A stretch of DNA of 60,922 nucleotides from a virus. The notes beneath the pieces are model-generated. The model did not search any database, had not been told where the DNA came from, and saw only the letters and a list, made by a program, of their open reading frames with translations. The stretch spans positions 1 to 60,922 of IMG/VR virus record IMGVR_UViG_3300033183_000054; one strand, 5' to 3'. Shown in pieces: positions 1 through 60,922 of the stretch; position 1 is the stretch's first letter, and each line of letters starts with the position of its first letter. The translations under genes and the position numbers were made by a program.

Positions 1-1
1 A

Positions 2-109
2 ACAGATTATTTAGAAATGTACGCTTACATTTCAGGAACATCACCTGTATTTGATTATTTAGCTGATTCCAATACTTGCTTTTTTAATGCACACCTAGTG
101 AGCGTATAA
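2..109 (+). CDS. 3' end of a tail-fibre-like gene (partial)
   Basis: An open frame enters from the left edge and stops at 107-109, leaving 35 residues that include EMYAYISGTSPVFDYLADS and CFFNAHLV. The composition (aromatic, Gly/Thr/Ser-rich beta-type) resembles the C-terminal ends of fibre proteins at the other end of the window, and what follows is a plus-strand late gene set. The 5' part is missing. It could be the tail of the gene that starts at 60001 if the molecule is circular, but the two window ends do not join in frame, so some sequence would have to be missing. The fibre assignment is an inference from composition and position. Confidence 0.5.
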   Translation, partial: TDYLEMYAYISGTSPVFDYLADSNTCFFNAHLVSV

Positions 110-133
110 TGTCACCACACGAGGAACTATAAG

Positions 134-163
134 ATGTTTGGCATCAGTGCATTTAAGAAGTAG
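134..163 (+). CDS. Very short reading frame (9 codons), possible remnant or leader
   Basis: An ATG with a good upstream GAGGAA-type ribosome-binding site (121-126) opens a nine-codon frame, MFGISAFKK, that ends three bases before the next gene start. The beginning resembles the N-terminus of small structural proteins such as the one at 57330 (MFSDSPLATSAFSALG). It could be a coupling leader for the gene at 167 or the stump of a deleted structural gene. Nothing else supports translation. Confidence 0.25.
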   Translation: MFGISAFKK

Positions 164-166
164 TTA

Positions 167-688
167 ATGAAAGACTTTATCTGGTATTTGAGCGTAGCAT
201 TAGGAGTAGCGTTTGGGTTACTCGTGACAGAGTATGCTCTTGCCGATAATAAAACAATAATACAATATCAGGGCCAACCTGTGCCAAGTGCGATGGCTCC
301 GAGTATGTCAGCATTTAGTCAGGACGTGTGTGCAGTTCCTGTATCTGGAGGAGCGAACACAGGTGTCTTTGCAATTTCAGGGGGGACTGTTATGACAGAC
401 GATAACTGCGTAAGACTAAAGAATGCAAAGGCACTCCATGACATGGGGCTAAAGGTAGCAGCAGTGTCGTTACTCTGTAAAAACCCAGATGTCTGGGATG
501 CTATGGAAATGTCTGGCAGTCCTTGCCCTGTTGGTGGTTCAGTGGGTGATGCAGCAAGATTGGCGTGGTGGGAACTAGAACCTGCTAGATTTAAGAAATT
601 ATACGGTCAGAACTATGAGGTAAAAAAGTCTCAGGTGAAAGATGAAGAAGCTACTACTTACCCTTATAACCCTGACAACGTGGAGTAA
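167..688 (+). CDS. Secreted hypothetical protein
   Basis: The 173-residue product has an N-terminal hydrophobic segment (about residues 4-25, ending near YALADN) that reads as a signal peptide or single membrane anchor. The remainder is soluble, with four cysteines (VCAVPV, DNCVRL, LLCKN, SPCPV) that could form disulfides after export. It is the first complete gene of a plus-strand cluster that runs directly into the lysis genes, and its last 47 bases overlap the next gene. I do not recognise the family. An envelope or lysis-related role is an inference from the signal peptide and neighbours. Confidence 0.75.
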   Translation: MKDFIWYLSVALGVAFGLLVTEYALADNKTIIQYQGQPVPSAMAPSMSAFSQDVCAVPVSGGANTGVFAISGGTVMTDDNCVRLKNAKALHDMGLKVAAVSLLCKNPDVWDAMEMSGSPCPVGGSVGDAARLAWWELEPARFKKLYGQNYEVKKSQVKDEEATTYPYNPDNVE

Positions 689-1745
689 TTATGGATATAC
701 ATGGTATTGTACTTACAATCAAAACGAAAGTGGTTGGTATGATGGAACGAGTATGGTCTGCACTGACATCAGCGTGGAAGTGGCTCTGGAACAACATTAC
801 TGCGTTTGGCACGCACCTAATGACCCGTACTGTGACGTTTATCAAGCGTGCAGTAACTCAGTTGAGTATAGGACTTTATCGTGCAGTGAGCCGAACACTG
901 TTGGCGTGGTTAATGAAGTTAGGGATTATTATTGTCAAACCAATACATATGGGCCTTGGGTCACTACTTCAGAAAATTGTAGCCCAGCACCAGCGACTTG
1001 TATTGATACTGCAGAGACAAGGGAAATAGCATGCGATTCAGGTTACGAAGGAACAATAACTCAGATAAGGCAGTTCAACTGCTCAACTCCATACGCAGAC
1101 GGTGTGTGGTCAGATTGGGTAGAAACAAACAGAAACTGCACGATGAGCGTGACGGACCCCGTATCGCCGTTATCAACGACTATTCCCCAAGCCCCTTCGG
1201 ATGGTTCTTCAACAGACCCAACAAACCCAGTCTCCACCAGTGTACAACCTCCAGCAATAGACAATGTAACTGCACCGGAGAATGCGCAGGTGTTGACGAC
1301 GACTATGCCGGATTTAGTGCAACCGAAGGAGGAGTCTTCCGAGACCCAACCGAAACAAGAATCGAAGAAAGAAGAAAAGAAAGAGGATACTACGAACAAC
1401 TCAGAAGAAACAGAATCGCAGCAAGAATCAGAGCAAAGCGAAGAAGAGAAGGACGAGGAAGAAACGGAGCAAGCGCCTGACGTACCAAAAGGCAAAGAAT
1501 TAGTTCCAGGGTTTGGGCTAACCATGTCACTGGACGTATTAAACTCTGGGATTCAGATAAACGAGATACAACTGAATGATGTATTAACTCTTGTACAGGA
1601 ACAAGAATATGACAGACAACAAAACATTCTCCTTGACCTTGTCTTCCAAGACGATGTTGACGCTGGTCTTGACAGCATTGCCAATATTAGGTGGCGGAGC
1701 TTATTACGGGATAACCCTTTACAACAAGATGCTTTCGGTGATTAA
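642..1745 (+). CDS. Secreted Cys-rich protein with acidic linker
   Basis: This 367-residue protein begins with a clear signal peptide (MKKLLLTLITLTTW, about residues 1-20). Residues 20-170 hold regularly spaced Cys and Trp residues, with two similar blocks each ending in W-x(n)-NC (PWVTTSENCSP and DWVETNRNC), loosely reminiscent of thrombospondin-like modules. A Pro/Thr-rich stretch and then a highly charged Glu/Lys segment (about 230-285) follow, and the C-terminus is ordinary globular sequence. It starts inside the previous gene, and its final 137 bases overlap the start of the next gene in another frame. The function is unknown; it may act at the cell surface during lysis or on the virion. 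Confidence 0.75.
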   Translation: MKKLLLTLITLTTWSNYGYTWYCTYNQNESGWYDGTSMVCTDISVEVALEQHYCVWHAPNDPYCDVYQACSNSVEYRTLSCSEPNTVGVVNEVRDYYCQTNTYGPWVTTSENCSPAPATCIDTAETREIACDSGYEGTITQIRQFNCSTPYADGVWSDWVETNRNCTMSVTDPVSPLSTTIPQAPSDGSSTDPTNPVSTSVQPPAIDNVTAPENAQVLTTTMPDLVQPKEESSETQPKQESKKEEKKEDTTNNSEETESQQESEQSEEEKDEEETEQAPDVPKGKELVPGFGLTMSLDVLNSGIQINEIQLNDVLTLVQEQEYDRQQNILLDLVFQDDVDAGLDSIANIRWRSLLRDNPLQQDAFGD

Positions 1746-2022
1746 TAAGTTTGACGCGAACAAGGTTATATTATTAGAAGAACAACTGAGTGAGCAACGT
1801 GAGAGATATGTTGAGCTGATGCAAATGAATGTTAGATTACAGGAAAAAGCAAGTGAAGCTATAGCTCAAGCCCGTGAAGCAAAAGCTGTAAGTACAGGTA
1901 CAGCAAGGGAAGTAGACGCATCGTTAACAAGTATTAGAAGCGAAGTTGCTTCGCAGATTGACGCGGTTAAGGATAAAATGAAGGCATTACAAAAAGCGAC
2001 GACGAACCCATTAGCTAAATAA
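1609..2022 (+). CDS. Membrane-anchored coiled-coil protein, possible inner spanin
   Basis: The start is taken at ATG 1609 because AGGA lies eight bases upstream; the frame can be read back to a TTG at 1591. The 137-residue product has one N-terminal membrane segment (TMLTLVLTALPILGGGAYYGI) and then a long Glu/Gln/Arg-rich helix. That topology is like an inner-membrane spanin subunit (Rz type). It sits directly before the holin-like gene and lysozyme, which fits a lysis role, but I see no matching outer-membrane lipoprotein. The spanin label is an inference from topology and context only. Its first 137 bases are shared with the end of the preceding gene in another frame. Confidence 0.65.
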   Translation: MTDNKTFSLTLSSKTMLTLVLTALPILGGGAYYGITLYNKMLSVINKFDANKVILLEEQLSEQRERYVELMQMNVRLQEKASEAIAQAREAKAVSTGTAREVDASLTSIRSEVASQIDAVKDKMKALQKATTNPLAK

Positions 2023-2031
2023 GGAGTATAA

Positions 2032-2517
2032 ATGTTAAGCATAATTTCAGGTATATTAGGTTTTGCAACATCAGGTTTACCTAGTGTTTTAGATTTCTTC
2101 AAACAAAAAGGAGATCAGAAGCATGAACAAGCGATGGCTAGATTGGAAATGGAACGAGCCATGGAAATGGCTAAAGCTGGTTATGCGTCACAAGAACGCA
2201 TCGAAGAGTTCCGAACGGATCAAGTCGAGATGGAAACCTATGCGCAAGAAAGACTCGCACTCTACAAACACGATGCTGAAATCTCGAAGAATGCATCTAC
2301 TTGGGTTATTAATCTCCGTGCTAGTGTTCGCCCCGTTATCACCTATCTTATGCTTTTTGTTCTTTTATTTGTCGATGTGGTAGGTTTAATATGGGCTATT
2401 AAGTCAGGCGTAGATTTTGCTACTGCGATGGAAATAGTTTTTAGCAATGAAGAAATGGCAATCTTTGCAAGTATTATAGGGTTCTGGTTTGGCAGTAGGA
2501 GATGGGATAAAAAATAG
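2032..2517 (+). CDS. Holin-like protein (GTA/3TM holin type)
   Basis: The 161-residue protein has an N-terminal hydrophobic stretch (LSIISGILGFATSGLPSVL), an amphipathic charged middle (about 25-90), and two C-terminal membrane helices (VRPVITYLMLFVLLFVDVVGLIW and MAIFASIIGFWFG) ending in the basic tail SRRWDKK. This layout and the R-P-V-I-T-Y / F-W-F-G-S-R-R sequences match my recollection of the three-TM holin family found in gene transfer agents and many phages. The gene has an AAGGAG ribosome-binding site and overlaps the lysozyme start by one base (TAGTG), so the two are probably co-translated. Its role would be to permeabilise the inner membrane at lysis. Confidence 0.8.
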   Translation: MLSIISGILGFATSGLPSVLDFFKQKGDQKHEQAMARLEMERAMEMAKAGYASQERIEEFRTDQVEMETYAQERLALYKHDAEISKNASTWVINLRASVRPVITYLMLFVLLFVDVVGLIWAIKSGVDFATAMEIVFSNEEMAIFASIIGFWFGSRRWDKK

Positions 2518-3002
2518 TGAAAACATCAGAGACAGGTATACACCTCATCAAGTTTTTCGAGGGGGTTAGGTATAAGCCATACATGTGCAGTGGTAATGTA
2601 TGGACTGTCGGTTGTGGTCACGCACTATATCCTAGACAACTATGCATGAATTTAGCTGATAGAGCTAAGTTTGATTTAAAACCAGAAGATAACAGAGAAT
2701 GGACGAAAGAAGAGGTAGATGGATTACTTAAATACGACTTACAACGCTTCGAGCTGGGAGTACTTCGTTTGTTGGGTTCTGTGCAACCAACACAAGCTGA
2801 GTTTGATTCTCTTGTCAGCTTTAGCTTTAATCTTGGTTTGGGGACATTTCAGCGATCGACAGTTCGGTCGGCATTTCTACGAGGTGATAAAACGCGTGCT
2901 GGAGAAGTTCTTCTAAAATATTGTCGTGCAGGTGGTCGTGTATTAAAAGGATTACAAAGACGTAGAATGGCAGAACACGCTATGTTTATGTCTGGAGCTT
3001 AA
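2517..3002 (+). CDS. Endolysin, T4/P21-type lysozyme (GH24-like)
   Basis: The 161-residue product carries the lysozyme signature FFEGVRYKPY...VWTVGCGH near its N-terminus: catalytic Glu15, then Thr30 and the GxGH turn at 32-35. The position usually held by the second acidic residue is Cys24 (YMCSGNVWT), a variant I know from other phage endolysins. Downstream FDSLVSFSFNLG and RRRMAEHAMF fit the conserved C-terminal lobe. The enzyme would cleave the glycan chains of peptidoglycan. The start is GTG 2517, sharing its G with the stop of the holin-like gene. No signal peptide is seen, so release would depend on the holin. Confidence 0.9.
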   Translation: MKTSETGIHLIKFFEGVRYKPYMCSGNVWTVGCGHALYPRQLCMNLADRAKFDLKPEDNREWTKEEVDGLLKYDLQRFELGVLRLLGSVQPTQAEFDSLVSFSFNLGLGTFQRSTVRSAFLRGDKTRAGEVLLKYCRAGGRVLKGLQRRRMAEHAMFMSGA

Positions 3003-3003
3003 T

Positions 3004-5145
3004 ATGGCATTAAAGAAACTAACATTTAGACCAGGTATCAATCGTGATATAACTAACTATTCACAAGAAGGTGGATGGTATGCCTGCGATAAGATTAGGT
3101 TTAGAAAAGGCTACCCTGAAAAAATAGGTGGTTGGACAGTTGTAAACTTTGACGCTTTCAAAGGTACTTGTCGTGCTATTTTAACCTATGGCACAACAGA
3201 CAATGCACAATTAGTTAACTTTGGTACTAATGCTAAAGTATATGCAATGTCTGGTACAACTGTCCATGACATCACTCCTCTTAGAGCTACGTTTACTACC
3301 ACTGCTACAGACAATATGTTTGAAACGGTGGACACTTCAACGACATTAACAATTAATTTAGCAGGGCATGGAGCTTCAACAGGAGACTTCGTTACTTTTA
3401 CTGGTTCAACAGATGTAGGCGGTATTCCAGCAGCAGAAATAAATACTGAACATGAAGTTACTCGTGTTGTATCAGGTAATGAATTTGAAGTCACAGTAAC
3501 TACGGCAGCAACATCAACTGTAGCAGCAGGTGGTGGTACAAGTATCACAGCAGCATTTCAAATATCTATTGGGTATGGTAGTTCTACTTATGGTTATGGT
3601 TGGGGCGCAGGTACTTGGGGGCGTGGTACTTGGGGTTCAGGTGCATCAACTCCTGTATCTTTACCAGAAAGACTTTTATTCCTAGAACAGTTTAACAACG
3701 ATATGATATTTAATATCCAAGATGGTGAAATGTATTATTGGCAATATAATGCAGCTTTAACAAGTAGAGCAACTGCTTTAAGTTTATTGACTGGTGCTAG
3801 AGCTGTACCACAACAAGTAGGCAAAGCTATGTTTACAACTAGCGGACATTTATTAGCCCTAGCTTGTACAGAATATGCAAGAGCAACTACAGCAGGACAA
3901 ACTATATCAAGCATTACTAATGTAACTACAACTGCCACTGTAACAACTTCAGCAGCACACGGACTAGATGTAGGTGACTGGGTAGAATTAAGTGGTCAAA
4001 CTCCGATTGCTTATAGGGGTGAGTTTCAAGTTACTGAAGTTCCATCAACAACCACATTTAAAGTAGTTTTATTGTCAGACCCAGGCGGTAGTGCTACAAC
4101 TGTAGGTACTTATGTATCTATAGATTACTCAGGTACTTATGACCCATTATTAATTAGATGGGCTGATGTTAATGCAGATACAGGACCTGTTCCAGAAGAA
4201 TGGAAACCAACTGTTACTAATTCAGCAGGTTTCTTAAGAGTTAAAGGTGGTTCTAAAATTATTACTGGATATAACACTAGACAAGAAACACTTATATTCA
4301 CTGATACAACTTTAAACTCATTACAGTTTTTAGGTACAGATGAGGTGTTTGGTCTACAAAGTATTACATCTAATATTAATATTACTGGACCTAATGTAAT
4401 TACTGAAGCTAATAACATTGTTATGTGGATGGGGCATGACCAATTCTTCCTATATGATGGTCGAGTACAAACATTACCATGTACACTAAAACAGTATATC
4501 TTTGATGATATAAACTTAGGTCAAGCTAACTTATTCTTTGCTGGTAGTAACAGAGAGTTTGATGAAGTAATTTGGTTCTATTGTTCTGACAACGCAGTAA
4601 ACATAGATAGATATGTCATATACAACTATCAAGAACAAATCTGGTATTATGGAACACTTAATAGAACTGCATGGTTTGATTCTCAAATTATTAATTATCC
4701 TCTCGCTGCATCTAACGGATATATTTATAAACATGAAGATGGTATTGATGATGGTCAACCTTTATCTGCAGCAGCACAACCTATTAATGCATACATTCAG
4801 TCAGCAGATTTAACTATAGAAGATGGCGAAAGATTTGTATTAACTAAGAGAGTTATACCTGATGTTAACTTCACTACATCAGATGCAACATCAACTCCTG
4901 AAGTAGAAATGACTGTTGGTGTACGTAATTTCCCAGGTGCATTAGTAAGCACTGATGATGTAGCAGGTAATACTTTAACTCGTGATGTTATTACAACAGC
5001 AACAATTGACCAATATACAAACCAAGTATTTGTAAGAGCTCGTGGTCGTCAAATGAACTTTAAGATTGAGTCTAATAAAGTTGGAACTCAATGGGGATTA
5101 GGTTCTGTAAGAATAGACTTTAAACCTGATGGTAGGAGAGGTTAA
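3004..5145 (+). CDS. P22 gp10-like DNA stabilisation / tail hub protein
   Basis: The 713-residue protein opens with FRPGINRDITNYSQEGGWYACDKIRFRKG and PEKIGGW, a start I associate with packaged-DNA stabilisation proteins of podoviruses from aquatic metagenomes. Beta-rich repeats follow, and the end (VFVRARGRQMNFKIES...GSVRIDFKPDGRRG) resembles the final strand pair of P22 gp10 (LRVRTKSPVTLSGCQIRLE). In P22, gp10 closes the portal-adaptor channel after packaging and carries the needle and tailspikes. Gly/Tyr/Trp-rich sequence at about residues 190-215 (YGYGWGAGTWGRGTWGSG) probably forms a flexible loop. The gp10 assignment rests on remembered family features, not on an alignment. Confidence 0.75.
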   Translation: MALKKLTFRPGINRDITNYSQEGGWYACDKIRFRKGYPEKIGGWTVVNFDAFKGTCRAILTYGTTDNAQLVNFGTNAKVYAMSGTTVHDITPLRATFTTTATDNMFETVDTSTTLTINLAGHGASTGDFVTFTGSTDVGGIPAAEINTEHEVTRVVSGNEFEVTVTTAATSTVAAGGGTSITAAFQISIGYGSSTYGYGWGAGTWGRGTWGSGASTPVSLPERLLFLEQFNNDMIFNIQDGEMYYWQYNAALTSRATALSLLTGARAVPQQVGKAMFTTSGHLLALACTEYARATTAGQTISSITNVTTTATVTTSAAHGLDVGDWVELSGQTPIAYRGEFQVTEVPSTTTFKVVLLSDPGGSATTVGTYVSIDYSGTYDPLLIRWADVNADTGPVPEEWKPTVTNSAGFLRVKGGSKIITGYNTRQETLIFTDTTLNSLQFLGTDEVFGLQSITSNINITGPNVITEANNIVMWMGHDQFFLYDGRVQTLPCTLKQYIFDDINLGQANLFFAGSNREFDEVIWFYCSDNAVNIDRYVIYNYQEQIWYYGTLNRTAWFDSQIINYPLAASNGYIYKHEDGIDDGQPLSAAAQPINAYIQSADLTIEDGERFVLTKRVIPDVNFTTSDATSTPEVEMTVGVRNFPGALVSTDDVAGNTLTRDVITTATIDQYTNQVFVRARGRQMNFKIESNKVGTQWGLGSVRIDFKPDGRRG

Positions 5146-5807
5146 TGTCACACGAAATAAAACCTGTAACTCCTCCTAATTTAATTGCTGCTACTAATGA
5201 ATATTCAAGAACAAGAAATGAACAGTTAAATAATGAACTTAGACTTTATTTTAATAGATTAAATGCTAACATCAATACAATATCAAGTACTGCGGGTGGG
5301 TCAGCAATTAGCTTTCCACACATTGTGGCTTATTCAGATGCAGATCAATATGCTGGCGGAGATGATACCCCTACAATAGTTAGCTTTAATAATACCTCTG
5401 ATAATGTAGGATTTACATTTAATACAGATGGTACAGCTAATGCATTGTATGATGGCACTTACAAAATTGAGTATAGACTACAAGCAGTTAATACAGAAAA
5501 CGTAGCTTTAGATGTAGTAGTCTGGCTACAAGTTAACGGAGAAGATGTTGCTGATTCAGCAACTAAATACACAATACCAGCTCGAAAGAGTGCAGGGGTA
5601 TATTCTTATAATATATTAGCAAGCTTTGTGTCTTGGGAAACTTTAGAGAATGATAAATTTGCCTTATATTGGGCTACGGAACAAGCATACGATTCAGGTG
5701 TAACTGATGGTATATATTTAGAAGCTACTGCCGCACAAACAAGTCCTTATGCTCACCCAGAGATACCTTCATCTTATGGGGTTATACAGTATATAGGCAG
5801 GGAATAA
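5145..5807 (+). CDS. Putative virion surface/structural protein
   Basis: The ATG overlaps the TAA of the gp10-like gene, so the pair is translationally coupled. The 220-residue product has a helical N-terminus (EYSRTRNEQLNNELRLYFNRLNANINTI) that could mediate oligomerisation or attachment. About 150 residues of beta-rich sequence follow, reminiscent of jelly-roll or C1q-like head domains (VGFTFNTDGTANALYDGTYKIEYRLQAVN). This architecture suits a trimeric decoration or short fibre protein. I cannot name a family with confidence. Confidence 0.7.
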   Translation: MSHEIKPVTPPNLIAATNEYSRTRNEQLNNELRLYFNRLNANINTISSTAGGSAISFPHIVAYSDADQYAGGDDTPTIVSFNNTSDNVGFTFNTDGTANALYDGTYKIEYRLQAVNTENVALDVVVWLQVNGEDVADSATKYTIPARKSAGVYSYNILASFVSWETLENDKFALYWATEQAYDSGVTDGIYLEATAAQTSPYAHPEIPSSYGVIQYIGRE

Positions 5808-5808
5808 T

Positions 5809-5838
5809 ATGGTATTATACGATTTATTAACAGGTTAA
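5809..5838 (+). CDS. Very short reading frame (9 codons) between structural genes
   Basis: ATG 5809 follows the previous stop by one base and has AGGGA upstream. The nine-codon product is MVLYDLLTG, and the next gene starts four bases after its stop. It could act only as a reinitiation bridge, or be the remnant of a longer protein. There is no independent support. Confidence 0.25.
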   Translation: MVLYDLLTG

Positions 5839-5842
5839 TATT

Positions 5843-7813
5843 ATGGATAGCAAGAAACAAGCGCAAGGCATAGCCGCACTCGGTCGTTATGGTGATACTA
5901 CGTTGATGCATATGCGTCCTGACGAGGTAGCACAACTTACGGCTATATCAAGAGCCGGTGGTGGCGACATTACAATCAACCCTAAAACAGGAATGCCAGA
6001 AGCATTTTTAGGTGACTTTTTTAGTGCTTTAGCTCCAACTATTGCTGGCGCTGGGTTAATGGCTACAGGTGTTGGCGGTGCTTATGCTCCGTATTTAGCA
6101 GCAGGTGCAGGCGGTTTAACTGCTTATGCACAAGGTAAACGAGATCCATTAAGTATTGGTATGGGCGCACTTGGTGGTTATAGTGGTGGTCAAATGGTAG
6201 GAAATTTACCTGGTGGGGCTGCACCTACACCAACTGATGCGGCTGGAGCTACTCCGGCAATAGAACCAGGTACAACTGCTACAGCTGTATATAGTCCACA
6301 AGGAGCAGAAAGTGTAAGTATGTTTACTCCTCAAGGGCAAGGAGGTAGTTTAGGTTTTGGGCAGTCTGTGGGTGATGCTGTTAATGTGGGTGTTGGTTCA
6401 ACTCCAGTAGAATCCTTTCAAACTCCAAGACCCGTATTTGAACAACAAAGCTTAGGACCTATATCAAATGCGCCAAGACCTGATTTTAGTGTAGCTCCTA
6501 CTGGAGGGTTTGACGGAACAACTACTGGTAGTTTAATAAGTAATGCTACAGATAATATAACTTCAGGTATACAAACAGGAGCCCAAAACATAATGGGTAA
6601 CTTGAAGAAAACTGGAGAAGGTATAAAAGAACTCTTCACAAAAGAAGGAGCGATGGACGACTATATCTTAAGACAGGGTGGTAGAAGAGTTGATCCGGTT
6701 ACAGGAGAAGTTATTGAAGAAGGTAGTAAGCTTGCGGGATATGTTAAAACAGGATTACCATTTGCTGGCGCAGGCTACGAAGCATACATGAAAGATGTCT
6801 ATGCAGGGTTACCTAAATATGAAGACTCAGCTGGTATGTATGATCCAACAAGAAAACTAAACTTAGGCATGGATACAGGCTTACGTCTATTAGCACAAGG
6901 CGGTAAAGTAGAAAAATTTGCAGAAGGTAATGTTGTAAGAGACCAAAGCTATTATGGTATTGAGCCTCAATATCAACAAGTAAATACTCAGCCAGGTATG
7001 GGATATTCAGTAGGACCGTTACAAGGATATAATAACCCTTATGTGCGAAACGTTCGAGTTCCAGTTCAAGGCTTCGTTGATGTAGGTGGTAAATTCAAAG
7101 CTGACCCTAAAGGTGATATCACCGACATGGAGTACGAAAAAAGATTTAAATACGTAACAGAAGGCGTTAAAAAACCTGAAGATCAAGATGGCGACATGGA
7201 TGCTATCAGTAAAGGGGCTCAGGCAGGTATGGGTATAAACCCAGTAGTAGCATTAAATCTTGCCCAAGGATATGCAGAATCACAACAATCAGGGTTAGAA
7301 GAACAAGGCTTAGGTCAATTACGTAAAGGTGGTGCTGTTAAATACCAACAAGGTGGCAAAACTACTGCTGAAATGAACACAGCAAAAGCAGCAACACCTC
7401 CACCAGCTACTACTTTAGATATGATGGTAGCTAAAAAGAATGAAGAAGAAATGGCTAAACAAGGTATACCGGCAGGTATAAATATAGAAGCTATTAAAAA
7501 ACAAGCTGGTATGGCTGACGGTGGATTAGCTGGATTAACACCAGACGATGGTAAAATGCTAGAAGGTGCTGGAGACGGTGTAAGCGATGATATTCCTGCT
7601 ATGATAGAGGGTGAACAAGAAGCTGCATTGTCAGATGGAGAATTTATAATACCAGCAAGAATAGTATCTGAACTAGGTAATGGTTCTTCTGATGCTGGCG
7701 CTGAAAAGTTATATAGTATGATAGATAGAATACAAGCATTACGTTCAAAAACTATCGGCGATAATAAAGAATACGCGAAGGATACAAACGCAGAAAGGTT
7801 TCTACCTGTTTGA
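5843..7813 (+). CDS. Internal virion / structural protein with DGEFIIPA motif
   Basis: The 656-residue product starts with GIAALGRYGDTTLMHMRPDEV and has a Gly/Ala-rich hydrophobic segment (about 55-130, FFSALAPTIAGAGLMATGVGG). It ends with DGVSDDIPAMIEGEQEAALSDGEFIIPARIVSELGNGSS. I recognise both end signatures from a widespread, uncharacterised structural protein of aquatic phages, always in the tail/internal-protein gene group. The Gly/Ala hydrophobic stretches would suit a protein that is ejected and inserts into the host envelope. It is followed, with a four-base overlap (TTGA), by the acetyltransferase-like gene, a pairing I also recall from related phages. The exact function is unknown. 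Confidence 0.75.
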   Translation: MDSKKQAQGIAALGRYGDTTLMHMRPDEVAQLTAISRAGGGDITINPKTGMPEAFLGDFFSALAPTIAGAGLMATGVGGAYAPYLAAGAGGLTAYAQGKRDPLSIGMGALGGYSGGQMVGNLPGGAAPTPTDAAGATPAIEPGTTATAVYSPQGAESVSMFTPQGQGGSLGFGQSVGDAVNVGVGSTPVESFQTPRPVFEQQSLGPISNAPRPDFSVAPTGGFDGTTTGSLISNATDNITSGIQTGAQNIMGNLKKTGEGIKELFTKEGAMDDYILRQGGRRVDPVTGEVIEEGSKLAGYVKTGLPFAGAGYEAYMKDVYAGLPKYEDSAGMYDPTRKLNLGMDTGLRLLAQGGKVEKFAEGNVVRDQSYYGIEPQYQQVNTQPGMGYSVGPLQGYNNPYVRNVRVPVQGFVDVGGKFKADPKGDITDMEYEKRFKYVTEGVKKPEDQDGDMDAISKGAQAGMGINPVVALNLAQGYAESQQSGLEEQGLGQLRKGGAVKYQQGGKTTAEMNTAKAATPPPATTLDMMVAKKNEEEMAKQGIPAGINIEAIKKQAGMADGGLAGLTPDDGKMLEGAGDGVSDDIPAMIEGEQEAALSDGEFIIPARIVSELGNGSSDAGAEKLYSMIDRIQALRSKTIGDNKEYAKDTNAERFLPV

Positions 7814-8223
7814 AGCGAGTTGAATTAGTAAATCCTAACCATGTATATCATGTGTGGGATAAAGTAGAAAAACATTTAGAAGGTGGATTAAGTAAATCAG
7901 GTGGTGAGTATAATATACATCATCTAAAACAATATCTAACTTCAGGACAACAAACACTGTTGGTTATTATAGATGAAGAACATAATATTCACGGTGCAAT
8001 AGCAATAGAGTTTACCAACTTTCCAAATGAGCGTATAGCTTATATAACTTCGATAGGTGGTAGACACATGACTTCCCCAGATTTATGGGAACAGTTTGAA
8101 AATATACTTAGACAACTGGGTGCAACGACAATAAGAGGTGGAGCACATGAATCAGTCGCTAGGTTATGGAGAAAATTATTTAAGTTTGAGCAGCGTTACA
8201 TCGTTGTGGAGAAAAGATTATGA
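7810..8223 (+). CDS. GNAT-like acetyltransferase domain protein
   Basis: The only reasonable start is TTG 7810, overlapping the TGA of the upstream gene (TTGA), because the next in-frame Met is far inside the protein. The 137-residue sequence has the alternating strand/helix feel of a GNAT fold: TLLVIIDEEHNIHGAIAIEFTNFP (beta-turn-beta), a short RIAYITSIGG strand and a helix ending LRQLGATTIRGG. A clear acetyl-CoA P-loop (Q/RxxGxG/A) is not visible, so it may be a degenerate or inactive member. Its place between two internal-virion genes suggests modification of a virion or injected partner. The assignment is moderate. Confidence 0.6.
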   Translation: MKRVELVNPNHVYHVWDKVEKHLEGGLSKSGGEYNIHHLKQYLTSGQQTLLVIIDEEHNIHGAIAIEFTNFPNERIAYITSIGGRHMTSPDLWEQFENILRQLGATTIRGGAHESVARLWRKLFKFEQRYIVVEKRL

Positions 8224-9383
8224 TGTGGTTACATAAAATATTAAGTCCTAAATTTTGGGTAGAAATGTTTACCTTCTATGGTGGCGGTTCGTCAGGCGGC
8301 GGGGGTTCATCTACGACTAAATCTGTTACAACTAACCTACCTGAGTATGCGCAACCGTTCTATGAAGAATTACTAAAACAATCTGGTAAACAGATTTATA
8401 AGACAGGTCCTTCAGGACAGGTAACTGGTATCAAGCAGTATCAACCATATACAGGGCAACGCGTAGCTCCATTTAGTGCTGAACAACAAGCGGTACAACA
8501 AGAAGTTGCAGGTATGACTACACCAGGTCAGTTTCAAACTGCAGCAAGTACATTAGGTACGGTAGGTAGTCAAGCAGGTACAGCAGCTCAAGCAGGGCTT
8601 CAACAAGCATTAGCTTATCAGCCAGGCACTATCACTCCACAACAAGTGCAGACTGGACAGTTTACTCAGCCGGGTGTAGCTCAAAGTTATATGGACCCTT
8701 ATACACAAGCTGTAGTTGACGTACAAAAAAGAGAAGCCTTAAGACAAGCTAATATACAAAAGAACCAAGCGGCTATGGCTTCTATCGGACGAGGCACATT
8801 TGGTGGTGGTCGTGAAGCTTTAATGAAAACAGAACGTGACCGTGCTACACAAGACCTACTAAATAAAATACAAGCTGAAGGTGGTTCAAGGGCTTTCCAA
8901 CAGGCTCAACAAGCATTCCAAGCTGACCAAGCAAGACAACTACAAGCGGCACAAGCTAATCAACAGGCAGCTCTACAAGCAGCTCAAATGGGTCAACAAG
9001 CTCAACAGTTTCAAGCAGGTCTTGGTAAAGATGTAGGGTTAGCTGGATTAGGTACAGGGTTAGAGACTGCAAAAGCAACAGGTCAATTAGGTGCTACAGA
9101 GCAAATGGCAAACCTTGAAAGACTCAAAGCTCAAGCTGCAAGTGCAGGTGAAAAACAAGCATTACAACAAGAGATTAATAACTTGAAGTATCAACAGTTC
9201 AAAGAAGCTCAAGATTACCAAAGAGGTCTCTTGGAGTATCAATCAAACATTCTACGAGGTACTGCAGGTGCTCTTGGTTCTACTCAAGTGGCTTATGCTC
9301 CAGCACCAAGTTTAGCATCACAACTAGGTGGTCTAGGTCTAGCAGGTCTAGGTTTATACAACATTCTAGGTAAACAGGGTTAA
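8220..9383 (+). CDS. Gln/Ala-rich internal virion / ejection protein
   Basis: The ATG overlaps the stop of the acetyltransferase-like gene (ATGA). The 387-residue protein has a short hydrophobic N-terminus, a Gly/Ser linker (YGGGSSGGGGSSTTKS), the conserved LPEYAQPFYEELL segment, and then a long Gln/Ala-rich helical region (about 200-290) rich in QAQQ steps. The end is hydrophobic Gly/Leu sequence (GGLGLAGLGLYNIL). Extended Gln/Ala helices with amphipathic ends fit proteins stored in the head or tail and ejected into the cell, as proposed for this family in related podoviruses. The function is inferred from composition and position. Confidence 0.7.
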   Translation: MMWLHKILSPKFWVEMFTFYGGGSSGGGGSSTTKSVTTNLPEYAQPFYEELLKQSGKQIYKTGPSGQVTGIKQYQPYTGQRVAPFSAEQQAVQQEVAGMTTPGQFQTAASTLGTVGSQAGTAAQAGLQQALAYQPGTITPQQVQTGQFTQPGVAQSYMDPYTQAVVDVQKREALRQANIQKNQAAMASIGRGTFGGGREALMKTERDRATQDLLNKIQAEGGSRAFQQAQQAFQADQARQLQAAQANQQAALQAAQMGQQAQQFQAGLGKDVGLAGLGTGLETAKATGQLGATEQMANLERLKAQAASAGEKQALQQEINNLKYQQFKEAQDYQRGLLEYQSNILRGTAGALGSTQVAYAPAPSLASQLGGLGLAGLGLYNILGKQG

Positions 9384-9387
9384 TATT

Positions 9388-10821
9388 ATGTTAGAAGAAA
9401 GATTTGCAAGTCATTTAAGAGCTACAGATGCAAACGGTAACTATATAACTAGCGATGAGAAGTTACTAAATTACTTACAAGATCCAGGCACTATCCCTAG
9501 TATATTAGTGTTAGGTGAAGTAGAGCGTCGTCAAGTAGAGAATAAACAAAGACAACAAATGGAAGCGCAAGCAGCAGGTCCTATGCCTACAGTAAAAGAT
9601 CAAGCATTGATGCAACAAGCTAACGCTCAAAATATGATGACAGGTGGTATTAGCAATCTAGGTGCACAAAGACCTGATATGACTAATGTGCCTCAACCAA
9701 CTGAAATGACAGCTGCAGATAGAGCAAACATGCCAGGTTTACCTGTGCTTGCAAAAGCAGGAGGTTATGTATCAGAATTCAAAGAAGGTGGCGTAGTTGG
9801 TTATCAACTAGGTGGTAATGTTAATATACCGTCAAACACTGTATACCCTAATTATTTAGATCAGCCTAAAGCATTTCAAGGGTTTGACGCTAACATACAA
9901 GCTACACAAGATAATATATTTGCGTTGAAAAAACGTCTAGCTGAATTGAAAAGTGAACCACACGAAAGACCACTATTAATAAGCCAAGTTGAAGCGCAAC
10001 TTAAAGCTGAACTAGACTATTTAAATGCACCTAAAACAGGTGGAGGGTTTACTCCTACAGAGAACCCAATGATGACTCCTGACGAACAAAAATTAGCAGC
10101 TATGAAATCTGGACAAACACTACAAGAAGACCTACCAATAGGTGAAACTACAATAGATAAACCAGGATTAAAAGATCAACCTGCGTCTGTGTTTGAGGGC
10201 GCTAAATTAGATACAGGTAAAGTAGACACTAGAGTATATGATGAGCTTGGTATAGAAGACCCAGCATTGTATGGTCAAGAATCTAAAGAAAGAATGTCAG
10301 AAGCTCTTGGCGATGAATATACAAAAGCAATAGGAGAGCAAAGAAAACGCATCCAGGACCTAAACTTAGATACTCAAAGATCTTTAAGAGGAGCTTACTT
10401 TTTAGATGCAGCTGGAGAACTGTTCAAAGGAAGAGTAGGCGAAGAAGGAGCAGCAATCGGTAATGCTTTAAAGAAAATAGGTGAAGGTGAAAGACTAACT
10501 AAAAAAGAATCTAACGCTTTAACTATGAAACAAGCTGAATTAGATTTACAATTAATAAAAGCTAATGAAGACAGAAAACTAGCATTAGAGAAATACGGAA
10601 TGGACTCTGAAAGATATGCTAGAGATAACAATAGAGCTGTTCAACTAGCTAAACAAAAAGAAGTTGTAGATTATGCTAAATTAGCAAATAACTTAGAAGT
10701 AGCTGAAATAAATGCTAAAAGACAAGGACAATATTTAGCAAGCGTAATGTTAGGCGGTGAAAAGTGTGCAGCACAGTGCCGTAAAGAAGCTATGGATATG
10801 GCTGCGACGATGGAGCCATGA
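9388..10821 (+). CDS. Internal virion protein, upstream part of a frame split by one TGA
   Basis: The 477-residue product has Met/Gln-rich sequence at residues 55-110, a Gly-rich hydrophobic patch (GGVVGYQLGGNV) and a long charged helical C-terminal half (about 330-460). It lies in the ejected-protein cluster. The stop at 10819-10821 is a single TGA; the same frame stays open without interruption to 11070. This suggests that the natural protein is longer and either reads through TGA or has been broken by one mutation. I do not recognise a catalytic motif. The product is likely structural. Confidence 0.7.
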   Translation: MLEERFASHLRATDANGNYITSDEKLLNYLQDPGTIPSILVLGEVERRQVENKQRQQMEAQAAGPMPTVKDQALMQQANAQNMMTGGISNLGAQRPDMTNVPQPTEMTAADRANMPGLPVLAKAGGYVSEFKEGGVVGYQLGGNVNIPSNTVYPNYLDQPKAFQGFDANIQATQDNIFALKKRLAELKSEPHERPLLISQVEAQLKAELDYLNAPKTGGGFTPTENPMMTPDEQKLAAMKSGQTLQEDLPIGETTIDKPGLKDQPASVFEGAKLDTGKVDTRVYDELGIEDPALYGQESKERMSEALGDEYTKAIGEQRKRIQDLNLDTQRSLRGAYFLDAAGELFKGRVGEEGAAIGNALKKIGEGERLTKKESNALTMKQAELDLQLIKANEDRKLALEKYGMDSERYARDNNRAVQLAKQKEVVDYAKLANNLEVAEINAKRQGQYLASVMLGGEKCAAQCRKEAMDMAATMEP

Positions 10822-10842
10822 TATATAAATAATCGTAATAAA

Positions 10843-11070
10843 ATGACAAAGTTGGCTGAGAAAGTTGCAGAAGGCAACCAAGAAGCAATTGATGAGTATC
10901 AAAAATATGCAGATAAAAATGAAAAAATTGTAGACAAATACTTTAATAAATTTATGTCAGACAGAGAAACTATTAGAGGTTCATCTGGAATTGTTGGTGA
11001 TAATACAGCCTCAACAGCAACTAGGGCATTTAATTATGTTCCAGGTAAAGGACTTGTACCTAATCAATAG
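10843..11070 (+). CDS. In-frame continuation downstream of TGA (C-terminal part or small protein)
   Basis: The 75 codons from ATG 10843 are in the same frame as the preceding gene, with only the TGA at 10819-10821 between them and seven sense codons from that TGA to the ATG. No ribosome-binding site precedes ATG 10843 (upstream bases are AT-rich). The sequence (KVAEGNQEAIDEYQKYADKNEKIV, ending TRAFNYVPGKGLVPNQ) looks like a domain C-terminus. It is most simply the tail of the upstream protein, reached by readthrough or separated by a nonsense mutation or sequence error. Independent initiation is the alternative. Confidence 0.55.
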   Translation: MTKLAEKVAEGNQEAIDEYQKYADKNEKIVDKYFNKFMSDRETIRGSSGIVGDNTASTATRAFNYVPGKGLVPNQ

Positions 11071-11082
11071 TAAGGGACCTAA

Positions 11083-14000
11083 ATGGTACAACAAGTAAAT
11101 ATACAAGGGGTTGGTGTAGTAAATTTCCCTGACAACATGTCACAAGAGGAAATAACTAATGCTATCGAAAATGATATATTAAAAAATGCCATACCCAGCC
11201 AACCTGTAACAGAAGACCCTATATTTAAAGTACAAGAACCTCAACCTCTACCAGCAGATGATGACTCTAGTGATTTTATTAGAGGTATTAAGTCTTACAT
11301 TCCACAACAAAAAGAACTACTTGGTGGTGCTCAAGTATTAACAGGTAAAGCATTTGGTTCAGCAGACATGATACAGTCTGGTCTTGACCGAATGGAGCGT
11401 GCACAAAAAGAACAAATCCCACTATCTAAAGAAACAGACTCGTTTACTGCCGCTTTTGAAAAAGGGCTAGGTGCTGTAATAACTGACTATATACCCTATA
11501 TAGCTGGTCAAGGCGTAGGTATGGTTAGTGAAGCTGTATTGTCTGGTGTAGTTGGTAGTATACTTGGCTCTGTAGCAGGACCTGGTGGTACAGTATCAGG
11601 CGGTGTGTCTGGTGTAGTTGCAAAAAACCTAATTAAAAAGGGTATTAAAGAACAGGCAGAAAAAGAAGCAAAAAAATCTGGTCAAGAAGCTGCTGACAAC
11701 TTTGTCAAAAAAGAAATAAATAAACAGCTTGCAGATCCTAAAATTAATAGCGAACTTAGAAAAGAAGTTAACAAAGAAATAGGTAGAAAACTAGGTTACA
11801 CACAGTTAGCAGCTAGGTATGGTGCAGGTGAAACTACAACCCGTGCAGTAGATGAAGCCATTGCAGGTATAGACAATCCAGAAGAACAACTTAAAAAAAT
11901 ACAAGAACTAAGCACAAGTAAGCTTGCAGCAATAAGTACAGCTCATGCACTAGCAGACTACGTAGGTATTAAAATTGGTCTTGGTGCGTTAGAAGGATTA
12001 GCTCCTACTACAAGAAGTATGCTACTAAATGTAGCTAGAAAGATAGGTATTACAGGTTTACAAGAAGCACCTGTTGAAGTAGTACAAAGTGCATTAGAAA
12101 GATATGGTGCAGACTTACCACTGGCAGATAAACAAGCTATGCGTGAATATGTAGACGCTGCTGCAGGCGGATTCTTTATGCCTATCATACCTGCTACTAT
12201 TGGTGGTATTAGAACTCCTAAACCTATAACAGAAGTGTCTGAACAAGAAACTAAAGAAATATTAGATACTGAAATAGAAGATAAACAACCAGAAAGTTAT
12301 AAAGAAAGTAAAGAAGAAAAAGATTCTAAAAAGAAAATAATAGAAGAAGAAAAAACTGCATCTGAGACAGCAGATGATATAATAAAATCAGAAGAAACAA
12401 TAACGGCTCCAGTAAGCACGCAACAAGAAGACATTCAAAGACAACAAGAATTATTTGACTCACAACAACAAATAATCCAACAAGAACAGGAAGTAGAAGC
12501 AGAACAGCTTGATATGTTCCCGCCTCAGATGGACTTATTTGAAGGAGAAGAAGATGCTGGAATTGACGGACGAACAGATATCAGAAGCGATGAGGTTTCT
12601 GGACAGCCCACAACAAGTGATACCCAAGAACCTGGAGAAACTAAACGACCTTCAGTGGCTAGCAGTGGAAGCACTTTTGACACAGCTTCTGGAAGAACAA
12701 TCACAAACAACACTACATTAAAACGTAATGACGTATTAAATTTTACAGACGAAGAATTAAGAAAGTCAGCAAAACTATTTGTAAACAACCCAGACAACCT
12801 ATCTATTATAGCCAGAGAACAAGCTAAAAGAAGAAATGTCAAAGAAAAACAAAAAATAGATGCTGTAGATAGAAACCAAAAGATAGACTCTTTATTAAAT
12901 AGCATACCTTCAAAAAGAGAACCAACAGATGCAGAATTAGCAGAGTACGAAAAGCGAAGAAAAGACTCTCCTAACTATACCCTTGAACAATATATTGCTG
13001 AACAAGACTTTCTAAAAGCACAAAAAGATAACCCTGGTCTTACCTTTGGTAGATTCTTACAAGACTACTCAAGCCCTACACCGCCTGTAATTACAAAAAG
13101 AACAGAATATGACCAGTATGGTAATCCTATTGAGTTTGAAAGTACTGACCCAGAAGCTAACTTAAAAGTTACAGATAATGCAATAATAAAAACTACTCCT
13201 AATTCTGTATTTGATAGTAATCTAAAACCAAAAGTAACTAAGTATCAAACAGATAACAATTTACAAGACTCCCATGTAATCAAAGAAAATGTAGATACAG
13301 AAGGTAACGTAGAAAGTTTTAGTTTAGTACCTAGAGATACTGTAAAAGACACTTCAGTAGGTTCAGTAGCAGAGTATTTTGCAAATAACTGGATAAAAAC
13401 AAAAGAAGCTTGGAGCACAGGCAAACTAAATAAAAAAGGTGAGCCTATATCTAGGAGAGAAGATAAAGTACCAACGCCAATAGAAGTTAGAAAGTTTTTA
13501 AAAGATAATTTAAATAAAGAACAGTTTGAAGATATAAGAAAACAAAAAAAGTTATTTGAAAAAATAGGTATAGCATCTCAAAAACTATTATATAAACGCA
13601 CTGCAGGTTTAGAAGGTATTAGAGAAGCAAGAAAAATAAGGGAGCAAGAATACGATAATATAGCTAGAGAGCAAGGCGGTATGCAGCCTCTGAATGCCCT
13701 GTTCACGGATACATTTGAAAAGACAGGAGCTATAGAAGAAGATGTTCCATCACCTTATGAAAGAACTAAAGATTTTGTTAAAGCTAGAATAGAAGCAATA
13801 AAAGACTGGGCATTTGAAGCAGCCGAGGATGAGTATGCTTTGAAAAGCAAAAAAGAAATAAACAAAGCTATAACTAAGTTAGCAAAAGAAAGAGGGTATG
13901 AAGAAGGGGAGTTTTCAATCAATGATCCATTAGAATTTATAGACCAAGAAGAATATAACACCATAATTAACGAAGCCCCTAATGTAAAAGATAAGATAAG

Positions 14001-17000
14001 ACTAGATAAGTTTAACGATAAGAAAAAAGTACGAGATAAGTTTGCAGAAACATTTAACGCTAGAGAAAAAGCTGTAGCAGAAAAAATGAAAAACATATTT
14101 GCCGGTGCAGTTAGAGCTTCGACTAAATACAAAGCTTCTCAAAAAGTTATTGGTAAGACAGTCACAGATCAAAGAAAAGAAAATGCTCAGTTAAAAAGAA
14201 TAGAAAAAGAACAAGAAGCCGCTAAACAAAGAAAACGTGGTGCACGCATGGGCGAGACTAAAATATTAACGCCTACTCAATTACAAGCTTTAGAAAATAA
14301 AAATACAACTGATGCAAATAATGACGTGATGGAAGCTATAAAATCAGGTAAGTCTATAGCAGAAATTTTAAAAGTCATAGCAGGCAAAAAAGCAGCAAAA
14401 CTTAACTCTACTCAAACAGTTGCTAATATGCTAGCTAAAGTTATATCTAAAATACCAGGATATAACACTAAAATAAAATTAGGTGTAGTTAGAGGCGATA
14501 GGTTTGCACACTTTGATCCACGAACAAACACTATTGTTATAAACAAGAGAATAGAATTTAGTGCTCCTTCTGGTAGGGTAGAATCGCTGGGCAGGATAGT
14601 AGTACACGAAGTTATGCACTCTATGATGGACCACATTATTGACAATAGAAGTGTACTACCACTAAGTCTACAAAAAGAATTAGACACACTAGAAAAACAA
14701 TATGAATATGTATCTCAAACTTTAAATCCAGTTACGCTAGAACTGTTCGGTATAGATTCATTCAAAGAGTTTGTTGCTGAGATGTTTGCTAGTGAAGAAG
14801 TGCAAAAATTAGTTGGTACTCTAGGTAGGTCTAGAAAAGAAAGAGAGTCTGCATTATTTAAGAAAACATACGGTGATGGAAAAGTTTCAGGTTTCTTAAA
14901 AGATATGGCTAACTTCATACTTAAAACTATAAGAACACTTGGAGGGTTTACTCCAGGAATCACTGCGGCAACTACACTTCAATCTATTGAAAACATAATT
15001 ACATCAAAAGAATATGTACCAGCTAGCGAAACATTACAAGGTAAGGGTATATCCTTTGCTCCTAAAAAAGCTAAAGACATAGGAGACTCTACTCCTCAAA
15101 AAATAAGAGAGACAAACAGAGCAGCTGCAAAAGATTATGAATATAGATCGTGGTTTGGTAATGCTTTCAATACATTCAAAGACTTGTTTGCAAGCGGTGA
15201 AAAGTCAATGACTAACTTAATTAGACGCTTCCAAAACGATAGAATAATATTGAAAAAAATACAGGACGTAGCAAGCAACGCAGGAATATTAACTAGAAGT
15301 GGTAAGTATTTTAACAATATATACGACCAAGTAACTTTAGCTTTAGGTAGAGCGGATAAAATTTTAAGAGAAACTGTAAAGGGTCCTATAGATGATTTTA
15401 CTGAAGCTTTTTCAAGTTATTTAAAATACACTAAACAAAACGAAAGAGATGCGGTAGGAGACTTACAATCATGGCTCACAGCATTTCATGAAGCAGAACG
15501 ACGCCTTGTTAAATTTTTAAGATTTGTTCCTCTAAGTACAAAAGACAATATAACTCTAAGTTCAGGTAGACAAACGAGCGCTGCTCAACTGAGAAGAGAT
15601 ATATTTAAAATACTTACAACTAATAGAAATTTAACAAAACAACAGATTAAGAAATACAGAGACTTACTACAGTCTTTAGCAGATAACTATGCAGATACAA
15701 ATGGACAAAGCTTTAGAGCAGAGGATAGATATAAGTCTATTGATATGAATGACATTGAGTATAGTGTTGTGGGTAAAGGTAAAGGCGAAGGTCCTCTAAC
15801 AGTCACTGAAAGAGATGCTTTAATAGAAGAGTATAACAACCTTCCTGAAGAACAAAAAGCAATCATAGATAAAATAAGAAAGGCTATGAAAGTTATTCAA
15901 GAACAAACCAAAGAATTAAACTTTAAAGCTAACTACATGCCTGTACAAGCTAAAAATATGATTGAATTCTATGGATGGGAAAACTATATACCATTAAAAG
16001 GAAAAACTGAAATAAAAGGAGAGAACGAAGAGTTTCTTGATATTCAAGGCAAGAGATTATCAGGTGATTTAAGAAGAATGGAAAGCACATTTGAAAAAGG
16101 TGCAGAGCAAGCACAAGACCCGTTTGTACAAGTGTTAGTAGATGCAACTGTTGCAGGAGCAAGAGCAGGTAGAAAAGGTCTAACTCAGTCTATAAAAAAT
16201 GCTATAAACACTGATGTATCATACGTAGATGAAAAAGGTAATAAAGTTAAGAAAAGATTAATAGATGGTGAAATAAAAACATATTCTTTTGACGAAAGGT
16301 TTTTAGATGAAATAAAAGAGGATATGAATGACAAGAAAAAGATACTTCACTTTAATGAAGACGGTTCTGTCGATGTAATAAAATTAAAAGACGACGCAGT
16401 ATTAGAAGCAGTTCGTAGAACATATAGAGACTCTCATCCTTTGCTAGATTTAGCCAATGGAGTTACAGGATTATTAGGACAACTACATACTAGATTCAAT
16501 CCTGCTTTCCCAGTATTAAACTTTGTTCGTGATGCATTAACTAACGCTTATGTTATTGCTGCCGAGATAGGACCACGAAGTAGTTTTGATTACCTAACAC
16601 TTGTAGCAGAACAAGTAGTAAAAGGTGGTATGAAAGATACAGCTACAATAGCAAACCTATATAACCAAAACGGTATAGATGGTATAAGAAGGTATGCTAA
16701 AGAACAAGCTAGAAAAGGTAATACTTATCCTCAGTCAGTTATAGAATACCTTGATGAAGGGGGTAACATCGCCTATGTTCAAGGTTTATCTGTTGCAGGA
16801 ACTATGCATACTCTTTCTTCTAAACTAAATAAAAATAAAATATTACAGTCAACAGAAGGCATAACTAAATTCTTTGATAGTGTCATGCTTACTTTTGAAT
16901 TAGCATCTCGTGTTGCAGGTTATCGTGTATATAAACAAGATTTTATGACTGCAAATAAAAATAAAATAATTAACAAAGCCCAGTTAGAAAAAGCAGCTAG

Positions 17001-18291
17001 AGAAGCAGCAGCTGCATATGCTAAAAACTTTGCAAACTTTGAACAAACCGGTGAATATGGTAGAGCGTTAGGTGCATGGTTTATGTTCTTTAGACCGGCA
17101 GCTACCGGTGCAGTTAGAGCTTTAGAAGGTATAGGTCCAGGTTTAAGACGATGGCAAAACGTAGAAGCTCAACTACCAGACTATGTTAGAAACGACCCAC
17201 AAAAACTAGCTCAAACTAAAGCTAACTTTGAAAAAAGACAAAAGGCATCTAGAGCTGTTATATTCTCGTCCGTAGGTATGGGGCTTACCGTATACTACTT
17301 AGCTGCAGCATTATCAGGTGACGACGATGATAATAATAACAAAACGTTTGGTGATGACATGAGACGTTGGACTCGTTACGCTAGGTTTGCAATACCAGGC
17401 ACAGACACTGTATTACAGATACCTTGGGGTTTTGGTAACGGCGGACTTGCCGCATTTGGTGCTCAAATAGCAGGGTTAGCTTCAGGGAAAGAAAACCCAC
17501 CAAGAGAAGTTATAGGTAATATGATTGAGATACTTATGGATTCTTACTTACCTCTTCCTATATCACGTATCAATCCTTTAGAATCACCTGGACACGCAAC
17601 TGCATTTTTAACAGATTCGTTTGTACCTTCAGTTGCAAGACCTTTGTTTGAATATGCTATGAATATGAATGCGTTTGGACAACAGATATATAATACAAGA
17701 AGGTCTAGAGTGGGTGATGCTTATACTGGAGGAGATAACATACCAGATATGTATAAAGACGGAGCTATACTATTAAGTGAGATGACAGACGGATACTTAA
17801 GTTGGAGCCCTAACACCATGTACTTCTTTGCCAACAACCTTGCAGACGGCTGGACACGTATTATGCAAAACACTTACGGACTAGGACTAACATTAGCAGG
17901 ACAAAAAGATTTTGATCCAAAAAGAGACCTACAAATATTTGACAGCTTCTTATCTAAATACTCTAAAGCAGACCAACGGGCTTATGGTAGAGTAAGAAAC
18001 ATTGTAGAGGCAAAACAAAAACGATTAGATGCTAATAAAAATAACCCAGAAGTATATGATCGTTATGTAAATAATAATCCATTAGATCCTATTATAGTAG
18101 AAACGTTTAATACTATAGAAGCTAAAAGGATTAATCCAGCAAGAGCCGATGTAAATGAAATAAGACGTATGCCAGGACTTACACCTAAAGAAAGAAGTGA
18201 TTTGTTAGAACCTAGGAAAGAGGTATTAGATGCATACACTAAAGGTCTTACTGCAGAAATAGAAGTTATGCTAGAAATAGCTGAGGAATAA
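11083..18291 (+). CDS. Giant polyvalent (ejected) protein with HEVMH protease domain
   Basis: This 2402-residue protein is the largest in the window. It begins with the small module VQQVNIQGVGVVNFPDNMSQEEITNAI, common at the start of large phage internal proteins. A Gly/Ala hydrophobic segment follows (about 125-200), then long Glu/Lys/Gln-rich linkers. Around residues 1130-1260 is a zinc-peptidase-like domain with HEVMH (His1175, Glu1176, His1179) and a downstream EFVAEMFA helix. The C-terminal third (FNPAFPVLNFVRDALTNAYV, YGRALGAWFMFFRPAATGAVRAL, and a hydrophobic helix near VGMGLTVYYLAAAL) matches the large polyvalent protein-associated domains described for phage proteins injected with DNA. 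It probably enters the host and acts there, with protease activity as one function. It ends back to back with the minus-strand block (TAATTA). Confidence 0.8.
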   Translation: MVQQVNIQGVGVVNFPDNMSQEEITNAIENDILKNAIPSQPVTEDPIFKVQEPQPLPADDDSSDFIRGIKSYIPQQKELLGGAQVLTGKAFGSADMIQSGLDRMERAQKEQIPLSKETDSFTAAFEKGLGAVITDYIPYIAGQGVGMVSEAVLSGVVGSILGSVAGPGGTVSGGVSGVVAKNLIKKGIKEQAEKEAKKSGQEAADNFVKKEINKQLADPKINSELRKEVNKEIGRKLGYTQLAARYGAGETTTRAVDEAIAGIDNPEEQLKKIQELSTSKLAAISTAHALADYVGIKIGLGALEGLAPTTRSMLLNVARKIGITGLQEAPVEVVQSALERYGADLPLADKQAMREYVDAAAGGFFMPIIPATIGGIRTPKPITEVSEQETKEILDTEIEDKQPESYKESKEEKDSKKKIIEEEKTASETADDIIKSEETITAPVSTQQEDIQRQQELFDSQQQIIQQEQEVEAEQLDMFPPQMDLFEGEEDAGIDGRTDIRSDEVSGQPTTSDTQEPGETKRPSVASSGSTFDTASGRTITNNTTLKRNDVLNFTDEELRKSAKLFVNNPDNLSIIAREQAKRRNVKEKQKIDAVDRNQKIDSLLNSIPSKREPTDAELAEYEKRRKDSPNYTLEQYIAEQDFLKAQKDNPGLTFGRFLQDYSSPTPPVITKRTEYDQYGNPIEFESTDPEANLKVTDNAIIKTTPNSVFDSNLKPKVTKYQTDNNLQDSHVIKENVDTEGNVESFSLVPRDTVKDTSVGSVAEYFANNWIKTKEAWSTGKLNKKGEPISRREDKVPTPIEVRKFLKDNLNKEQFEDIRKQKKLFEKIGIASQKLLYKRTAGLEGIREARKIREQEYDNIAREQGGMQPLNALFTDTFEKTGAIEEDVPSPYERTKDFVKARIEAIKDWAFEAAEDEYALKSKKEINKAITKLAKERGYEEGEFSINDPLEFIDQEEYNTIINEAPNVKDKIRLDKFNDKKKVRDKFAETFNAREKAVAEKMKNIFAGAVRASTKYKASQKVIGKTVTDQRKENAQLKRIEKEQEAAKQRKRGARMGETKILTPTQLQALENKNTTDANNDVMEAIKSGKSIAEILKVIAGKKAAKLNSTQTVANMLAKVISKIPGYNTKIKLGVVRGDRFAHFDPRTNTIVINKRIEFSAPSGRVESLGRIVVHEVMHSMMDHIIDNRSVLPLSLQKELDTLEKQYEYVSQTLNPVTLELFGIDSFKEFVAEMFASEEVQKLVGTLGRSRKERESALFKKTYGDGKVSGFLKDMANFILKTIRTLGGFTPGITAATTLQSIENIITSKEYVPASETLQGKGISFAPKKAKDIGDSTPQKIRETNRAAAKDYEYRSWFGNAFNTFKDLFASGEKSMTNLIRRFQNDRIILKKIQDVASNAGILTRSGKYFNNIYDQVTLALGRADKILRETVKGPIDDFTEAFSSYLKYTKQNERDAVGDLQSWLTAFHEAERRLVKFLRFVPLSTKDNITLSSGRQTSAAQLRRDIFKILTTNRNLTKQQIKKYRDLLQSLADNYADTNGQSFRAEDRYKSIDMNDIEYSVVGKGKGEGPLTVTERDALIEEYNNLPEEQKAIIDKIRKAMKVIQEQTKELNFKANYMPVQAKNMIEFYGWENYIPLKGKTEIKGENEEFLDIQGKRLSGDLRRMESTFEKGAEQAQDPFVQVLVDATVAGARAGRKGLTQSIKNAINTDVSYVDEKGNKVKKRLIDGEIKTYSFDERFLDEIKEDMNDKKKILHFNEDGSVDVIKLKDDAVLEAVRRTYRDSHPLLDLANGVTGLLGQLHTRFNPAFPVLNFVRDALTNAYVIAAEIGPRSSFDYLTLVAEQVVKGGMKDTATIANLYNQNGIDGIRRYAKEQARKGNTYPQSVIEYLDEGGNIAYVQGLSVAGTMHTLSSKLNKNKILQSTEGITKFFDSVMLTFELASRVAGYRVYKQDFMTANKNKIINKAQLEKAAREAAAAYAKNFANFEQTGEYGRALGAWFMFFRPAATGAVRALEGIGPGLRRWQNVEAQLPDYVRNDPQKLAQTKANFEKRQKASRAVIFSSVGMGLTVYYLAAALSGDDDDNNNKTFGDDMRRWTRYARFAIPGTDTVLQIPWGFGNGGLAAFGAQIAGLASGKENPPREVIGNMIEILMDSYLPLPISRINPLESPGHATAFLTDSFVPSVARPLFEYAMNMNAFGQQIYNTRRSRVGDAYTGGDNIPDMYKDGAILLSEMTDGYLSWSPNTMYFFANNLADGWTRIMQNTYGLGLTLAGQKDFDPKRDLQIFDSFLSKYSKADQRAYGRVRNIVEAKQKRLDANKNNPEVYDRYVNNNPLDPIIVETFNTIEAKRINPARADVNEIRRMPGLTPKERSDLLEPRKEVLDAYTKGLTAEIEVMLEIAEE

Positions 18292-18492
18292 TTAGCCGAT
18301 ACGCCACGTCCTTACACCAAGCATACCTTCATATACTACAGCGTAACACTTAACTTTTATTTTTTCTTTTTTAGATTTTGTTTCTATGGTGTAGATTAGA
18401 CTAGAGGGTCTAGTCGTAGGTATGAAAAAACTATCCCCTCGTTCCATATATAAGAATGGTAGTATCCATTCAGGCTCACTTGTTCTCAGCAT
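18292..18492 (-). CDS. Small conserved phage protein
   Basis: The 66-residue product contains EWILPFLYMERGDSFFIPT, then IYTIETKSKKEKIKVKCYAVV and a final GVRTWRIG. I recall small phage proteins with this GDSFFIPT...GVRVWRV pattern encoded near replication genes, but no function. The compact beta-type sequence with Lys-rich turns might bind nucleic acid. It overlaps the end of the primase gene by 17 bases and its stop abuts that of the giant plus-strand gene with no spacer, so the opposing transcripts meet here without a visible terminator. Confidence 0.65.
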   Translation of the reverse strand: MLRTSEPEWILPFLYMERGDSFFIPTTRPSSLIYTIETKSKKEKIKVKCYAVVYEGMLGVRTWRIG

Positions 18493-21421
18493 TTATTTCT
18501 TTCACTATCTCATCTAAAAACTTAGCAGATTCTATTTCAATAGTAGATACTGCACCTAAGCTAGCAGCAGGTTTCCAACCGGCACCCATACGCTTCTTAT
18601 GCTTACGAGTCTTGTACCCCATCTTATTCATATTTTCTATGAATGCGTCTACACTTGCTCCTTCTTTAGCTAGGAACTCTGCAAAAGCACGCGTCTCTAT
18701 ATTATATAAACTACTATCTATATCAGCTCTAACGACTAGGTGAGATGCTCTAACATCTGCAGAAGCGTTACCGTCCTCAATAGTTAAAGTACCTAAGTGG
18801 TTAGAGTTAAGGAACCTTTGTAGTACGTCAACGTAATCCGCTTTGTTAATCTCAATGACATTGTTCTTAGTATTAATCATATCATTAACTACGTGATTGT
18901 AGATACGCTCTAAGTCATAATCAATAATACCAAGTTCGTTAGCTATTTCTGCTCCTGTAAATGTACAAGCTATAGCATTGTGGTAGAACCTATACACAGC
19001 ATCTTTTGAATAGTCATTCATGAATCTCTCTACCCAGTAATCAAACCTAGCTTTTATTTTTTCTTTTGGAGTTTCCATTAAGTATCTAATATATTCACGA
19101 CCTGCATGCCCATAGTTCTTAGTGAACGGATTAAATATCTCTGCCCCTATCAAAGCGTCGTTTTTAAGTATGCTAGGAGAACCAACTTTAAATTCAAGAA
19201 CCCTTGCTAGCTCACCGTTAGGGTCTATCTTCAACCCAGCTAATTTAGTTATCACCGAGTGGTTTGATGTAAAGATAACAACCATAGATGCTTCACCTTC
19301 ATGAGGACGTTCTTCGTCTACAGATGCTTCCATTCTAACTTTAGGTTTACCTTGTGATACATTGTGAATAAAGTTACCTGTCTCTTCACCGTTTTGGTTA
19401 CCCATCTCATCAAACAAGAATGGTACATTCTTCAAAGCTATGATACGTTGGTTCAATGCATTAGGTGTTGCTTGTGCATTTCTCTTACCATCTTTTGTAC
19501 CAACCATATGTAGAGGTTTAGGGTGACCCCATATACTAATACTACCGAATGATGCACCTGTTTTAGCTGTACCAGATTCTGTGTTGTATAAAGTTATAGT
19601 AATAGCTGGAGTAGAACATTCTAAGAACTCAAATAATGGAGATGCAAACCCAGTCATTAATACAAACGCATGTAGTTCAAACTCTTTTTGGTTTAGTTTT
19701 TGAGCTGCTTTTTTCCATTCATCATAACTACCGGTAGGCTCCATATATTTAGCTAGTGTCTTAGCATTACCAGCTAGTGCAGTATCAGCTTCAATTATTT
19801 GCCCATCTATATTTCTTATTTCTGTTTTACCAAACACATAGGATGAACATTTGTCAGCCCAACCAAGTTGTTTACGTAGCATATCAGGATCAGTATGGTC
19901 TATAAGCCAATCTGCCCACTCATAAATATAATCCATAATATAACTTCCTTGTTTAGTTTTTTGGTCATATATAATTCCGTTCTTTGTAACTATCTCTTTG
20001 AACTTAGACAAATCATATAGCTCATTCATCTTCATTCTAAATACACGTTCATTACCTTGTTTATTTGCTTTAGATGGTAAGACTGCTTTCATATCTAACA
20101 TCTCTCCATCTTTCTCACAATAGATACGACGTATAGGATAGAGTAAATGCTTTAGTGCAAGTACAGGTTTTTGTGCTATTGGATTACCTTCTTCATCATG
20201 TACTACTGGAGGCTGATAATATATACCACCTGAGTTAGCGCCGATAGACCAACCCTTCTTAGCTATTTCCGATGGTAGTCCTACAAACTCTTTATTAGTT
20301 GTTAGTTCTCCCCCTTCATCTTTTTTAACTATAGCTATAGGCGCAGGTATAAACTCTCTAAACATATTGATAGGTGATTTAATATTACCTTTAAACTTAC
20401 ACCCATCACATAGCCCTGATTTGTATTTACTAAACTGCTCACAGGTATGCGGTTTGCCTTGCGTTTCATTAGCTTTGAACTCTGTCTCACTAGGCAAATA
20501 ATCATCATGCCCTTTAGATAGTTCGTGTATAGCTTCTGCCCTGTCTTCACAATGTTGAGCAATAGATAGTATAGAGAACCATTCATCGTATCCAACATCG
20601 TTAGGCTTAGTTTGTAGTATGCGCTCGATCTGCGCACAACCAGTGCCCGCTATACTTTCTTTTGCAATCCTGTCAAACGATACTTTGAAGTTGTCTAACT
20701 TAGCGGCTTTCTTTTCCTCGTCAGACATAGGCAGTTTAGCTGCTTGTTTTAAAATATCATTTACTGATAGCTCAACCTCACCTAGTATCTCTTTGAACAT
20801 ACCAAATTTGTAGACAGTTAACTCATCAGACATTATCTTAGCTGGAGCTTTGTCTCGTTTTGGTTTGTTGTTAATCGTGTCAGGACAACGCATGATCCTA
20901 GAGATGTCGCACATAACACTCTCGTCTACTAACAGATTATTGTTTTGACAAAAGGTTAAGAACTTTTTAGCATACGGCTCCCACTCTGTAATAGGTATGT
21001 CTTCATCAAATAAATAGTATGCGTGTATACCGTTACCTGAGTCTACCCATACAGGATCAGGCATGCCTGTATTTTCTATAAAGTTAGTTAAAGCATCTAT
21101 AGCATCTTGTTTAGTTTCATATGTCTTACCAGCTTTTGCTTTCTCAGGATCAACGTCTAGATCAAGATATAAACAACGCCTGTAATCTACATTCAACTTT
21201 TCTTTTACTCTGCCCTTACGTACTGGACTAAGGTACGAAGATATAGCAAAGAAGATGTTTTTGTCCTCCCCCTGTTTCTCTTGAATAGATTTTACAGTGT
21301 CAGGTATTTCAGCTTTAGACTCGACCCACTCATGAGCCATAGTGCCTTTGTCTGTAACCCAAGCTACACAGTAGTTCTTTCCTGAATCAGGTAGTGCTTT
21401 GTTGTAAAATTCTTGTGTCAT
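18476..21421 (-). CDS. PrimPol-type primase fused to DUF927 helicase-like domain
   Basis: The 981-residue protein starts with an archaeo-eukaryotic primase-like region: the metal-binding DLDVD at 87-91 and SGNGIHAYYLF (His133), followed by CDISRIMRCPDT. A Cys cluster (HTCEQFSKYKSGLCDGCKF, about 340-360) marks the linker. From about residue 380 to the end is a DUF927-like ATPase with the P-loop-like SGTAKTGASFG (about 610-620), FLFDEMG and VIFTSNHS. Together these would prime and unwind DNA at the replication fork. The gene lies last in the minus-strand replication block. Domain names are from memory of the families; the motifs are directly visible. Confidence 0.85.
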   Translation of the reverse strand: MTQEFYNKALPDSGKNYCVAWVTDKGTMAHEWVESKAEIPDTVKSIQEKQGEDKNIFFAISSYLSPVRKGRVKEKLNVDYRRCLYLDLDVDPEKAKAGKTYETKQDAIDALTNFIENTGMPDPVWVDSGNGIHAYYLFDEDIPITEWEPYAKKFLTFCQNNNLLVDESVMCDISRIMRCPDTINNKPKRDKAPAKIMSDELTVYKFGMFKEILGEVELSVNDILKQAAKLPMSDEEKKAAKLDNFKVSFDRIAKESIAGTGCAQIERILQTKPNDVGYDEWFSILSIAQHCEDRAEAIHELSKGHDDYLPSETEFKANETQGKPHTCEQFSKYKSGLCDGCKFKGNIKSPINMFREFIPAPIAIVKKDEGGELTTNKEFVGLPSEIAKKGWSIGANSGGIYYQPPVVHDEEGNPIAQKPVLALKHLLYPIRRIYCEKDGEMLDMKAVLPSKANKQGNERVFRMKMNELYDLSKFKEIVTKNGIIYDQKTKQGSYIMDYIYEWADWLIDHTDPDMLRKQLGWADKCSSYVFGKTEIRNIDGQIIEADTALAGNAKTLAKYMEPTGSYDEWKKAAQKLNQKEFELHAFVLMTGFASPLFEFLECSTPAITITLYNTESGTAKTGASFGSISIWGHPKPLHMVGTKDGKRNAQATPNALNQRIIALKNVPFLFDEMGNQNGEETGNFIHNVSQGKPKVRMEASVDEERPHEGEASMVVIFTSNHSVITKLAGLKIDPNGELARVLEFKVGSPSILKNDALIGAEIFNPFTKNYGHAGREYIRYLMETPKEKIKARFDYWVERFMNDYSKDAVYRFYHNAIACTFTGAEIANELGIIDYDLERIYNHVVNDMINTKNNVIEINKADYVDVLQRFLNSNHLGTLTIEDGNASADVRASHLVVRADIDSSLYNIETRAFAEFLAKEGASVDAFIENMNKMGYKTRKHKKRMGAGWKPAASLGAVSTIEIESAKFLDEIVKEINAENK

Positions 21422-21452
21422 TTTTCATGATTTCTATATAAAAGTTAAAATA

Positions 21453-21749
21453 CTAAAGACTCTCCAAATAAACTTTTGCAAACTTAGACGTCTTCGCCGG
21501 CAGGTGACCTGTCTTCAAGTCATCTTCCACTGTCTTAATAAAGTTCTTAATCTTAGTATAATTCTTTTCTCTTACATATTTACCACGAAACCAACTATGA
21601 ATCGACATACGAGACACCCCGAAAGCTTTAGCAACATGCGTAGCAGGTAAATTTGCTTTTACACATATTCTTGCAAGCTGTACACCAATTCTTTCAGGGT
21701 CGGCTCGGTCTAACTCAATTAAGAATTGTCCGCTGTATGGTCTTGCCAT
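21453..21749 (-). CDS. HTH DNA-binding protein
   Basis: I choose ATG 21749 (MARPYSGQF) because it is preceded by AGGAGACATT and does not overlap the upstream gene; a further in-frame ATG lies at 21776. The 98-residue product contains a probable helix-turn-helix: LPATHVAKAFGVSRMSIHSWFRGK (about residues 34-57), with A-F-G-V-S as the turn. The remainder is helical and basic. It is the best candidate in the window for a transcription regulator. Whether it binds the repeated palindrome of 31-41 kb cannot be told from sequence. The alternative is a small replication accessory protein. Confidence 0.7.
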   Translation of the reverse strand: MARPYSGQFLIELDRADPERIGVQLARICVKANLPATHVAKAFGVSRMSIHSWFRGKYVREKNYTKIKNFIKTVEDDLKTGHLPAKTSKFAKVYLESL

Positions 21750-21757
21750 AATGTCTC

Positions 21758-22630
21758 CTAGTCTTTGGTTGCCCACTTATTCATAATATCTGAAATATCA
21801 TTTGCCTTTTCTACTGGCTCAGATTCCTTTCTTACTACAGGTTCTTCAACAACTTCCTCAGCTTGCACTGGTTCAGGTTGAGCCTGCTTAACAGGTTCCT
21901 CAGCTTTTGAGTCGGTTTGATATACAGTTAATTTAATTGCTTGTTCCGCTGCAGAAGACTTAGCTTGTTTCTGTAAAACTTCTACATCTTCAATATTTAC
22001 AGCAGCTGCGGGTGAGAACAGTAGCTTCGGCACTGATGACTTAGAGTCAAACTGCATTCTAGTTACTATCCTACCGGCACTTACATTGTTGTTTGCAAGC
22101 ATCTGAATATATGGTCTGAATGGGTATTTACCACCCTCTTCTTTACCAAAGCATGACGTAGCAGGTAACACCATTTGCATAACATCACCTGATGGATCAT
22201 TAGGTAATACTACGGCTATACGCCAGGACAATCTACATGCGCTCCCTGTACCACCCACGCCTGAACCTTTTACACTAAACTGACACGTGTCGCATGATTT
22301 AGCTTGTGGAGTTTCACACTCAGGTGAAGGAACGTTTGAATCATTTGACCAACAAGTTGGGCTCACCTTCTCCCCTTCCTTATAGGTCGATGCATAAAAT
22401 GTTCGCGAGGCATTGTGAGACATCTTAACAATGATGACATTCATGAAATTATCTTCAATTGTAGATACCTCTTTCCCGTTGACCACTTTATGAAAGTTTT
22501 TACCGCGTATCGAAATACGCTTTGCACCGCCACCGCTAACACCGCCAGCAACAGCAAGTGTATCTTCATCCAGCCCTGTTTGAACAATGGCTGAACTGTT
22601 CTGTAAAATAGTTTGTAAATCTGTACTCAT
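21758..22630 (-). CDS. Cys-rich candidate ssDNA-binding protein
   Basis: The 290-residue product has a core with a likely metal site, four cysteines in CWSNDSNVPSPEC...SCDTCQF, and then SACRLSWRIAVVLP. The C-terminal third (about 220-280) is low-complexity, rich in Glu, Pro, Val and Gln, and the protein ends in a short conserved-looking tip (DISDIMNKWATKD). A beta-rich core with an acidic flexible tail is typical of phage single-strand binding proteins. It sits between primase and helicase genes. The binding role is inferred from context and architecture; I see no classical OB-fold signature. Confidence 0.6.
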   Translation of the reverse strand: MSTDLQTILQNSSAIVQTGLDEDTLAVAGGVSGGGAKRISIRGKNFHKVVNGKEVSTIEDNFMNVIIVKMSHNASRTFYASTYKEGEKVSPTCWSNDSNVPSPECETPQAKSCDTCQFSVKGSGVGGTGSACRLSWRIAVVLPNDPSGDVMQMVLPATSCFGKEEGGKYPFRPYIQMLANNNVSAGRIVTRMQFDSKSSVPKLLFSPAAAVNIEDVEVLQKQAKSSAAEQAIKLTVYQTDSKAEEPVKQAQPEPVQAEEVVEEPVVRKESEPVEKANDISDIMNKWATKD

Positions 22631-22641
22631 TTATCTTCTCC

Positions 22642-23046
22642 TTAAGACTTGGTAGGTTTTCGTACTACAACTTTGAATTCTCGCATACTACTTATACCCG
22701 GTGGCAAGCCTTCATCGTCTCGGTTGGTTAAAAATTCTTTAAAGTTAGACTGGTGTAGTCTTTGTTGTAATAGTTCAATTGCTTGGTTCTCCATAACAAA
22801 CTTTTTAAAGTTATCCCAGTCTCCACAAACGTAGTTCTCTCTTGTGGTTTTAATTATAGTGCCATTACCAGTACGGATACTGTCGGCATTTATTTCATTA
22901 CATGAATTTAGTAATACTTGTTCTAACTGAGCTAAGTCGTTTGCCAATTCTCTATCTTTCGCATCATGTTCTCTAGACAATCTATCACGTTCATCTCTTA
23001 TAGTCAAATAAGTTTTTACTAATTCATCAAGGTTAACATCACTCAT
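22642..23046 (-). CDS. Replication-region hypothetical protein
   Basis: The 134-residue protein has an N-terminal coiled coil (YLTIRDERDRLSREHDAKDRELANDLAQLEQVLL), a central strand pair (GTIIKTTRENYVCGDW) and a conserved-looking end (PPGISSMREFKVVVRKPTK). I recall this end pattern in proteins encoded beside helicase or nuclease genes in many phages. The gene overlaps the helicase stop by four bases (ATGA), so they are co-translated. No catalytic residues are recognisable. It may be a helicase or recombination accessory factor. Confidence 0.65.
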   Translation of the reverse strand: MSDVNLDELVKTYLTIRDERDRLSREHDAKDRELANDLAQLEQVLLNSCNEINADSIRTGNGTIIKTTRENYVCGDWDNFKKFVMENQAIELLQQRLHQSNFKEFLTNRDDEGLPPGISSMREFKVVVRKPTKS

Positions 23047-24608
23047 GATTCTATTTCCTCTCGATATAAGTCAACTAATTTTGTATGTTGATCTACCTTA
23101 CCCCGTAGCATCCCATACATCCTCTTTTCAACATCAGAACCTTCTAGGTGAACAACAGTCATCTTGTTCTTTTGTCCTACCCTATCCATCCTAGCAATAC
23201 ACTGTAGATAAACTTCGACAGACATAACAGGAGACCAAAACACAACTGTGTCTGCTCTAGTCAACGTCACTCCGTGAGAAGCTGATTGTGGTTGTATTAC
23301 CAAGACTCTAGGTTCGTCCTGAGATTGAAACTTTTGTATGATGTCTGCTCTGTCTGTAGCTTTGACATCACCATGTATCTGTTCTGTAGTTACTCCATTA
23401 TCTATTAAGAACTTAGATACAAAATTTATTGTATGCCTATACGGCACAAAGACTAATACTTTATTGTCTGTTTCTTGTACTGTTTCTAGTAGCGCAGATA
23501 GTCTAGGTTTTATATCAAACTCCACAACTTCATGACTGTCTGAATACACTGCGCCACCTGATATTTGTAATAGTTTATTTAAGTTAGCCGCCGCATTGAC
23601 TGATGTAATTTGTTCACCAGCCGCTTCTATTAGCATCTGATCTTTTAATGCTTTGTAATATTTCTTAGCTGATGACGTTAGTTCTATCTCTCTTGTCTGA
23701 TACATTACGTCAGGTAAATCTAAACATTGATTCTTTGCAAACCGTATAGCTGGGTTCAAAGCCTTGAACACATCTTCTTTTGATGTAGGGCGTGGTAACC
23801 ACTTAAACCTGGATACTTGATACATGACTTTATCTCGCCACGCATTTTTAAATTTAGGTATACGATGTGGGCATACTAACTTAGCTAAACCATATGCATC
23901 TAGTGGAGACTGAGAAGCAGGTGTACCTGTTAACATCCATAGTCTTGTATCAATGTTAACTATCTTATTCATAGTTTTAAACCTTGTGGTTGTAGTAGAC
24001 TTATAAGCATTACATTCATCTATCACAATCAAATCAAAGTTACCACGAATAATCTCATCTCGTACTATGTTTACCCCATCATAATTAATAATTACAAACT
24101 CATAATCAGAGTTTATTATCTTACGTCTTTTATCTGCTGTACCATGGCACACTATAGAAGTTCTGTGCATACATGTATTAAAGATATCGCCCTGCCAAGC
24201 TGAATACATAATAGATAAAGGGCATACAATCAATACTCGTTTGATCTTACCTTGATTCATTAGGTAATCCGCAGCCCATAATACAGATGATGTCTTACCT
24301 GTACCAGCTTCATTAAAACAAAATGCTTTCTTGTTTATAGATAAGAATTCTGCCGTTACTTTTTGATGTTCAAACGGTTTATACAAACCACACCACTCAT
24401 AGTCACGAGTGATAGGTGAAGGAAGATTCTTTTTAAATCTTACTAGCTGGTTTAGCCTAGTCATTTCTTCTAGACCCCAGTAAATCAGTAGTTCAGTTAC
24501 AGTATCATCTCTCTTTATAACTTCACTTTTAGATATATCTTTTAATATAATATCTGCTGACTCATTTTTTAAAGTTAGTTTTACGGCTTGGTCTTGTAAT
24601 AATTCCAT
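23043..24608 (-). CDS. SNF2/DEAD-type DNA helicase
   Basis: The 521-residue protein has the ordered superfamily 2 motifs: Walker A NEAGTGKT (99-106), motif II DECN (197-200), motif III LTGTP (226-230), and in the second RecA-like lobe QSASHGVTL and QCIARMDRVGQ. FEHQKVTAEFL just before motif I fits the Q-motif region of SNF2-like phage helicases. It would remodel or unwind DNA during replication or recombination using ATP. It is the first gene after a sigma70-type promoter at 24638-24665 and leads the block ending with the primase. Confidence 0.92.
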   Translation of the reverse strand: MELLQDQAVKLTLKNESADIILKDISKSEVIKRDDTVTELLIYWGLEEMTRLNQLVRFKKNLPSPITRDYEWCGLYKPFEHQKVTAEFLSINKKAFCFNEAGTGKTSSVLWAADYLMNQGKIKRVLIVCPLSIMYSAWQGDIFNTCMHRTSIVCHGTADKRRKIINSDYEFVIINYDGVNIVRDEIIRGNFDLIVIDECNAYKSTTTTRFKTMNKIVNIDTRLWMLTGTPASQSPLDAYGLAKLVCPHRIPKFKNAWRDKVMYQVSRFKWLPRPTSKEDVFKALNPAIRFAKNQCLDLPDVMYQTREIELTSSAKKYYKALKDQMLIEAAGEQITSVNAAANLNKLLQISGGAVYSDSHEVVEFDIKPRLSALLETVQETDNKVLVFVPYRHTINFVSKFLIDNGVTTEQIHGDVKATDRADIIQKFQSQDEPRVLVIQPQSASHGVTLTRADTVVFWSPVMSVEVYLQCIARMDRVGQKNKMTVVHLEGSDVEKRMYGMLRGKVDQHTKLVDLYREEIES

Positions 24609-24637
24609 ATTCTACTTACAGTTTAAATAACACTATA

Positions 24638-24665
24638 AGTATATACCAACTTATTAATAAGTCAA
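24638..24665 (-). promoter_or_regulatory. Sigma70-type promoter with internal palindrome
   Basis: On the minus strand TTGACT (24665-24660) and TATACT (24643-24638) are separated by 16 bp. A perfect 14-bp palindrome, ACTTATTAATAAGT (24649-24662), fills the spacer and touches the -35 box. It lies upstream of the helicase gene start at 24608 and would drive helicase through primase. A dimeric repressor on the palindrome would block polymerase directly. Confidence 0.6.
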
Positions 24666-24672
24666 GTTATAT

Positions 24673-24990
24673 TTACGTTCTTTTTTTACGTTCTCTTTTA
24701 CTTGTTTCAGAAACAAGCTTACCAGATGAGTTACGTTTGAACGAACGGTTTTTAGATTTAGACTGAATAGTCACACCGTGTTTGTTTTTGCCCCCTTTTG
24801 ATAAAGCTTTACGATGGGCTACATCTTTACCCTCACGCTTATCTGCTTTACCGTTGCCGTTAGCATCTTTCCCTGTTTTATCTATCTTACGACGAGCACG
24901 TTGACGTTCCATGCGATTCTCATGTTCGCCTCGAGCTTTCTGTTGTTGATACTCTTTTTTATATGGTCTCTTTTTGTTTACGTAAGCCAT
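24673..24990 (-). CDS. Small basic protein, HNH-like remnant
   Basis: The 105-residue product is very rich in Lys and Arg. Its pattern (HENRMERQRARRKIDKTGKD, then KDVAHRKALSKGGKN and KSKNRSFKRNSSGK) resembles small phage proteins related to HNH nucleases, where DVAHxKALSxGG supplies a His-containing hairpin and KNRSF the end. Catalytic competence is doubtful because the other HNH residues are not evident. It overlaps the end of the upstream HNH-like gene by 32 bases and precedes the helicase promoter. Confidence 0.65.
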   Translation of the reverse strand: MAYVNKKRPYKKEYQQQKARGEHENRMERQRARRKIDKTGKDANGNGKADKREGKDVAHRKALSKGGKNKHGVTIQSKSKNRSFKRNSSGKLVSETSKRERKKRT

Positions 24991-25414
24991 GAAATGCTAC
25001 CCTCATACACCAATTAATATATTCATCTACCGGCATATCTGTTCTAAAGTTATTGACTGCTCGACAGACAATCTGAATATTATCATAATTATACTCTTTT
25101 CCAGCATTAATTCTATCTATACTTGCATTAGTTAATATGGTAGTTCCACGCTTATGTATACAAGTAAGTTCTACTCCTGATAGAGCACATTTATAATCTT
25201 GTTCTGCTGTCTTGCTTATTAATTGTGCAACGGTTAGTGTGTGATTTTGTTTTTTAGATAAGAGATGTTTATAGTATCTATCCCAGTCATTGTTCTCTCT
25301 AGCATATCTTTGGTTGACTCTATATACTTTGTTACATTCAGGAGAACAATTAAGATACTTTGGGTGGTTGGTTTCAAACTCTGTATTACATGTAATACAC
25401 GTTCTCTTATACAC
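24959..25414 (-). CDS. HNH-like endonuclease with zinc finger
   Basis: The 151-residue protein starts with a treble-clef-like zinc motif (CITCNTEF...LNCSPECNK) and carries in its C-terminal half CALSGVELT, NASIDRINAGKEYNYDNIQIVCRAVNNFR, the typical (S/D)-x-D-R-x(n)-Y-x-x-D-N-I-Q core of HNH-family nucleases in marine phages. It could be a packaging-associated, recombination or free-standing homing nuclease. It sits within the nuclease-rich replication block, two bases after the Cas4/RecB-like gene, and overlaps the small basic protein gene. Confidence 0.75.
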   Translation of the reverse strand: MYKRTCITCNTEFETNHPKYLNCSPECNKVYRVNQRYARENNDWDRYYKHLLSKKQNHTLTVAQLISKTAEQDYKCALSGVELTCIHKRGTTILTNASIDRINAGKEYNYDNIQIVCRAVNNFRTDMPVDEYINWCMRVAFHGLRKQKETI

Positions 25415-25416
25415 AA

Positions 25417-26073
25417 CTAACTCCTATTAAACTCGCAACTCTGTACTGGACACCACTTACACAATGGTGTCGGGTTTGCTTGCCACTTGTCATTATCATA
25501 TGACGTTTCTAATCTCTTTAGCGGTTGTTCAAACATAGCCCATGATTTATCCATGTCTTTTCTGAGATACTCTTCACTGACAAAACTATTGTGCATAACA
25601 AACAGTAATCCAGCCTTTATCTTTTTTACATCAGGGAAGTAAGTAAATAACATTAGTGACATCAAACGTAACTGCTTTGGATCAGGATATTTGTTGCTTC
25701 CTGTTTTATAATCTATAATGAAAGCGTAATCACCATCAACTATAACTAAGTCAGCTATGCCTCTAACCCATCTATCTTCACTCTTAAAGTCACATGGCTC
25801 TCTGTTATAAGTCAAAGCCATTTCATATTCACAATACTTCTCACCCGGTATTGATATTAGTTTATCTACAAAGGGTTTAAATCTTTGGTAGTTTTTAGCT
25901 AACTCAACTCCATCTCTTACATAGTCTTCTAAAGCTTTGTGGACTTCGGTACCATAACGCATTTGTTCAGTTTCTTTTACGGTATAATTTTTAAGAACTC
26001 TGATTTCATGGTACTTTTTAGGGCAGTTCTGATATTCCTTTAGGCTAGAATAAGACCATGTGAATACTGCCAT
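25417..26073 (-). CDS. Cas4/RecB-like PD-(D/E)XK exonuclease, probable 4Fe-4S
   Basis: The 218-residue protein shows the full RecB-nuclease motif set: YGTEVHKALE with His45, GIADLVIVD with Asp108, IIDYKTG with Asp121 and Lys123, and Gln134 in the following helix. One early cysteine (Cys17 in YQNCPKKY) plus three late ones (Cys205, Cys208, Cys213) match the iron-sulfur cluster arrangement of Cas4/AddB-type nucleases. It probably resects DNA in recombination-dependent replication. There is no adjacent CRISPR array or cas gene, so a CRISPR role is not supported. The start overlaps the stop of a tiny upstream gene (TAATG). Confidence 0.9.
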   Translation of the reverse strand: MAVFTWSYSSLKEYQNCPKKYHEIRVLKNYTVKETEQMRYGTEVHKALEDYVRDGVELAKNYQRFKPFVDKLISIPGEKYCEYEMALTYNREPCDFKSEDRWVRGIADLVIVDGDYAFIIDYKTGSNKYPDPKQLRLMSLMLFTYFPDVKKIKAGLLFVMHNSFVSEEYLRKDMDKSWAMFEQPLKRLETSYDNDKWQANPTPLCKWCPVQSCEFNRS

Positions 26074-26129
26074 TACTTTTCTTTTTTCTTGGTGCTGTAT
26101 CTATTAAAATAATTCTTATCAAATCTCAT
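26073..26129 (-). CDS. Tiny coupled reading frame (18 codons)
   Basis: This frame (MRFDKNYFNRYSTKKKEK) starts by ATGA overlap with the upstream small gene and ends by TAATG overlap with the nuclease gene. The double overlap suggests real translation, at least as a coupling device. The peptide is basic and aromatic. No function can be assigned. Confidence 0.5.
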   Translation of the reverse strand: MRFDKNYFNRYSTKKKEK

Positions 26130-26227
26130 TTCTTTTCCTTTTTATTACCAAAAATTCTTTCGTATCCTTCATCAAATTTCTTTTTATCAGTAGGTCTTTG
26201 TTGACTACCTTTTCCACCATCACCCAT
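26126..26227 (-). CDS. Small conserved phage protein (33 aa)
   Basis: ATG 26227 has GGAG seven bases upstream. The 33-residue product begins MGDGGKGSQQRP and contains FDEGYERIFG. I recall this MGDGGKGS...W/YERIFG pattern from small genes next to polymerase or nuclease genes in other aquatic phages, so it is probably genuine despite its size. Its function is unknown. It overlaps the preceding nuclease-like gene by eight bases and the next frame by four. Confidence 0.65.
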   Translation of the reverse strand: MGDGGKGSQQRPTDKKKFDEGYERIFGNKKEKK

Positions 26228-26807
26228 AATTATACTCCTGACCCCATATTTTTTGAGGTATTCTTGTTATATGAGAGTTTTTAGTCACAGATATTTTCAA
26301 TCTATCTTTTCTAAACCCTCTATGATCTGAATAATAAGTTCCATCTCTTAGTCTAAATGTTGCACCCCAGTTTCCTTTTGTGCGAGCCATATACATAACA
26401 CCAACATTTAATCTTCCTGCTAGCCTGTCAAAAACCTGCATGTTATTTAGATTGGTGTACGATGGATATTTTTTATAAAAATTAGTTATGTTATCGTCTT
26501 CTACCACTGGAGCCAAAAATATAGGGTAACTTACATCAGGTCTAGTTTGATAAGCTACCATTTGTTCAAAATATTTGGCTAAGTCTGACCAGCTAGTATA
26601 TCTAGATAAAGCCTTCTTACACTCTATACCAAAAAATATATGTCCTCCTTCATACGGTGCTTTGACTAAATAGTCTAATCTTGCCCACCCACTCTTAAGT
26701 TCATATTCTTCTTCATATCTCCAACCATCTTTCTTTTTTGAGTTAAGATACTTTCTAACTATGTTGCTAGCAAATACTTCATCTTTTATAAAATGTTTAG
26801 GCTCCAT
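26220..26807 (-). CDS. PD-(D/E)XK nuclease-like protein
   Basis: I take ATG 26807, which overlaps the polymerase stop as ATGA. The 195-residue protein has YEEEYELKSGWARLDYLVKA with Asp45 and FFGIECKKA with Glu62 and Lys64. This is the D-x(n)-E-x-K core of the restriction-endonuclease-like fold. The C-terminal part (VGVMYMARTKGNWGATFRLRDG) looks like an additional beta domain. Its target is unknown; it could degrade host DNA or process replication intermediates next to the polymerase. Confidence 0.7.
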   Translation of the reverse strand: MEPKHFIKDEVFASNIVRKYLNSKKKDGWRYEEEYELKSGWARLDYLVKAPYEGGHIFFGIECKKALSRYTSWSDLAKYFEQMVAYQTRPDVSYPIFLAPVVEDDNITNFYKKYPSYTNLNNMQVFDRLAGRLNVGVMYMARTKGNWGATFRLRDGTYYSDHRGFRKDRLKISVTKNSHITRIPQKIWGQEYNYG

Positions 26808-28672
26808 CAACAGTCCCCATAGTTTTCTGCATACTCGCCTTCGCAAGTTATAGGTAAATCTTCACCCCACTTAGGAGGTTTAGACATCTCGTCCATAATA
26901 AACTTCAGTGCTTTATCTTTATCTTCTTCAGGTGCAGTACATACAATAGCATCATGAACAGTTAACACAGGTTTGTATTTGTCCGCTACTTTAACCATCT
27001 GTTCGCCTATGATAATTCTAGCTAATGCTTGAACCACGTTCTCTACAACTGAACCACCCCAAATATTTACGACTCCTCGTCTAGAAGAATATATGTATGA
27101 TTCTCTGTCTGATTCTGTATCCCTTTGTAGCTCAGGATAATATATCATTAGTCCGTTTGGTAGTTTCAATCCATCTTTTGTAACCAATACACATTTATGT
27201 TTGTCAAGGTAATAAGATTCTTTATCTTTCCAGTGTGCCATATTGCGTAAAGCTAAATCACATTTCTCCCACAACTGAATAACTTTATTGTTAACATCTC
27301 TGTAAACTCTGACTAATCTTTTACATTCTTCGTCTGAAAGGTCAGCACCAGGTGGGGAAGTCTTCAAAGTATGTTGCAACTTTGACCACCCAGTACCATA
27401 ACCTAAACCTAGAGTACAGGTTTTACCAACAAATCGTTCTGTCTTGTTTCGTTTATCTATCTTTCTGTTGTAGACTTTACTTGCAAACTCAGAGTAAACA
27501 TCTTCTCCGTCTCTATATAATTTAACGATGTTCTCTTGTCCAGCTAACCATACAAGCACCCTAGCCTCAATCTGTGAGGAATCGCAGTTTATGATGACAT
27601 GTCCTTTTGGTGGTAACACTGCGTTCTTCAAGGCTTTCTTCTTTGCATCACGACTTGGTAAGTTTTGAAAGTTAACCTTGTCTGAGCCTGACCATCTTCC
27701 TGTATGCGCCCCGTAGTATTTAAGTGGGATAGGTAGTTTGCCACTGTTACGCACAGCAATATCTAAGAATCTCTCTATTCTTGACTCTTCGATTGTAGAC
27801 TTTGTACCAAGTCTCACTGCACATAGTTCTTGTATAAATGGGTTCTCGTGTTCTTGTAGTTCTATAAACCCAACATCATTCTTTGCTAAAGCATACGTCT
27901 CTTTGCCAGTGGTCGAACTAATCTTTGTAGGCACTTCAACTCCTAGTTCTTCTAACAACTCAGCAAACTGTTTGTTACTAGCCAACTTTTTACGTACACA
28001 CTCTTCGTCTTCGCATTCTAATCTGTTCTTCAGACCAGCTAACAAGTTTTGTTTTTCTTCTTGTACTTCCTCTAATCTATTAATTAGTATTGCATCATCT
28101 AATCTAAGCGTAGGCTCAGTGTACATTCTCAATGTAATGTCTATAAGTTTTAGTTCATCCATAGGAAATGTCTTAGATAATATCTTGAATAAGTCGTAGG
28201 TTAGTTTGACGTCGTTCTTACAGTATTGACCATACTGATGTAGTTCATGGTCTGCGAAGTCTTCTAGTCGTTTACCTTTAGCATCCAGAACCTCAGTGCC
28301 TTTCTGTCCTATGTTATATCGTTCAGCGAGGGCTTTCAAACTACCGCCGGCATTAACACCGTGTATTGCACGAGCCATTGATAAGGTGTCAAGGTAAGCA
28401 AGAGGAACAATGTTAAATATCCATGATAGTATTGCACCATCAAATATTGTATTGTGGCAGAGTAACATTGTGTCACTCCAGTCTATCTTGTCTAATTCTA
28501 GTTTGAGTTCGTCATGCGAACCAGTAAACCATTTAGTTTGACCTTCATCTATCTTAAGTGCATATCCGATGACTTGAAATCTGTCATCTTTTATATACTC
28601 TTCTGTTGTTAGTCTAGATAGACTAAACCCTGTGTCGTAAAACGTCTCAAAATCGAGAGTTACTATTTGCAT
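26807..28672 (-). CDS. Family A DNA polymerase with 3'-5' exonuclease
   Basis: The 621-residue protein carries the proofreading exonuclease motifs DFE (7-9), HNTIFDG (73-79) and YCKNDV (150-155). The polymerase motifs follow: A CDSSQIEARVLVWLAG (Asp364), B RFVGKTCTLGLGYG (Arg413, Lys417, Tyr425) and C TVHDA (His573, Asp574). The residue after Glu in motif A is Ala, as in many phage Pol A enzymes. No 5' nuclease domain is present. It is the replicative polymerase of this phage. Motif C is intact, so the enzyme should be active. Confidence 0.95.
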   Translation of the reverse strand: MQIVTLDFETFYDTGFSLSRLTTEEYIKDDRFQVIGYALKIDEGQTKWFTGSHDELKLELDKIDWSDTMLLCHNTIFDGAILSWIFNIVPLAYLDTLSMARAIHGVNAGGSLKALAERYNIGQKGTEVLDAKGKRLEDFADHELHQYGQYCKNDVKLTYDLFKILSKTFPMDELKLIDITLRMYTEPTLRLDDAILINRLEEVQEEKQNLLAGLKNRLECEDEECVRKKLASNKQFAELLEELGVEVPTKISSTTGKETYALAKNDVGFIELQEHENPFIQELCAVRLGTKSTIEESRIERFLDIAVRNSGKLPIPLKYYGAHTGRWSGSDKVNFQNLPSRDAKKKALKNAVLPPKGHVIINCDSSQIEARVLVWLAGQENIVKLYRDGEDVYSEFASKVYNRKIDKRNKTERFVGKTCTLGLGYGTGWSKLQHTLKTSPPGADLSDEECKRLVRVYRDVNNKVIQLWEKCDLALRNMAHWKDKESYYLDKHKCVLVTKDGLKLPNGLMIYYPELQRDTESDRESYIYSSRRGVVNIWGGSVVENVVQALARIIIGEQMVKVADKYKPVLTVHDAIVCTAPEEDKDKALKFIMDEMSKPPKWGEDLPITCEGEYAENYGDC

Positions 28673-28854
28673 TCTGCTAGTGCTTTCTTTATTCGTTTTC
28701 TATGTGATGGGTCAAGTATGTCTACCATAGTAAACATAATATGATATATACATGCCCACTGGTCACGAGTTAAATTATTTGGTTTTTCCTTAGTCCCTAT
28801 AATCTTACGAAGGTGTTGCATTATATAATCGTGTTGCTTTTTAGTTATTTGCAT
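28663..28854 (-). CDS. Small hypothetical protein upstream of polymerase
   Basis: The 63-residue helical protein (MQITKKQHDYIMQHLRKIIG..., DPSHRKRIKKALAECK) overlaps the polymerase start by ten bases and begins at the last base of the upstream gene. It is basic and might be a polymerase accessory factor, but I recognise no family. Confidence 0.6.
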   Translation of the reverse strand: MQITKKQHDYIMQHLRKIIGTKEKPNNLTRDQWACIYHIMFTMVDILDPSHRKRIKKALAECK

Positions 28855-29060
28855 CAGTGCATTTTCTTTCTGTTTTGTTTATTTTTATTTTGTATGTAAT
28901 CACGTACTTCTTTAAATACCTTTCCTGTTTTTTCTGCTCCCCAACTTAAAGGGACTGCTAATTGTATTTTACTATCTTCTCCAGTTATTATAACTTCTGA
29001 TTCTAATTCTAATCTTTCCAATGCTTCTTTAAACGATTCTATAAATTCATCATTTGTCAT
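28854..29060 (-). CDS. Small hypothetical protein
   Basis: ATG 29060 is preferred because GAGAG lies upstream and an extended reading would run through another gene. The 68-residue product (MTNDEFIESFKEALERLELESEVIIT...) has an acidic helical first half and a basic end (NKNKQNRKKMH). It overlaps the zinc-ribbon gene upstream by 11 bases. The function is unknown. Confidence 0.55.
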   Translation of the reverse strand: MTNDEFIESFKEALERLELESEVIITGEDSKIQLAVPLSWGAEKTGKVFKEVRDYIQNKNKQNRKKMH

Positions 29061-29193
29061 TTTTGCTCTCTTTCTCTGCTTTGCAGTATCCGTGTGCATC
29101 AAAGGTAAACCCACACCACCACTTTTTCTTGTCGTAGTATTTGGCGGGGTTCTTGCACTTGTTGCATTTTCTGTCGTATGTTTTTATTGCCAT
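29050..29193 (-). CDS. Small zinc-ribbon protein (47 aa)
   Basis: This frame is short but well formed: MAIKTYDRKCNKCKNP, then KKWWCGFTFDAHGYC, giving a C-x2-C...C-x(8)-C metal site. It overlaps neighbours on both sides by ten or eleven bases, as do other genes of this operon. The product probably binds zinc and either nucleic acid or a host protein. The function is unknown. Confidence 0.6.
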   Translation of the reverse strand: MAIKTYDRKCNKCKNPAKYYDKKKWWCGFTFDAHGYCKAEKESKNDK

Positions 29194-29420
29194 AGTGACA
29201 CGATTAATGCGACGGCAACTATAATTAAAGTTGCTATGTATGCTTTCGTAGTTTCATTCATATTAGAGTCATGGTCTTTAATTTCATTATATCGTGTATA
29301 GCCGTAGGCTTCTTTCATTGTGCGTGGAGTCGTTTGCGTTGCATTGTGTGGTTCAAAGAACCGATAACCTTGCTTAAGATTTTTTCTCCATATTCTGACC
29401 GTCTTATTGCTTACGTTCAT
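29184..29420 (-). CDS. Small tail-anchored membrane protein
   Basis: ATG 29420 has AGGAAG eight to nine bases upstream. The 78-residue product has a basic N-terminal part (VSNKTVRIWRKNLKQGYRFFEPHN) and a single C-terminal membrane helix (AYIATLIIVAVALIVSLW). The layout is that of a tail-anchored inner-membrane peptide, possibly a host-modifying early protein. No family is recognised. Confidence 0.55.
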   Translation of the reverse strand: MNVSNKTVRIWRKNLKQGYRFFEPHNATQTTPRTMKEAYGYTRYNEIKDHDSNMNETTKAYIATLIIVAVALIVSLWQ

Positions 29421-29595
29421 AGTTCTTCCTTTCTTTTTTAACCTGTCTAATTCTAGCTTCTCGTTCTTCATCTGACATATAATACCACTTTTCTAAGTCT
29501 TCGTAAGTCCTAAAACAGCTTATGCACCGAGACTCACCATCTATCTCCTCATAGCGACATATCTCAGTGCAAGGACTGATAGGTTTTTTCATCAT
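29404..29595 (-). CDS. DUF1289 family protein
   Basis: The 63-residue protein contains SPCTEICRYEE...SRCISCFRTYEDLEKWYYMSDEERE, which matches the DUF1289 pattern of four cysteines (SPC-x3-C...C-x2-C-x-RT) followed by W-x-x-M-S-D-x-E-R. Cellular members are small putative metal-binding proteins of unknown role. The phage copy overlaps the upstream gene as ATGA and the downstream one by 17 bases. Confidence 0.85.
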   Translation of the reverse strand: MMKKPISPCTEICRYEEIDGESRCISCFRTYEDLEKWYYMSDEEREARIRQVKKERKNYERKQ

Positions 29596-29897
29596 GCTCT
29601 TTGTGATTTTTTTCGTGGTTTAATAAACGCATCTGGTTCAATAACATGAAGTTTTTTAATGGCGTCTGATAACATTTTAGTATGAGTATCTTTTATCTTT
29701 TGCTCTAATGAATCCCACTCTTTACCTGTTTTACTATTACTAGAAACAGCTTTTAGATAGTTTCTTGACCCTTCTGATAATATAATTTTTACTGGCTCAG
29801 GATGTTTTTCCAAATAGTTTGTTATTTGCTTCATGCGTTTGTCTAACTTTTCTTTATGCTCTTGTTCTAATTTATCTTGTAGTTCTTTATTAGTCAT
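29592..29897 (-). CDS. Hypothetical helical protein
   Basis: ATG 29897 (MTNKELQDKL) follows AGGAAG; an in-frame ATG at 29930 has no such site. The 101-residue protein is charged and mostly helical, with KIILSEGSRNYLKAVSSN in the middle and a basic tail (KPRKKSQRA). It couples to DUF1289 by ATGA. The function is unknown. Confidence 0.6.
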   Translation of the reverse strand: MTNKELQDKLEQEHKEKLDKRMKQITNYLEKHPEPVKIILSEGSRNYLKAVSSNSKTGKEWDSLEQKIKDTHTKMLSDAIKKLHVIEPDAFIKPRKKSQRA

Positions 29898-29898
29898 G

Positions 29899-30090
29899 TT
29901 ACTTCCTTTCATATTTTTCATTTTCGTCACGACATTCTACACTGCACCAACGTCGCTTATCTTTCACGGGGTCACCGCACCATATACAAACACCTGTATC
30001 ATTTTCTTTGACTTCGGTATTTATAGTTCTCATTGTCATATCTAATGCTTTCTGCACTTGGTCATTAGCTTTATCTATTTCATCAGCCAC
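29899..30090 (-). CDS. DksA/TraR-type zinc finger protein
   Basis: The 63-residue product has an N-terminal helix (DEIDKANDQVQKALD) and a C-terminal finger, GVCIWCGDPVKDKRRWCSVECRDENEKYERK, with C-x2-C-x(n)-C-x3-C spacing like DksA/TraR phage relatives. Such proteins bind the secondary channel of RNA polymerase and change promoter choice. This phage has no RNA polymerase of its own, so modulation of the host enzyme is plausible. The longer coiled coil of full DksA is absent. Confidence 0.75.
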   Translation of the reverse strand: MADEIDKANDQVQKALDMTMRTINTEVKENDTGVCIWCGDPVKDKRRWCSVECRDENEKYERK

Positions 30091-30367
30091 TTAGTTTACC
30101 TAATTGTTTCATCCATGACGTACTTCTACTTGTGGTCTTCCGCTTTGGTGGTAACTTAATATCACCTTTAGCTTCCATGTCGTTTAAGATAGTAGATTTA
30201 TAACCTGTCCATTGAGTAATTGTTGTTCTTGTTGCGTTTGGGTACTTTTCCTGAACCTCTTTTACTTTAGCTACTTTCTCTTCATATGGCACGTTTCTTT
30301 TATATGCCGGTTGTCTTTGTATTTTCTTTTCAGTTAATGCTGTTTCCCATTTAGTTCTTTTACTCAA
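30083..30367 (-). CDS. Putative HTH-containing small protein
   Basis: The 94-residue basic protein has VAKVKEVQEKYPNATRTTITQWTGYKSTILNDMEAKGDIKLP. This reads as a winged or simple helix-turn-helix (TRTTITQWTGYKSTILNDM), with a recognition helix followed by a beta hairpin. It overlaps both neighbours by a few bases. It could be a second regulator candidate. The assignment is tentative. Confidence 0.55.
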   Translation of the reverse strand: MSKRTKWETALTEKKIQRQPAYKRNVPYEEKVAKVKEVQEKYPNATRTTITQWTGYKSTILNDMEAKGDIKLPPKRKTTSRSTSWMKQLGKLSG

Positions 30368-30555
30368 AATCTACATTCCCCCACTAATTCTAATGCTCTG
30401 TGATATTCCGACTTATACACAGGTTTATCTAATTTAATTATTTTGTCGTTCGGATGTTTTTCAATATACCACTCATAGTCCTTCTTTGTCCACCTGTATT
30501 TTTTAATTATTTCACCTTCAAAGTCTAGTAATGCGTGTGTAAATATGCTATCCAT
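30364..30555 (-). CDS. Small hypothetical protein
   Basis: The 63-residue product (MDSIFTHALLDFEGEIIKKYRWTKKDYEWYIEKHPND...) is rich in aromatic and charged residues and looks folded. It overlaps the next gene by four bases. Upstream is a 48-bp spacer, one of the few in this block. No family is recognised. Confidence 0.6.
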   Translation of the reverse strand: MDSIFTHALLDFEGEIIKKYRWTKKDYEWYIEKHPNDKIIKLDKPVYKSEYHRALELVGECRF

Positions 30556-30603
30556 TTATGCCCCTTCGGTAATAAAACATAGAAAGCGAGCTGATACCAG
30601 TTC

Positions 30604-30828
30604 TCAATCTTCGCAGTTACCACCGACGCAAAACTTTCCGTTAAGAATTTCATCAGCGATGTCATCACTTATTGTCTTACGTTCAGCTTCATCTATATCA
30701 TGCTCAATCTTTTTACAGGCATCGGATTTAAGTAGTAAATTTAACTCTTCAATAATAGCTTCCGATTCTTCTGTCTGCTCTTGGCTTTCAATCAGTCTTT
30801 TAATTCGTAAAAATAAATCTTCACTCAT
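30604..30828 (-). CDS. Small acidic hypothetical protein
   Basis: The 74-residue helical product (MSEDLFLRIKRLIESQEQTEESEAIIEELNLLL...) ends in FCVGGNCED, giving a possible Cys pair at the tail. It overlaps the DUF3310 gene by eight bases. The function is unknown. Confidence 0.6.
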   Translation of the reverse strand: MSEDLFLRIKRLIESQEQTEESEAIIEELNLLLKSDACKKIEHDIDEAERKTISDDIADEILNGKFCVGGNCED

Positions 30829-31105
30829 TAGCTTTCTCCTTCAAGTAATCTTCCAGTTCTTTGGCATACCATATAATTTTACCTACGTCGTTAATCATAT
30901 CTTCATCGTGTCCCTTGTATCCTAGACGTGTGATGTATTTAATAATTGTGCCACGCAGATAACCTATGTATTCTTCCATGGTCAGTTTTGAACGTATTAT
31001 CTTTATAGTCTCTATCCCCTTTTTATAGTGTGGGGGATGATTAACCATGTCAACTGCTTTCGTGGGATTTCCCACGGCTTCTCTTCCGTCTGTCTCTGTG
31101 TTCAT
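30821..31105 (-). CDS. DUF3310 (T7 gp1.7-related) protein
   Basis: The 94-residue protein contains VNHPPHYKKGIETIKIIRSKLTMEEYIGYLRGTIIKYITRLGYKG...DVGKIIWYAKELEDYL, the DUF3310 signature of small phage proteins linked to T7 gp1.7 (a nucleotide-kinase-like factor). ATG 31105 has an AAAGG site; the alternative ATG 31048 (MVNHPP) has none but sits directly after the upstream stop. With the longer start, the codons for residues 10-15 (AVGNPT) are the repeated palindrome itself. It may affect nucleotide metabolism. Confidence 0.8.
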   Translation of the reverse strand: MNTETDGREAVGNPTKAVDMVNHPPHYKKGIETIKIIRSKLTMEEYIGYLRGTIIKYITRLGYKGHDEDMINDVGKIIWYAKELEDYLKEKANE

Positions 31106-31394
31106 TTTTAGCCTTTCTAATTATACTGTTTAGTTCATCAATATTAGTCTCATCAACCACAATACTAATGCCCCCAGCAAAGTGTATATCAGTTAAGTGT
31201 TTCATCTGTAACGCCGTCGGTTTGTTGCCATTGGCTTTGCACTCAATACCATAAAATGTCCCTTTCCAACAAGCAATAATGTCAGGCACTCCACTAGCAC
31301 CATAACCTCCTGTCGCAGGCATAAAGAAGTAAGCATCTAGCTTAGTTAAAATTTTTTTAGCTTTATCTTTAATCTTCTTTTCGGGGGTAGTCAT
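31050..31394 (-). CDS. VRR-NUC domain nuclease
   Basis: ATG 31394 (MTTPEKKIKDK) is chosen for the AGGAAG eight bases upstream. The 114-residue protein has the compact VRR-NUC pattern: GASGVPDIIACWKGTFYGIECKANG, with Asp and E-x-K catalytic residues, then LQMKHLTDIHFAGGISIVVD. This family cleaves branched DNA such as Holliday or flap structures, and phages often carry the domain alone. It would act on replication or recombination intermediates. The tail is very basic (KNEHRDRRKRSRGKS). Confidence 0.88.
   Translation of the reverse strand: MTTPEKKIKDKAKKILTKLDAYFFMPATGGYGASGVPDIIACWKGTFYGIECKANGNKPTALQMKHLTDIHFAGGISIVVDETNIDELNSIIRKAKNEHRDRRKRSRGKSHESS
31061..31076. promoter_or_regulatory. Repeated palindrome, copy 1
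   Basis: CGTGGGATTTCCCACG, reading as CGTGGGAAATCCCACG on the coding strand. It lies inside the first codons of the DUF3310 gene (or 12 bases before its alternative start). It is one of seven copies in 31-41 kb. Confidence 0.7.
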
Positions 31395-31731
31395 TGTAGA
31401 AACTTCCTGTGAGTTCATAAAAGTCATTAACGTGAATGATAACAACATACATACTTTCAGATGCTCGCCATGCAGTATCAGGGTCGCCTATTTCTTCATG
31501 GCAATTAAATACATCCATAGCATTTAATTCGTGGTCTTCTTTGTAGCTTGTGGCAATACAGTTAGCCACAGTGATTTTTGATTTGATGAAACTTGGTAGG
31601 GTTTTTAGGCTATATCGTCTACGAAAGTTTTTAGCCACGTAGACGATATAAACATCGTCTTCCTTGTATACAGGAACACGAACATAATCTGTTAGTTTAA
31701 AATGTGGTATTGGTTCTAGTTCTTTAAACAT
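31369..31731 (-). CDS. Hypothetical protein
   Basis: The 120-residue product (MFKELEPIPHFKLTDYVRVPVYKEDDVYIVYVAK...) is beta-rich at the start and carries CHEEIGDPDTAWRASESMYVVIIHVND in its C-terminal half. It overlaps the genes on either side. I do not recognise a family. Confidence 0.6.
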   Translation of the reverse strand: MFKELEPIPHFKLTDYVRVPVYKEDDVYIVYVAKNFRRRYSLKTLPSFIKSKITVANCIATSYKEDHELNAMDVFNCHEEIGDPDTAWRASESMYVVIIHVNDFYELTGSFYNDYPRKED

Positions 31732-32761
31732 CCGTTACAATCGTTGTAAGCATTTTAAAAGTATTACTATAATCACCGATGCCGTATGTAAGTATACCAA
31801 AGTCTTTATGGAATATGTTTGCATCGCTATACCAACCATTACCTTCTAAGAAATAATTATCATATATCTTCTTTGAGTTTTGTTCGTCAGGTTCATAACC
31901 GACTTTAAACATAGTTAGTTTTGGTATGATACTTTCAAAGTGTTCATAATCTTGTATATCGACGTAGCGTTTCATGTGTAAGATTTCTAAGTCTTTCGTA
32001 TCTAGTCTATCTTGTCTATCAATCACTTTAGCTTGTCCAATAATATACCCGTCGTAGTATCTAGAAGTCATCAAAAAGTGAAATGGTTTTCTAATACTTT
32101 GTTGTGCTATTTCTAGACCTGATTCAATATCTTCGTTTATTTTGTGTAATTTGTCAAGTGTATCCGCATAGAGTTTAGCAGTATTACCATCAACAATTAC
32201 ATCTTTACCTGATGCTTTTTCGATAAGTAATTGTAATGCTACACCACCGATAGTAGTGTTATCCCTTCTACTCATTAACTTATCTAAGTCTACGACAAGT
32301 GTTGATAAATCTCTTGCCATTTTTTTAGTTTGCATCATGTTAATTTCATCACCTACGTGGTCGATAGATTTTTCTCGGTCTTTAATCTTCTTCATTAACC
32401 TATTTAAGTGTATTGAAGTAAGGCTATATCTATCCCCTTGTTCTTTTATTATATTAGGTGATATGTATGTGTAGTTATCAACCCATTGGTCTCTATGATT
32501 TATTTTCTCTACTATAACGATACATTTAGGTAGTCCGTCATCTAAACCCATCAACCACCCATCACGTTTTTCAGTATCAGTATCGGTAGATACTTCATAC
32601 CCACTCCATGAAGATTTCATATTTACTTTGTTAATAACTTTGTATTTAAAAGCGTGATTGATTTCCTCAATAAATGGTCTTGCAATTCCCATCAGATTAG
32701 AATATTTCTGATGAGCGTAGTCGTCAATAAATAGTTTTTTGCTATCGTTTACAGTGGTCAT
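31724..32761 (-). CDS. Hypothetical protein (345 aa)
   Basis: This soluble 345-residue protein has a central helical segment (RLMKKIKDREKSIDHVGDEINMMQTKKMARDL) between two mixed alpha/beta parts and ends in GILTYGIGDYSNTFKMLTTIVTDV. It begins on the last base of the next upstream gene and overlaps the downstream gene by eight bases. No motif or membrane segment is evident. It belongs to a run of unrecognised genes (31.4-33.9 kb) that may serve host takeover. Confidence 0.6.
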   Translation of the reverse strand: MTTVNDSKKLFIDDYAHQKYSNLMGIARPFIEEINHAFKYKVINKVNMKSSWSGYEVSTDTDTEKRDGWLMGLDDGLPKCIVIVEKINHRDQWVDNYTYISPNIIKEQGDRYSLTSIHLNRLMKKIKDREKSIDHVGDEINMMQTKKMARDLSTLVVDLDKLMSRRDNTTIGGVALQLLIEKASGKDVIVDGNTAKLYADTLDKLHKINEDIESGLEIAQQSIRKPFHFLMTSRYYDGYIIGQAKVIDRQDRLDTKDLEILHMKRYVDIQDYEHFESIIPKLTMFKVGYEPDEQNSKKIYDNYFLEGNGWYSDANIFHKDFGILTYGIGDYSNTFKMLTTIVTDV

Positions 32762-33645
32762 TATATTCTCCCTCTAAGTTTAATTTCAATATCGTGGTTT
32801 GAACCTGCGAAAAATTTATCCTCGCAAGGTGTTACTCTCTCTTTGTAAGCATCGTCATAAAAATTCCTGAGTTCATGTATGATTGCCTTGTCATAATGTT
32901 TTAACAGATGACGCTTGAATGCATCAGGAAAGAATTGCGTTCTTTGACATGGATAGCATGTATATGCTTTCAGTGCAAAATGTATTGCATCTTTGTTTTG
33001 TAGATACTCTTTACTAGACGTGTTTCTAAACTTATCGCTTACTATTATATTTACTATTTCATTAGGTTCTAATGTAGTTAGCCAAGGTAAGACTTGTTTG
33101 AAAATACTAGCATTCTCTTTCTTAATCTTGTTTGTGGTCTTTCGATTAAGAATCTTCTCAACGATATCATACTCATACCCTTCCACAACCTTGTCAGTAT
33201 CCATGTAATATCGTATACCTTTTCGTATTGGTATTACAGTGTAGTAGTCTTTAGAAAATATCCTTGAATAACAAAAGCCACCACGTCGTTTTTCATTGTA
33301 GAAAGTTTGTCCTTCTCGGAATCCATAGTCTAGCCAACCTTCAGTTGCGTTTAGTGTTTTAAGTATTTGTGTCTCGCCTTGTGAATATCCCCATTTCTCA
33401 TGTGGATTGAATTCTACAATGTTCATAGGAAACACTGATAGTAAAAGGTTTTCTTTACCGTAGAACACGTCAAACATAGCTATCCGATTTACACCCTTGT
33501 CATCTTTCTCGTAGTGAGCAGTGAAATATTTAGTTGATGAATACCTTCTTTCATCCCAACAATAGTCTTCGGTATACCTACCTCTGATTGGTTCTTGTGT
33601 GTTTACTATATCGCACAGTTTGTCATATGTTATATTCTCTAGCAT
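32761..33645 (-). CDS. Hypothetical protein (294 aa)
   Basis: The 294-residue product has an N-terminal half rich in Tyr, Trp and Phe (EDYCWDERRYSSTKYFTAHYEKDD, GWLDYGFREGQTFYNEKRRGGFCYSR) and a more helical C-terminal half with CYPCQRTQFFPDAFKRHLLKHYD. The C-x-x-C pair and nearby His residues could bind metal. It shares one base with the genes on both sides. The function is unknown. Confidence 0.6.
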   Translation of the reverse strand: MLENITYDKLCDIVNTQEPIRGRYTEDYCWDERRYSSTKYFTAHYEKDDKGVNRIAMFDVFYGKENLLLSVFPMNIVEFNPHEKWGYSQGETQILKTLNATEGWLDYGFREGQTFYNEKRRGGFCYSRIFSKDYYTVIPIRKGIRYYMDTDKVVEGYEYDIVEKILNRKTTNKIKKENASIFKQVLPWLTTLEPNEIVNIIVSDKFRNTSSKEYLQNKDAIHFALKAYTCYPCQRTQFFPDAFKRHLLKHYDKAIIHELRNFYDDAYKERVTPCEDKFFAGSNHDIEIKLRGRI

Positions 33646-33896
33646 TACTCATTCCCTTCTATACATTCTTTGTCTGTCTTGATATAAACAGTGCTGACTG
33701 GGTCAGCCTGTTCATACACCGTGTTGTTTTTACATAGATAAGTTATCGGTTCGTCGTATAAGAAACTCATATACATTAGATACCCTCTGTATCCCGACAT
33801 ACCAACAACCACACCCAACGCAAACCAAAACAACAATATAAAATAGTATGCGTATTCTCTTTCTATAATTACTTTGTGTCCTCTAACATTACTCAT
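33645..33896 (-). CDS. Membrane protein with short periplasmic tail
   Basis: The 83-residue protein has one strong membrane helix (YAYYFILLFWFALGVVVGMSGYRGYLMYMSF, about 15-45) and a soluble C-terminus with two cysteines (YLCKNN, KECIEG) that could be disulfide-bonded if periplasmic. It couples to both neighbours by overlaps. An envelope-modifying or superinfection role is possible but not shown. Confidence 0.55.
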   Translation of the reverse strand: MSNVRGHKVIIEREYAYYFILLFWFALGVVVGMSGYRGYLMYMSFLYDEPITYLCKNNTVYEQADPVSTVYIKTDKECIEGNE

Positions 33897-34048
33897 GACG
33901 AGACCTCCTCTGCTTGAAAGTCAGCATCCCAAACTTGCCACTCAGTTTCTTCTTGAGCCTTTCGGATTGCTTGTTCTTCTGTTTGTGCAAACACTGTAAT
34001 AGGTTTGCAATACTGCGTTATACTAACTCTATATACTTTACTATTCAT
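33893..34048 (-). CDS. Small hypothetical protein (51 aa)
   Basis: ATG 34048 follows GAGGAG, and the stop overlaps the next start as ATGA. The 51-residue product contains QYCKPITVFAQTEEQAIRKAQEETEWQVWDADFQAEEV, a sequence typical of small folded proteins with a helix rich in Gln and Glu. One copy of the repeated palindrome ends 17 bases upstream of its start. The function is unknown. Confidence 0.6.
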   Translation of the reverse strand: MNSKVYRVSITQYCKPITVFAQTEEQAIRKAQEETEWQVWDADFQAEEVSS

Positions 34049-34062
34049 CTTCTTCTCCTCTG

Positions 34063-35262
34063 TTAGTGGGAATTCCCACGGTTATACTTCACAATCTTGC
34101 CTGTCGGAACACGCAAGTCCTCGTTCTCTGTTACTAGCCACAGTGTTGGATAAGATATATTCCACTCAAGGTTATCTGTGCCATAGAAGTTACCATCAGT
34201 AAATACAATCAAACCCTGTGCGTTGATGTTGTTATCGTTGATATACTTAGGAATACATTGTGGGTCAGTGCCACCACCACCTTTTGGCTTGACCTGATTC
34301 TGTATGTCTGTATAGTCATCAGCAAACTCTTGGATACCATGCACTTCTGTATCCCACCATAGCAGTTTAATTTTTTCAGGATTAGCGACCTCACAGATTG
34401 AAACCAGTTCTGACGTGAACTCAGTAAGTTCTCGTGTGCCGATAGAGCCTGATGTGTCAATGGCAACAACAAGTTCACCCACTCTCTCATTCTCAGTGAT
34501 TGGTAAGTATATGTCGTTGACCATGTGTCGCTTGTTGAACCTACGCCAAGAGTATTCGTCTGTTCCTCGTGTTACTGACATAATGAATTCTCTCAACACA
34601 GTTCGCCAGTCGACCTTCGGTGCTAGTAAGTCCTCAATCGTTCTAGGAATCTTAGCACCAAGTCTGCCAGCCAATACTGAACCCTCACGCAGTGCCTTGT
34701 CGATACTGTCGGATAGTTCATTAGATTGTTTCTCAGACATTGTCTGACCATGTTCAAAGTCGTGTTCGTCCATAGTATTGCCATTACCATCGCCATACTT
34801 TTGTTCAAACTCTTGTGGTCTGTTTTGTCGCATATCTTTCAAGTCGTTGTATACCTCACGCACCGACCAGTTGTGATACTTGTCATCGACCAGTCCACCC
34901 TCAGGTAGTCTAAGAAACCCATGCTCTTTGATGTTCACAATTACATCGTTGACAACATAATCTGCTGACATGTTGACCAGTTGGGGGTCGTCCTTAAACT
35001 CACGCTTGAACCTAGCGACGTGCTTGAGAGCGACGTGTAAGTTCTCGTGAAGAACCAATGCTCGTAGTTCTTCGTCTTTAAGTTTAGATACAAACGACCG
35101 ACCATACTTCTTATTCACACCATCGGTGTATGCCGTAATATTCTCATCAATGATTTCGCTTTTACCCATCATCATTACACCTGAATACAAAGCAGTCTCG
35201 TGATGTTTCATCAAAGCTATATGAGCTTTCTTCAGTCTTGTTTCTTCTGTTATTCTATTCAT
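34063..35262 (-). CDS. VWA-domain protein with HENLH metallopeptidase-like domain (DUF2201 type)
   Basis: ATG 35262 (MNRITEETRL) has AGGAGAC upstream and removes overlap with the ATPase gene. The 399-residue protein has an N-terminal metallopeptidase-like helix LHENLHVALKH (His72, Glu73, His76). The C-terminal von Willebrand A domain has the metal site DTSGS (269-273) and later FTDGNF. This is the layout of the DUF2201 family, which partners MoxR AAA ATPases in chaperone-like or metal-insertion complexes. The ATPase gene is directly upstream. Its last codons form one copy of the repeated palindrome. Confidence 0.85.
   Translation of the reverse strand: MNRITEETRLKKAHIALMKHHETALYSGVMMMGKSEIIDENITAYTDGVNKKYGRSFVSKLKDEELRALVLHENLHVALKHVARFKREFKDDPQLVNMSADYVVNDVIVNIKEHGFLRLPEGGLVDDKYHNWSVREVYNDLKDMRQNRPQEFEQKYGDGNGNTMDEHDFEHGQTMSEKQSNELSDSIDKALREGSVLAGRLGAKIPRTIEDLLAPKVDWRTVLREFIMSVTRGTDEYSWRRFNKRHMVNDIYLPITENERVGELVVAIDTSGSIGTRELTEFTSELVSICEVANPEKIKLLWWDTEVHGIQEFADDYTDIQNQVKPKGGGGTDPQCIPKYINDNNINAQGLIVFTDGNFYGTDNLEWNISYPTLWLVTENEDLRVPTGKIVKYNRGNSH
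34065..34080. promoter_or_regulatory. Repeated palindrome, copy 2
   Basis: AGTGGGAATTCCCACG. The core GTGGGAATTCCCAC is a perfect 14-bp palindrome. It encodes the last codons of the VWA protein and ends 17 bases before the next start (34048). Confidence 0.7.
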
Positions 35263-35272
35263 TGATAGTCTC

Positions 35273-36328
35273 CTAGAATAAGTCAAAGTTTTCTTCGCAC
35301 CACTTAGCAATCTGTTTGTTACCTCGTGCTATGTCTCGTGCTTTCTTAGATTTAACCATCATGGTAAAGAACACGGCTTGCATCTCACTGCTTGGTAGTC
35401 TGTTTACAAACTTCATGAAGTCAGATAACTCGTCCTGTGTCTTGAGTATGTCCACAGCTTGGAACATAATCATAAGTTGTGCTGATATTTCAGATGGTAT
35501 AGCTATCTTGTCAGGGTTATCTAAGATGTCTTGGAACTTAGGTAATTTTTTCTCTAGCGATAAGAACGCTGACATATCCGACGATGCACTCGTGCCGATA
35601 GTGCCTGACAATGCTGACATTGTAGCCTTATCTCCTAGTGTGTCTCTGTTAGAAACAATGACGGAAGACTTAGCCAATGAGCGTGGCGAGACAAAACTCA
35701 GTTGATGTTTCTTCGGATTGAAGATGTAGGGGTTGTCCTCTTGGTTATCATCTAAGTAACTTGCTAGTGAACGAGGAAACATGTGAACCCATGCTCTGAT
35801 AAGCGGATGTATGTCGTTATCAGTTGCCCATATTAGCCAGTCATCTACTTGTGGTTTTTCCATTTGCAAGATACAAACCCTGTTACCCGCATGGGCTAGC
35901 ATAGTGTCGCCTACTCCGTCGGATTGGTTGTTCGATGTGCCAAACACAATAGAACCTTCAGGCAGTGGTGTATCACCTACGCATCTCTCTAGCATTAGCC
36001 TTGTAAAGATAACTTGTAGTAGCTTAGGGGATTTCATAAACTCGTCGAGCAATATAACTTTTGGTTTATCACTTTCTAGTTTGAATATAGAACCCACGTA
36101 GCTTTCCAATGTTTTAGTATCATGGTTAGGAATAGTCATAGCTATGTCTGACATATCTTTCACTGGGCAGTCAACATAGATGTAGTCGTATTTGTCGCCC
36201 AAGTCTTCCTCTAGCATGTGAAGTAATGATGTCTTACCACACCCAGGCTCGGATTGTATGATTGGTGTAATCTCTTTACCGATAGTTGGGATAAGTGTTC
36301 GTAGTTCTTTAATTGTTACTGTGTGCAT
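35273..36328 (-). CDS. MoxR-type AAA+ ATPase
   Basis: The 351-residue protein has Walker A EPGCGKTS (27-34), Walker B VILLDEF (about 91-97) and sensor 1 VFGTSNN, in the arrangement of MoxR-like AAA+ ATPases. The C-terminal lid region is divergent. It is encoded immediately before the VWA partner and after a DUF3150-like protein, matching the usual MoxR/VWA operon. Such systems remodel protein complexes; the phage target is unknown. The start has an AGGAGAG site, and a palindrome copy lies 17 bases upstream. Confidence 0.88.
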   Translation of the reverse strand: MHTVTIKELRTLIPTIGKEITPIIQSEPGCGKTSLLHMLEEDLGDKYDYIYVDCPVKDMSDIAMTIPNHDTKTLESYVGSIFKLESDKPKVILLDEFMKSPKLLQVIFTRLMLERCVGDTPLPEGSIVFGTSNNQSDGVGDTMLAHAGNRVCILQMEKPQVDDWLIWATDNDIHPLIRAWVHMFPRSLASYLDDNQEDNPYIFNPKKHQLSFVSPRSLAKSSVIVSNRDTLGDKATMSALSGTIGTSASSDMSAFLSLEKKLPKFQDILDNPDKIAIPSEISAQLMIMFQAVDILKTQDELSDFMKFVNRLPSSEMQAVFFTMMVKSKKARDIARGNKQIAKWCEENFDLF

Positions 36329-36344
36329 TATGCTCTCCTTTATG

Positions 36345-36360
36345 TGTGGGAAATCCCACG
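36345..36360. promoter_or_regulatory. Repeated palindrome, copy 3
   Basis: TGTGGGAAATCCCACG. It fills the junction between the DUF3150-like and MoxR genes, one base after the stop and 17 bases before the MoxR start. Confidence 0.7.
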
Positions 36361-36361
36361 A

Positions 36362-37273
36362 TTAGAATTGAAATTTAGAAAGTATGTCTTCTACGTCGTT
36401 CTTAACACGCTCTCTTGTGCTATCACTTACTCGTAGCTTTTCACTGTCAACACCTTGTAGGGTATCGTCTAATTGATTCGCTACTGACCTAAGTCTTGTG
36501 CTATGTTCATCATCAGTTAGTTGGAAGTTCCTGATTGTTTCGCATAACTCTTTTGCTTTCTCGATGGTGCTATCATAGATTTTGCGTTTCTTAGTTGTGG
36601 TCTTGCCGTCTTTTGTAACCTCTTGCGTTCCACAACAGTGTGCGATGCTTTCCATGACATTCGTGATTCGTTCTGTTTGTTGATGTAATACATTCTTAAC
36701 TATCTCCTCAGCTTGTTTTTGGTATTGTAGTTTCAAGTCGCTCGCCAAGTCTTGTGCTACTTGACAACGAAAGTCTTGCTCAGGCACTTCAGAAACATAC
36801 AGGTTACATGCAAACTTACTTCTGACTTCGTCAACACTTGGGTAATCATCTGCGTTATACATATCACCCTGACTGAAAGCCATGTTTGATTTAATAGTGT
36901 CATACCTATCACAGAAATCATCTAGTAGTCTGTAAAACTCTGTCTGATGTTCGTCATACTCAGATTTGAATTTCTCTAAGTTGATTGTAGGTAATAAGTC
37001 TTGACTGACGTTCCATCGGTATGTGTTGCGTTTAGCCCAGTTGTAAATGGTCTGTCGATAGTTCACCAAGTCTTTGTGATAGATGTTGTTAGCTAATAGA
37101 TTTTTAACAAACCTACCTGCGTTACTGTCTGCTCGTTTAAGTTTGGTTACCTCTGATGAGATACCTCTGTCTTGTTTTGTTGCTGACCAAACATTTACGT
37201 CTACTGATACCAATACTGCTGATGTGGCTAGTGATGTAATATGTTTAGGTTGTTGTAGTTCGACGTAGTGCAT
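36362..37273 (-). CDS. DUF3150-like protein, partner of MoxR/VWA
   Basis: The 303-residue protein starts MHYVELQQPKHITSLATSAVLVSVDVNVWSATKQDRGISSEVT, close to what I remember of DUF3150 proteins found with MoxR and VWA genes in phages and plasmids. The rest is helical and charged, with a mid-protein basic patch (TKDGKTTTKKRKIYD). It has its own promoter (37384-37411) and the shared TTAACTTTATAGGAG leader. The family name is moderately certain; the molecular role is unknown. Confidence 0.7.
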   Translation of the reverse strand: MHYVELQQPKHITSLATSAVLVSVDVNVWSATKQDRGISSEVTKLKRADSNAGRFVKNLLANNIYHKDLVNYRQTIYNWAKRNTYRWNVSQDLLPTINLEKFKSEYDEHQTEFYRLLDDFCDRYDTIKSNMAFSQGDMYNADDYPSVDEVRSKFACNLYVSEVPEQDFRCQVAQDLASDLKLQYQKQAEEIVKNVLHQQTERITNVMESIAHCCGTQEVTKDGKTTTKKRKIYDSTIEKAKELCETIRNFQLTDDEHSTRLRSVANQLDDTLQGVDSEKLRVSDSTRERVKNDVEDILSKFQF

Positions 37274-37301
37274 GTCGTTCTCCTATAAAGTTAATATGTA
37301 T

Positions 37302-37317
37302 CGTGGGAAATCCCACG
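37302..37317. promoter_or_regulatory. Repeated palindrome, copy 4
   Basis: CGTGGGAAATCCCACG. It sits in the leader of the DUF3150-like gene, downstream of promoter A and 28 bases before the ATG. Confidence 0.7.
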
Positions 37318-37383
37318 CTCTCTGTTGCTACTTAACGCTAGTGTTGCTACGCATGGTTTATAATTCTCTCTAACCATAATAAT

Positions 37384-37411
37384 ATTATAGCAAACTTTAC
37401 TAATTCTACAA
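37384..37411 (-). promoter_or_regulatory. Promoter A, extended -10 sigma70 type
   Basis: On the minus strand TTGTAG (37411-37406) is followed after 16 bp by TGC-TATAAT (hexamer 37389-37384), an extended -10 box. The surrounding 47 bp (37367-37413) are 42/47 identical to promoter B at 38977-39023. It would serve the DUF3150-like, MoxR and VWA genes. A palindrome copy (37302-37317) lies between it and the gene, well downstream of the start site. Confidence 0.75.
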
Positions 37412-37450
37412 TAGCCTAGCACGACTATTTTTGTTCGGTGTATTGCTCTG

Positions 37451-37603
37451 TTAGCTATCCTCCTCTCTGTCAAAGTCAAGTTCAATATCAGACAAGTCTT
37501 CTGTCTGTTCTTCCTCAGGATACTCCCACACCCTGTCCTTTTTATTTATGTTCTTGCGATTGTGCATGATAATTTTCCAATCATCTTTGTTTGTCATACT
37601 CAT
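37451..37603 (-). CDS. Small acidic hypothetical protein (50 aa)
   Basis: ATG 37603 has AGGAGAAAAACC upstream and overlaps the stop of the previous small gene. The product starts MSMTNKDDWKIIMHNRKNINKK and ends with a very acidic tail (EEEQTEDLSDIELDFDREEDS). Acidic peptides of this size are often phage inhibitors of nucleic-acid-binding host proteins, but that is only an analogy. Promoter A starts just beyond its stop. Confidence 0.5.
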   Translation of the reverse strand: MSMTNKDDWKIIMHNRKNINKKDRVWEYPEEEQTEDLSDIELDFDREEDS

Positions 37604-37710
37604 GGTTTTTCTCCTAATCTATGTCTTAACACCTCAACAACCAAATCTAAAGATTCGCCGTCCGTCGTATTTTTATCAAGTATTACCTTAAGTAGTTCTT
37701 TGTCAGTCAT
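37600..37710 (-). CDS. Small hypothetical protein (36 aa)
   Basis: The frame MTDKELLKVILDKNTTDGESL... ends in ATGA overlap with the next gene. It is helical and has no recognised family. No strong ribosome-binding site is seen, so it may depend on coupling to the upstream zinc-finger gene, which ends nine bases before. Confidence 0.4.
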   Translation of the reverse strand: MTDKELLKVILDKNTTDGESLDLVVEVLRHRLGEKP

Positions 37711-37718
37711 ATTTAAAT

Positions 37719-37919
37719 TCACTTGATTAGTCCCCCTTTATTGTTGATGCCTTTTAAGTCATCGTAGTTTGTGAACACCATGTAGTTTGATTTGTGCATC
37801 GGTGCTACACAGTGCTTTACTTTCTCGGCTTGTTTCTCCCCACAGTCAAGACAAACCTTGAAACCTAGTTTTGCTCTATCGCTAGAGAATTCATTACCAC
37901 ACGTTATGCAGTTAGTCAT
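37719..37919 (-). CDS. Small zinc-ribbon protein
   Basis: The 66-residue product opens with MTNCITCGNEFSSDRAKLGFKVCLDCGEKQAEKV, a clean C-x2-C...C-x2-C ribbon, followed by KHCVAPMHKSNYMVFTNYDDLKGINNK. It resembles small phage zinc ribbons that bind nucleic acids or RNA polymerase. It overlaps the upstream gene by eight bases. Confidence 0.65.
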   Translation of the reverse strand: MTNCITCGNEFSSDRAKLGFKVCLDCGEKQAEKVKHCVAPMHKSNYMVFTNYDDLKGINNKGGLIK

Positions 37920-38172
37920 AGTCTATCTCCTTATTGCGTAATGCGTCGGCTATCAAGTGAACTAAGTCATTTATATCTTTGGTGTCGATATAGTGTTCGA
38001 TTAGTTCTTGAATACAATACTTTTGCTCTGCGTTCTCGTATTGCTCAGGCACACATCTTTCTTCTAATACTTTATAAGCCATCGCATACTTGTCTGTCGG
38101 TGTTGGGCAATTAACTTCCACCTCGTTCACCCAATACGTCCATGCGTCGTCTTCAATACTTGGCATACTCAT
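37912..38172 (-). CDS. Small hypothetical protein
   Basis: ATG 38172 (MSMPSIEDD) overlaps the upstream stop as ATGA. The 86-residue acidic protein contains WTYWVNEVEVNCPTPTDKYAMAYKVLEERCVPEQYENAEQKYCIQELIEHY, with three cysteines. No family is recognised. Confidence 0.55.
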   Translation of the reverse strand: MSMPSIEDDAWTYWVNEVEVNCPTPTDKYAMAYKVLEERCVPEQYENAEQKYCIQELIEHYIDTKDINDLVHLIADALRNKEIDYD

Positions 38173-38405
38173 TCCATCTCTCCCCACCATCTGCGTTCGT
38201 CTACCAAGCGTTCTGCTAGCTCATCATCAGAAAGTTTATTGTATGAAAGACACCCATCTTCATGTAGTCTAACTATTTCTTCTACTAAGTCTTTATGGCT
38301 AGAGCTTTCCCATGACTTTTCTTTATAGTCTAATAACATATCTAATATCTCATCTCGACTATATCTAGCTTTGGTCTCTGTTATTAAATAATCTCTGTCG
38401 CTCAT
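38169..38405 (-). CDS. Small acidic protein, paralogue 2
   Basis: ATG 38405 (MSDRDYLITE) has GGGGGAC upstream. The 78-residue protein contains YSRDEILDMLLDYKE, DLVEEIVRLHEDGCLSYNKLSDDELAERLVD. The neighbouring upstream gene encodes the same pattern (YSRDMMIEKILDDI, ELIAEIVELNINGVHAINEMSDKQLAEKCVE), so the two are tandem paralogues. The function is unknown; the conserved EIV-L-x3-G and LSD-ELAE helices suggest a protein-binding fold. Confidence 0.6.
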   Translation of the reverse strand: MSDRDYLITETKARYSRDEILDMLLDYKEKSWESSSHKDLVEEIVRLHEDGCLSYNKLSDDELAERLVDERRWWGEME

Positions 38406-38407
38406 AT

Positions 38408-38668
38408 CTAGTCCCCCCACTCGTCGTTGTTATCAAATATTTCTACGCATTTCTCTGCTAGTTGTTTATCACTCATCTCGTTAATTGCATGGACGCCATT
38501 AATATTAAGTTCGACTATCTCAGCAATCAATTCGTCCCCACTGTATGTATTAGATAACTTGTCTACTATGTCGTCTAAGATTTTCTCTATCATCATGTCC
38601 CTAGAATAGTTTGACATTACCTCTAGCTTTTTGTAATGCGTGTTTGAAGTTTCTAAGCTACTACTCAT
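38408..38668 (-). CDS. Small acidic protein, paralogue 1
   Basis: The start at 38668 overlaps the stop of the membrane protein gene as ATGA. The 86-residue product has an extra N-terminus (MSSSLETSNTHYKKLEVM) and then the same domain as the next gene. The duplication is clear at protein level but diverged in DNA, so it is old. No function is assigned. Confidence 0.6.
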   Translation of the reverse strand: MSSSLETSNTHYKKLEVMSNYSRDMMIEKILDDIVDKLSNTYSGDELIAEIVELNINGVHAINEMSDKQLAEKCVEIFDNNDEWGD

Positions 38669-38868
38669 AGCCCACCTCGCATTAGATAAGTTAGCATACC
38701 GACTGATAAGAACATTAGAATAACTAAGATAACAAACACAACCGACAATATCGTATCAAGTTTGCGTTGTCTAATTAGTTCTCTGCGTTCCAATAATGGA
38801 TAATCAGGTATTGATTGGTGATACTTTTCCCAGTATTTCTCCATTTGTTCCAAGTCTTTTTTGTGCAT
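38665..38868 (-). CDS. Tail-anchored membrane protein
   Basis: The 67-residue product has a charged N-terminal helix (KKDLEQMEKYWEKYHQSIPDYPLLERRELIRQRK) and a C-terminal membrane segment (LSVVFVILVILMFLSVGMLTYL). It is the first gene after promoter B and carries the shared leader TTAACTTTATAGGAG just before ATG. The layout suggests an early inner-membrane protein of unknown target. Confidence 0.6.
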   Translation of the reverse strand: MHKKDLEQMEKYWEKYHQSIPDYPLLERRELIRQRKLDTILSVVFVILVILMFLSVGMLTYLMRGGL

Positions 38869-38906
38869 CTCGTTCTCCTATAAAGTTAATAATTTGTAAA
38901 AATTAT

Positions 38907-38922
38907 CGTGGGAAATCCCACG
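38907..38922. promoter_or_regulatory. Repeated palindrome, copy 5
   Basis: CGTGGGAAATCCCACG. It sits in the leader of the tail-anchored protein gene, downstream of promoter B and 38 bases before the ATG. Confidence 0.7.
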
Positions 38923-38993
38923 GTCTGGATAGAGCAAAACAAAATGAAACCATGTAAAACCAAACATATAAAATTATCTCTAACCATACTAAT

Positions 38994-39021
38994 ATTATAC
39001 CAAACTTTACTAATTTACCAA
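38994..39021 (-). promoter_or_regulatory. Promoter B, extended -10 sigma70 type
   Basis: On the minus strand TTGGTA (39021-39016), a 16-bp spacer and TGG-TATAAT (hexamer 38999-38994) form an extended -10 promoter. It is a near copy of promoter A. It would drive the small-gene operon 38868-37451. A palindrome copy (38907-38922) lies between it and the first gene. Confidence 0.75.
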
Positions 39022-39112
39022 TATGTGAGTTGAAGTATTTTTGTTGGATTAAGTTGAGTTGAATTGTGGTCTCCACTCTTAGTTTACGAATGGCTGAAAC
39101 TTCGTGATGTTG

Positions 39113-39500
39113 TAAGTGCTTGATTTTACAGGCTTGTTCCAGTTGTTCCAGTCTAAAACCTCGCTATAACTTTACTATAGGAACAGTGGAACAAAATTGG
39201 AACACGGCTAAGTGCTTGATTTTACTAGGTTTTATATAGATATATATTATATTATTTTAATAATAATTAGTTTGTTCCAGTTGTTCCAGTGAAAACAGGA
39301 CGGTGTTTTTTGTAGTTGTTTAGTTTTGCACTGCGAAATCAAACCTCTTGATGACTAAATCTCTCAAAACCATATACATAGTGTCCCAAGACTGGAACAT
39401 TGGAACAAAGTTAGCTAAGTCCTTGACTTCGTTGACAAAAACCTGTTCCAAGCCCCCCTTCGTAGACTGGAACAAAACCCCGTTTTGCATGGAACAACAT
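39113..39500. other. Candidate iteron-type replication origin
   Basis: This non-coding stretch holds eleven GTTCCA/TGGAAC hexamers: plus-oriented at 39136, 39145, 39274, 39283 and 39445; minus-oriented at 39187, 39198, 39393, 39401, 39468 and 39490. Several are paired at 8-11 bp spacing (TTGTTCCAGTTGTTCCAG twice). A 17-bp direct repeat, TAAGTGCTTGATTTTAC, occurs at 39113-39129 and 39209-39225, with a weaker third copy near 39414. A very AT-rich tract (39229-39270) lies between box clusters. Boxes plus an easily melted tract are the usual composition of an initiator-bound origin. The role is inferred; a regulator-binding array is the alternative. Between it and promoter B (39022-39112) I see nothing specific. 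Confidence 0.6.
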
Positions 39501-39577
39501 GATTTTCTAGCAAATTCAAACTTAAAAAAGCATCGCTAAATTATATCTCTAGCGATAGCATGGTTCTCACCTCGTAG

Positions 39578-39593
39578 CGTGGGAAATCCCACG
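39578..39593. promoter_or_regulatory. Repeated palindrome, copy 6
   Basis: CGTGGGAAATCCCACG. It lies between the candidate origin and the 24-bp direct repeat at 39620, with no gene start close by on either strand. Confidence 0.7.
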
Positions 39594-39619
39594 CAAACTT
39601 TACAAACGGCGTCAGCGAC

Positions 39620-39643
39620 GTCGACGACACATAACTGGTATCA
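39620..39643. repeat. 24-bp direct repeat, copy 1
   Basis: The segment begins GTCGACGACACATAAC and ends TGGTATCA; an identical 24 bp occurs at 40629-40652. A degenerate third element (TAACTGGTTTCAAG) is at about 39694-39707. It follows the minus-strand terminator of the 235-residue gene and precedes palindrome copy 6. Confidence 0.7.
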
Positions 39644-39721
39644 GTTAAGAATTAATTTAGCGTCGTAGACTGCGATAGCGACCTCGTCGTATCTAACTGG
39701 TTTCAAGAATTTAGGGCGAAA

Positions 39722-39756
39722 AAAAAACCCTGCCTGACCGAAGCCAGACAGGGTGT
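39722..39756 (-). terminator. Strong intrinsic terminator
   Basis: On the minus strand CCCTGTCTGGC, a TTCG loop and GTCAGGCAGGG form an 11-bp stem (two G-U pairs) followed by nine T residues. It lies six bases after the stop of the gene ending at 39762 and isolates that gene from the origin-like region. Confidence 0.9.
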
Positions 39757-39761
39757 GAGAG

Positions 39762-40469
39762 TTATGAGTTAAGAACTTTGTCAAGTTCGTTGATTAAGGT
39801 TTCAACCTTTTCTGCCTTTTGAGCATTAAGCTTGTCACCGTTTTTGATACCATTGCGGTATAGTTTGACAAAACTTGCGAAGCCTTTAACCATACGAGCA
39901 TTGAAGGGTAAGACTTCAACGCTTGAGCCAGACTCTGTATTATCTTTCGCATACAAAGACTTGACTGCGTTTTTAAGATCACGAAACTTGTCACGCTTGT
40001 AATCTTGTGCTGATTCACGCCATGCCTTGTAGAATTCCTTCTTAGCAGGACCGATTGGATCAGCGTTCTCACCCTTAGTCGCAGACAAGGATTGATACTC
40101 ACCCTTTGGCATAGCCCACGCCAAGCGTGATTCTAAGACCATGTCGGGCTTGTCATCGCTAGGAACTAACTGCTTACCAGCAACGATCTTGACGGGTATT
40201 TTCTCACCCTTCTCACGCTCCCAGTTTTCAAAGAACGCAGTCGTTGTTTGATCTTTGACTTCGTTTGCCATGTTAGCAAAGCCGTCATCAATCACGGCGT
40301 TAGCGTCCTTAGTCAGCTTAGACTTTGCGACCTTGTCTATTAGCTTTTTATCAGCGTATTTAAGAACGATACCAAGATACATAGAAGCACCTTGTTTTAC
40401 CATACTTGAGCCCTTACAAACTAAACCTACAGACTCATTAATTAAAGTTTTTGTATTTAAGTTTGACAT
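39762..40469 (-). CDS. Monocistronic ORFan protein (235 aa)
   Basis: The 235-residue product is soluble and rich in Lys and Ala. Recognisable segments are ADKKLIDKVAKSKLTKDANAVIDDG, EREKGEKIPVKIVAGKQLVP and a helical end KLNAQKAEKVETLINELDKVL. It has its own consensus promoter (TTGACT-17-TATAAA), an AAGGAG site in the shared TAACTTTATA leader, and a strong terminator, so it is built for high, independent expression. I do not recognise a family. Proximity to the origin-like repeats and its basic character make a DNA-binding or initiator role conceivable, but unproven. Confidence 0.8.
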   Translation of the reverse strand: MSNLNTKTLINESVGLVCKGSSMVKQGASMYLGIVLKYADKKLIDKVAKSKLTKDANAVIDDGFANMANEVKDQTTTAFFENWEREKGEKIPVKIVAGKQLVPSDDKPDMVLESRLAWAMPKGEYQSLSATKGENADPIGPAKKEFYKAWRESAQDYKRDKFRDLKNAVKSLYAKDNTESGSSVEVLPFNARMVKGFASFVKLYRNGIKNGDKLNAQKAEKVETLINELDKVLNS

Positions 40470-40528
40470 AATGTCACTCCTTATAAAGTTAGTAAAATAT
40501 GAACGGCAGAATTACCGAACATGAGTCA

Positions 40529-40557
40529 TTTATATAATTAGTTATATGCTAAGTCAA
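40529..40557 (-). promoter_or_regulatory. Consensus sigma70 promoter
   Basis: On the minus strand TTGACT (40557-40552) and TATAAA (40534-40529) are 17 bp apart. It drives the 235-residue ORFan. The palindrome copy at 40573-40588 lies 15 bp upstream of the -35 box, a position suited to an activator or a looping repressor. Confidence 0.8.
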
Positions 40558-40572
40558 ATAAGTAGGGCTTAG

Positions 40573-40588
40573 CGTGGGAATTCCCACG
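40573..40588. promoter_or_regulatory. Repeated palindrome, copy 7
   Basis: CGTGGGAATTCCCACG, a perfect 16-bp palindrome just upstream of the ORFan promoter. It is the only copy located upstream of, not downstream of, a recognisable promoter. Confidence 0.7.
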
Positions 40589-40628
40589 CATCGAACTCGA
40601 CCAAACCGACAAAATCGACCTCGACGGA

Positions 40629-40652
40629 GTCGACGACACATAACTGGTATCA
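40629..40652. repeat. 24-bp direct repeat, copy 2
   Basis: Identical to 39620-39643. The 40 bp between it and palindrome copy 7 contain CGAC tetramers at mostly 9-bp steps. It immediately follows a minus-strand hairpin at 40654-40669. Confidence 0.7.
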
Positions 40653-40653
40653 A

Positions 40654-40669
40654 GGGAGCCGAAGCTCCC
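40654..40669 (-). terminator. UUCG hairpin, probable weak terminator
   Basis: On the minus strand GGGAGC-TTCG-GCTCCC forms a six-bp stem with a stable tetraloop, five bases after the stop of the small membrane gene, but only a short T run follows. It could terminate or protect the 3' end of the two-gene transcript. Confidence 0.55.
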
Positions 40670-40674
40670 AAGAC

Positions 40675-40818
40675 TTACTCCCATAGTAAAAAGAAATAGA
40701 TACCGAGATTAACCATCGCGACACCTACGAACATAATGGCAAGGGGGTTCATTGCGAACCCCAGTAACGTTGCCACTAATCCACACATACATGCAATCAA
40801 TGCGAATATCTCTTTCAT
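40675..40818 (-). CDS. Small two-helix membrane protein (47 aa)
   Basis: ATG 40818 has GGAG eight bases upstream and overlaps the upstream stop (TAATG). The 47-residue product is almost entirely hydrophobic, with two membrane segments (IFALIACMCGLVATLLGFAM and IMFVGVAMVNLGIYFFLLW). An early inner-membrane peptide is likely; the function is unknown. Confidence 0.6.
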   Translation of the reverse strand: MKEIFALIACMCGLVATLLGFAMNPLAIMFVGVAMVNLGIYFFLLWE

Positions 40819-41045
40819 TATTTATACTCCTCGATGTAAGTTTCAAGTTGTTGCTTAACGTTCTCAGCTACGAGAGCGTAAACCTTTGGGTCTATAATAT
40901 CTACAGTTGTAGAGTTGTCCCCATTCTCTGCGTAATGTTTGATAGCCCTATGTGCTTCGTTCATTAATGCAGTGATTACAAACGTGCTACCTAATACTTC
41001 ATAGTTAACAATGTTACTAACTATGTCTGTTACTTTCTTACTCAT
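40818..41045 (-). CDS. Small hypothetical early protein
   Basis: The 75-residue helical protein (MSKKVTDIVSNIVNYEVLGSTFVITALMNEAHRAIKHYAENGDN...) follows the shared leader TTAACTTTATAAGGAG. It is the first gene of a two-gene unit with the membrane peptide. No family is recognised. Confidence 0.6.
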   Translation of the reverse strand: MSKKVTDIVSNIVNYEVLGSTFVITALMNEAHRAIKHYAENGDNSTTVDIIDPKVYALVAENVKQQLETYIEEYK

Positions 41046-41099
41046 ACTAAACTCCTTATAAAGTTAATAAACACATCACAATATGTAATGCATGAATCC

Positions 41100-41128
41100 T
41101 TTTTACTATAACCGAATACCTATGTCAA
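41100..41128 (-). promoter_or_regulatory. Possible promoter for 41045 gene
   Basis: On the minus strand TTATTTGACA places a perfect -35 TTGACA at 41128-41123, in the same TTATTTGAC context as the ORFan promoter. The -10 at 17 bp is poor (TAAAAA), while TATAGT lies too close at 12 bp. It may need an activator. Confidence 0.4.
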
Positions 41129-41287
41129 ATAACCTACCCCTCCCCCACCAACCACATTACAACAGATGGGACCCACGCTACGCTACGCACTAAGATTTAC
41201 ACAAATTACCAGACAAAAATTGAAATACTAGACCCCCCACCCCCCTTACTTTACAAACACCCCCCGTCAAGGGGACCCAAAAAGATG

Positions 41288-41315
41288 TTGCAAAATAAAA
41301 TATTAGGCATATAAT
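41288..41315 (+). promoter_or_regulatory. Plus-strand promoter without a following gene
   Basis: TTGCAA (41288-41293), a 16-bp spacer and TATAAT (41310-41315) form a good sigma70 promoter on the strand opposite to the surrounding genes. No reading frame follows before the terminator at 41392-41419. Confidence 0.65.
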
Positions 41316-41321
41316 GAAATT

Positions 41322-41419
41322 AGGTCAGTGAGGGTTCCTTACTTACTCTCTCCTCTCGATCCTTACTGATTCCTATAAAGTTAGTAACACCAGCCCGGTT
41401 TCTTTCGCCGGGCTTTTTA
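41322..41419 (+). ncRNA. Candidate ~100-nt small RNA complementary to shared gene leaders
   Basis: The interval runs from the predicted start of the promoter at 41288-41315 to an intrinsic terminator and has no convincing reading frame. It contains TCCTATAAAGTTAGTAA (41371-41387), complementary to the ribosome-binding region TTAACTTTATA(A)GGAG of four minus-strand genes (starts 37273, 38868, 40469, 41045). For the first two, pairing runs 16-17 bp with one G-U. It could repress those mRNAs in trans. Alternatively, the element is just a fifth copy of the leader motif on the minus strand. Confidence 0.45.
41392..41419 (+). terminator. Intrinsic terminator, plus strand
   Basis: AGCCCGG, a nine-base loop and CCGGGCT form a seven-bp GC-rich stem followed by a run of T. 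It works only in plus orientation, although all well-supported nearby genes run on the minus strand. Confidence 0.85.
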
Positions 41420-41473
41420 TTTGAGATTGAGTCGCATTTCTGTTTTTATTTTTTTAATCTGTATGATGCAGGT

Positions 41474-41569
41474 ATGAAAACTATATTTAAATACTTAGAT
41501 GAGATTGCGGCGCTCGGTTTGAGCTTGACGTTCTACGTGATCTGGCTATACTTACTTATAACTCTTTAG
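41474..41569 (+). CDS. Possible small membrane peptide (31 aa)
   Basis: ATG 41474 opens a 31-codon frame, MKTIFKYLDEIAALGLSL..., with one membrane helix (LGLSLTFYVIWLYLLITL). It is the only plus-strand candidate in this area, has a weak AGG site, and its end overlaps the SprT-like gene by 14 bases. The remaining 41130-41470 region holds C-rich tracts and the sRNA unit. Confidence 0.3.
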   Translation: MKTIFKYLDEIAALGLSLTFYVIWLYLLITL

Positions 41570-41900
41570 GGTCGAACCCATATAAGGACGCTATATGTTT
41601 GATGATGAGTTTAAAACGTTTGTTGTCATGGCTGTCGTAGTCTTCATTTTTTTCCTTATACACAGCTAAGTGAGCCATCTCATGTAAGAGTGTCTTACAG
41701 ATTGTGTCGAAGTGACCATTCTTAGCGCTACTTATATAGATCGTATCTTCATCGGGTGCAAACTCACCCATAATATCTTTGCGTCTTGTAACCTTGAATC
41801 TAAGCTGACCAGGATGAGGCATATTTATCTTATCGAATGGTGGCATTTTGACGAAGGTCTTATATAAGAGTTTAAGGTTTTCGTCGGTTAATATAGTCAC
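41556..41900 (-). CDS. SprT-like zinc metalloprotease domain protein
   Basis: The start is GTG 41900, overlapping the stop of the tiny upstream gene (GTGA). The 114-residue protein has TLLHEMAHLAVY (His73, Glu74, His77) and a likely third ligand His91 in SHDNKRF, the pattern of SprT/Spartan-like proteins that in cells degrade DNA-crosslinked proteins. Phage members of this size are common near replication genes. It may clear proteins from DNA or process a host factor. Confidence 0.85.
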   Translation of the reverse strand: MTILTDENLKLLYKTFVKMPPFDKINMPHPGQLRFKVTRRKDIMGEFAPDEDTIYISSAKNGHFDTICKTLLHEMAHLAVYKEKNEDYDSHDNKRFKLIIKHIASLYGFDPKEL

Positions 41901-41968
41901 GAACGAGACCTACCTAAAGACCATAGGTTAACTGGACCAAACTCTGTATCTTTCCATTCTATAGACAT
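41897..41968 (-). CDS. Tiny coupled reading frame (23 codons)
   Basis: The frame MSIEWKDTEFGPVNLWSLG... begins inside the end of the upstream gene and ends by GTGA overlap with the SprT-like start. Both ends are coupled, which supports translation. The peptide is not recognised. Confidence 0.5.
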   Translation of the reverse strand: MSIEWKDTEFGPVNLWSLGRSRS

Positions 41969-42159
41969 GTTGTTGGATATGCTGGAGTAAACCCTTCAGG
42001 TAAAAATAAATAGCCTTGCATGATGCAAGCGGTTGACCACTGTGGGTAATCAGGTCTGAGGCACTCATCGAAGTATTGATGAGCATGGGCGCAGGATTCG
42101 AAGTTACCTATGTAATGTCGATCGTTATCTACATACAGATATAAAACCCACTCAAACAT
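41959..42159 (-). CDS. Small hypothetical protein
   Basis: ATG 42159 (MFEWVLYLYVDNDRHYIGNF) is preferred; the frame is open further upstream but there runs antisense to the terminase gene. The 66-residue product has CAHAHQYFDECLRPDYPQWSTACIMQGYLFLPEG, with three cysteines and a folded look. A TATAAT box lies 12 bases upstream of the ATG, so the transcript may start very near it. The function is unknown. Confidence 0.6.
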   Translation of the reverse strand: MFEWVLYLYVDNDRHYIGNFESCAHAHQYFDECLRPDYPQWSTACIMQGYLFLPEGFTPAYPTTCL

Positions 42160-42238
42160 CTCTTTATTATACTCTTTTTTAAATATTATGTTACAATTCG
42201 ATTTATTAGCTGCAATTTCAAGGTGTAAACAGCGACAC

Positions 42239-42805
42239 ATGACAGAAAACAAAGAGCCATTAGTACCCCCAGTAGAAGAAAATATACCTTTACCTAAAGG
42301 GGCTAGAGATGCTTTACCTGAATTAACTCCAAAAGAAGAACTATTAGCTAGAAGTAAAACAATAAAGCTGATTGCGGATATCAATGGAGAAACTATTGAG
42401 CCAACTAAGGATCAAGTTGATGATGCTACTAAGATGGCTGAAGAAATGATGGAGAATAGGGACTTAAAACACGAGTTTGCTAACTATCCTAACGAAACTA
42501 TAGCGTTTTTGACAGGTTTGGTTGAGTCAACTAGCCATATGGTAGTAAAAGACCTAGCAGATATTAAGTTATCAGTGCTAAATGGGCTATTACAAGAGGC
42601 AGCAACGGCTAAATCGGCTCGTGAACGTATCTCAGCATGGTCTAGAATAGGCGAAATAGACGGAGTTGATGCATTTAAAAAGAAAACTGAGGTTACACAT
42701 GTCACTAAATCAGGTAAAGAACTCGAAGAAGAGCTGAAAAAGACCATTGAGGAGCTAAAAGGTAAGGTAGTTGAAGGTGAAGTGATAGAAGACGACGATG
42801 ATTAG
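42239..42805 (+). CDS. terS: Terminase small subunit
   Basis: The product is placed as the small terminase by its position directly before the large subunit (8-bp overlap) and by its composition. It has an acidic N-terminus (PLVPPVEENIPLPKGARDALPELTPKEEL), a helical core (VKDLADIKLSVLNGLLQEAATAKSARERISAWSRIGEIDGVDAF) and an acidic end (VIEDDDD). I prefer ATG 42239 (MTENKEP, 188 aa), with AAGG 14 bases upstream. ATG 42188 is possible but lacks a site and overlaps the divergent promoter region. The core helix would recognise the packaging site. Confidence 0.75.
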   Translation: MTENKEPLVPPVEENIPLPKGARDALPELTPKEELLARSKTIKLIADINGETIEPTKDQVDDATKMAEEMMENRDLKHEFANYPNETIAFLTGLVESTSHMVVKDLADIKLSVLNGLLQEAATAKSARERISAWSRIGEIDGVDAFKKKTEVTHVTKSGKELEEELKKTIEELKGKVVEGEVIEDDDD

Positions 42806-44324
42806 CCAACAAGACCTTGATTTATTAGAAAAAGCACTACCAAACATGTCTGAAAGGGACAGACAACGTAATTTAAAGCTGTTAACAGACTATAAAAAAG
42901 AAATAACTAAAGAACGTGGCGCAAAAAGGTTCTTAGACTTTATTAAACATGTATATCCAAACTATATTATAGGAGAACATCATAGGCGACTGGCGCAACT
43001 CTTTGAGGATATTGCGGACGGCAAAAAGAAAAGGATTATTGTCAATATTGCACCGCGACACGGTAAAAGTGAACTTATATCCTACTTGGCTCCGGCATGG
43101 TTCTTGGGTAAGCACCCTGCCAAAAAGGTTATCATGGCATCTCACACTGCTGACCTTGCGGTTAACTTTGGTCGTAGAGTACGTAACCTCGTGGGTTCAG
43201 ACTTATATAAAGATGTGTTTCCCGAAATCGAACTTCAAGCAGATTCTAAGTCGGCTTCGCGATGGGGTACTAATTTTAACGGTGAGTATTTTGCCATTGG
43301 TGTGGGCGGCGCTCTTGCTGGACGAGGCGCAGACTTATTTATCATCGACGACCCTCACTCTGAGCAAGATGCAAAACTTGGAAAACCAGATGTATTCTTA
43401 CCAGCATGGGAATGGTTTCAGTCAGGTCCCTTACAACGGCTTATGCCCGGAGGCGCAATTATTGTCGTTATGACGCGGTGGTCTAAGCTAGACTTGACTG
43501 GTCAGATTGTTAATCAGATGGTGAAGAACGATGAAGTAGATGATTGGGAGGTAGTGGAGTTCCCGGCTATACTAGAAAATAAGCAAGGCGAAGAAGTACC
43601 TCTATGGGGAGACTTCTGGAGTTTAGAAGAACTAAGAGCTAGACGTGCTGCGTTAGATGTTAGGTATTGGAATGCACAATATATGCAAAACCCAGTATCT
43701 GAAGAAGGTGCGTTGATAAAAAGGGAGTGGTGGAACATATGGGAAGAAGACAATCCACCGCCATGTGAGTTTATTATTATGACATTGGACGCTGCTCAAG
43801 AAGCAAACAACCGCTCTGACTACAATGCTCTAACCACTTGGGGAGTATTTTTTAACGAAGAAACCAATAATTATAATATAATACTGTTAAACGCAATTAA
43901 GAAACGTCTAGAATTCCCAGAGCTAAAGCAGCTTTGCATAGAAGAATATAGAGATTGGGAACCTGACTCCTTTGTTGTGGAGAAAAAATCTAACGGGGCT
44001 GCACTTTACCAAGAGTTCAGAAGGATGGGTATACCCGTAGGAGAATTCACACCAGGAAAAGGACAGGATAAGATTAGTCGAGTCAACGCTATATCTGATT
44101 TATTTAGTTCAGGTATTGTCTGGGCTCCAGAACATAGATGGGCAAATGAAGTGATAGAAGAATGTAATGACTTTCCTTCAGGTGCCAATGATGACTTAGT
44201 TGACGCAACGACGTTAGCTTTAATGCGTTTTAGACAAGGTGGGTTTATAAGGTTACCAAGTGATGAAGAAGATGAGATACCTGGGTTTAGAGGCTATAAC
44301 CATAAGCGGTTGTATGCTTTATAA
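42798..44324 (+). CDS. terL: Terminase large subunit
   Basis: The 508-residue protein contains the packaging ATPase motifs APRHGKSE (85-92, Walker A) and LFIIDDPHSE (Walker B, Asp184-Asp185). The RNase H-like nuclease has Asp331 (MTLDAA), Glu395 (VVEKKSNG) and the final DDLVDATTLALMRF (Asp465, Asp466, Asp469). All key residues are present. It translocates DNA into the prohead through the portal and cuts it. The gene order small subunit, large subunit, portal is canonical. Confidence 0.95.
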   Translation: MISQQDLDLLEKALPNMSERDRQRNLKLLTDYKKEITKERGAKRFLDFIKHVYPNYIIGEHHRRLAQLFEDIADGKKKRIIVNIAPRHGKSELISYLAPAWFLGKHPAKKVIMASHTADLAVNFGRRVRNLVGSDLYKDVFPEIELQADSKSASRWGTNFNGEYFAIGVGGALAGRGADLFIIDDPHSEQDAKLGKPDVFLPAWEWFQSGPLQRLMPGGAIIVVMTRWSKLDLTGQIVNQMVKNDEVDDWEVVEFPAILENKQGEEVPLWGDFWSLEELRARRAALDVRYWNAQYMQNPVSEEGALIKREWWNIWEEDNPPPCEFIIMTLDAAQEANNRSDYNALTTWGVFFNEETNNYNIILLNAIKKRLEFPELKQLCIEEYRDWEPDSFVVEKKSNGAALYQEFRRMGIPVGEFTPGKGQDKISRVNAISDLFSSGIVWAPEHRWANEVIEECNDFPSGANDDLVDATTLALMRFRQGGFIRLPSDEEDEIPGFRGYNHKRLYAL

Positions 44325-44442
44325 AATATTAAACAGATTGTGGAAGATTGTGTGGTGGGTAAAAACACTTACACTTATTATATATTATCTTCTCATAATA
44401 CAAATTAAAAAATTATTAGGAACTTACAATGGCAGCGAATGA
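44314..44442 (+). CDS. Small membrane protein between terminase and portal
   Basis: ATG 44314 lies inside the end of terL, and the 42-residue frame ends 14 bases into the portal gene. It spans the otherwise empty 104-bp gap. The product has a basic start (MLYKILNRLWKIVWWVK) and a hydrophobic helix (TLTLIIYYLLIIQIKKLL). The tight fit supports it; the AT-rich gap could also produce such a frame by chance. Confidence 0.45.
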   Translation: MLYKILNRLWKIVWWVKTLTLIIYYLLIIQIKKLLGTYNGSE

Positions 44443-46885
44443 TATAGATAAAGGTTTAGCTCAAGCTCCTCTAGGACTATCTGAAGATGAAATGAAAAAG
44501 ATGATTGGTTCAGGAATAGAACCAGACATAGAAATCGAAATCGAAGACCCAGAATCAGTAAGTATTAAAGCGGGCGGAATGGAAATTGAAATAGACCCAG
44601 ATGCTGAAGACGACTTTAGTAAAAATTTAGCAGAAGACATAGATGAAGAAGCTCTAGCAAAATTAGCTGATGAATTATTAGAAGATTATGAGGGGGACCT
44701 AACAGCACGACGTGATTGGCTAGATACATACGTTGATGGTTTAGATTTATTAGGTCTTAAATTAGAAGACAGATCAGAACCATGGGAAGGTGCGTGTAAT
44801 GTCTTTCACCCATTGATGACAGAAACTCTAGTTAAGTTCCAAGCAGAAACAATGACCGAAACATTCCCAGCTGCCGGTCCAGTCAAAACACAAATAATTG
44901 GTGACCTTACAGAAGAAAAAGAAGAAGCAGCTAAACGTGTACAAGACGACATGAATTATCAGCTTACACAAAAAATGGTTGAGTACAGACCTGAACATGA
45001 ACGTATGTTATGGGGTTTAGGGTTAGCTGGTAACGCATTTAAGAAAGTTTATTATGACCCATCATTAGAACGTCAGGTGTCTATGTATATTCCTGCTGAA
45101 GATTTGGTTGTGCCTTATGGTGCTTCAGATTTAGAATCAGCAGAACGAGTTACACATGTAATGCGTAAGACTGGTAATGAATTACGTAAGCTACAAGTCG
45201 CAGGTTTCTATCGTGATATTGACTTAGGTGAACCTTCACATGACTTAGAAGAAGTTGAAAAGAAAATTGCAGAGAAGATGGGTTTCAATGCAACAACAGA
45301 TAACCGCTTCAAAATTTTAGAAATGCATGTTGACTTAGACTTAGAAGGCTACGAAGATGAAGACGACGGCGAGAAAACAGGTATTGCATTGCCTTACGTT
45401 GTAACAATTGAAAGATCAACACAAGAAGTTTTATCTATTAGACGTAACTGGAACCCAGACGACAAAACTAAACAGAAACGTCAGCACTTTGTACATTATG
45501 GTTATGTACCAGGATTTGGTTTCTACTGTTTTGGTTTGATTCATTTAATAGGTGCGTTTGCAAAATCAGGCACAATGCTATTAAGACAATTGGTAGACGC
45601 GGGTACATTATCTAACCTTCCTGGTGGTTTCAAATCACGTGGTCTTAGAATTAAAGGAGATGAAACTCCAATAGCTCCAGCAGAATTCCGTGATGTGGAT
45701 GTACCTTCTGGTACTATCCGTGACAATATTATGGCTCTACCTTATAAAGAGCCAAGCCAAGTTTTAAATCAGTTGATGAACCAGATTATTGATGAAGGAA
45801 GAAGATTTGCTTCAGCGGCTGATTTAAAAGTATCTGATATGTCAGCTAACGCTCCAGTTGGTACTACACTAGCTATTTTAGAGAGAACATTAAAAGTAAT
45901 GAGTGCAGTACAAGCTCGTATTCACTATGCAATGAAACAAGAGTTCAAACTCTTAAAAGGCATTATACGTGACTTTACTGACTCATCATATACATATGAA
46001 CCAGCTGACGGAAGTAAAAGAGTTAAACAAGCTGACTATGATACAGTAGAAGTTATTCCTGTATCTGATCCTAACGCAGCAACAATGTCACAGAAAGTTG
46101 TTCAGTATCAAGCTGTTATGCAGTTAGCGCAAGCTAACCCACAGATTTATGACATGGTTGAACTTAATAAACAGATGTTAGAAGTATTAGGTGTTAAGAA
46201 TATAGATAAACTAATTCCACAATCTGACAAGGCTAAACCTCAAGACCCTGTATCAGAAAACATGAATATACTTAACAGTAAACCTGTTAAAGCATTTATA
46301 TACCAAGATCATGAAGCTCATATCAAAACACATATGGCATTTATGAATGATCCAAAACTAAGACAGATGGTTGGACAAAGCCCAAATGCAGGAGTATTAC
46401 AAGCAGCTATGGAAGCACACATAGCAGAACATTTAGCTTACCAATACAGAAAAGAAATAGAAGACCAAGTAGGTGTACCCTTACCTGCACCTAACGAGGA
46501 AATGGACGAATCAGTCGAACTTGATCTCTCAAGAGTTGTTGCAAAAGGAGCTGAACAGTTATTACAAAAAGATATACAAGAAGCTCAAGCACAAGAGATT
46601 ATGCAGAAACAACAAGATCCTATCTTGCAAATGCAACAGAAAGAGTTGCAAATTAAGGAACTCGAAGCTCAAGCAAAAGCTCAGAAGATGCAAGCAGATA
46701 CTGCATTAGACCAAGCTAAACTTGAACTAGAGAAGATGAAACTAGAATCTGAAGAAAGAATTGCTGGTGCTAAGATTGGTGCTAACGCAGTGATGGATAA
46801 CAGAAAAATAGAATCACAAGAATTAATCGCAGGAACTAAAATAGGAGTTGAAGCAGTAAAAAATAAAAACACAAGAAAGGAATAA
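44429..46885 (+). CDS. Portal protein (P22-like)
   Basis: The 818-residue protein follows the terminase and has an acidic N-terminus (about 30-100), a central body with WEGACNVFHPLMTETLVKFQAETMTETFPAAGPVKTQIIGD and AEDLVVPYGASDLESAERVTHVMRKTG. A long C-terminal Gln/Lys/Glu helix follows (about 690-815, KQQDPILQMQQKELQIKELEAQAKAQKMQ), like the barrel helices of P22-type portals. It forms the twelve-subunit ring at the packaging vertex. The length is above the P22 portal, mainly from the acidic head and long tail helix. Confidence 0.9.
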   Translation: MAANDIDKGLAQAPLGLSEDEMKKMIGSGIEPDIEIEIEDPESVSIKAGGMEIEIDPDAEDDFSKNLAEDIDEEALAKLADELLEDYEGDLTARRDWLDTYVDGLDLLGLKLEDRSEPWEGACNVFHPLMTETLVKFQAETMTETFPAAGPVKTQIIGDLTEEKEEAAKRVQDDMNYQLTQKMVEYRPEHERMLWGLGLAGNAFKKVYYDPSLERQVSMYIPAEDLVVPYGASDLESAERVTHVMRKTGNELRKLQVAGFYRDIDLGEPSHDLEEVEKKIAEKMGFNATTDNRFKILEMHVDLDLEGYEDEDDGEKTGIALPYVVTIERSTQEVLSIRRNWNPDDKTKQKRQHFVHYGYVPGFGFYCFGLIHLIGAFAKSGTMLLRQLVDAGTLSNLPGGFKSRGLRIKGDETPIAPAEFRDVDVPSGTIRDNIMALPYKEPSQVLNQLMNQIIDEGRRFASAADLKVSDMSANAPVGTTLAILERTLKVMSAVQARIHYAMKQEFKLLKGIIRDFTDSSYTYEPADGSKRVKQADYDTVEVIPVSDPNAATMSQKVVQYQAVMQLAQANPQIYDMVELNKQMLEVLGVKNIDKLIPQSDKAKPQDPVSENMNILNSKPVKAFIYQDHEAHIKTHMAFMNDPKLRQMVGQSPNAGVLQAAMEAHIAEHLAYQYRKEIEDQVGVPLPAPNEEMDESVELDLSRVVAKGAEQLLQKDIQEAQAQEIMQKQQDPILQMQQKELQIKELEAQAKAQKMQADTALDQAKLELEKMKLESEERIAGAKIGANAVMDNRKIESQELIAGTKIGVEAVKNKNTRKE

Positions 46886-46888
46886 TAA

Positions 46889-47080
46889 ATGGATTCAACG
46901 TTAAAACTCCTCGCTGAAAAGCTTGGTGAGGAAAGGCAACGCATTAGTGATGATCTAGTTATGGGAAGAGCTGAAGAACATGCACAATACATGCATGGCT
47001 GTGGCATTATCCGTGGCTTTGACATTGCACAAGGATTAATTTCCGATATAGCAAAATTACAGGAGGATGACGATGACTGA
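46889..47080 (+). CDS. Small hypothetical protein after portal
   Basis: The 63-residue helical product (MDSTLKLLAEKLGEERQRISDDLVMGRAEEHAQYMHGCGIIRGFD...) ends EDDDD and overlaps the GroES-like gene by eight bases. Small helical proteins of this kind lie after the portal in many related phages. No function is known. Confidence 0.7.
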   Translation: MDSTLKLLAEKLGEERQRISDDLVMGRAEEHAQYMHGCGIIRGFDIAQGLISDIAKLQEDDDD

Positions 47081-47492
47081 AATCATAACTCCTAATAAAA
47101 CAATAGTGGACTTCAAAGGCAAGCAAGTCAAAGCTGAAGAAGAAACACAAGAACAAAAACCGGCTCAATTACCAGAAGTCAAAGGGTATCGCATTTTATG
47201 TGCTGTACCTAATGTAAATGAAAAGTATGAGAGTGGGCTAATTAAAGCAGATAAAACAAGGCATATTGAAGAACACTCAACTGTAGTTTTATTTGTTATC
47301 AAATTAGGAGATATGGCTTACGCAGACAAAGACAGATTTCCTACAGGACCTTGGTGTAAAGAAGGTGACTTCGTAATCACTAGGGCATATTCTGGAACTC
47401 GAATCAAAATACATGGTAAAGAGTTTCGCATCATTAACGACGATACCGTAGAAGCAGTGGTCGATGACCCACGCGGATACGAACGCGCATAA
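47073..47492 (+). CDS. GroES-like co-chaperonin protein
   Basis: ATG 47073 is chosen because AGGAGG (47061-47066) is six bases upstream; ATG 47067 abuts that site. The 139-residue protein has a flexible N-terminus. Its domain fits the GroES beta-barrel: VKGYRILCAVPNVNEKYESGLI (with a mobile-loop-like segment), VVLFVIKLGDMAYADKDRFPTGPWCKEGDFVITRAYSGTRIKIHGKEFRIINDDTVEAVV. Phage co-chaperonins such as T4 gp31 adapt host GroEL to fold capsid proteins. Its place between portal and scaffold genes fits that role. Confidence 0.8.
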   Translation: MTEIITPNKTIVDFKGKQVKAEEETQEQKPAQLPEVKGYRILCAVPNVNEKYESGLIKADKTRHIEEHSTVVLFVIKLGDMAYADKDRFPTGPWCKEGDFVITRAYSGTRIKIHGKEFRIINDDTVEAVVDDPRGYERA

Positions 47493-47503
47493 GGAGTTGA
47501 AGT

Positions 47504-48547
47504 ATGGCAAATATAATTAATGAAATACCAGCAGAACTCGAAGAAGAGGAAACAACGGAAGTTGAACTTGAATCATCTGAAGATAAAGCTGATTATGAAG
47601 AAGCTGTAGAAGCTAAAAAAGAAGTTAAAAAAGAAACTAAAACAGAACCTGAATTTGAGATTGAAGAGGAAGATGATACTCCTCCAGAAGACAGGGGACG
47701 TGAACCACTACCGGATAACATTAAAAAAGAATTAGATGAAGATAATCTAGAAGACTACTCAGCGAGAGTTAAAGAACGTATTGCTCAAATGAAGAAATAC
47801 AATCACGACACTCGTAGAGAAAAAGAAGCTATTGAAAGAGAAAGAGACGAAGCTATTGCAAATGCTAGAAGAGTCTTAGAAGAAAATCAAAAGCTAAGAA
47901 AAACTTTATCTACTGGAGAAGAAGATTATCTTAAAACACTAAAAGAAAAGTATGAGTCCGATGTTAATTATGCTAAACGTGAATATCGCGAAGCATATGA
48001 TTCAGGAGACCCAGAAAAGATTGTTGAAGCTCAAAGTAAACTAAACGAAGCTCAGTTCAAATTACAGAACGCTATGGGCATGAAACCTCAATATAATACT
48101 TTACAAGAGGACCAAAGTAGTGTACAAATAGCACAACAGCAAAATTATACGTCTCAAGCACCAAAACCAGACTCAAAAGCTACTGCGTGGCAAGAAAAGA
48201 ACACCTGGTTTGGCAGAAATAAGGTTATGACTGCTACCGCTTTGGGATTGCATGATGAATTAGTTAGTGAGGGTATTGACCCAACATCTGACCAGTATTA
48301 CCGTCGTATAGATGATACGATGCATAAATTGTTTCCAGATCATTTTGGGGACGCTGAAGAATCGTTGGAAGGACAACCTGCCCAACGCACTAAAAAACCT
48401 TCTACTGTTGTTGCTCCTGCAACCCGGTCGACCGCACCTAAAAAGGTAAGATTGACTAAAACACAGTTAGCTTTAGCTAAGAAATTTAAGCTAACACCAG
48501 AGCAATATGCAAGAGAACTTTTAAAAACGGAGAACGCAAATGGATAA
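47504..48547 (+). CDS. Scaffolding protein
   Basis: The 347-residue protein is acidic at the start (EELEEEETTEVELESSEDKAD), has a long coiled coil (about 85-190, ARVKERIAQMKKYNHDTRREKEAIERERDEA) and a basic C-terminal helix pair (KKVRLTKTQLALAKKFKLTPEQYARELLK). That is the usual plan of scaffolding proteins, which bind the coat protein through a basic C-terminal helix-turn-helix. Position before the coat genes supports it. It overlaps the next gene by eight bases. Confidence 0.8.
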   Translation: MANIINEIPAELEEEETTEVELESSEDKADYEEAVEAKKEVKKETKTEPEFEIEEEDDTPPEDRGREPLPDNIKKELDEDNLEDYSARVKERIAQMKKYNHDTRREKEAIERERDEAIANARRVLEENQKLRKTLSTGEEDYLKTLKEKYESDVNYAKREYREAYDSGDPEKIVEAQSKLNEAQFKLQNAMGMKPQYNTLQEDQSSVQIAQQQNYTSQAPKPDSKATAWQEKNTWFGRNKVMTATALGLHDELVSEGIDPTSDQYYRRIDDTMHKLFPDHFGDAEESLEGQPAQRTKKPSTVVAPATRSTAPKKVRLTKTQLALAKKFKLTPEQYARELLKTENANG

Positions 48548-48986
48548 ACGTCAAGATAGAGATTTAGAAGTAAGAGAAACAACCGACCAAAGAAGTAAAC
48601 AATGGGCACCCCCATCACTACTTCCAGAATTTAAAAAGAAACCAGGTTGGGCGTATAGATGGATTAGAATTACTTTAGCTAACGAGGCGGATAACCGTAA
48701 TGCTTCTTCAAAAATGCGTGAAGGCTGGGAACCTGTGAAACATTCAGAGCACCCAGAAATAAATTTACCGGTAAGCTCCAATGGCAACTTTAAAGATGCC
48801 GTAGAAGTTGGTGGCTTACTACTTTGTAAAATGCCACAAGAAATGGTAGATCAGAGAAACGAGTATTACAAGAAAAAAGCAGAAGGTCAGGCAGAAGCAG
48901 TTGATAATAGCTTTTTAAAAGAAAATGACCCGCGTATGCCTCTATTCTCCGATAAAAAGTCTACTAAATCTTTCGGCAAAGGTTAA
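48540..48986 (+). CDS. Capsid-region structural protein
   Basis: The 148-residue product contains PPSLLPEFKKKPGWAYRWIRITLANEADNRNASSKMREGWEPV and ends DPRMPLFSDKKSTKSFGKG. I recall this R-W-x-R...N...K-x-R-E-G-W-E-P-V pattern in small proteins just before coat genes in aquatic phages. It may be a minor head or assembly protein. Confidence 0.7.
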   Translation: MDKRQDRDLEVRETTDQRSKQWAPPSLLPEFKKKPGWAYRWIRITLANEADNRNASSKMREGWEPVKHSEHPEINLPVSSNGNFKDAVEVGGLLLCKMPQEMVDQRNEYYKKKAEGQAEAVDNSFLKENDPRMPLFSDKKSTKSFGKG

Positions 48987-49007
48987 AATCTTTAAGGAGA
49001 TGATATT

Positions 49008-49610
49008 ATGGCAACAACAGCCGCAGCTTACGGTTTAAAAGCCGTTAATTTGATCGGTGGTCAGCCTTATGCTGGTTCTACACGTCAAATTAAAATCGCG
49101 TCTGGATATAATACTAACATCTTCAACGGAAGCGTCGTATCAATCGTAGCGGCAGGTACAATCGAATTAGTAACAACAATCGGTTCATCCGCTTCTAAAT
49201 TCCCTGCAGGTACTGTAGGTGTTTTCGTTGGATGTTCTTATACAGATCCAAACACTAAACAAAAATTATTCAAACAATACTGGCCAGCTGGCACAGTAGC
49301 TTCTGACGCAGTTGCATACGTAATTGACGATCCAGATGTTGTATTCCAAATTCAAGCTGACGATACAGTTCCTCAAACAGCTCTTGGTGCTAACGCTCCA
49401 TTAGCGAACGTACAGTCAACTTCTACAGGTGATACAGCTACAGGTAACTCAAACGTAGCATTAGACGCAACTGTTGTACAAACAGAAGCAGCTTTCAGAA
49501 TCGTGGATTTTGTTGATTCAACTACATCAAGCGTAGGCGATGCTTACACTGATGTGTTAGTTAAATTCAACGGTGTAAACCACGGTTACAATAACGGTAC
49601 TGGTATTTAA
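49008..49610 (+). CDS. Probable head decoration / minor capsid protein
   Basis: The 200-residue Ala/Thr/Val-rich protein (MATTAAAYGLKAVNLIGGQPYAGSTRQIKIASGYNTNIFNGSVVSIV...) is beta-rich without Cys-rich or catalytic motifs. It is encoded directly before the major coat protein with a strong AAGGAG site. Decoration proteins commonly have this make-up and position. Confidence 0.7.
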   Translation: MATTAAAYGLKAVNLIGGQPYAGSTRQIKIASGYNTNIFNGSVVSIVAAGTIELVTTIGSSASKFPAGTVGVFVGCSYTDPNTKQKLFKQYWPAGTVASDAVAYVIDDPDVVFQIQADDTVPQTALGANAPLANVQSTSTGDTATGNSNVALDATVVQTEAAFRIVDFVDSTTSSVGDAYTDVLVKFNGVNHGYNNGTGI

Positions 49611-49622
49611 GGAGAATAAACC

Positions 49623-50534
49623 ATGGCAATTTCAAGAGCTCAGTTATTAAAAGAACTGCTCCCAGGTCTTAATGCTTTATTCGGTATGGAATACCAGCGT
49701 TATGGCGAAGAGCACAAAGAAATCTACGAAACAGAATCATCAGAAAGAAGTTTCGAAGAAGAAACAAAACTATCAGGCTTCGCAGCTGCCCCTAACAAGG
49801 CTGAAGGCGCTGCAATTGCGTATGACAACGCACAAGAAGCTTGGACAGCTAGATATAATCACGAAACCATTGCTTTAGGTTTCTCACTAACAGAAGAAGC
49901 TGTTGAAGATAACCTCTACGACACTTTATCTGCTCGTTACACTAAAGCATTAGCTCGTGCTATGTCTTACACAAAACAAGTTAAAGCTGCTAACGTTTTA
50001 AACAACGGCTTTGACGGTACTAACTACCCAGGCGGTGACGCTAAAGCATTATTTGCTACAGATCACCCATTAGTAAACGGCGGTACAAATAGCAATACGC
50101 AGTCAACAGCTGCTGACTTAAACGAAACTTCATTAGAAAACGCAGTTATTCAGTTAGCTGGTTGGACAGATGAAAGAGGTTTATTAATTGCTGCTAAACC
50201 ACGTAAACTAATTATCCCACCAGCACTACAGTTTGTGGCTACTCGTTTATTAGAAACTGACCAAAGAGTTGGTACTGCTGATAACGATACAAACGCATTA
50301 CGTAGTAACGGTGCGATCCCAGAAGGATACACAGTAAATCACTTCTTAACAGATACTGATGCATACTTCTTAACAACCGATGTTCCTAACGGTATGAAGC
50401 ACTTCGAAAGAACTGCATTAACTACTTCTATGGACGGCGACTTCGACACAGGTAACGTACGTTACAAAGCTCGTGAGCGTTATTCATTCGGTTGGTCAGA
50501 TCCCCTCGGTATGTGGGGCTCACAAGGTGCTTAA
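49623..50534 (+). CDS. Major capsid protein
   Basis: The 303-residue protein (MAISRAQLLKELLPGLNALFGMEYQRY..., SFEEETKLSGFAAAP, ATDHPLVNGGTNSN, KARERYSFGWSDPLGMWGS) has the look of an HK97-fold coat protein. These are the N-arm helix, an extended E-loop-like segment with acidic residues, and the conserved ATDHPL and ...YSFGWSDPLG end that I associate with coat proteins of many aquatic phages. A strong AAGGAG site and an intrinsic terminator after the gene fit high-level expression. Confidence 0.85.
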   Translation: MAISRAQLLKELLPGLNALFGMEYQRYGEEHKEIYETESSERSFEEETKLSGFAAAPNKAEGAAIAYDNAQEAWTARYNHETIALGFSLTEEAVEDNLYDTLSARYTKALARAMSYTKQVKAANVLNNGFDGTNYPGGDAKALFATDHPLVNGGTNSNTQSTAADLNETSLENAVIQLAGWTDERGLLIAAKPRKLIIPPALQFVATRLLETDQRVGTADNDTNALRSNGAIPEGYTVNHFLTDTDAYFLTTDVPNGMKHFERTALTTSMDGDFDTGNVRYKARERYSFGWSDPLGMWGSQGA

Positions 50535-50561
50535 TTAGTTAAGTACTTTCTCTCCTCGAAG

Positions 50562-50587
50562 ACCCAGTTTCGGCTGGGTTTTCTTTT
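50562..50587 (+). terminator. Intrinsic terminator after major capsid gene
   Basis: ACCCAG, a six-base loop and CTGGGT are followed by TTTCTTTT. It lies 28 bases after the capsid stop and separates the capsid transcript from the pqqA-like gene. Confidence 0.85.
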
Positions 50588-50682
50588 ACCTATAACTAAT
50601 GGTTTTCTTTATAGTTTTTCTTTTTAATATCAATACAATACATATATCAGCTATGCTGAAATTTAATTTAAGGAGAATCATT

Positions 50683-50754
50683 ATGTGGACAACACCATCA
50701 GCAACAGAAATGAGATTTGGTTTTGAAGTAACAATGTACGTATGTAACAAGTAA
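50683..50754 (+). CDS. pqqA: PqqA-like PQQ precursor peptide (23 aa)
   Basis: The 23-codon frame has AAGGAG (50670-50675) seven bases before ATG. The peptide has the length and layout of bacterial PqqA: Met1-Trp2, Pro5, Arg11, Gly13 and GFEVTMY at 13-19. This sets Glu15 and Tyr19 in the E-x3-Y spacing of the two residues cross-linked by PqqE to make pyrroloquinoline quinone. No pqqB, C, D or E is seen in the window, so conversion would rely on the host pathway. The gene lies between terminators (50562-50587 and 50850-50871), within the capsid gene group, so late expression is likely. A palindrome, TCAGCTATGCTGA (50647-50659), precedes it. I found no convincing promoter between 50588 and 50646. 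A chance frame with all these residues and a perfect site is very unlikely. Confidence 0.9.
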   Translation: MWTTPSATEMRFGFEVTMYVCNK

Positions 50755-50763
50755 GTATATAAT

Positions 50764-50836
50764 TTAAAAACTTATTATCTATTCGGTACGGTGGCTAGGA
50801 AACAGCCTGAATCGTTTAAAAGGGATAATATTTTAA
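50764..50836 (+). ncRNA. Candidate structured RNA downstream of pqqA
   Basis: TTAAAA and TATTATC (50764-50769, 50773-50779) pair with GATAATA and TTTTAA (50824-50830, 50831-50836), leaving a 3-nt bulge. Inside, ATTCGG (50781-50786) pairs with CTGAAT (50807-50812), enclosing a small GCT/AGC hairpin. The element lies between the pqqA stop and a terminator. It could stabilise the pqqA mRNA or be a separate small RNA. The fold is by eye only. Confidence 0.35.
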
Positions 50837-50849
50837 AAGCACCAACATT

Positions 50850-50871
50850 AAAGGGCCTAGTGTCCTTTTTT
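50850..50871 (+). terminator. Intrinsic terminator after pqqA unit
   Basis: AAAGGGC (50850-50856), a five-base loop and GTCCTTT (50862-50868, one G-U) run into six T residues. It closes the pqqA transcription unit. Confidence 0.75.
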
Positions 50872-50922
50872 GTTGTATAATGTCTATAAAATGTGTATCA
50901 TTTAGTTATTCGGGAAACATCG

Positions 50923-50965
50923 ACTTATCTAACTGCCCCGACAGACGCATACACGATAGATAAGT
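50923..50965 (+). promoter_or_regulatory. Inverted-repeat leader element before structural gene
   Basis: ACTTATCTA (50923-50931) and TAGATAAGT (50957-50965) form a perfect 9-bp stem around a 25-base loop rich in C, G and A. It lies 24 bases before ATG 50990 and just before the GGAGA site. It could be an mRNA leader controlling the next gene or part of a promoter region; TATAAT at 50876-50881 lies shortly upstream. Confidence 0.5.
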
Positions 50966-50989
50966 TTAACTTTGTATGGAGACATTATA

Positions 50990-51466
50990 ATGGCAAGATC
51001 AACCTTTTCAGGTCCAGTCACATCTAATGCTGGCTTTAATGGACCAGTCGTAGTAGACAATACTACACTCAACACAGGCGCAGCGGTTACAACAACTCTT
51101 ACACGCGCTCAATCAGGAACATTATTTGAAGTAGACGGCACAGACGACATTGTTGTTAATATGCCAGCTCTAAGCACAGATAACCCAGGTACAACCTATG
51201 AATTTTTTGTAACCACAGCCGTTGGTTCAGGTAAAACAGTAACATTTGTGTTACCAGGTTCAGCAGTATCTAATTTCTATGGCGCTTTATCTCTTATGGG
51301 TGGCGCAGCGGCTAACCCAGCAAGTGACGTTGCAGGTGATACATTAACATTAGTAGCTACAACAGCAGTTAATGCAAGAGTTAAACTAACATGTATTTCT
51401 GATGACGGTACTAACTCTACATGGAAAGCTGAAACACTTTCTACACCAATAGCAACTATTGCATAA
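50990..51466 (+). CDS. Structural protein, probable decoration or fibre
   Basis: ATG 50990 (MARSTFSGPVTSNAGFNGPV) has GGAGA upstream; a frame-start at 50972 lacks a site. The 158-residue protein is Thr/Ala/Val-rich and beta-type, with TYEFFVTTAVGSGKTVTFVLPGS. Similar SGP-V-S starts occur in virion proteins of aquatic phages. No enzymatic motif is present. Confidence 0.7.
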   Translation: MARSTFSGPVTSNAGFNGPVVVDNTTLNTGAAVTTTLTRAQSGTLFEVDGTDDIVVNMPALSTDNPGTTYEFFVTTAVGSGKTVTFVLPGSAVSNFYGALSLMGGAAANPASDVAGDTLTLVATTAVNARVKLTCISDDGTNSTWKAETLSTPIATIA

Positions 51467-51479
51467 TAGGAGATAAATT

Positions 51480-51998
51480 ATGTCTATGCAATCAGATGTA
51501 AAACAGGCATTTATAAATCAGTCTGGTTACCCTACACCCTATGAAAGATTGCGTATTAAAGGTATCGCTGTTAAAGGGTCCTCATCCGCAGGACAACTTG
51601 ACGTGTTTTCTACGAACGCTACTCCTGTTGCAGGAACTTATGGTCAGTCTGGTTCAACTATTACTGTTACCAAAGTGGGTCACGGGTTATCAACAGGAGA
51701 TAAGATTGGCATTGCTTATACTGCCGGTACAGGTGGAACAGCAGTGTGTGGAAACGTAGTTATTACAGTAACCGGCGATGATACTTTTACAATATCTTGT
51801 ATCAATTCATATACAATTACGGGTGATCCTGCCTGCCGATATGTTACAAATGGTGGCTCATGGTTAATGACATTTACATTAGCTGCTACTGATATTTACA
51901 ACAATTACTTTAATATACCTGACCAAGGAATACTAGTAGAGAAAAAAGTATATTGTTCTATGTCAAATGTTAGTGCCGCAACTATATTTTATGCATAA
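51480..51998 (+). CDS. Structural protein (beta-rich)
   Basis: The 172-residue product has a short helical start and then beta-type sequence (GSTITVTKVGHGLSTGDKIGIAYTAGTGGTAVCG..., NVVITVTGDDTFTIS). The GHGLSTGD segment is a motif found in fibre-like beta modules, and a related one is in the gp10-like protein (GHGASTGDFVTFTG). A virion surface role is likely. Confidence 0.65.
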   Translation: MSMQSDVKQAFINQSGYPTPYERLRIKGIAVKGSSSAGQLDVFSTNATPVAGTYGQSGSTITVTKVGHGLSTGDKIGIAYTAGTGGTAVCGNVVITVTGDDTFTISCINSYTITGDPACRYVTNGGSWLMTFTLAATDIYNNYFNIPDQGILVEKKVYCSMSNVSAATIFYA

Positions 51999-52294
51999 TG
52001 GCAACGACTAAGAAAAAAGGAATGGGTATTAAAACTTCTGTAAAGTCGGGCAACTTTCGTCCGACCAAGCAGGGTGCGGGTATGACTAAGAAAGGTGTTG
52101 CAGCCTATCGCAAAGCCAACCCAGGTTCTAAATTAAAAACAGCGGTTACGGGTAAAGTCAAACCTGGGTCTAAAGATGCAAAACGACGTAAGTCATTTTG
52201 TGCTAGGTCTGCAGGACAGATGAAGCAGTTTCCAAAGGCAGCTAAAGACCCTAACTCAAGATTACGTCAAGCAAGACGTAGGTGGAAGTGTTAA
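51998..52294 (+). CDS. Small basic Cys-containing phage protein
   Basis: The ATG overlaps the previous stop (TAATG). The 98-residue protein is strongly basic and ends KSFCARSAGQMKQFPKAAKDPNSRLRQARRRWKC. The SFCAR...RWKC end is a recurring signature of small basic proteins in phage structural operons. It may bind DNA or be packaged. The function is unknown. Confidence 0.7.
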   Translation: MATTKKKGMGIKTSVKSGNFRPTKQGAGMTKKGVAAYRKANPGSKLKTAVTGKVKPGSKDAKRRKSFCARSAGQMKQFPKAAKDPNSRLRQARRRWKC

Positions 52295-52295
52295 C

Positions 52296-52520
52296 ATGGA
52301 AAAGATGCAAGAAACAGTAGCTGTTCACTCGGCAGAGATTGAACACATGAAGAAAGACATAGATCACATCATGGCTAAAGTTGACAAGATGGACAGGTCT
52401 ATTGATGAAATTAAAGAAACATTGGCTGAATTTAAAGGTGGTAAAAGAGTGGCAATGTGGTTCTTTGGTTTTATTGGTGTAATTGCAGGGTCTATAGTGA
52501 CTTGGTTTATGGGTAAATAA
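52296..52520 (+). CDS. Coiled-coil tail-anchored protein (XhlA-like)
   Basis: The 74-residue product has a heptad-like helix (AVHSAEIEHMKKDIDHIMAKVDKMDRSIDEIKETLAEF) and a C-terminal membrane segment (MWFFGFIGVIAGSIVTWFM). This is the layout of XhlA-type proteins that work with holins in some phages. Here it is far from the lysozyme gene, so a structural or membrane-docking role is also possible. Confidence 0.6.
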   Translation: MEKMQETVAVHSAEIEHMKKDIDHIMAKVDKMDRSIDEIKETLAEFKGGKRVAMWFFGFIGVIAGSIVTWFMGK

Positions 52521-52681
52521 TGTTTAAAAGGATATTAAAAATGTTTGAAAAAGAAAATCATGAACAACATGAAGAAAAAGTTGAGGCTATAAAAAAAGAA
52601 GCTAAACCTAAAAAGTTTGACGCTAAAGCCCATAGAGAAAAAATAAAAGCTATGGAATTTGCAAATGCCAGCAAAAAGTAA
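52520..52681 (+). CDS. Small charged hypothetical protein (53 aa)
   Basis: The start overlaps the preceding stop (TAATG). The Lys/Glu-rich helical product (MFKRILKMFEKENHEQHEEKVEAIKKEAKPKKFDAKAHREK...) overlaps the next gene by 17 bases. No family is recognised. Confidence 0.5.
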   Translation: MFKRILKMFEKENHEQHEEKVEAIKKEAKPKKFDAKAHREKIKAMEFANASKK

Positions 52682-52802
52682 AAAACAGTATCAGTTTATG
52701 AAAGCGGTAGCCAATAATCCTAAGTTTGCAAAGAAGGTAGGTGTACCTACAAAAGTAGGTAAAGAATTTACAAAGAAACCAAAGTCCAAAAGGAGAAAAT
52801 AA
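52665..52802 (+). CDS. Small basic conserved phage protein (45 aa)
   Basis: The product begins MPAKSKKQYQFMKAVANNPKFAKKVG and contains VPTKVGKEFTKK. I recall this pattern (AKSKKQ...FAKKVG.P..VGKEF) in short genes near capsid and tail genes of diverse phages. It ends by TAATG overlap with the next gene. It is probably a packaged or DNA-associated small protein; the function is unknown. Confidence 0.65.
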   Translation: MPAKSKKQYQFMKAVANNPKFAKKVGVPTKVGKEFTKKPKSKRRK

Positions 52803-53158
52803 TGGGCGACGAAAAAAAGAAAAAAGTAATTAAACCTGAAGACGAAAAAAAGCGTATTAAGGACATGGCTAAAGAAGAACGCATGAAAAAAATTCTTACT
52901 AAAGATATGGAAACGTTCGGACCTAGAGAAGAATCTAAACCTATGAAATCTATGAAGTCTAAGGACCCAATGGTTGGAGTAGTTAAAGAACCAGGACCTA
53001 TGAGTGGAAATATGCTTAAGGAAAAGAAAAAAGCTGGCGGTAAGATTGGTATGGGTATGACTAAGAATAATTATAAAAAAGGTGGCAAAGTTTCCTCTTG
53101 CTCTAAACGAGCTGATGGCTGTGCTAAACGTGGTAAAACTAAAGGACGGATGGTTTAA
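52802..53158 (+). CDS. Lys-rich protein with RGKTKGRMV tail (1 of 3)
   Basis: The 118-residue protein is very rich in Lys, Met and Glu and ends with YKKGGKVSSCSKRADGCAKRGKTKGRMV. The same tail closes the two products at 53161 and 53521. The tail, KKGGxV-x(n)-C-x(n)-G-x-C/A-KRGKT(K/R)GRMV, is a shared module, perhaps a docking or DNA-binding peptide. I recall RGKTKG tails in structural operons of aquatic phages. Confidence 0.65.
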   Translation: MGDEKKKKVIKPEDEKKRIKDMAKEERMKKILTKDMETFGPREESKPMKSMKSKDPMVGVVKEPGPMSGNMLKEKKKAGGKIGMGMTKNNYKKGGKVSSCSKRADGCAKRGKTKGRMV

Positions 53159-53160
53159 TT

Positions 53161-53340
53161 ATGAAACCTGTAGACAAAGAAAAAAACCCTGGACTAGCTA
53201 AACTACCAACGGAAGTTCGTAACAAAATGGGCTACATGAAAAAAGGTGGTAAAGTTGGGTATAAAAAAGGCGGTAAAGTTAAAAAGTGCAAACGTGATGG
53301 TATTTGCAAAAAAGGTAAGACAAAAGGACGCATGGTATGA
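53161..53340 (+). CDS. Lys-rich protein with RGKTKGRMV-type tail (2 of 3)
   Basis: The 59-residue frame starts two bases after the previous stop: MKPVDKEKNPGLAKLPTEVRNKMG, then two KKGGKV units and KKCKRDGICKKGKTKGRMV. It is essentially the shared tail with a short head. The stop overlaps the next start as ATGA. Confidence 0.65.
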   Translation: MKPVDKEKNPGLAKLPTEVRNKMGYMKKGGKVGYKKGGKVKKCKRDGICKKGKTKGRMV

Positions 53341-53519
53341 TGAAATGTCGTGGCATGGGCAAAGCCATGAAGCCTGTAGCATTTAAAAATGGCGGTTCTA
53401 CTAAAAATAAAACCAACAAAGACGCATGCTACCACAAAGTAAAAGCAAGCTACAAGGTATTTCCTAGTGCATACGCATCTGGTGCTATTGCTAAGTGCAG
53501 AAAGAATAAAGGTAAATAA
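53337..53519 (+). CDS. Small conserved protein with YHKVK...SAYASGA motif
   Basis: The 60-residue product has MKCRGMGKAMKP at the start and DACYHKVKASYKVFPSAYASGAIAKCRKNKGK at the end. I know the CYHKVKxxYKVxPSAYASGALxKCRK end from many phage proteins; it is compact, basic and Cys-containing. The function is unknown, but it travels with structural genes. Confidence 0.7.
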   Translation: MMKCRGMGKAMKPVAFKNGGSTKNKTNKDACYHKVKASYKVFPSAYASGAIAKCRKNKGK

Positions 53520-53520
53520 A

Positions 53521-53922
53521 ATGGTAGATAAGACTAAAAGAAAAGACTATATGAAGTCTAGAATTACTGAAGGCAAAAAAGAAAAAGGAGCTAAACATTT
53601 AGATTCTAGTAATCAACCTACAGCTAGACAAAAAGGATATGCTAAAGGTTTAAAAGAGCAGAAAGATTTTATGGAAGGTTCTAAAGCTAGAAAGTATTTA
53701 GGTGAACTTTATGGTGTTGGGTTTAGTGAAAAAACAGAACTACCTACTTTAAAAGATAGTGATGAAAGACTAAAAAATAATACTGGTGCTCAAGGAAGAA
53801 ACCAAGGACGTAAGGACATGGCTGAAGCTAAAAAGAAAAACATGAAAAAAGGTGGCATCGTTAAAAAATGCAAACGAGACGGTATTTGTAAAAGAGGTAA
53901 AACTAGAGGTAGAATGGTTTAA
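53521..53922 (+). CDS. Lys-rich protein with RGKTRGRMV tail (3 of 3)
   Basis: ATG 53521 follows the previous stop directly after AAAGGTAAATAAA; earlier in-frame codons overlap the upstream gene. The 133-residue protein has a charged head (RKDYMKSRITEGKKEKGAKHLDSS, ARQKGYAKGLKEQKDFMEGS) and the shared tail GGIVKKCKRDGICKRGKTRGRMV. Its neighbours and composition suggest a packaged nucleic-acid-associated protein. Confidence 0.7.
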   Translation: MVDKTKRKDYMKSRITEGKKEKGAKHLDSSNQPTARQKGYAKGLKEQKDFMEGSKARKYLGELYGVGFSEKTELPTLKDSDERLKNNTGAQGRNQGRKDMAEAKKKNMKKGGIVKKCKRDGICKRGKTRGRMV

Positions 53923-54203
53923 TGGCAGTTCGTAAGACAGCTAAAGGCGCCGCACTAAAACGTTGGTTCCAAGAAGATTGGAAAGATGTTAGAACAGGCA
54001 AAGCGTGTGGTAGACAAAAAGGAGAATCACGTGGAACTCCTTATTGCAGACCTAGCAAACGTGTATCAAGTAAAACTCCTAAGACATCAGGAGAAATGAC
54101 TGCAGCTGAGAAGAAGTCTAGAATAGCTCAGAAGAAAAGTTTAGGGCAACCAGCAGGTAAACCGAGAAGAGTTGCCCCACTAAAACGTAGAAGGAAGAAA
54201 TAA
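53922..54203 (+). CDS. DUF5872-like basic protein
   Basis: The start overlaps the previous stop (TAATG). The 93-residue product has ALKRWFQEDWKDVRTGKACGRQKGESRGTPYCRPSKRVSSKTPKT and MTAAEKKSRIAQKK, matching the W-F-x-E-x-W-x-D...CGR...PxCxPxxRV...MTxxEK pattern that I associate with DUF5872. It is basic throughout; the function is unknown. Confidence 0.7.
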   Translation: MAVRKTAKGAALKRWFQEDWKDVRTGKACGRQKGESRGTPYCRPSKRVSSKTPKTSGEMTAAEKKSRIAQKKSLGQPAGKPRRVAPLKRRRKK

Positions 54204-54884
54204 ATGGCTACATCAGGAACAGCAACATTTAATTTAGACTTAAATAATATAGTCGAAGAAGCGTTCGAGCGATGCGGTGCTGAACTACGTACAGGTTATG
54301 ATTTAAGAACTGCAAGACGTAGTCTAAACTTACTTACTGCAGAATGGGCTAACCGAGGCGTTAACCTATGGACTATTGATGAGGGTTCAGTGACACTAAC
54401 TTCAGGTACAAACAATTATAATCTACCTGCGGATACCATTGACTTAATCGAACAAGTAGTAAGAACAGGTACAGGACAGAATCAACAAGACATTAACATT
54501 ACTAGAATCTCTGCTCCTACATGGGGAACAATACCAAACAAAAATGCAACAGGTCGACCAATACAAGTATGGATAAATAGACAAGCAAGTCAACCACAAA
54601 TTAATGTATGGCCTGCACCAGATAACAATAATTACACATTTGTCTATTGGAGATTGAAGCGTATTGAGGACGCAGGGAACGGCGTTAATACTCAAGACAT
54701 ACCGTTTAGATTTTTACCTTGTTTAGTAGCAGGATTAGCTTTTTATTTAAGTATGAAACTACCAGGTGCTGATATAAGAACTCAAATGCTAAAACAAGAA
54801 TATGAAGAACAGTGGTTATTAGCTTCAACTGAAGATAGAGAAAAAGCCGATTTAAGACTTGCACCCCGTCGGCAATATTTATAA
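54204..54884 (+). CDS. P22 gp4-like head-tail adaptor
   Basis: The 226-residue protein begins with NNIVEEAFERCGAELRTGYDLRTARRSLNLLTAEWANRGVNLWTID and later has TIPNKNATGRPIQVWINRQASQPQINVWPAPDNNNYTFVYWRLKRI. This pattern is typical of the gp4-type adaptor of P22-like podoviruses, which binds the portal after packaging and carries the stabilisation protein. The presence of a gp10-like gene elsewhere in the window agrees. Confidence 0.8.
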   Translation: MATSGTATFNLDLNNIVEEAFERCGAELRTGYDLRTARRSLNLLTAEWANRGVNLWTIDEGSVTLTSGTNNYNLPADTIDLIEQVVRTGTGQNQQDINITRISAPTWGTIPNKNATGRPIQVWINRQASQPQINVWPAPDNNNYTFVYWRLKRIEDAGNGVNTQDIPFRFLPCLVAGLAFYLSMKLPGADIRTQMLKQEYEEQWLLASTEDREKADLRLAPRRQYL

Positions 54885-54893
54885 GGAAACGCT

Positions 54894-55247
54894 ATGGGAC
54901 GAAAGTATACGTCTGGTAAACATACCATAGCAGAATGTGATAGATGTGGTTTTAGGTATAAGCTAAAAGAACTAAAAGACTTATTTATAAAAACTACAGA
55001 CACTAATATTAAAGTCTGCAAAGAGTGTTGGGAACCAGACCATCCACAGAACATGCAAGGTATGTATCCTGTTGATGACCCACAGGCAGTAGAAGACCCA
55101 AGACCAGATAAAAACTTGGAGATACAAAGAGATTATCAGTATGGTTGGAATCCTGTTGGACTTAATAATCCACTTGCATTACCAGACGTAGAAGATGATT
55201 TGGAAGGTACCGGCGGGGTTGGCACGGTTACTGTAACAACAACTTAG
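54894..55247 (+). CDS. Zinc-ribbon structural protein
   Basis: The 117-residue product has a four-Cys ribbon (IAECDRCGFRYKLKELKDLFIKTTDTNIKVCKECWEPDHPQNM) followed by Pro/Asp-rich extended sequence and a Thr/Val/Gly tail. Proteins of this form (CDRCG...YKLKxL...VCxxCWxxDHPQ) are frequent between connector genes of aquatic phages. Its role in the connector or tail is unknown. Confidence 0.7.
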   Translation: MGRKYTSGKHTIAECDRCGFRYKLKELKDLFIKTTDTNIKVCKECWEPDHPQNMQGMYPVDDPQAVEDPRPDKNLEIQRDYQYGWNPVGLNNPLALPDVEDDLEGTGGVGTVTVTTT

Positions 55248-55256
55248 GAGTATAAT

Positions 55257-55424
55257 ATGAACAAAGATAGAAAAGGCTGCAATACTACATATAAACAACC
55301 AGAGATGGTTGCAGTGCCTAACACAGCTGGATATCCGTCAAAAGATGTTAAGACTGAAGGTGTAGTAACACGCGGTAACGGTGCAGCAACAAAAGGTACA
55401 AAAGCACGCGGCCCAATGGCATAA
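55257..55424 (+). CDS. Small conserved protein with RGNGAATKGTKARGPMA end
   Basis: The 55-residue frame has AGGAG upstream. It ends VVTRGNGAATKGTKARGPMA, a striking Gly/Lys/Arg tail I have seen in small phage structural-operon proteins (TRGxGAAxKGxxxRGPxA). It is too short for an enzyme. It may be a virion-associated peptide. Confidence 0.65.
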   Translation: MNKDRKGCNTTYKQPEMVAVPNTAGYPSKDVKTEGVVTRGNGAATKGTKARGPMA

Positions 55425-55433
55425 GGATAAAGA

Positions 55434-56069
55434 ATGACTTACGCAGAATTAGTAGCAGCGATACAGTCTTATACTGAGAACCAGTATAGTACAACTGACG
55501 TAAATACATTTATACAACAGGCTGAACAACGTATATATAATTCAGTTCAATTGCCCGACTTACGTAAAAATGTTACAGGTAACATGACAAGTGGTAATAA
55601 ATATTTTAGTTTACCTAGTGATTGGTTATCTACATTTAGTATTGCTGTAATTAACGCTGATAATGAATACACATACTTATTAAACAAAGATGTAAACTTT
55701 ATTAGAGAATCATTCCCTGATACTGATTCAGGGTTTTATGGACAGCCACAATATTATGCTATATTCGATGATACAACAATGTTGCTTGGTCCTACACCAG
55801 ATGCTAATTATAACTCTGAGCTTCATTACTATTATTACCCTGAGTCTATTGTTACAGCTGGCAACACTTGGTTGGGTGATAATTTTGACACTGCTCTATT
55901 CTATGGAGCGTTGTTGGAAGCAGCTGCGTTTATGAAAGAAGAGGGTGATGTACTTACAGTATATGCTCAAAAATATAACGAAGCTATGGGACTTCTTCAG
56001 AACTTAGGAGAAGGTAAAAATAGGAGAGATGCTTACAGAAGTGGGCAAGAAAGGATAGCAGTTAAGTAA
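55434..56069 (+). CDS. Tail/connector adaptor protein
   Basis: The 211-residue protein (MTYAELVAAIQSYTENQYSTTDVNTFIQQAEQRIYNSV..., NVTGNMTSGNKYFSLPSDWLSTFSIAV, ...GDNFDTALFYGALLEAAAFMKEEGDVLTVYAQKYNEAMGLLQN) has the helical ends and beta centre of a head-tail connector protein. Similar proteins sit between the gp4-like adaptor and fibre genes in related phages. The exact ring is not known. Confidence 0.75.
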   Translation: MTYAELVAAIQSYTENQYSTTDVNTFIQQAEQRIYNSVQLPDLRKNVTGNMTSGNKYFSLPSDWLSTFSIAVINADNEYTYLLNKDVNFIRESFPDTDSGFYGQPQYYAIFDDTTMLLGPTPDANYNSELHYYYYPESIVTAGNTWLGDNFDTALFYGALLEAAAFMKEEGDVLTVYAQKYNEAMGLLQNLGEGKNRRDAYRSGQERIAVK

Positions 56070-56353
56070 TGAAAGAAATGAACTTTGGTGATTTACAGTT
56101 TGATGTAATTACTTCAAAAGCAAACCAGGGTCATTCACCTGAACAGATAGCGGAAATGGCGTTAGCAAAAATAATTTATGTAGCTCAAGATGCTAATCCG
56201 TTAATACGTGAGCAAGCAGAAGCGTACAAAAACCACATTAGACAAGTTCTAGTGCAATATATGAAAAAGGCTATTAAGTCTAATCATACAACAATAGCGA
56301 ATAAACTGCGTGAAGCAGGACATTCAGATTTAATTAAAATTTTGGAGATATAA
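56069..56353 (+). CDS. Small helical structural-region protein
   Basis: The start overlaps the adaptor stop (TAATG). The 94-residue helical product (SPEQIAEMALAKIIYVAQDANPLIREQAEAYKNHIRQVLVQYMKKAI) resembles small conserved proteins after the adaptor gene in other phages. It may help tail assembly. No motif is present. Confidence 0.65.
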   Translation: MKEMNFGDLQFDVITSKANQGHSPEQIAEMALAKIIYVAQDANPLIREQAEAYKNHIRQVLVQYMKKAIKSNHTTIANKLREAGHSDLIKILEI

Positions 56354-56354
56354 A

Positions 56355-56801
56355 ATGGCAATTACTCAAGCAATGTGTACGTCATTTAAAGTGGACTTAT
56401 TGAATGGTATTCACGCTTTTGGTACTACAGTCGCTCGTGCAGGTACAACTGCTGACACTATGTACATGGCTTTATACACATCATCAGCTACTTTAGGTGC
56501 GACAACAACAGCTTACACAGCTACTAACGAAGTATCAGGTACTGGATATTCTGCTGGTGGTCAAGCACTTACTGCAGTTGCTCCTACATCATCAGGTACA
56601 ACAGCGTACTTAGACTTTGATGATGAAACATGGACATCTTCTACTATTACAGCACGTGGTGCGTTGATTTATAATTCAACACAATCAAACAAATCTGTAG
56701 CAGTATTAGACTTTGGTGCAGACAAAACATCAACAGCAGGTGACTTTACTGTAGTATTCCCTACAGCTGACGCTTCTAACGCTATTATTAGAATAGCCTA
56801 A
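56355..56801 (+). CDS. Tail / virion surface protein
   Basis: The 148-residue protein (MAITQAMCTSFKVDLLNGIHAFGT..., DTMYMALYTSSATLGATTTAYTATNEVSGTGYSAGGQAL, ...TARGALIYNSTQSNKSVAVLDFGADKTSTAGDFTVVFP) matches a fibre-associated virion protein pattern I know from aquatic phages. It is beta-rich and lies at the beginning of the fibre block. Confidence 0.75.
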   Translation: MAITQAMCTSFKVDLLNGIHAFGTTVARAGTTADTMYMALYTSSATLGATTTAYTATNEVSGTGYSAGGQALTAVAPTSSGTTAYLDFDDETWTSSTITARGALIYNSTQSNKSVAVLDFGADKTSTAGDFTVVFPTADASNAIIRIA

Positions 56802-56813
56802 TAGGAGGCTAAT

Positions 56814-57329
56814 ATGGCTCTTGTTGTTAAAGACAGGGTAAAAGAAACTACTACCACGACAGGTACAGGCACTTTAACACTAGCTGGAGCAGTGACTGAC
56901 TATCAAGCTTTCTCTGCTATTGGCGATGGTAATACAACGTATTACACCATTCAGTTAAGTACAAGTGATGAGTGGGAAGTAGGTCTTGGTACATATACTG
57001 CATCAGGTACGACTTTATCTCGTGATACTATTCTTGCGTCCTCTAATTCAGGAAGTGCAGTTAATTTTTCTGCAGGAACTAAAGATGTATTTGTTGTGTA
57101 TCCAGCAGGTAAAGCAGTATACGGAGATGCAAATGGGGATGTTACAGTTTCTGGAGTTGTACGAGGCACAGAACTAGAGGCATCAAATGGTATAGTTACA
57201 AACAATGAGACCGTTGGTGCTAATTATACTTTTCCTACAGGATATAATGGAATGAGTGTAGGACCAATTACTATTGGTAGTGGGGTTACAGTAACAATAC
57301 CGTCAGGGCAACGCTGGGTAGTACTGTAA
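56814..57329 (+). CDS. Tail fibre-type protein with SVGPITI C-terminal module
   Basis: The 171-residue product has a beta-rich head (LVVKDRVKETTTTTGTGTLTLAGAVTDYQAFSAIGDGNTTYYTI...) and the tail YNGMSVGPITIGSGVTVTIPSGQRWVVL. The protein at 58200 ends almost identically, so a common C-terminal module is shared. It is probably a tail fibre or fibre-tip subunit. Confidence 0.75.
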   Translation: MALVVKDRVKETTTTTGTGTLTLAGAVTDYQAFSAIGDGNTTYYTIQLSTSDEWEVGLGTYTASGTTLSRDTILASSNSGSAVNFSAGTKDVFVVYPAGKAVYGDANGDVTVSGVVRGTELEASNGIVTNNETVGANYTFPTGYNGMSVGPITIGSGVTVTIPSGQRWVVL

Positions 57330-57971
57330 ATGTTTTCCGATAGCCCTTTAGCCACCTCCGCCTTTTCGGCGTTAGGGAACATAAGTGTTTCCGTAGCTGT
57401 TACGGGTGTACAAGGAACTACTGGACTAGGGAACGAAACTGTTGTTGCAGATGCAAATGTATTCCCAACAGGAGTAAATGCAACAGGTAATATAGGTGAT
57501 GTAACAATCACTGCAGATGCAAATGTAAGTGTTACAGGAGTAGCAGGAACTACAGCACTAGGTACAGCTGACGCAACAGGTGATGCAAATGTAAGTGTTA
57601 CAGGTGAAGCAGGCACTACAACAGTAGGTGATGTAACAATCACCGCAGGTGCAAATGTAAGTGTTACAGGTGTACAAGGTACAACAGGATTAGGAAGTGC
57701 AACTGTTACAGGGGACGCAAATGTTCCTATATCTTTAACACCAAGACTACGAAGTGGTTTAGGTAATGTAACAGTAGTAGAAGGTTCAGGAACTACTGTA
57801 AATGTAACAGGAGTAGAAGCACAAGGACAAACTAATGTATTTACTCTTGTATGGGGTGAAATAGATACTAATCAAACACCAAACTGGACAGATGTAACAA
57901 CAACACAATCGCCTAACTGGACAGATGTAACAACAACACAATCGCCTAACTGGACGGAGATAGCAGCATGA
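57330..57971 (+). CDS. Repeat-rich fibre protein
   Basis: The 213-residue protein starts directly after the preceding stop and consists mostly of repeats of about 20-25 residues of the form ANVSVTGVxGTTxLGxxTVTGD. It then has three NWTDVTTTQSP units and ends WTEIAA. The DNA of the last part is a 33-bp tandem repeat. Such Val/Thr/Gly repeats build extended beta structures in fibres. Repeat number may vary between phage isolates. Confidence 0.75.
   Translation: MFSDSPLATSAFSALGNISVSVAVTGVQGTTGLGNETVVADANVFPTGVNATGNIGDVTITADANVSVTGVAGTTALGTADATGDANVSVTGEAGTTTVGDVTITAGANVSVTGVQGTTGLGSATVTGDANVPISLTPRLRSGLGNVTVVEGSGTTVNVTGVEAQGQTNVFTLVWGEIDTNQTPNWTDVTTTQSPNWTDVTTTQSPNWTEIAA
57882..57959 (+). repeat. 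33-bp tandem repeat inside fibre gene
   Basis: Units start at 57882, 57915 and 57948 with AACTGGACAGATGTAAC or a variant; two units are complete and nearly identical and the third is partial. They encode NWTDVTTTQSP. Confidence 0.85.
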
Positions 57972-58174
57972 TAAAAATAGAAGCAAATAAAAAAGAAGAT
58001 GGCACAGTAGAATGTGCTTACGAAGTAGAACTTGAATGTTTAAATTGTGGTATGAAAGTAGACGCTGAAGAATATAGTTTAGGCACATGCTCTGACTGTG
58101 GTGAAGCTTGGAACGAAAAACGTCACACTAAAGTATATGCTACAAGTATTCCAATGGAAGGACAATCGAGTTAA
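57968..58174 (+). CDS. Small zinc-ribbon protein
   Basis: The start overlaps the previous stop (ATGA). The 68-residue product has CLNCGMKVDAEEYSLGTCSDCGEAW, a clean C-x2-C...C-x2-C ribbon. It is odd among fibre genes and may bind metal in a virion or assembly protein. Confidence 0.65.
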   Translation: MIKIEANKKEDGTVECAYEVELECLNCGMKVDAEEYSLGTCSDCGEAWNEKRHTKVYATSIPMEGQSS

Positions 58175-58199
58175 AATAGCATAAAATCAAGGATAAATT

Positions 58200-59153
58200 A
58201 TGGCAAGTACATATTCAGATTTAAAAATTGAGTTAATTGGTACCGGTGACCAATCAGGTGTATGGGGTGTTACGACCAATACTAACTTAGGTACAGCAAT
58301 TGAAGAAGCTATTACCGGTTCTGCTGATGTTAGTTTTTCTAGTGCCGACGTTACTTTAACTTTAACTGATACTAACACAACTCAATCAGCTCGTAATTTA
58401 AGATTAAACTTAACAGGCACTTCTGGTGGCGCTCGTAACTTAATTGTCCCAGCAATTGAAAAATTCTATATTATTAATAATGGACTTGCCGATACTGTTA
58501 CAGTTAAAAATAGTTCTGGCACAGGTATTGCTGTTCCAGCTGGTAAAAGCACATTAGTTTATAACGATGCAACCAATGTAGTTAGTGTAATTACAGATTT
58601 AGTTTCATTATCCACATCAGGCGCTGATATTAACGGAGGAAACATAGATGGTACTACTATTGGTGCTAGTTCTGCAGCAGCAGCTACCTTTACCAATCTA
58701 ACAGCAAGTGGAAGTTTAGCAGGAACCGCATTTAGTGACTATTTAGCTTCGCCTCCAGCAATCGGTGGTACAGCGGCGGCGGCGGGTACATTTACAGGAA
58801 TCACAATCTCTGGTGGAACTTTAACAACACCGGCAACATTAACTTTCTCAACCACAGCAAGTGTAAGATTACCAAATGGTACAACAGCTGAAAGACCAGG
58901 CACTCCACTAGCTGGTATGATAAGGTATAATAGTGACAATACAAAGTTTGAAGGGTATACTACTACTTGGGGAAGTATTGGCGGAGGAGCCACAGGTGGC
59001 GGTGCTGATGAAGTCTTTCAAGAAAATGAATTAATAGTAACAACAAGTTACACCCTATCTACAGGAAAAAGTGCAATGAGTGTAGGGCCTATTACAATTA
59101 ACTCAGGTGCTACAGTAACTATCCCAAGCGGACAACGCTGGGTTATATTATAA
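58200..59153 (+). CDS. Tail fibre protein
   Basis: The 317-residue protein begins MASTYSDLKIELIGTGDQSGVWGVTTNTNLG, an N-terminus I recognise from many phage tail fibre proteins. A beta-rich middle with Gly/Ser/Ala steps follows, then a helical/Gly hinge (GGGATGGGADE), and the C-terminal module MSVGPITINSGATVTIPSGQRWVIL shared with the gene at 56814. It would bind the host surface or attach the distal fibre. Confidence 0.8.
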   Translation: MASTYSDLKIELIGTGDQSGVWGVTTNTNLGTAIEEAITGSADVSFSSADVTLTLTDTNTTQSARNLRLNLTGTSGGARNLIVPAIEKFYIINNGLADTVTVKNSSGTGIAVPAGKSTLVYNDATNVVSVITDLVSLSTSGADINGGNIDGTTIGASSAAAATFTNLTASGSLAGTAFSDYLASPPAIGGTAAAAGTFTGITISGGTLTTPATLTFSTTASVRLPNGTTAERPGTPLAGMIRYNSDNTKFEGYTTTWGSIGGGATGGGADEVFQENELIVTTSYTLSTGKSAMSVGPITINSGATVTIPSGQRWVIL

Positions 59154-59162
59154 GGAAATTAT

Positions 59163-59723
59163 ATGTCGACTATAATTAACGCAGATACATCAGACGGATT
59201 AAAGTTTACCTCTGACACATCTGGTGAGATAAAACTACAGAGTGCTGGTACAGATATTGCTACAGTCAATAGCAGTGGTATTACAATGGCAAGTGGTAAA
59301 GATATGGTATCTACAGGTCATGTATTACAAGTAGTACAAGCACAAATAGCAACCGACCAAAGCACGACAAGCACTAGCTATGTAACTTCTAATTTAAGTG
59401 CATCTATTACACCAAGTTCTACATCAAGTAAAATATTAGTAATGTTAAATGGTGGAAATACTTTTAATAACACAAATGGAAACGATGTATTAGTTACTTT
59501 TTATAGAGATGGTTCAGCAGTAGAAACTGGACCGCATGCTTTAATTGAAAATACACCAGGAACAAATTCATTTAAAAGTAATTGGAGTGCTTGTTATTTA
59601 GATAGTCCATCTACAACATCATCTGTAACATATACTCCATACTACAAAGTAAAGGCTGGAACTGGTTATTTTAATCAAGCTACTGCTAGGATAATGCTTA
59701 CATTAATGGAGATTGCAGGATAA
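59163..59723 (+). CDS. Tail fibre / receptor-binding-type protein
   Basis: The 186-residue protein has an N-terminal attachment-like segment (MSTIINADTSDGLKFTSDTSGEIKLQSAGTDIATVNSSGI) and a beta-sandwich-like C-terminal part (SKILVMLNGGNTFNNTNGNDVLVTFYRDGSAV...ATARIMLTLMEIAG). The N-terminus resembles that of the protein starting at 60001, which suggests alternative or tandem fibre tips. Confidence 0.75.
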   Translation: MSTIINADTSDGLKFTSDTSGEIKLQSAGTDIATVNSSGITMASGKDMVSTGHVLQVVQAQIATDQSTTSTSYVTSNLSASITPSSTSSKILVMLNGGNTFNNTNGNDVLVTFYRDGSAVETGPHALIENTPGTNSFKSNWSACYLDSPSTTSSVTYTPYYKVKAGTGYFNQATARIMLTLMEIAG

Positions 59724-59998
59724 TGAATAAACACGAAGCAATATATAAATTATATACGAATGTTGTAACTATTAATGGTGATACAGCATATGATGCAAAT
59801 GGTAACGAAGTATCATACGATGCTGATGCAGTTCAAAGTAAAATAGATTCTGAAGCATATAAAGATGATAGAGCATCTGCATATAAATCAATAATAGAAC
59901 AACTAGATATGATGTACTGGGACAAAGTCAATGGCACATCGACATGGAAAGAACACATTGATGCAGTCAAGGCTGCACATCCTAAACCAACGGAGTAA
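59723..59998 (+). CDS. XkdW-like / fibre-associated small protein
   Basis: The start overlaps the fibre stop (TAATG). The 91-residue product (MNKHEAIYKLYTNVVTINGDTAYDANGNEVSYD...SIIEQLDMMYWDKVNGTSTWKEHIDAVKAAHP) matches the XkdW-type pattern A-I-x-x-L-Y-P-x...Q-L-D-M-x-W-x-D, found next to fibre genes and possibly an assembly factor. The assignment is moderate. Confidence 0.7.
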   Translation: MNKHEAIYKLYTNVVTINGDTAYDANGNEVSYDADAVQSKIDSEAYKDDRASAYKSIIEQLDMMYWDKVNGTSTWKEHIDAVKAAHPKPTE

Positions 59999-60000
59999 CT

Positions 60001-60922
60001 ATGGCTCAAATTAATTTACAAGGCGATACATCAGGAAGTATTAGCATATCAGCACCTAGTGTAGCTGGAACTAATACATTAACGCTACCAGCAACAACAC
60101 AGACACTAGCAACACAGAATGCTCTTGGTGTTCGTAACCTTATCATCAATGGTGATATGAGAATTGCACAGAGAGCGACAAGTAAAACTGGTATTACAAG
60201 TGGTGCATATTACACAACTGATAGATGGAGAACTGTTATAACATCTGGTGGAACTTGGACAGAAACACAAGATACAGATGTGCCAAGTGGACAAGGTTTT
60301 TCTTATAGTAGAAAATTTCAATGCACTATTGCAAATGCAAGTTTAAGTGCTGGTAGTGTTTTTGCTGACCAAACAAAGCTTGAAGGTCAGATGTTACAAC
60401 ACCTTAAAAAGGGAACATCCTCTGCTGAAAAATTAACATTATCTTTTTGGGTTAAGTCTAATAAAACTGGAACTATTATTGCAGAGTTTGAAGATATAAA
60501 TAATGCAAGAACTATAGGTCATCAAGTAACCATAGACACTGCTGACACATGGGAAAAGAAAACTTGGACTTTAGATGGTGACACTACAGGTGCATTAGAT
60601 AATGATAATGGTACATCATTAAATCTTAATTTTATCATAGTTGCTGGAACAGATTTTACATCAGGAACTTTAAATCAAGACACATGGGTGTCAAGAGTAA
60701 ATGCTAATAGATGGGTAGGATGTGACAACTATGCAGACTCTATTTCCAACTACATCAACATCACAGGTGTCCAACTAGAAGTAGGTGATACAGCTACACC
60801 ATTTGAACACAGACCATACGATATGGAATTAGCTAGATGTCAGAGGTATTATTCTGAATTAAAAGCAAGTAATGCTTACACAGGTTTTGGTGCTGGAGTT
60901 TGTCGCAGTGCAACCACAGTAA
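60001..60922 (+). CDS. Tail fibre protein, 3' truncated by window end
   Basis: ATG 60001 opens a frame of 307 codons that is still open at the right edge. It starts MAQINLQGDTSGSISISAPSVAGTNTLTLPATTQTL and continues NLIINGDMRIAQRATSKTG...TDRW. The last visible part, ITGVQLEVGDTATPFEHRPYDMELARCQRYYSE, is a well-known end-of-module motif in phage fibre proteins (QLEVGxxATPFExRxxxxELxxCQRYY). More C-terminal sequence must lie outside the window. Confidence 0.85.
   Translation, partial: MAQINLQGDTSGSISISAPSVAGTNTLTLPATTQTLATQNALGVRNLIINGDMRIAQRATSKTGITSGAYYTTDRWRTVITSGGTWTETQDTDVPSGQGFSYSRKFQCTIANASLSAGSVFADQTKLEGQMLQHLKKGTSSAEKLTLSFWVKSNKTGTIIAEFEDINNARTIGHQVTIDTADTWEKKTWTLDGDTTGALDNDNGTSLNLNFIIVAGTDFTSGTLNQDTWVSRVNANRWVGCDNYADSISNYINITGVQLEVGDTATPFEHRPYDMELARCQRYYSELKASNAYTGFGAGVCRSATTV

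Follow-up and report, generated by a model that had tools for sequence, protein, structure and literature searches.

A conserved box cluster as the candidate iteron origin of an uncultured tailed phage and a distant PrimPol-helicase as its predicted initiator

A dense group of short repeated boxes in the IMG/VR record IMGVR_UViG_3300033183_000054 raises the question of whether this phage starts its replication there and, if so, which of its proteins would read the boxes. The window, that is, the whole stretch of DNA analysed, is the record in full (60,922 bp, end repeats absent) and, judged by its sequence, represents a tailed phage, an uncultured bacterial virus. The initial annotation had described eleven GTTCCA/TGGAAC boxes in about 360 bp, and 11 exact copies were confirmed at 39135-39496 along with one degenerate box. 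The window as a whole contains 47 copies against 25.6 expected from shuffles, the window-wide mean of which corresponds to a chance expectation of about 0.15 boxes per 360 bp; homopolymers aside, GTTCCA/GGAACA forms the densest 6-mer cluster of the window. The extended box is TTGTTCCAGT, and the pairing at helical-turn-like spacing that had been proposed was recovered as tandem spacings of 9, 9, 8 and 11 bp, with one of 22. Near the right end of the window (59657-60645), five TGGAAC occur on one strand within about 1 kb, with no tandem pairing. The features of the cluster are as follows.

39111-39500, no strand: candidate replication origin, the whole box cluster, based on the boxes and on syntenic clusters in relatives
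39113-39125, minus strand: IHF-type consensus AATCAAGCACTTA (pattern WATCARNNNNTTR), inside the first 17-bp repeat
39135-39152, plus strand: tandem iteron pair TGTTCCAGT-TGTTCCAGT in 9-bp register
39180-39204, minus strand: iteron group of a degenerate GGAACA at 39180 and TGGAACA at 39187 and 39198
39209-39221, minus strand: second copy of the IHF-type consensus AATCAAGCACTTA, abutting the AT tract
39229-39270, no strand: AT-rich tract, likely DNA unwinding element, from nearest-neighbour energy
39273-39290, plus strand: tandem iteron pair TGTTCCAGT-TGTTCCAGT, beside the AT tract
39324-39338, no strand: element TTTTGCACTGCGAAA, from alignment, present too in the clusters of a five-phage clade
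39393-39407, minus strand: iteron pair TGGAACA-T-TGGAACA with 8-bp spacing
39416-39428, minus strand: degenerate IHF-type site AGTCAAGGACTTA with one mismatch
39444-39450, plus strand: single iteron TGTTCCA
39468-39496, minus strand: two iterons TGGAACA, at 39468 and 39490

The AT-rich tract that the boxes had been said to flank is indeed exceptional, since no 40-bp stretch of the 60.9-kb record is less stable by nearest-neighbour energy than positions 39230-39269; with a 60-bp window the tract ranks first (least stable) in the record and with an 80-bp window second. Two elements of an iteron origin, a box cluster above chance and adjacent AT-rich DNA suited to unwinding, are present. In 58 of 58 relatives' loci, the 50 bp of lowest stability fell inside the box cluster, which makes up about 6% of the locus length. 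The 17-bp direct repeat TAAGTGCTTGATTTTAC claimed for the region is exact at 39113-39129 and 39209-39225, and a third, degenerate copy lies at 39414-39429. AATCAAGCACTTA, which fits the IHF consensus perfectly and is judged at the level of the consensus, occurs in both exact repeats. Sites of this type were found in 54 of the 58 relatives' clusters (1.80 per kb compared with 0.134 per kb outside, 13-fold), the loci being related and hence not representing 54 independent events; the N4 positions of the sites vary among clusters. At consensus level, the locus thus has a conserved WATCARNNNNTTR site within the candidate origin, as would befit an IHF-assisted origin. DnaA boxes were rejected as an origin element, as no match to TTATNCACA with up to one mismatch was found in 37570-40776, and the locus does not have the make-up of a DnaA-dependent origin. 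The element TTTTGCACTGCGAAA reappears as TTTTCGCAGTGCAAA in most clusters of the clade of phage G015, between convergent box pairs.

The leftward early genes encode a family-A polymerase, an SNF2 helicase, a metallopeptidase-like protein, an ATPase and a 981-aa primase-helicase, and the large terminase, portal and major head protein are encoded in the right part of the record. The genes on which the argument turns are listed here.

18476-21421, minus strand: 981-aa inferred initiator, PrimPol at aa 1-214 and DUF927/SaPIbov1 Rep-Cch-type helicase at aa ~380-970
21453-21776, minus strand: small HTH-like protein, next to the initiator gene
26807-28672: family-A polymerase
42188 (start): 205-aa ORF beside the terminase gene
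42798-44324: large terminase subunit

The switch from leftward early to rightward late genes occurs at 42188, about 2.7 kb from the box cluster, which had been placed near the middle of the early block but actually lies towards the 5' end of this leftward block. The statement that no gene is present held, the sole overlap being a 63-aa ORF with a TTG start. GC skew turns at about 41-42 kb, and gene strand does likewise; being confounded with gene strand, skew speaks neither for nor against an origin at this position. By terminase, the closest annotated phages (48-52%) carry a replication module of another kind. A palindrome, CGTGGGAA(A/T)TCCCACG, occurs in the window at 31061, 34065, 36345, 37302, 38907, 39578 and 40573 (seven copies with up to two mismatches, about 0.02 expected), always in the early block and with two copies flanking the candidate origin. 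Different palindromes are found in the corresponding region of relatives (TTCCACCCATGGGTGGAA in L063, GTGACGCGCGTCAC in L027), and those of the early block are possibly operators of an early regulator.

Relatives were sought by an exact search with the tandem pair over viral contigs and through the protein encoded at 36362-37273, for which 80 loci were fetched; 342 candidate loci with a relative of one early protein came from one virus collection. Near-identical phages (L012 and L084) have this non-coding cluster with boxes on both strands, as do, at the same position in the gene order, phages with only 40-50% identity in their early proteins. Where upstream sequence sufficed, most loci had about 10-14 boxes 0.5-3.6 kb 5' of the 36362-37273 homologue, and such syntenic clusters persisted down to 57% identity in its product. 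The initial annotation had named a cluster missing in close relatives as evidence against an origin; the cluster proved syntenic in close and distant relatives alike. In a few loci, either short of upstream sequence or with a different motif (for example, L248, L251, L261 and L304), no clear cluster was seen, and the distant initiator homologues of Pseudomonas phage Rollin and Rhizobium phage RHph_TM27A came with no comparable cluster. Exact matches to TTGTTCCAGTTGTTCCAGT numbered 88 in viral and 117 in cellular sequences, most of them in coding repeats (Thr-Gly-Thr codons), so that the raw viral count (88, compared with 11 for one permuted control pattern) is weak evidence; from these scans only non-coding two-strand clusters were used.

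The type of box differs between relatives (TGTTCCA, TGTTCTA, TGTTCAA, TGTTCTGG, TGTTCCGA, GGTTCATG and others), and within one genome nearly all boxes are of one type, indicating concerted change. Clusters of the G015 clade contained 10-14 boxes of one type and none or one of another, with the exception of L255 (seven and two). Many boxes occupy homologous positions across box types; the non-box DNA of the cluster is likewise more diverged between phages with different boxes, for which reason exchange of the whole cluster is not separable from change in place.

The protein that follows the box was identified by comparing five phages about 95% identical in three core early proteins, two with TGTTCCA (G015, G021), two with TGTTCTA (G014, G024) and one with TGTTCAA (G016). 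Only one of the 34 gene families common to all five clearly separated same-box from different-box pairs, and this was the homologue of the 18476-21421 product, with 88% identity between same-box and 49% between different-box phages, a gap of 39 points where the mean over the 34 families was 3.8. The next largest gaps (17 and 16) belonged to its two neighbours, which are likely hitchhikers. The initiator gene lies about 18-20 kb from the box cluster, and between G015 and G016 the initiator is 44% identical when intervening genes of at least 200 aa are 68-99% identical; with these larger genes conserved over about 20 kb, a single recombination event cannot explain the link between box and initiator. 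Initiators of the TGTTCCA and TGTTCTA types share aa 1-340 (62-86%) and diverge mostly beyond residue ~345, which places box specificity in the helicase/C-terminal part. This clean signal comes from one clade of five genomes and perhaps two or three switch events; in a second clade (fam1 of L286), no near-identical pair with different boxes and a complete initiator was seen. Across 19 divergent genomes, partial correlation of the distances for box, initiator and core yielded a weak signal (r 0.18, p 0.06; r 0.23, p 0.03 for one control protein) because these distances saturate, and per-residue sorting by box type over the whole family showed no enrichment in the C-terminal 120 aa.

Two products had been put forward as binders of the boxes. 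That of 18476-21421 is strongly supported as the predicted binder by co-variation and fold. The ORFan at 39762-40469 was rejected, because the protein in the corresponding position in relatives does not track the box (91% same-box, 89% different-box identity); the ORFan of the window is only about 20% identical to the relatives' proteins at that place.

DUF927 (PF06048) was present in all 24 aligned homologues of the predicted initiator, and the AAA+ motif residues G617/K620 and D671/E672 were invariant, identifying it as a member of the DUF927/SaPIbov1 Rep-Cch helicases. Its profile matched the PDB sequences 8tch (SaPIbov1 replication initiator) and 5dgk (SCCmec Cch), and three of the 24 homologues gave a weak match to the Cch HTH domain PF18662. 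In the structure model (pLDDT 77.8, confidence lower at the extreme end), the helicase part ends in a winged-helix-like C-terminal end. The best structural match was Cch 5dgk (Z 31.8, 482 residues, aa 380-970), and SaPIbov1 Rep 8tch matched the C-terminal ~590 residues (Z 26.6, aa ~382-976); the modelled fold thus appears to be shared with Rep and Cch, including the C-terminal DNA-binding end. Residues 1-214 matched archaeo-eukaryotic PrimPols, the best being the cyanophage S-2L PrimPol (Z 17.0). No match to a Toprim/DnaG-type primase domain was obtained in the initiator, which sets it outside the P4 alpha family. Homologues were encoded in 24 of the 26 searched relatives' records of at least 25 kb (exceptions G035 and G043) and in none of 14 shorter fragments; of the further records, G050 had one and G051 (29.5 kb) had none, all searched records being possibly fragments themselves.

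A conserved cluster of this kind could also serve regulation. Were the boxes operators for early promoters, bound by a regulator or an autoregulating initiator, no replication would start here, and their location, in a stretch between genes close to where the leftward early genes begin, would suit that role. The HTH-like protein encoded beside the initiator gene, the only other plausible box reader found, tracks the box weakly (gap 16); however, it was rejected as a reader because its putative recognition helix VSRYTIHSWFRGQYIR is identical in CCA- and CTA-box phages. The protein that does track the box is a replicative helicase-primase, and operators need neither the least stable DNA of the locus (58 of 58) nor IHF-type sites, leaving this explanation improbable. 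Phage P4 has an ori plus a separate control locus that its initiator binds, and by this precedent the cluster might be a locus of the P4 crr kind, where the initiator binds for control or incompatibility, with the true origin elsewhere; in its favour, both gene strand and GC skew switch some 2-3 kb further right. The window, however, has no second comparable cluster of the same box, and AT tract and IHF-type sites lie inside the present one, so that we consider such a locus very unlikely. A packaging (pac/cos) or partition site is hardly credible, even with the terminase encoded about 3 kb away (42798-44324) and the 205-aa ORF at 42188 adjoining, given that identity of the terminase-adjacent protein to G015 did not follow the box (67% in G016 and G024 with other boxes, 79% in G021 and 68% in G019 with the same box) and that the cluster was absent, in the parts read, from four phages with a related terminase (48-52%) and another replication module. 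A regulatory, incompatibility or packaging role explains less than an origin does.

The anatomy of the cluster, its conservation in synteny, the co-variation of iterons and initiator (mostly after aa ~345) and the initiator fold, all from comparison of sequences and structures, support the initial proposal of an initiator-bound replication origin, and we regard it as highly probable that the cluster is an iteron origin of the phage, where replication is started by the PrimPol-Rep initiator that the phage itself encodes (18476-21421). About 12 iterons TTGTTCCAGT in mixed-orientation tandem pairs flank the AT-rich tract, the likely unwinding element, and IHF-type sites for bending are interspersed. 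The 981-aa protein would bind the iterons with its C-terminal part and its MCM-like AAA+ helicase assemble there, probably in the form of two hexamers, the arrangement proposed for SaPI Rep; with the help of DNA bending the AT tract would be melted, the fused N-terminal PrimPol would make a primer, and the family-A polymerase (26807-28672) would extend it. It is notable that PrimPol and helicase are fused, that 18 kb separate the gene from the candidate origin and that iterons switch fast and in concert. A more speculative idea, which we think rather unlikely, is that origin identity is under fast selection, near-identical phages repeatedly swapping the specificity part of the initiator together with about 12 distant iterons, possibly so that a co-infecting relative or satellite could not exploit the same initiator.

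Similar boxes were observed in other elements. Tandem TTGTTCCAG boxes beside AT-rich DNA lie next to a VapE/Toprim primase-helicase in L040 (435-890) and next to a split PriCT/DUF5906 primase-helicase in L017 (2370-2660); no homology of these helicases to the initiator family was detected, and they were rejected as its relatives. In L038 and L077 (~1320-1580), the same boxes and an AT tract lie at the 5' end of an integrase gene; both elements also encode an N6/N4 methyltransferase and a 713-aa DUF927 protein that has relatives in Klebsiella, Escherichia and Salmonella phage records. With helicases unrelated or distantly related, these elements could be origin mimics or independent adopters, and the shared boxes may reflect convergence, exchange of DNA-binding domains or mimicry. 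Intergenic two-strand TGTTCCAG-type repeats occurred in cellular contigs (L092, L114, L122, L156, L174, L175, L187, L190 and L194), several of them Prevotella/Bacteroidales; those of L092 lie beside a DnaG-like primase gene. A literature search for the box motif returned nothing relevant.

The analysis offers a concrete candidate origin and a named predicted initiator for a large family of uncultured tailed phages, and places a SaPI/SCCmec-type initiator helicase, fused to a PrimPol, in what seem to be ordinary phages of full size. Since iteron types and initiator alleles come naturally paired, the DNA code of this initiator family becomes directly testable, and likewise the idea of origin exclusivity between competing phages.

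Among known systems, lambdoid phages are alike in that the O protein and the ori iterons vary together between relatives. Lambda has its origin within the initiator gene itself, so that a single recombination event carries both along, and O is not a helicase; here, in contrast, initiator and iterons are about 18-20 kb apart with conserved genes between them. P4 alpha likewise combines priming, helicase and origin recognition in one protein, recognition being through a winged-helix domain, but its primase is of the bacterial (Toprim) type (PMC4234260) and that of the phage initiator an archaeo-eukaryotic PrimPol. SCCmec Cch, which carries DUF927 and is related to SaPIbov1 Rep (PMC7581432), is the best structural match, with the weak PF18662 matches in three of 24 homologues, a likeness at the level of the protein; the phage protein has the N-terminal PrimPol in addition. 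SaPI origins lie directly downstream of rep (PMC7581432), whereas the phage cluster (39113-39500) is about 18-20 kb from 18476-21421, the initiator is PrimPol-fused, the phage is a full-size tailed phage and its candidate origin has IHF-type sites. SaPI Rep recognises its iteron origin via the C-terminal domain (PMC7581432), and the phage system resembles it in its short repeated iterons, its DUF927-family initiator helicase and the C-terminal placement of specificity.
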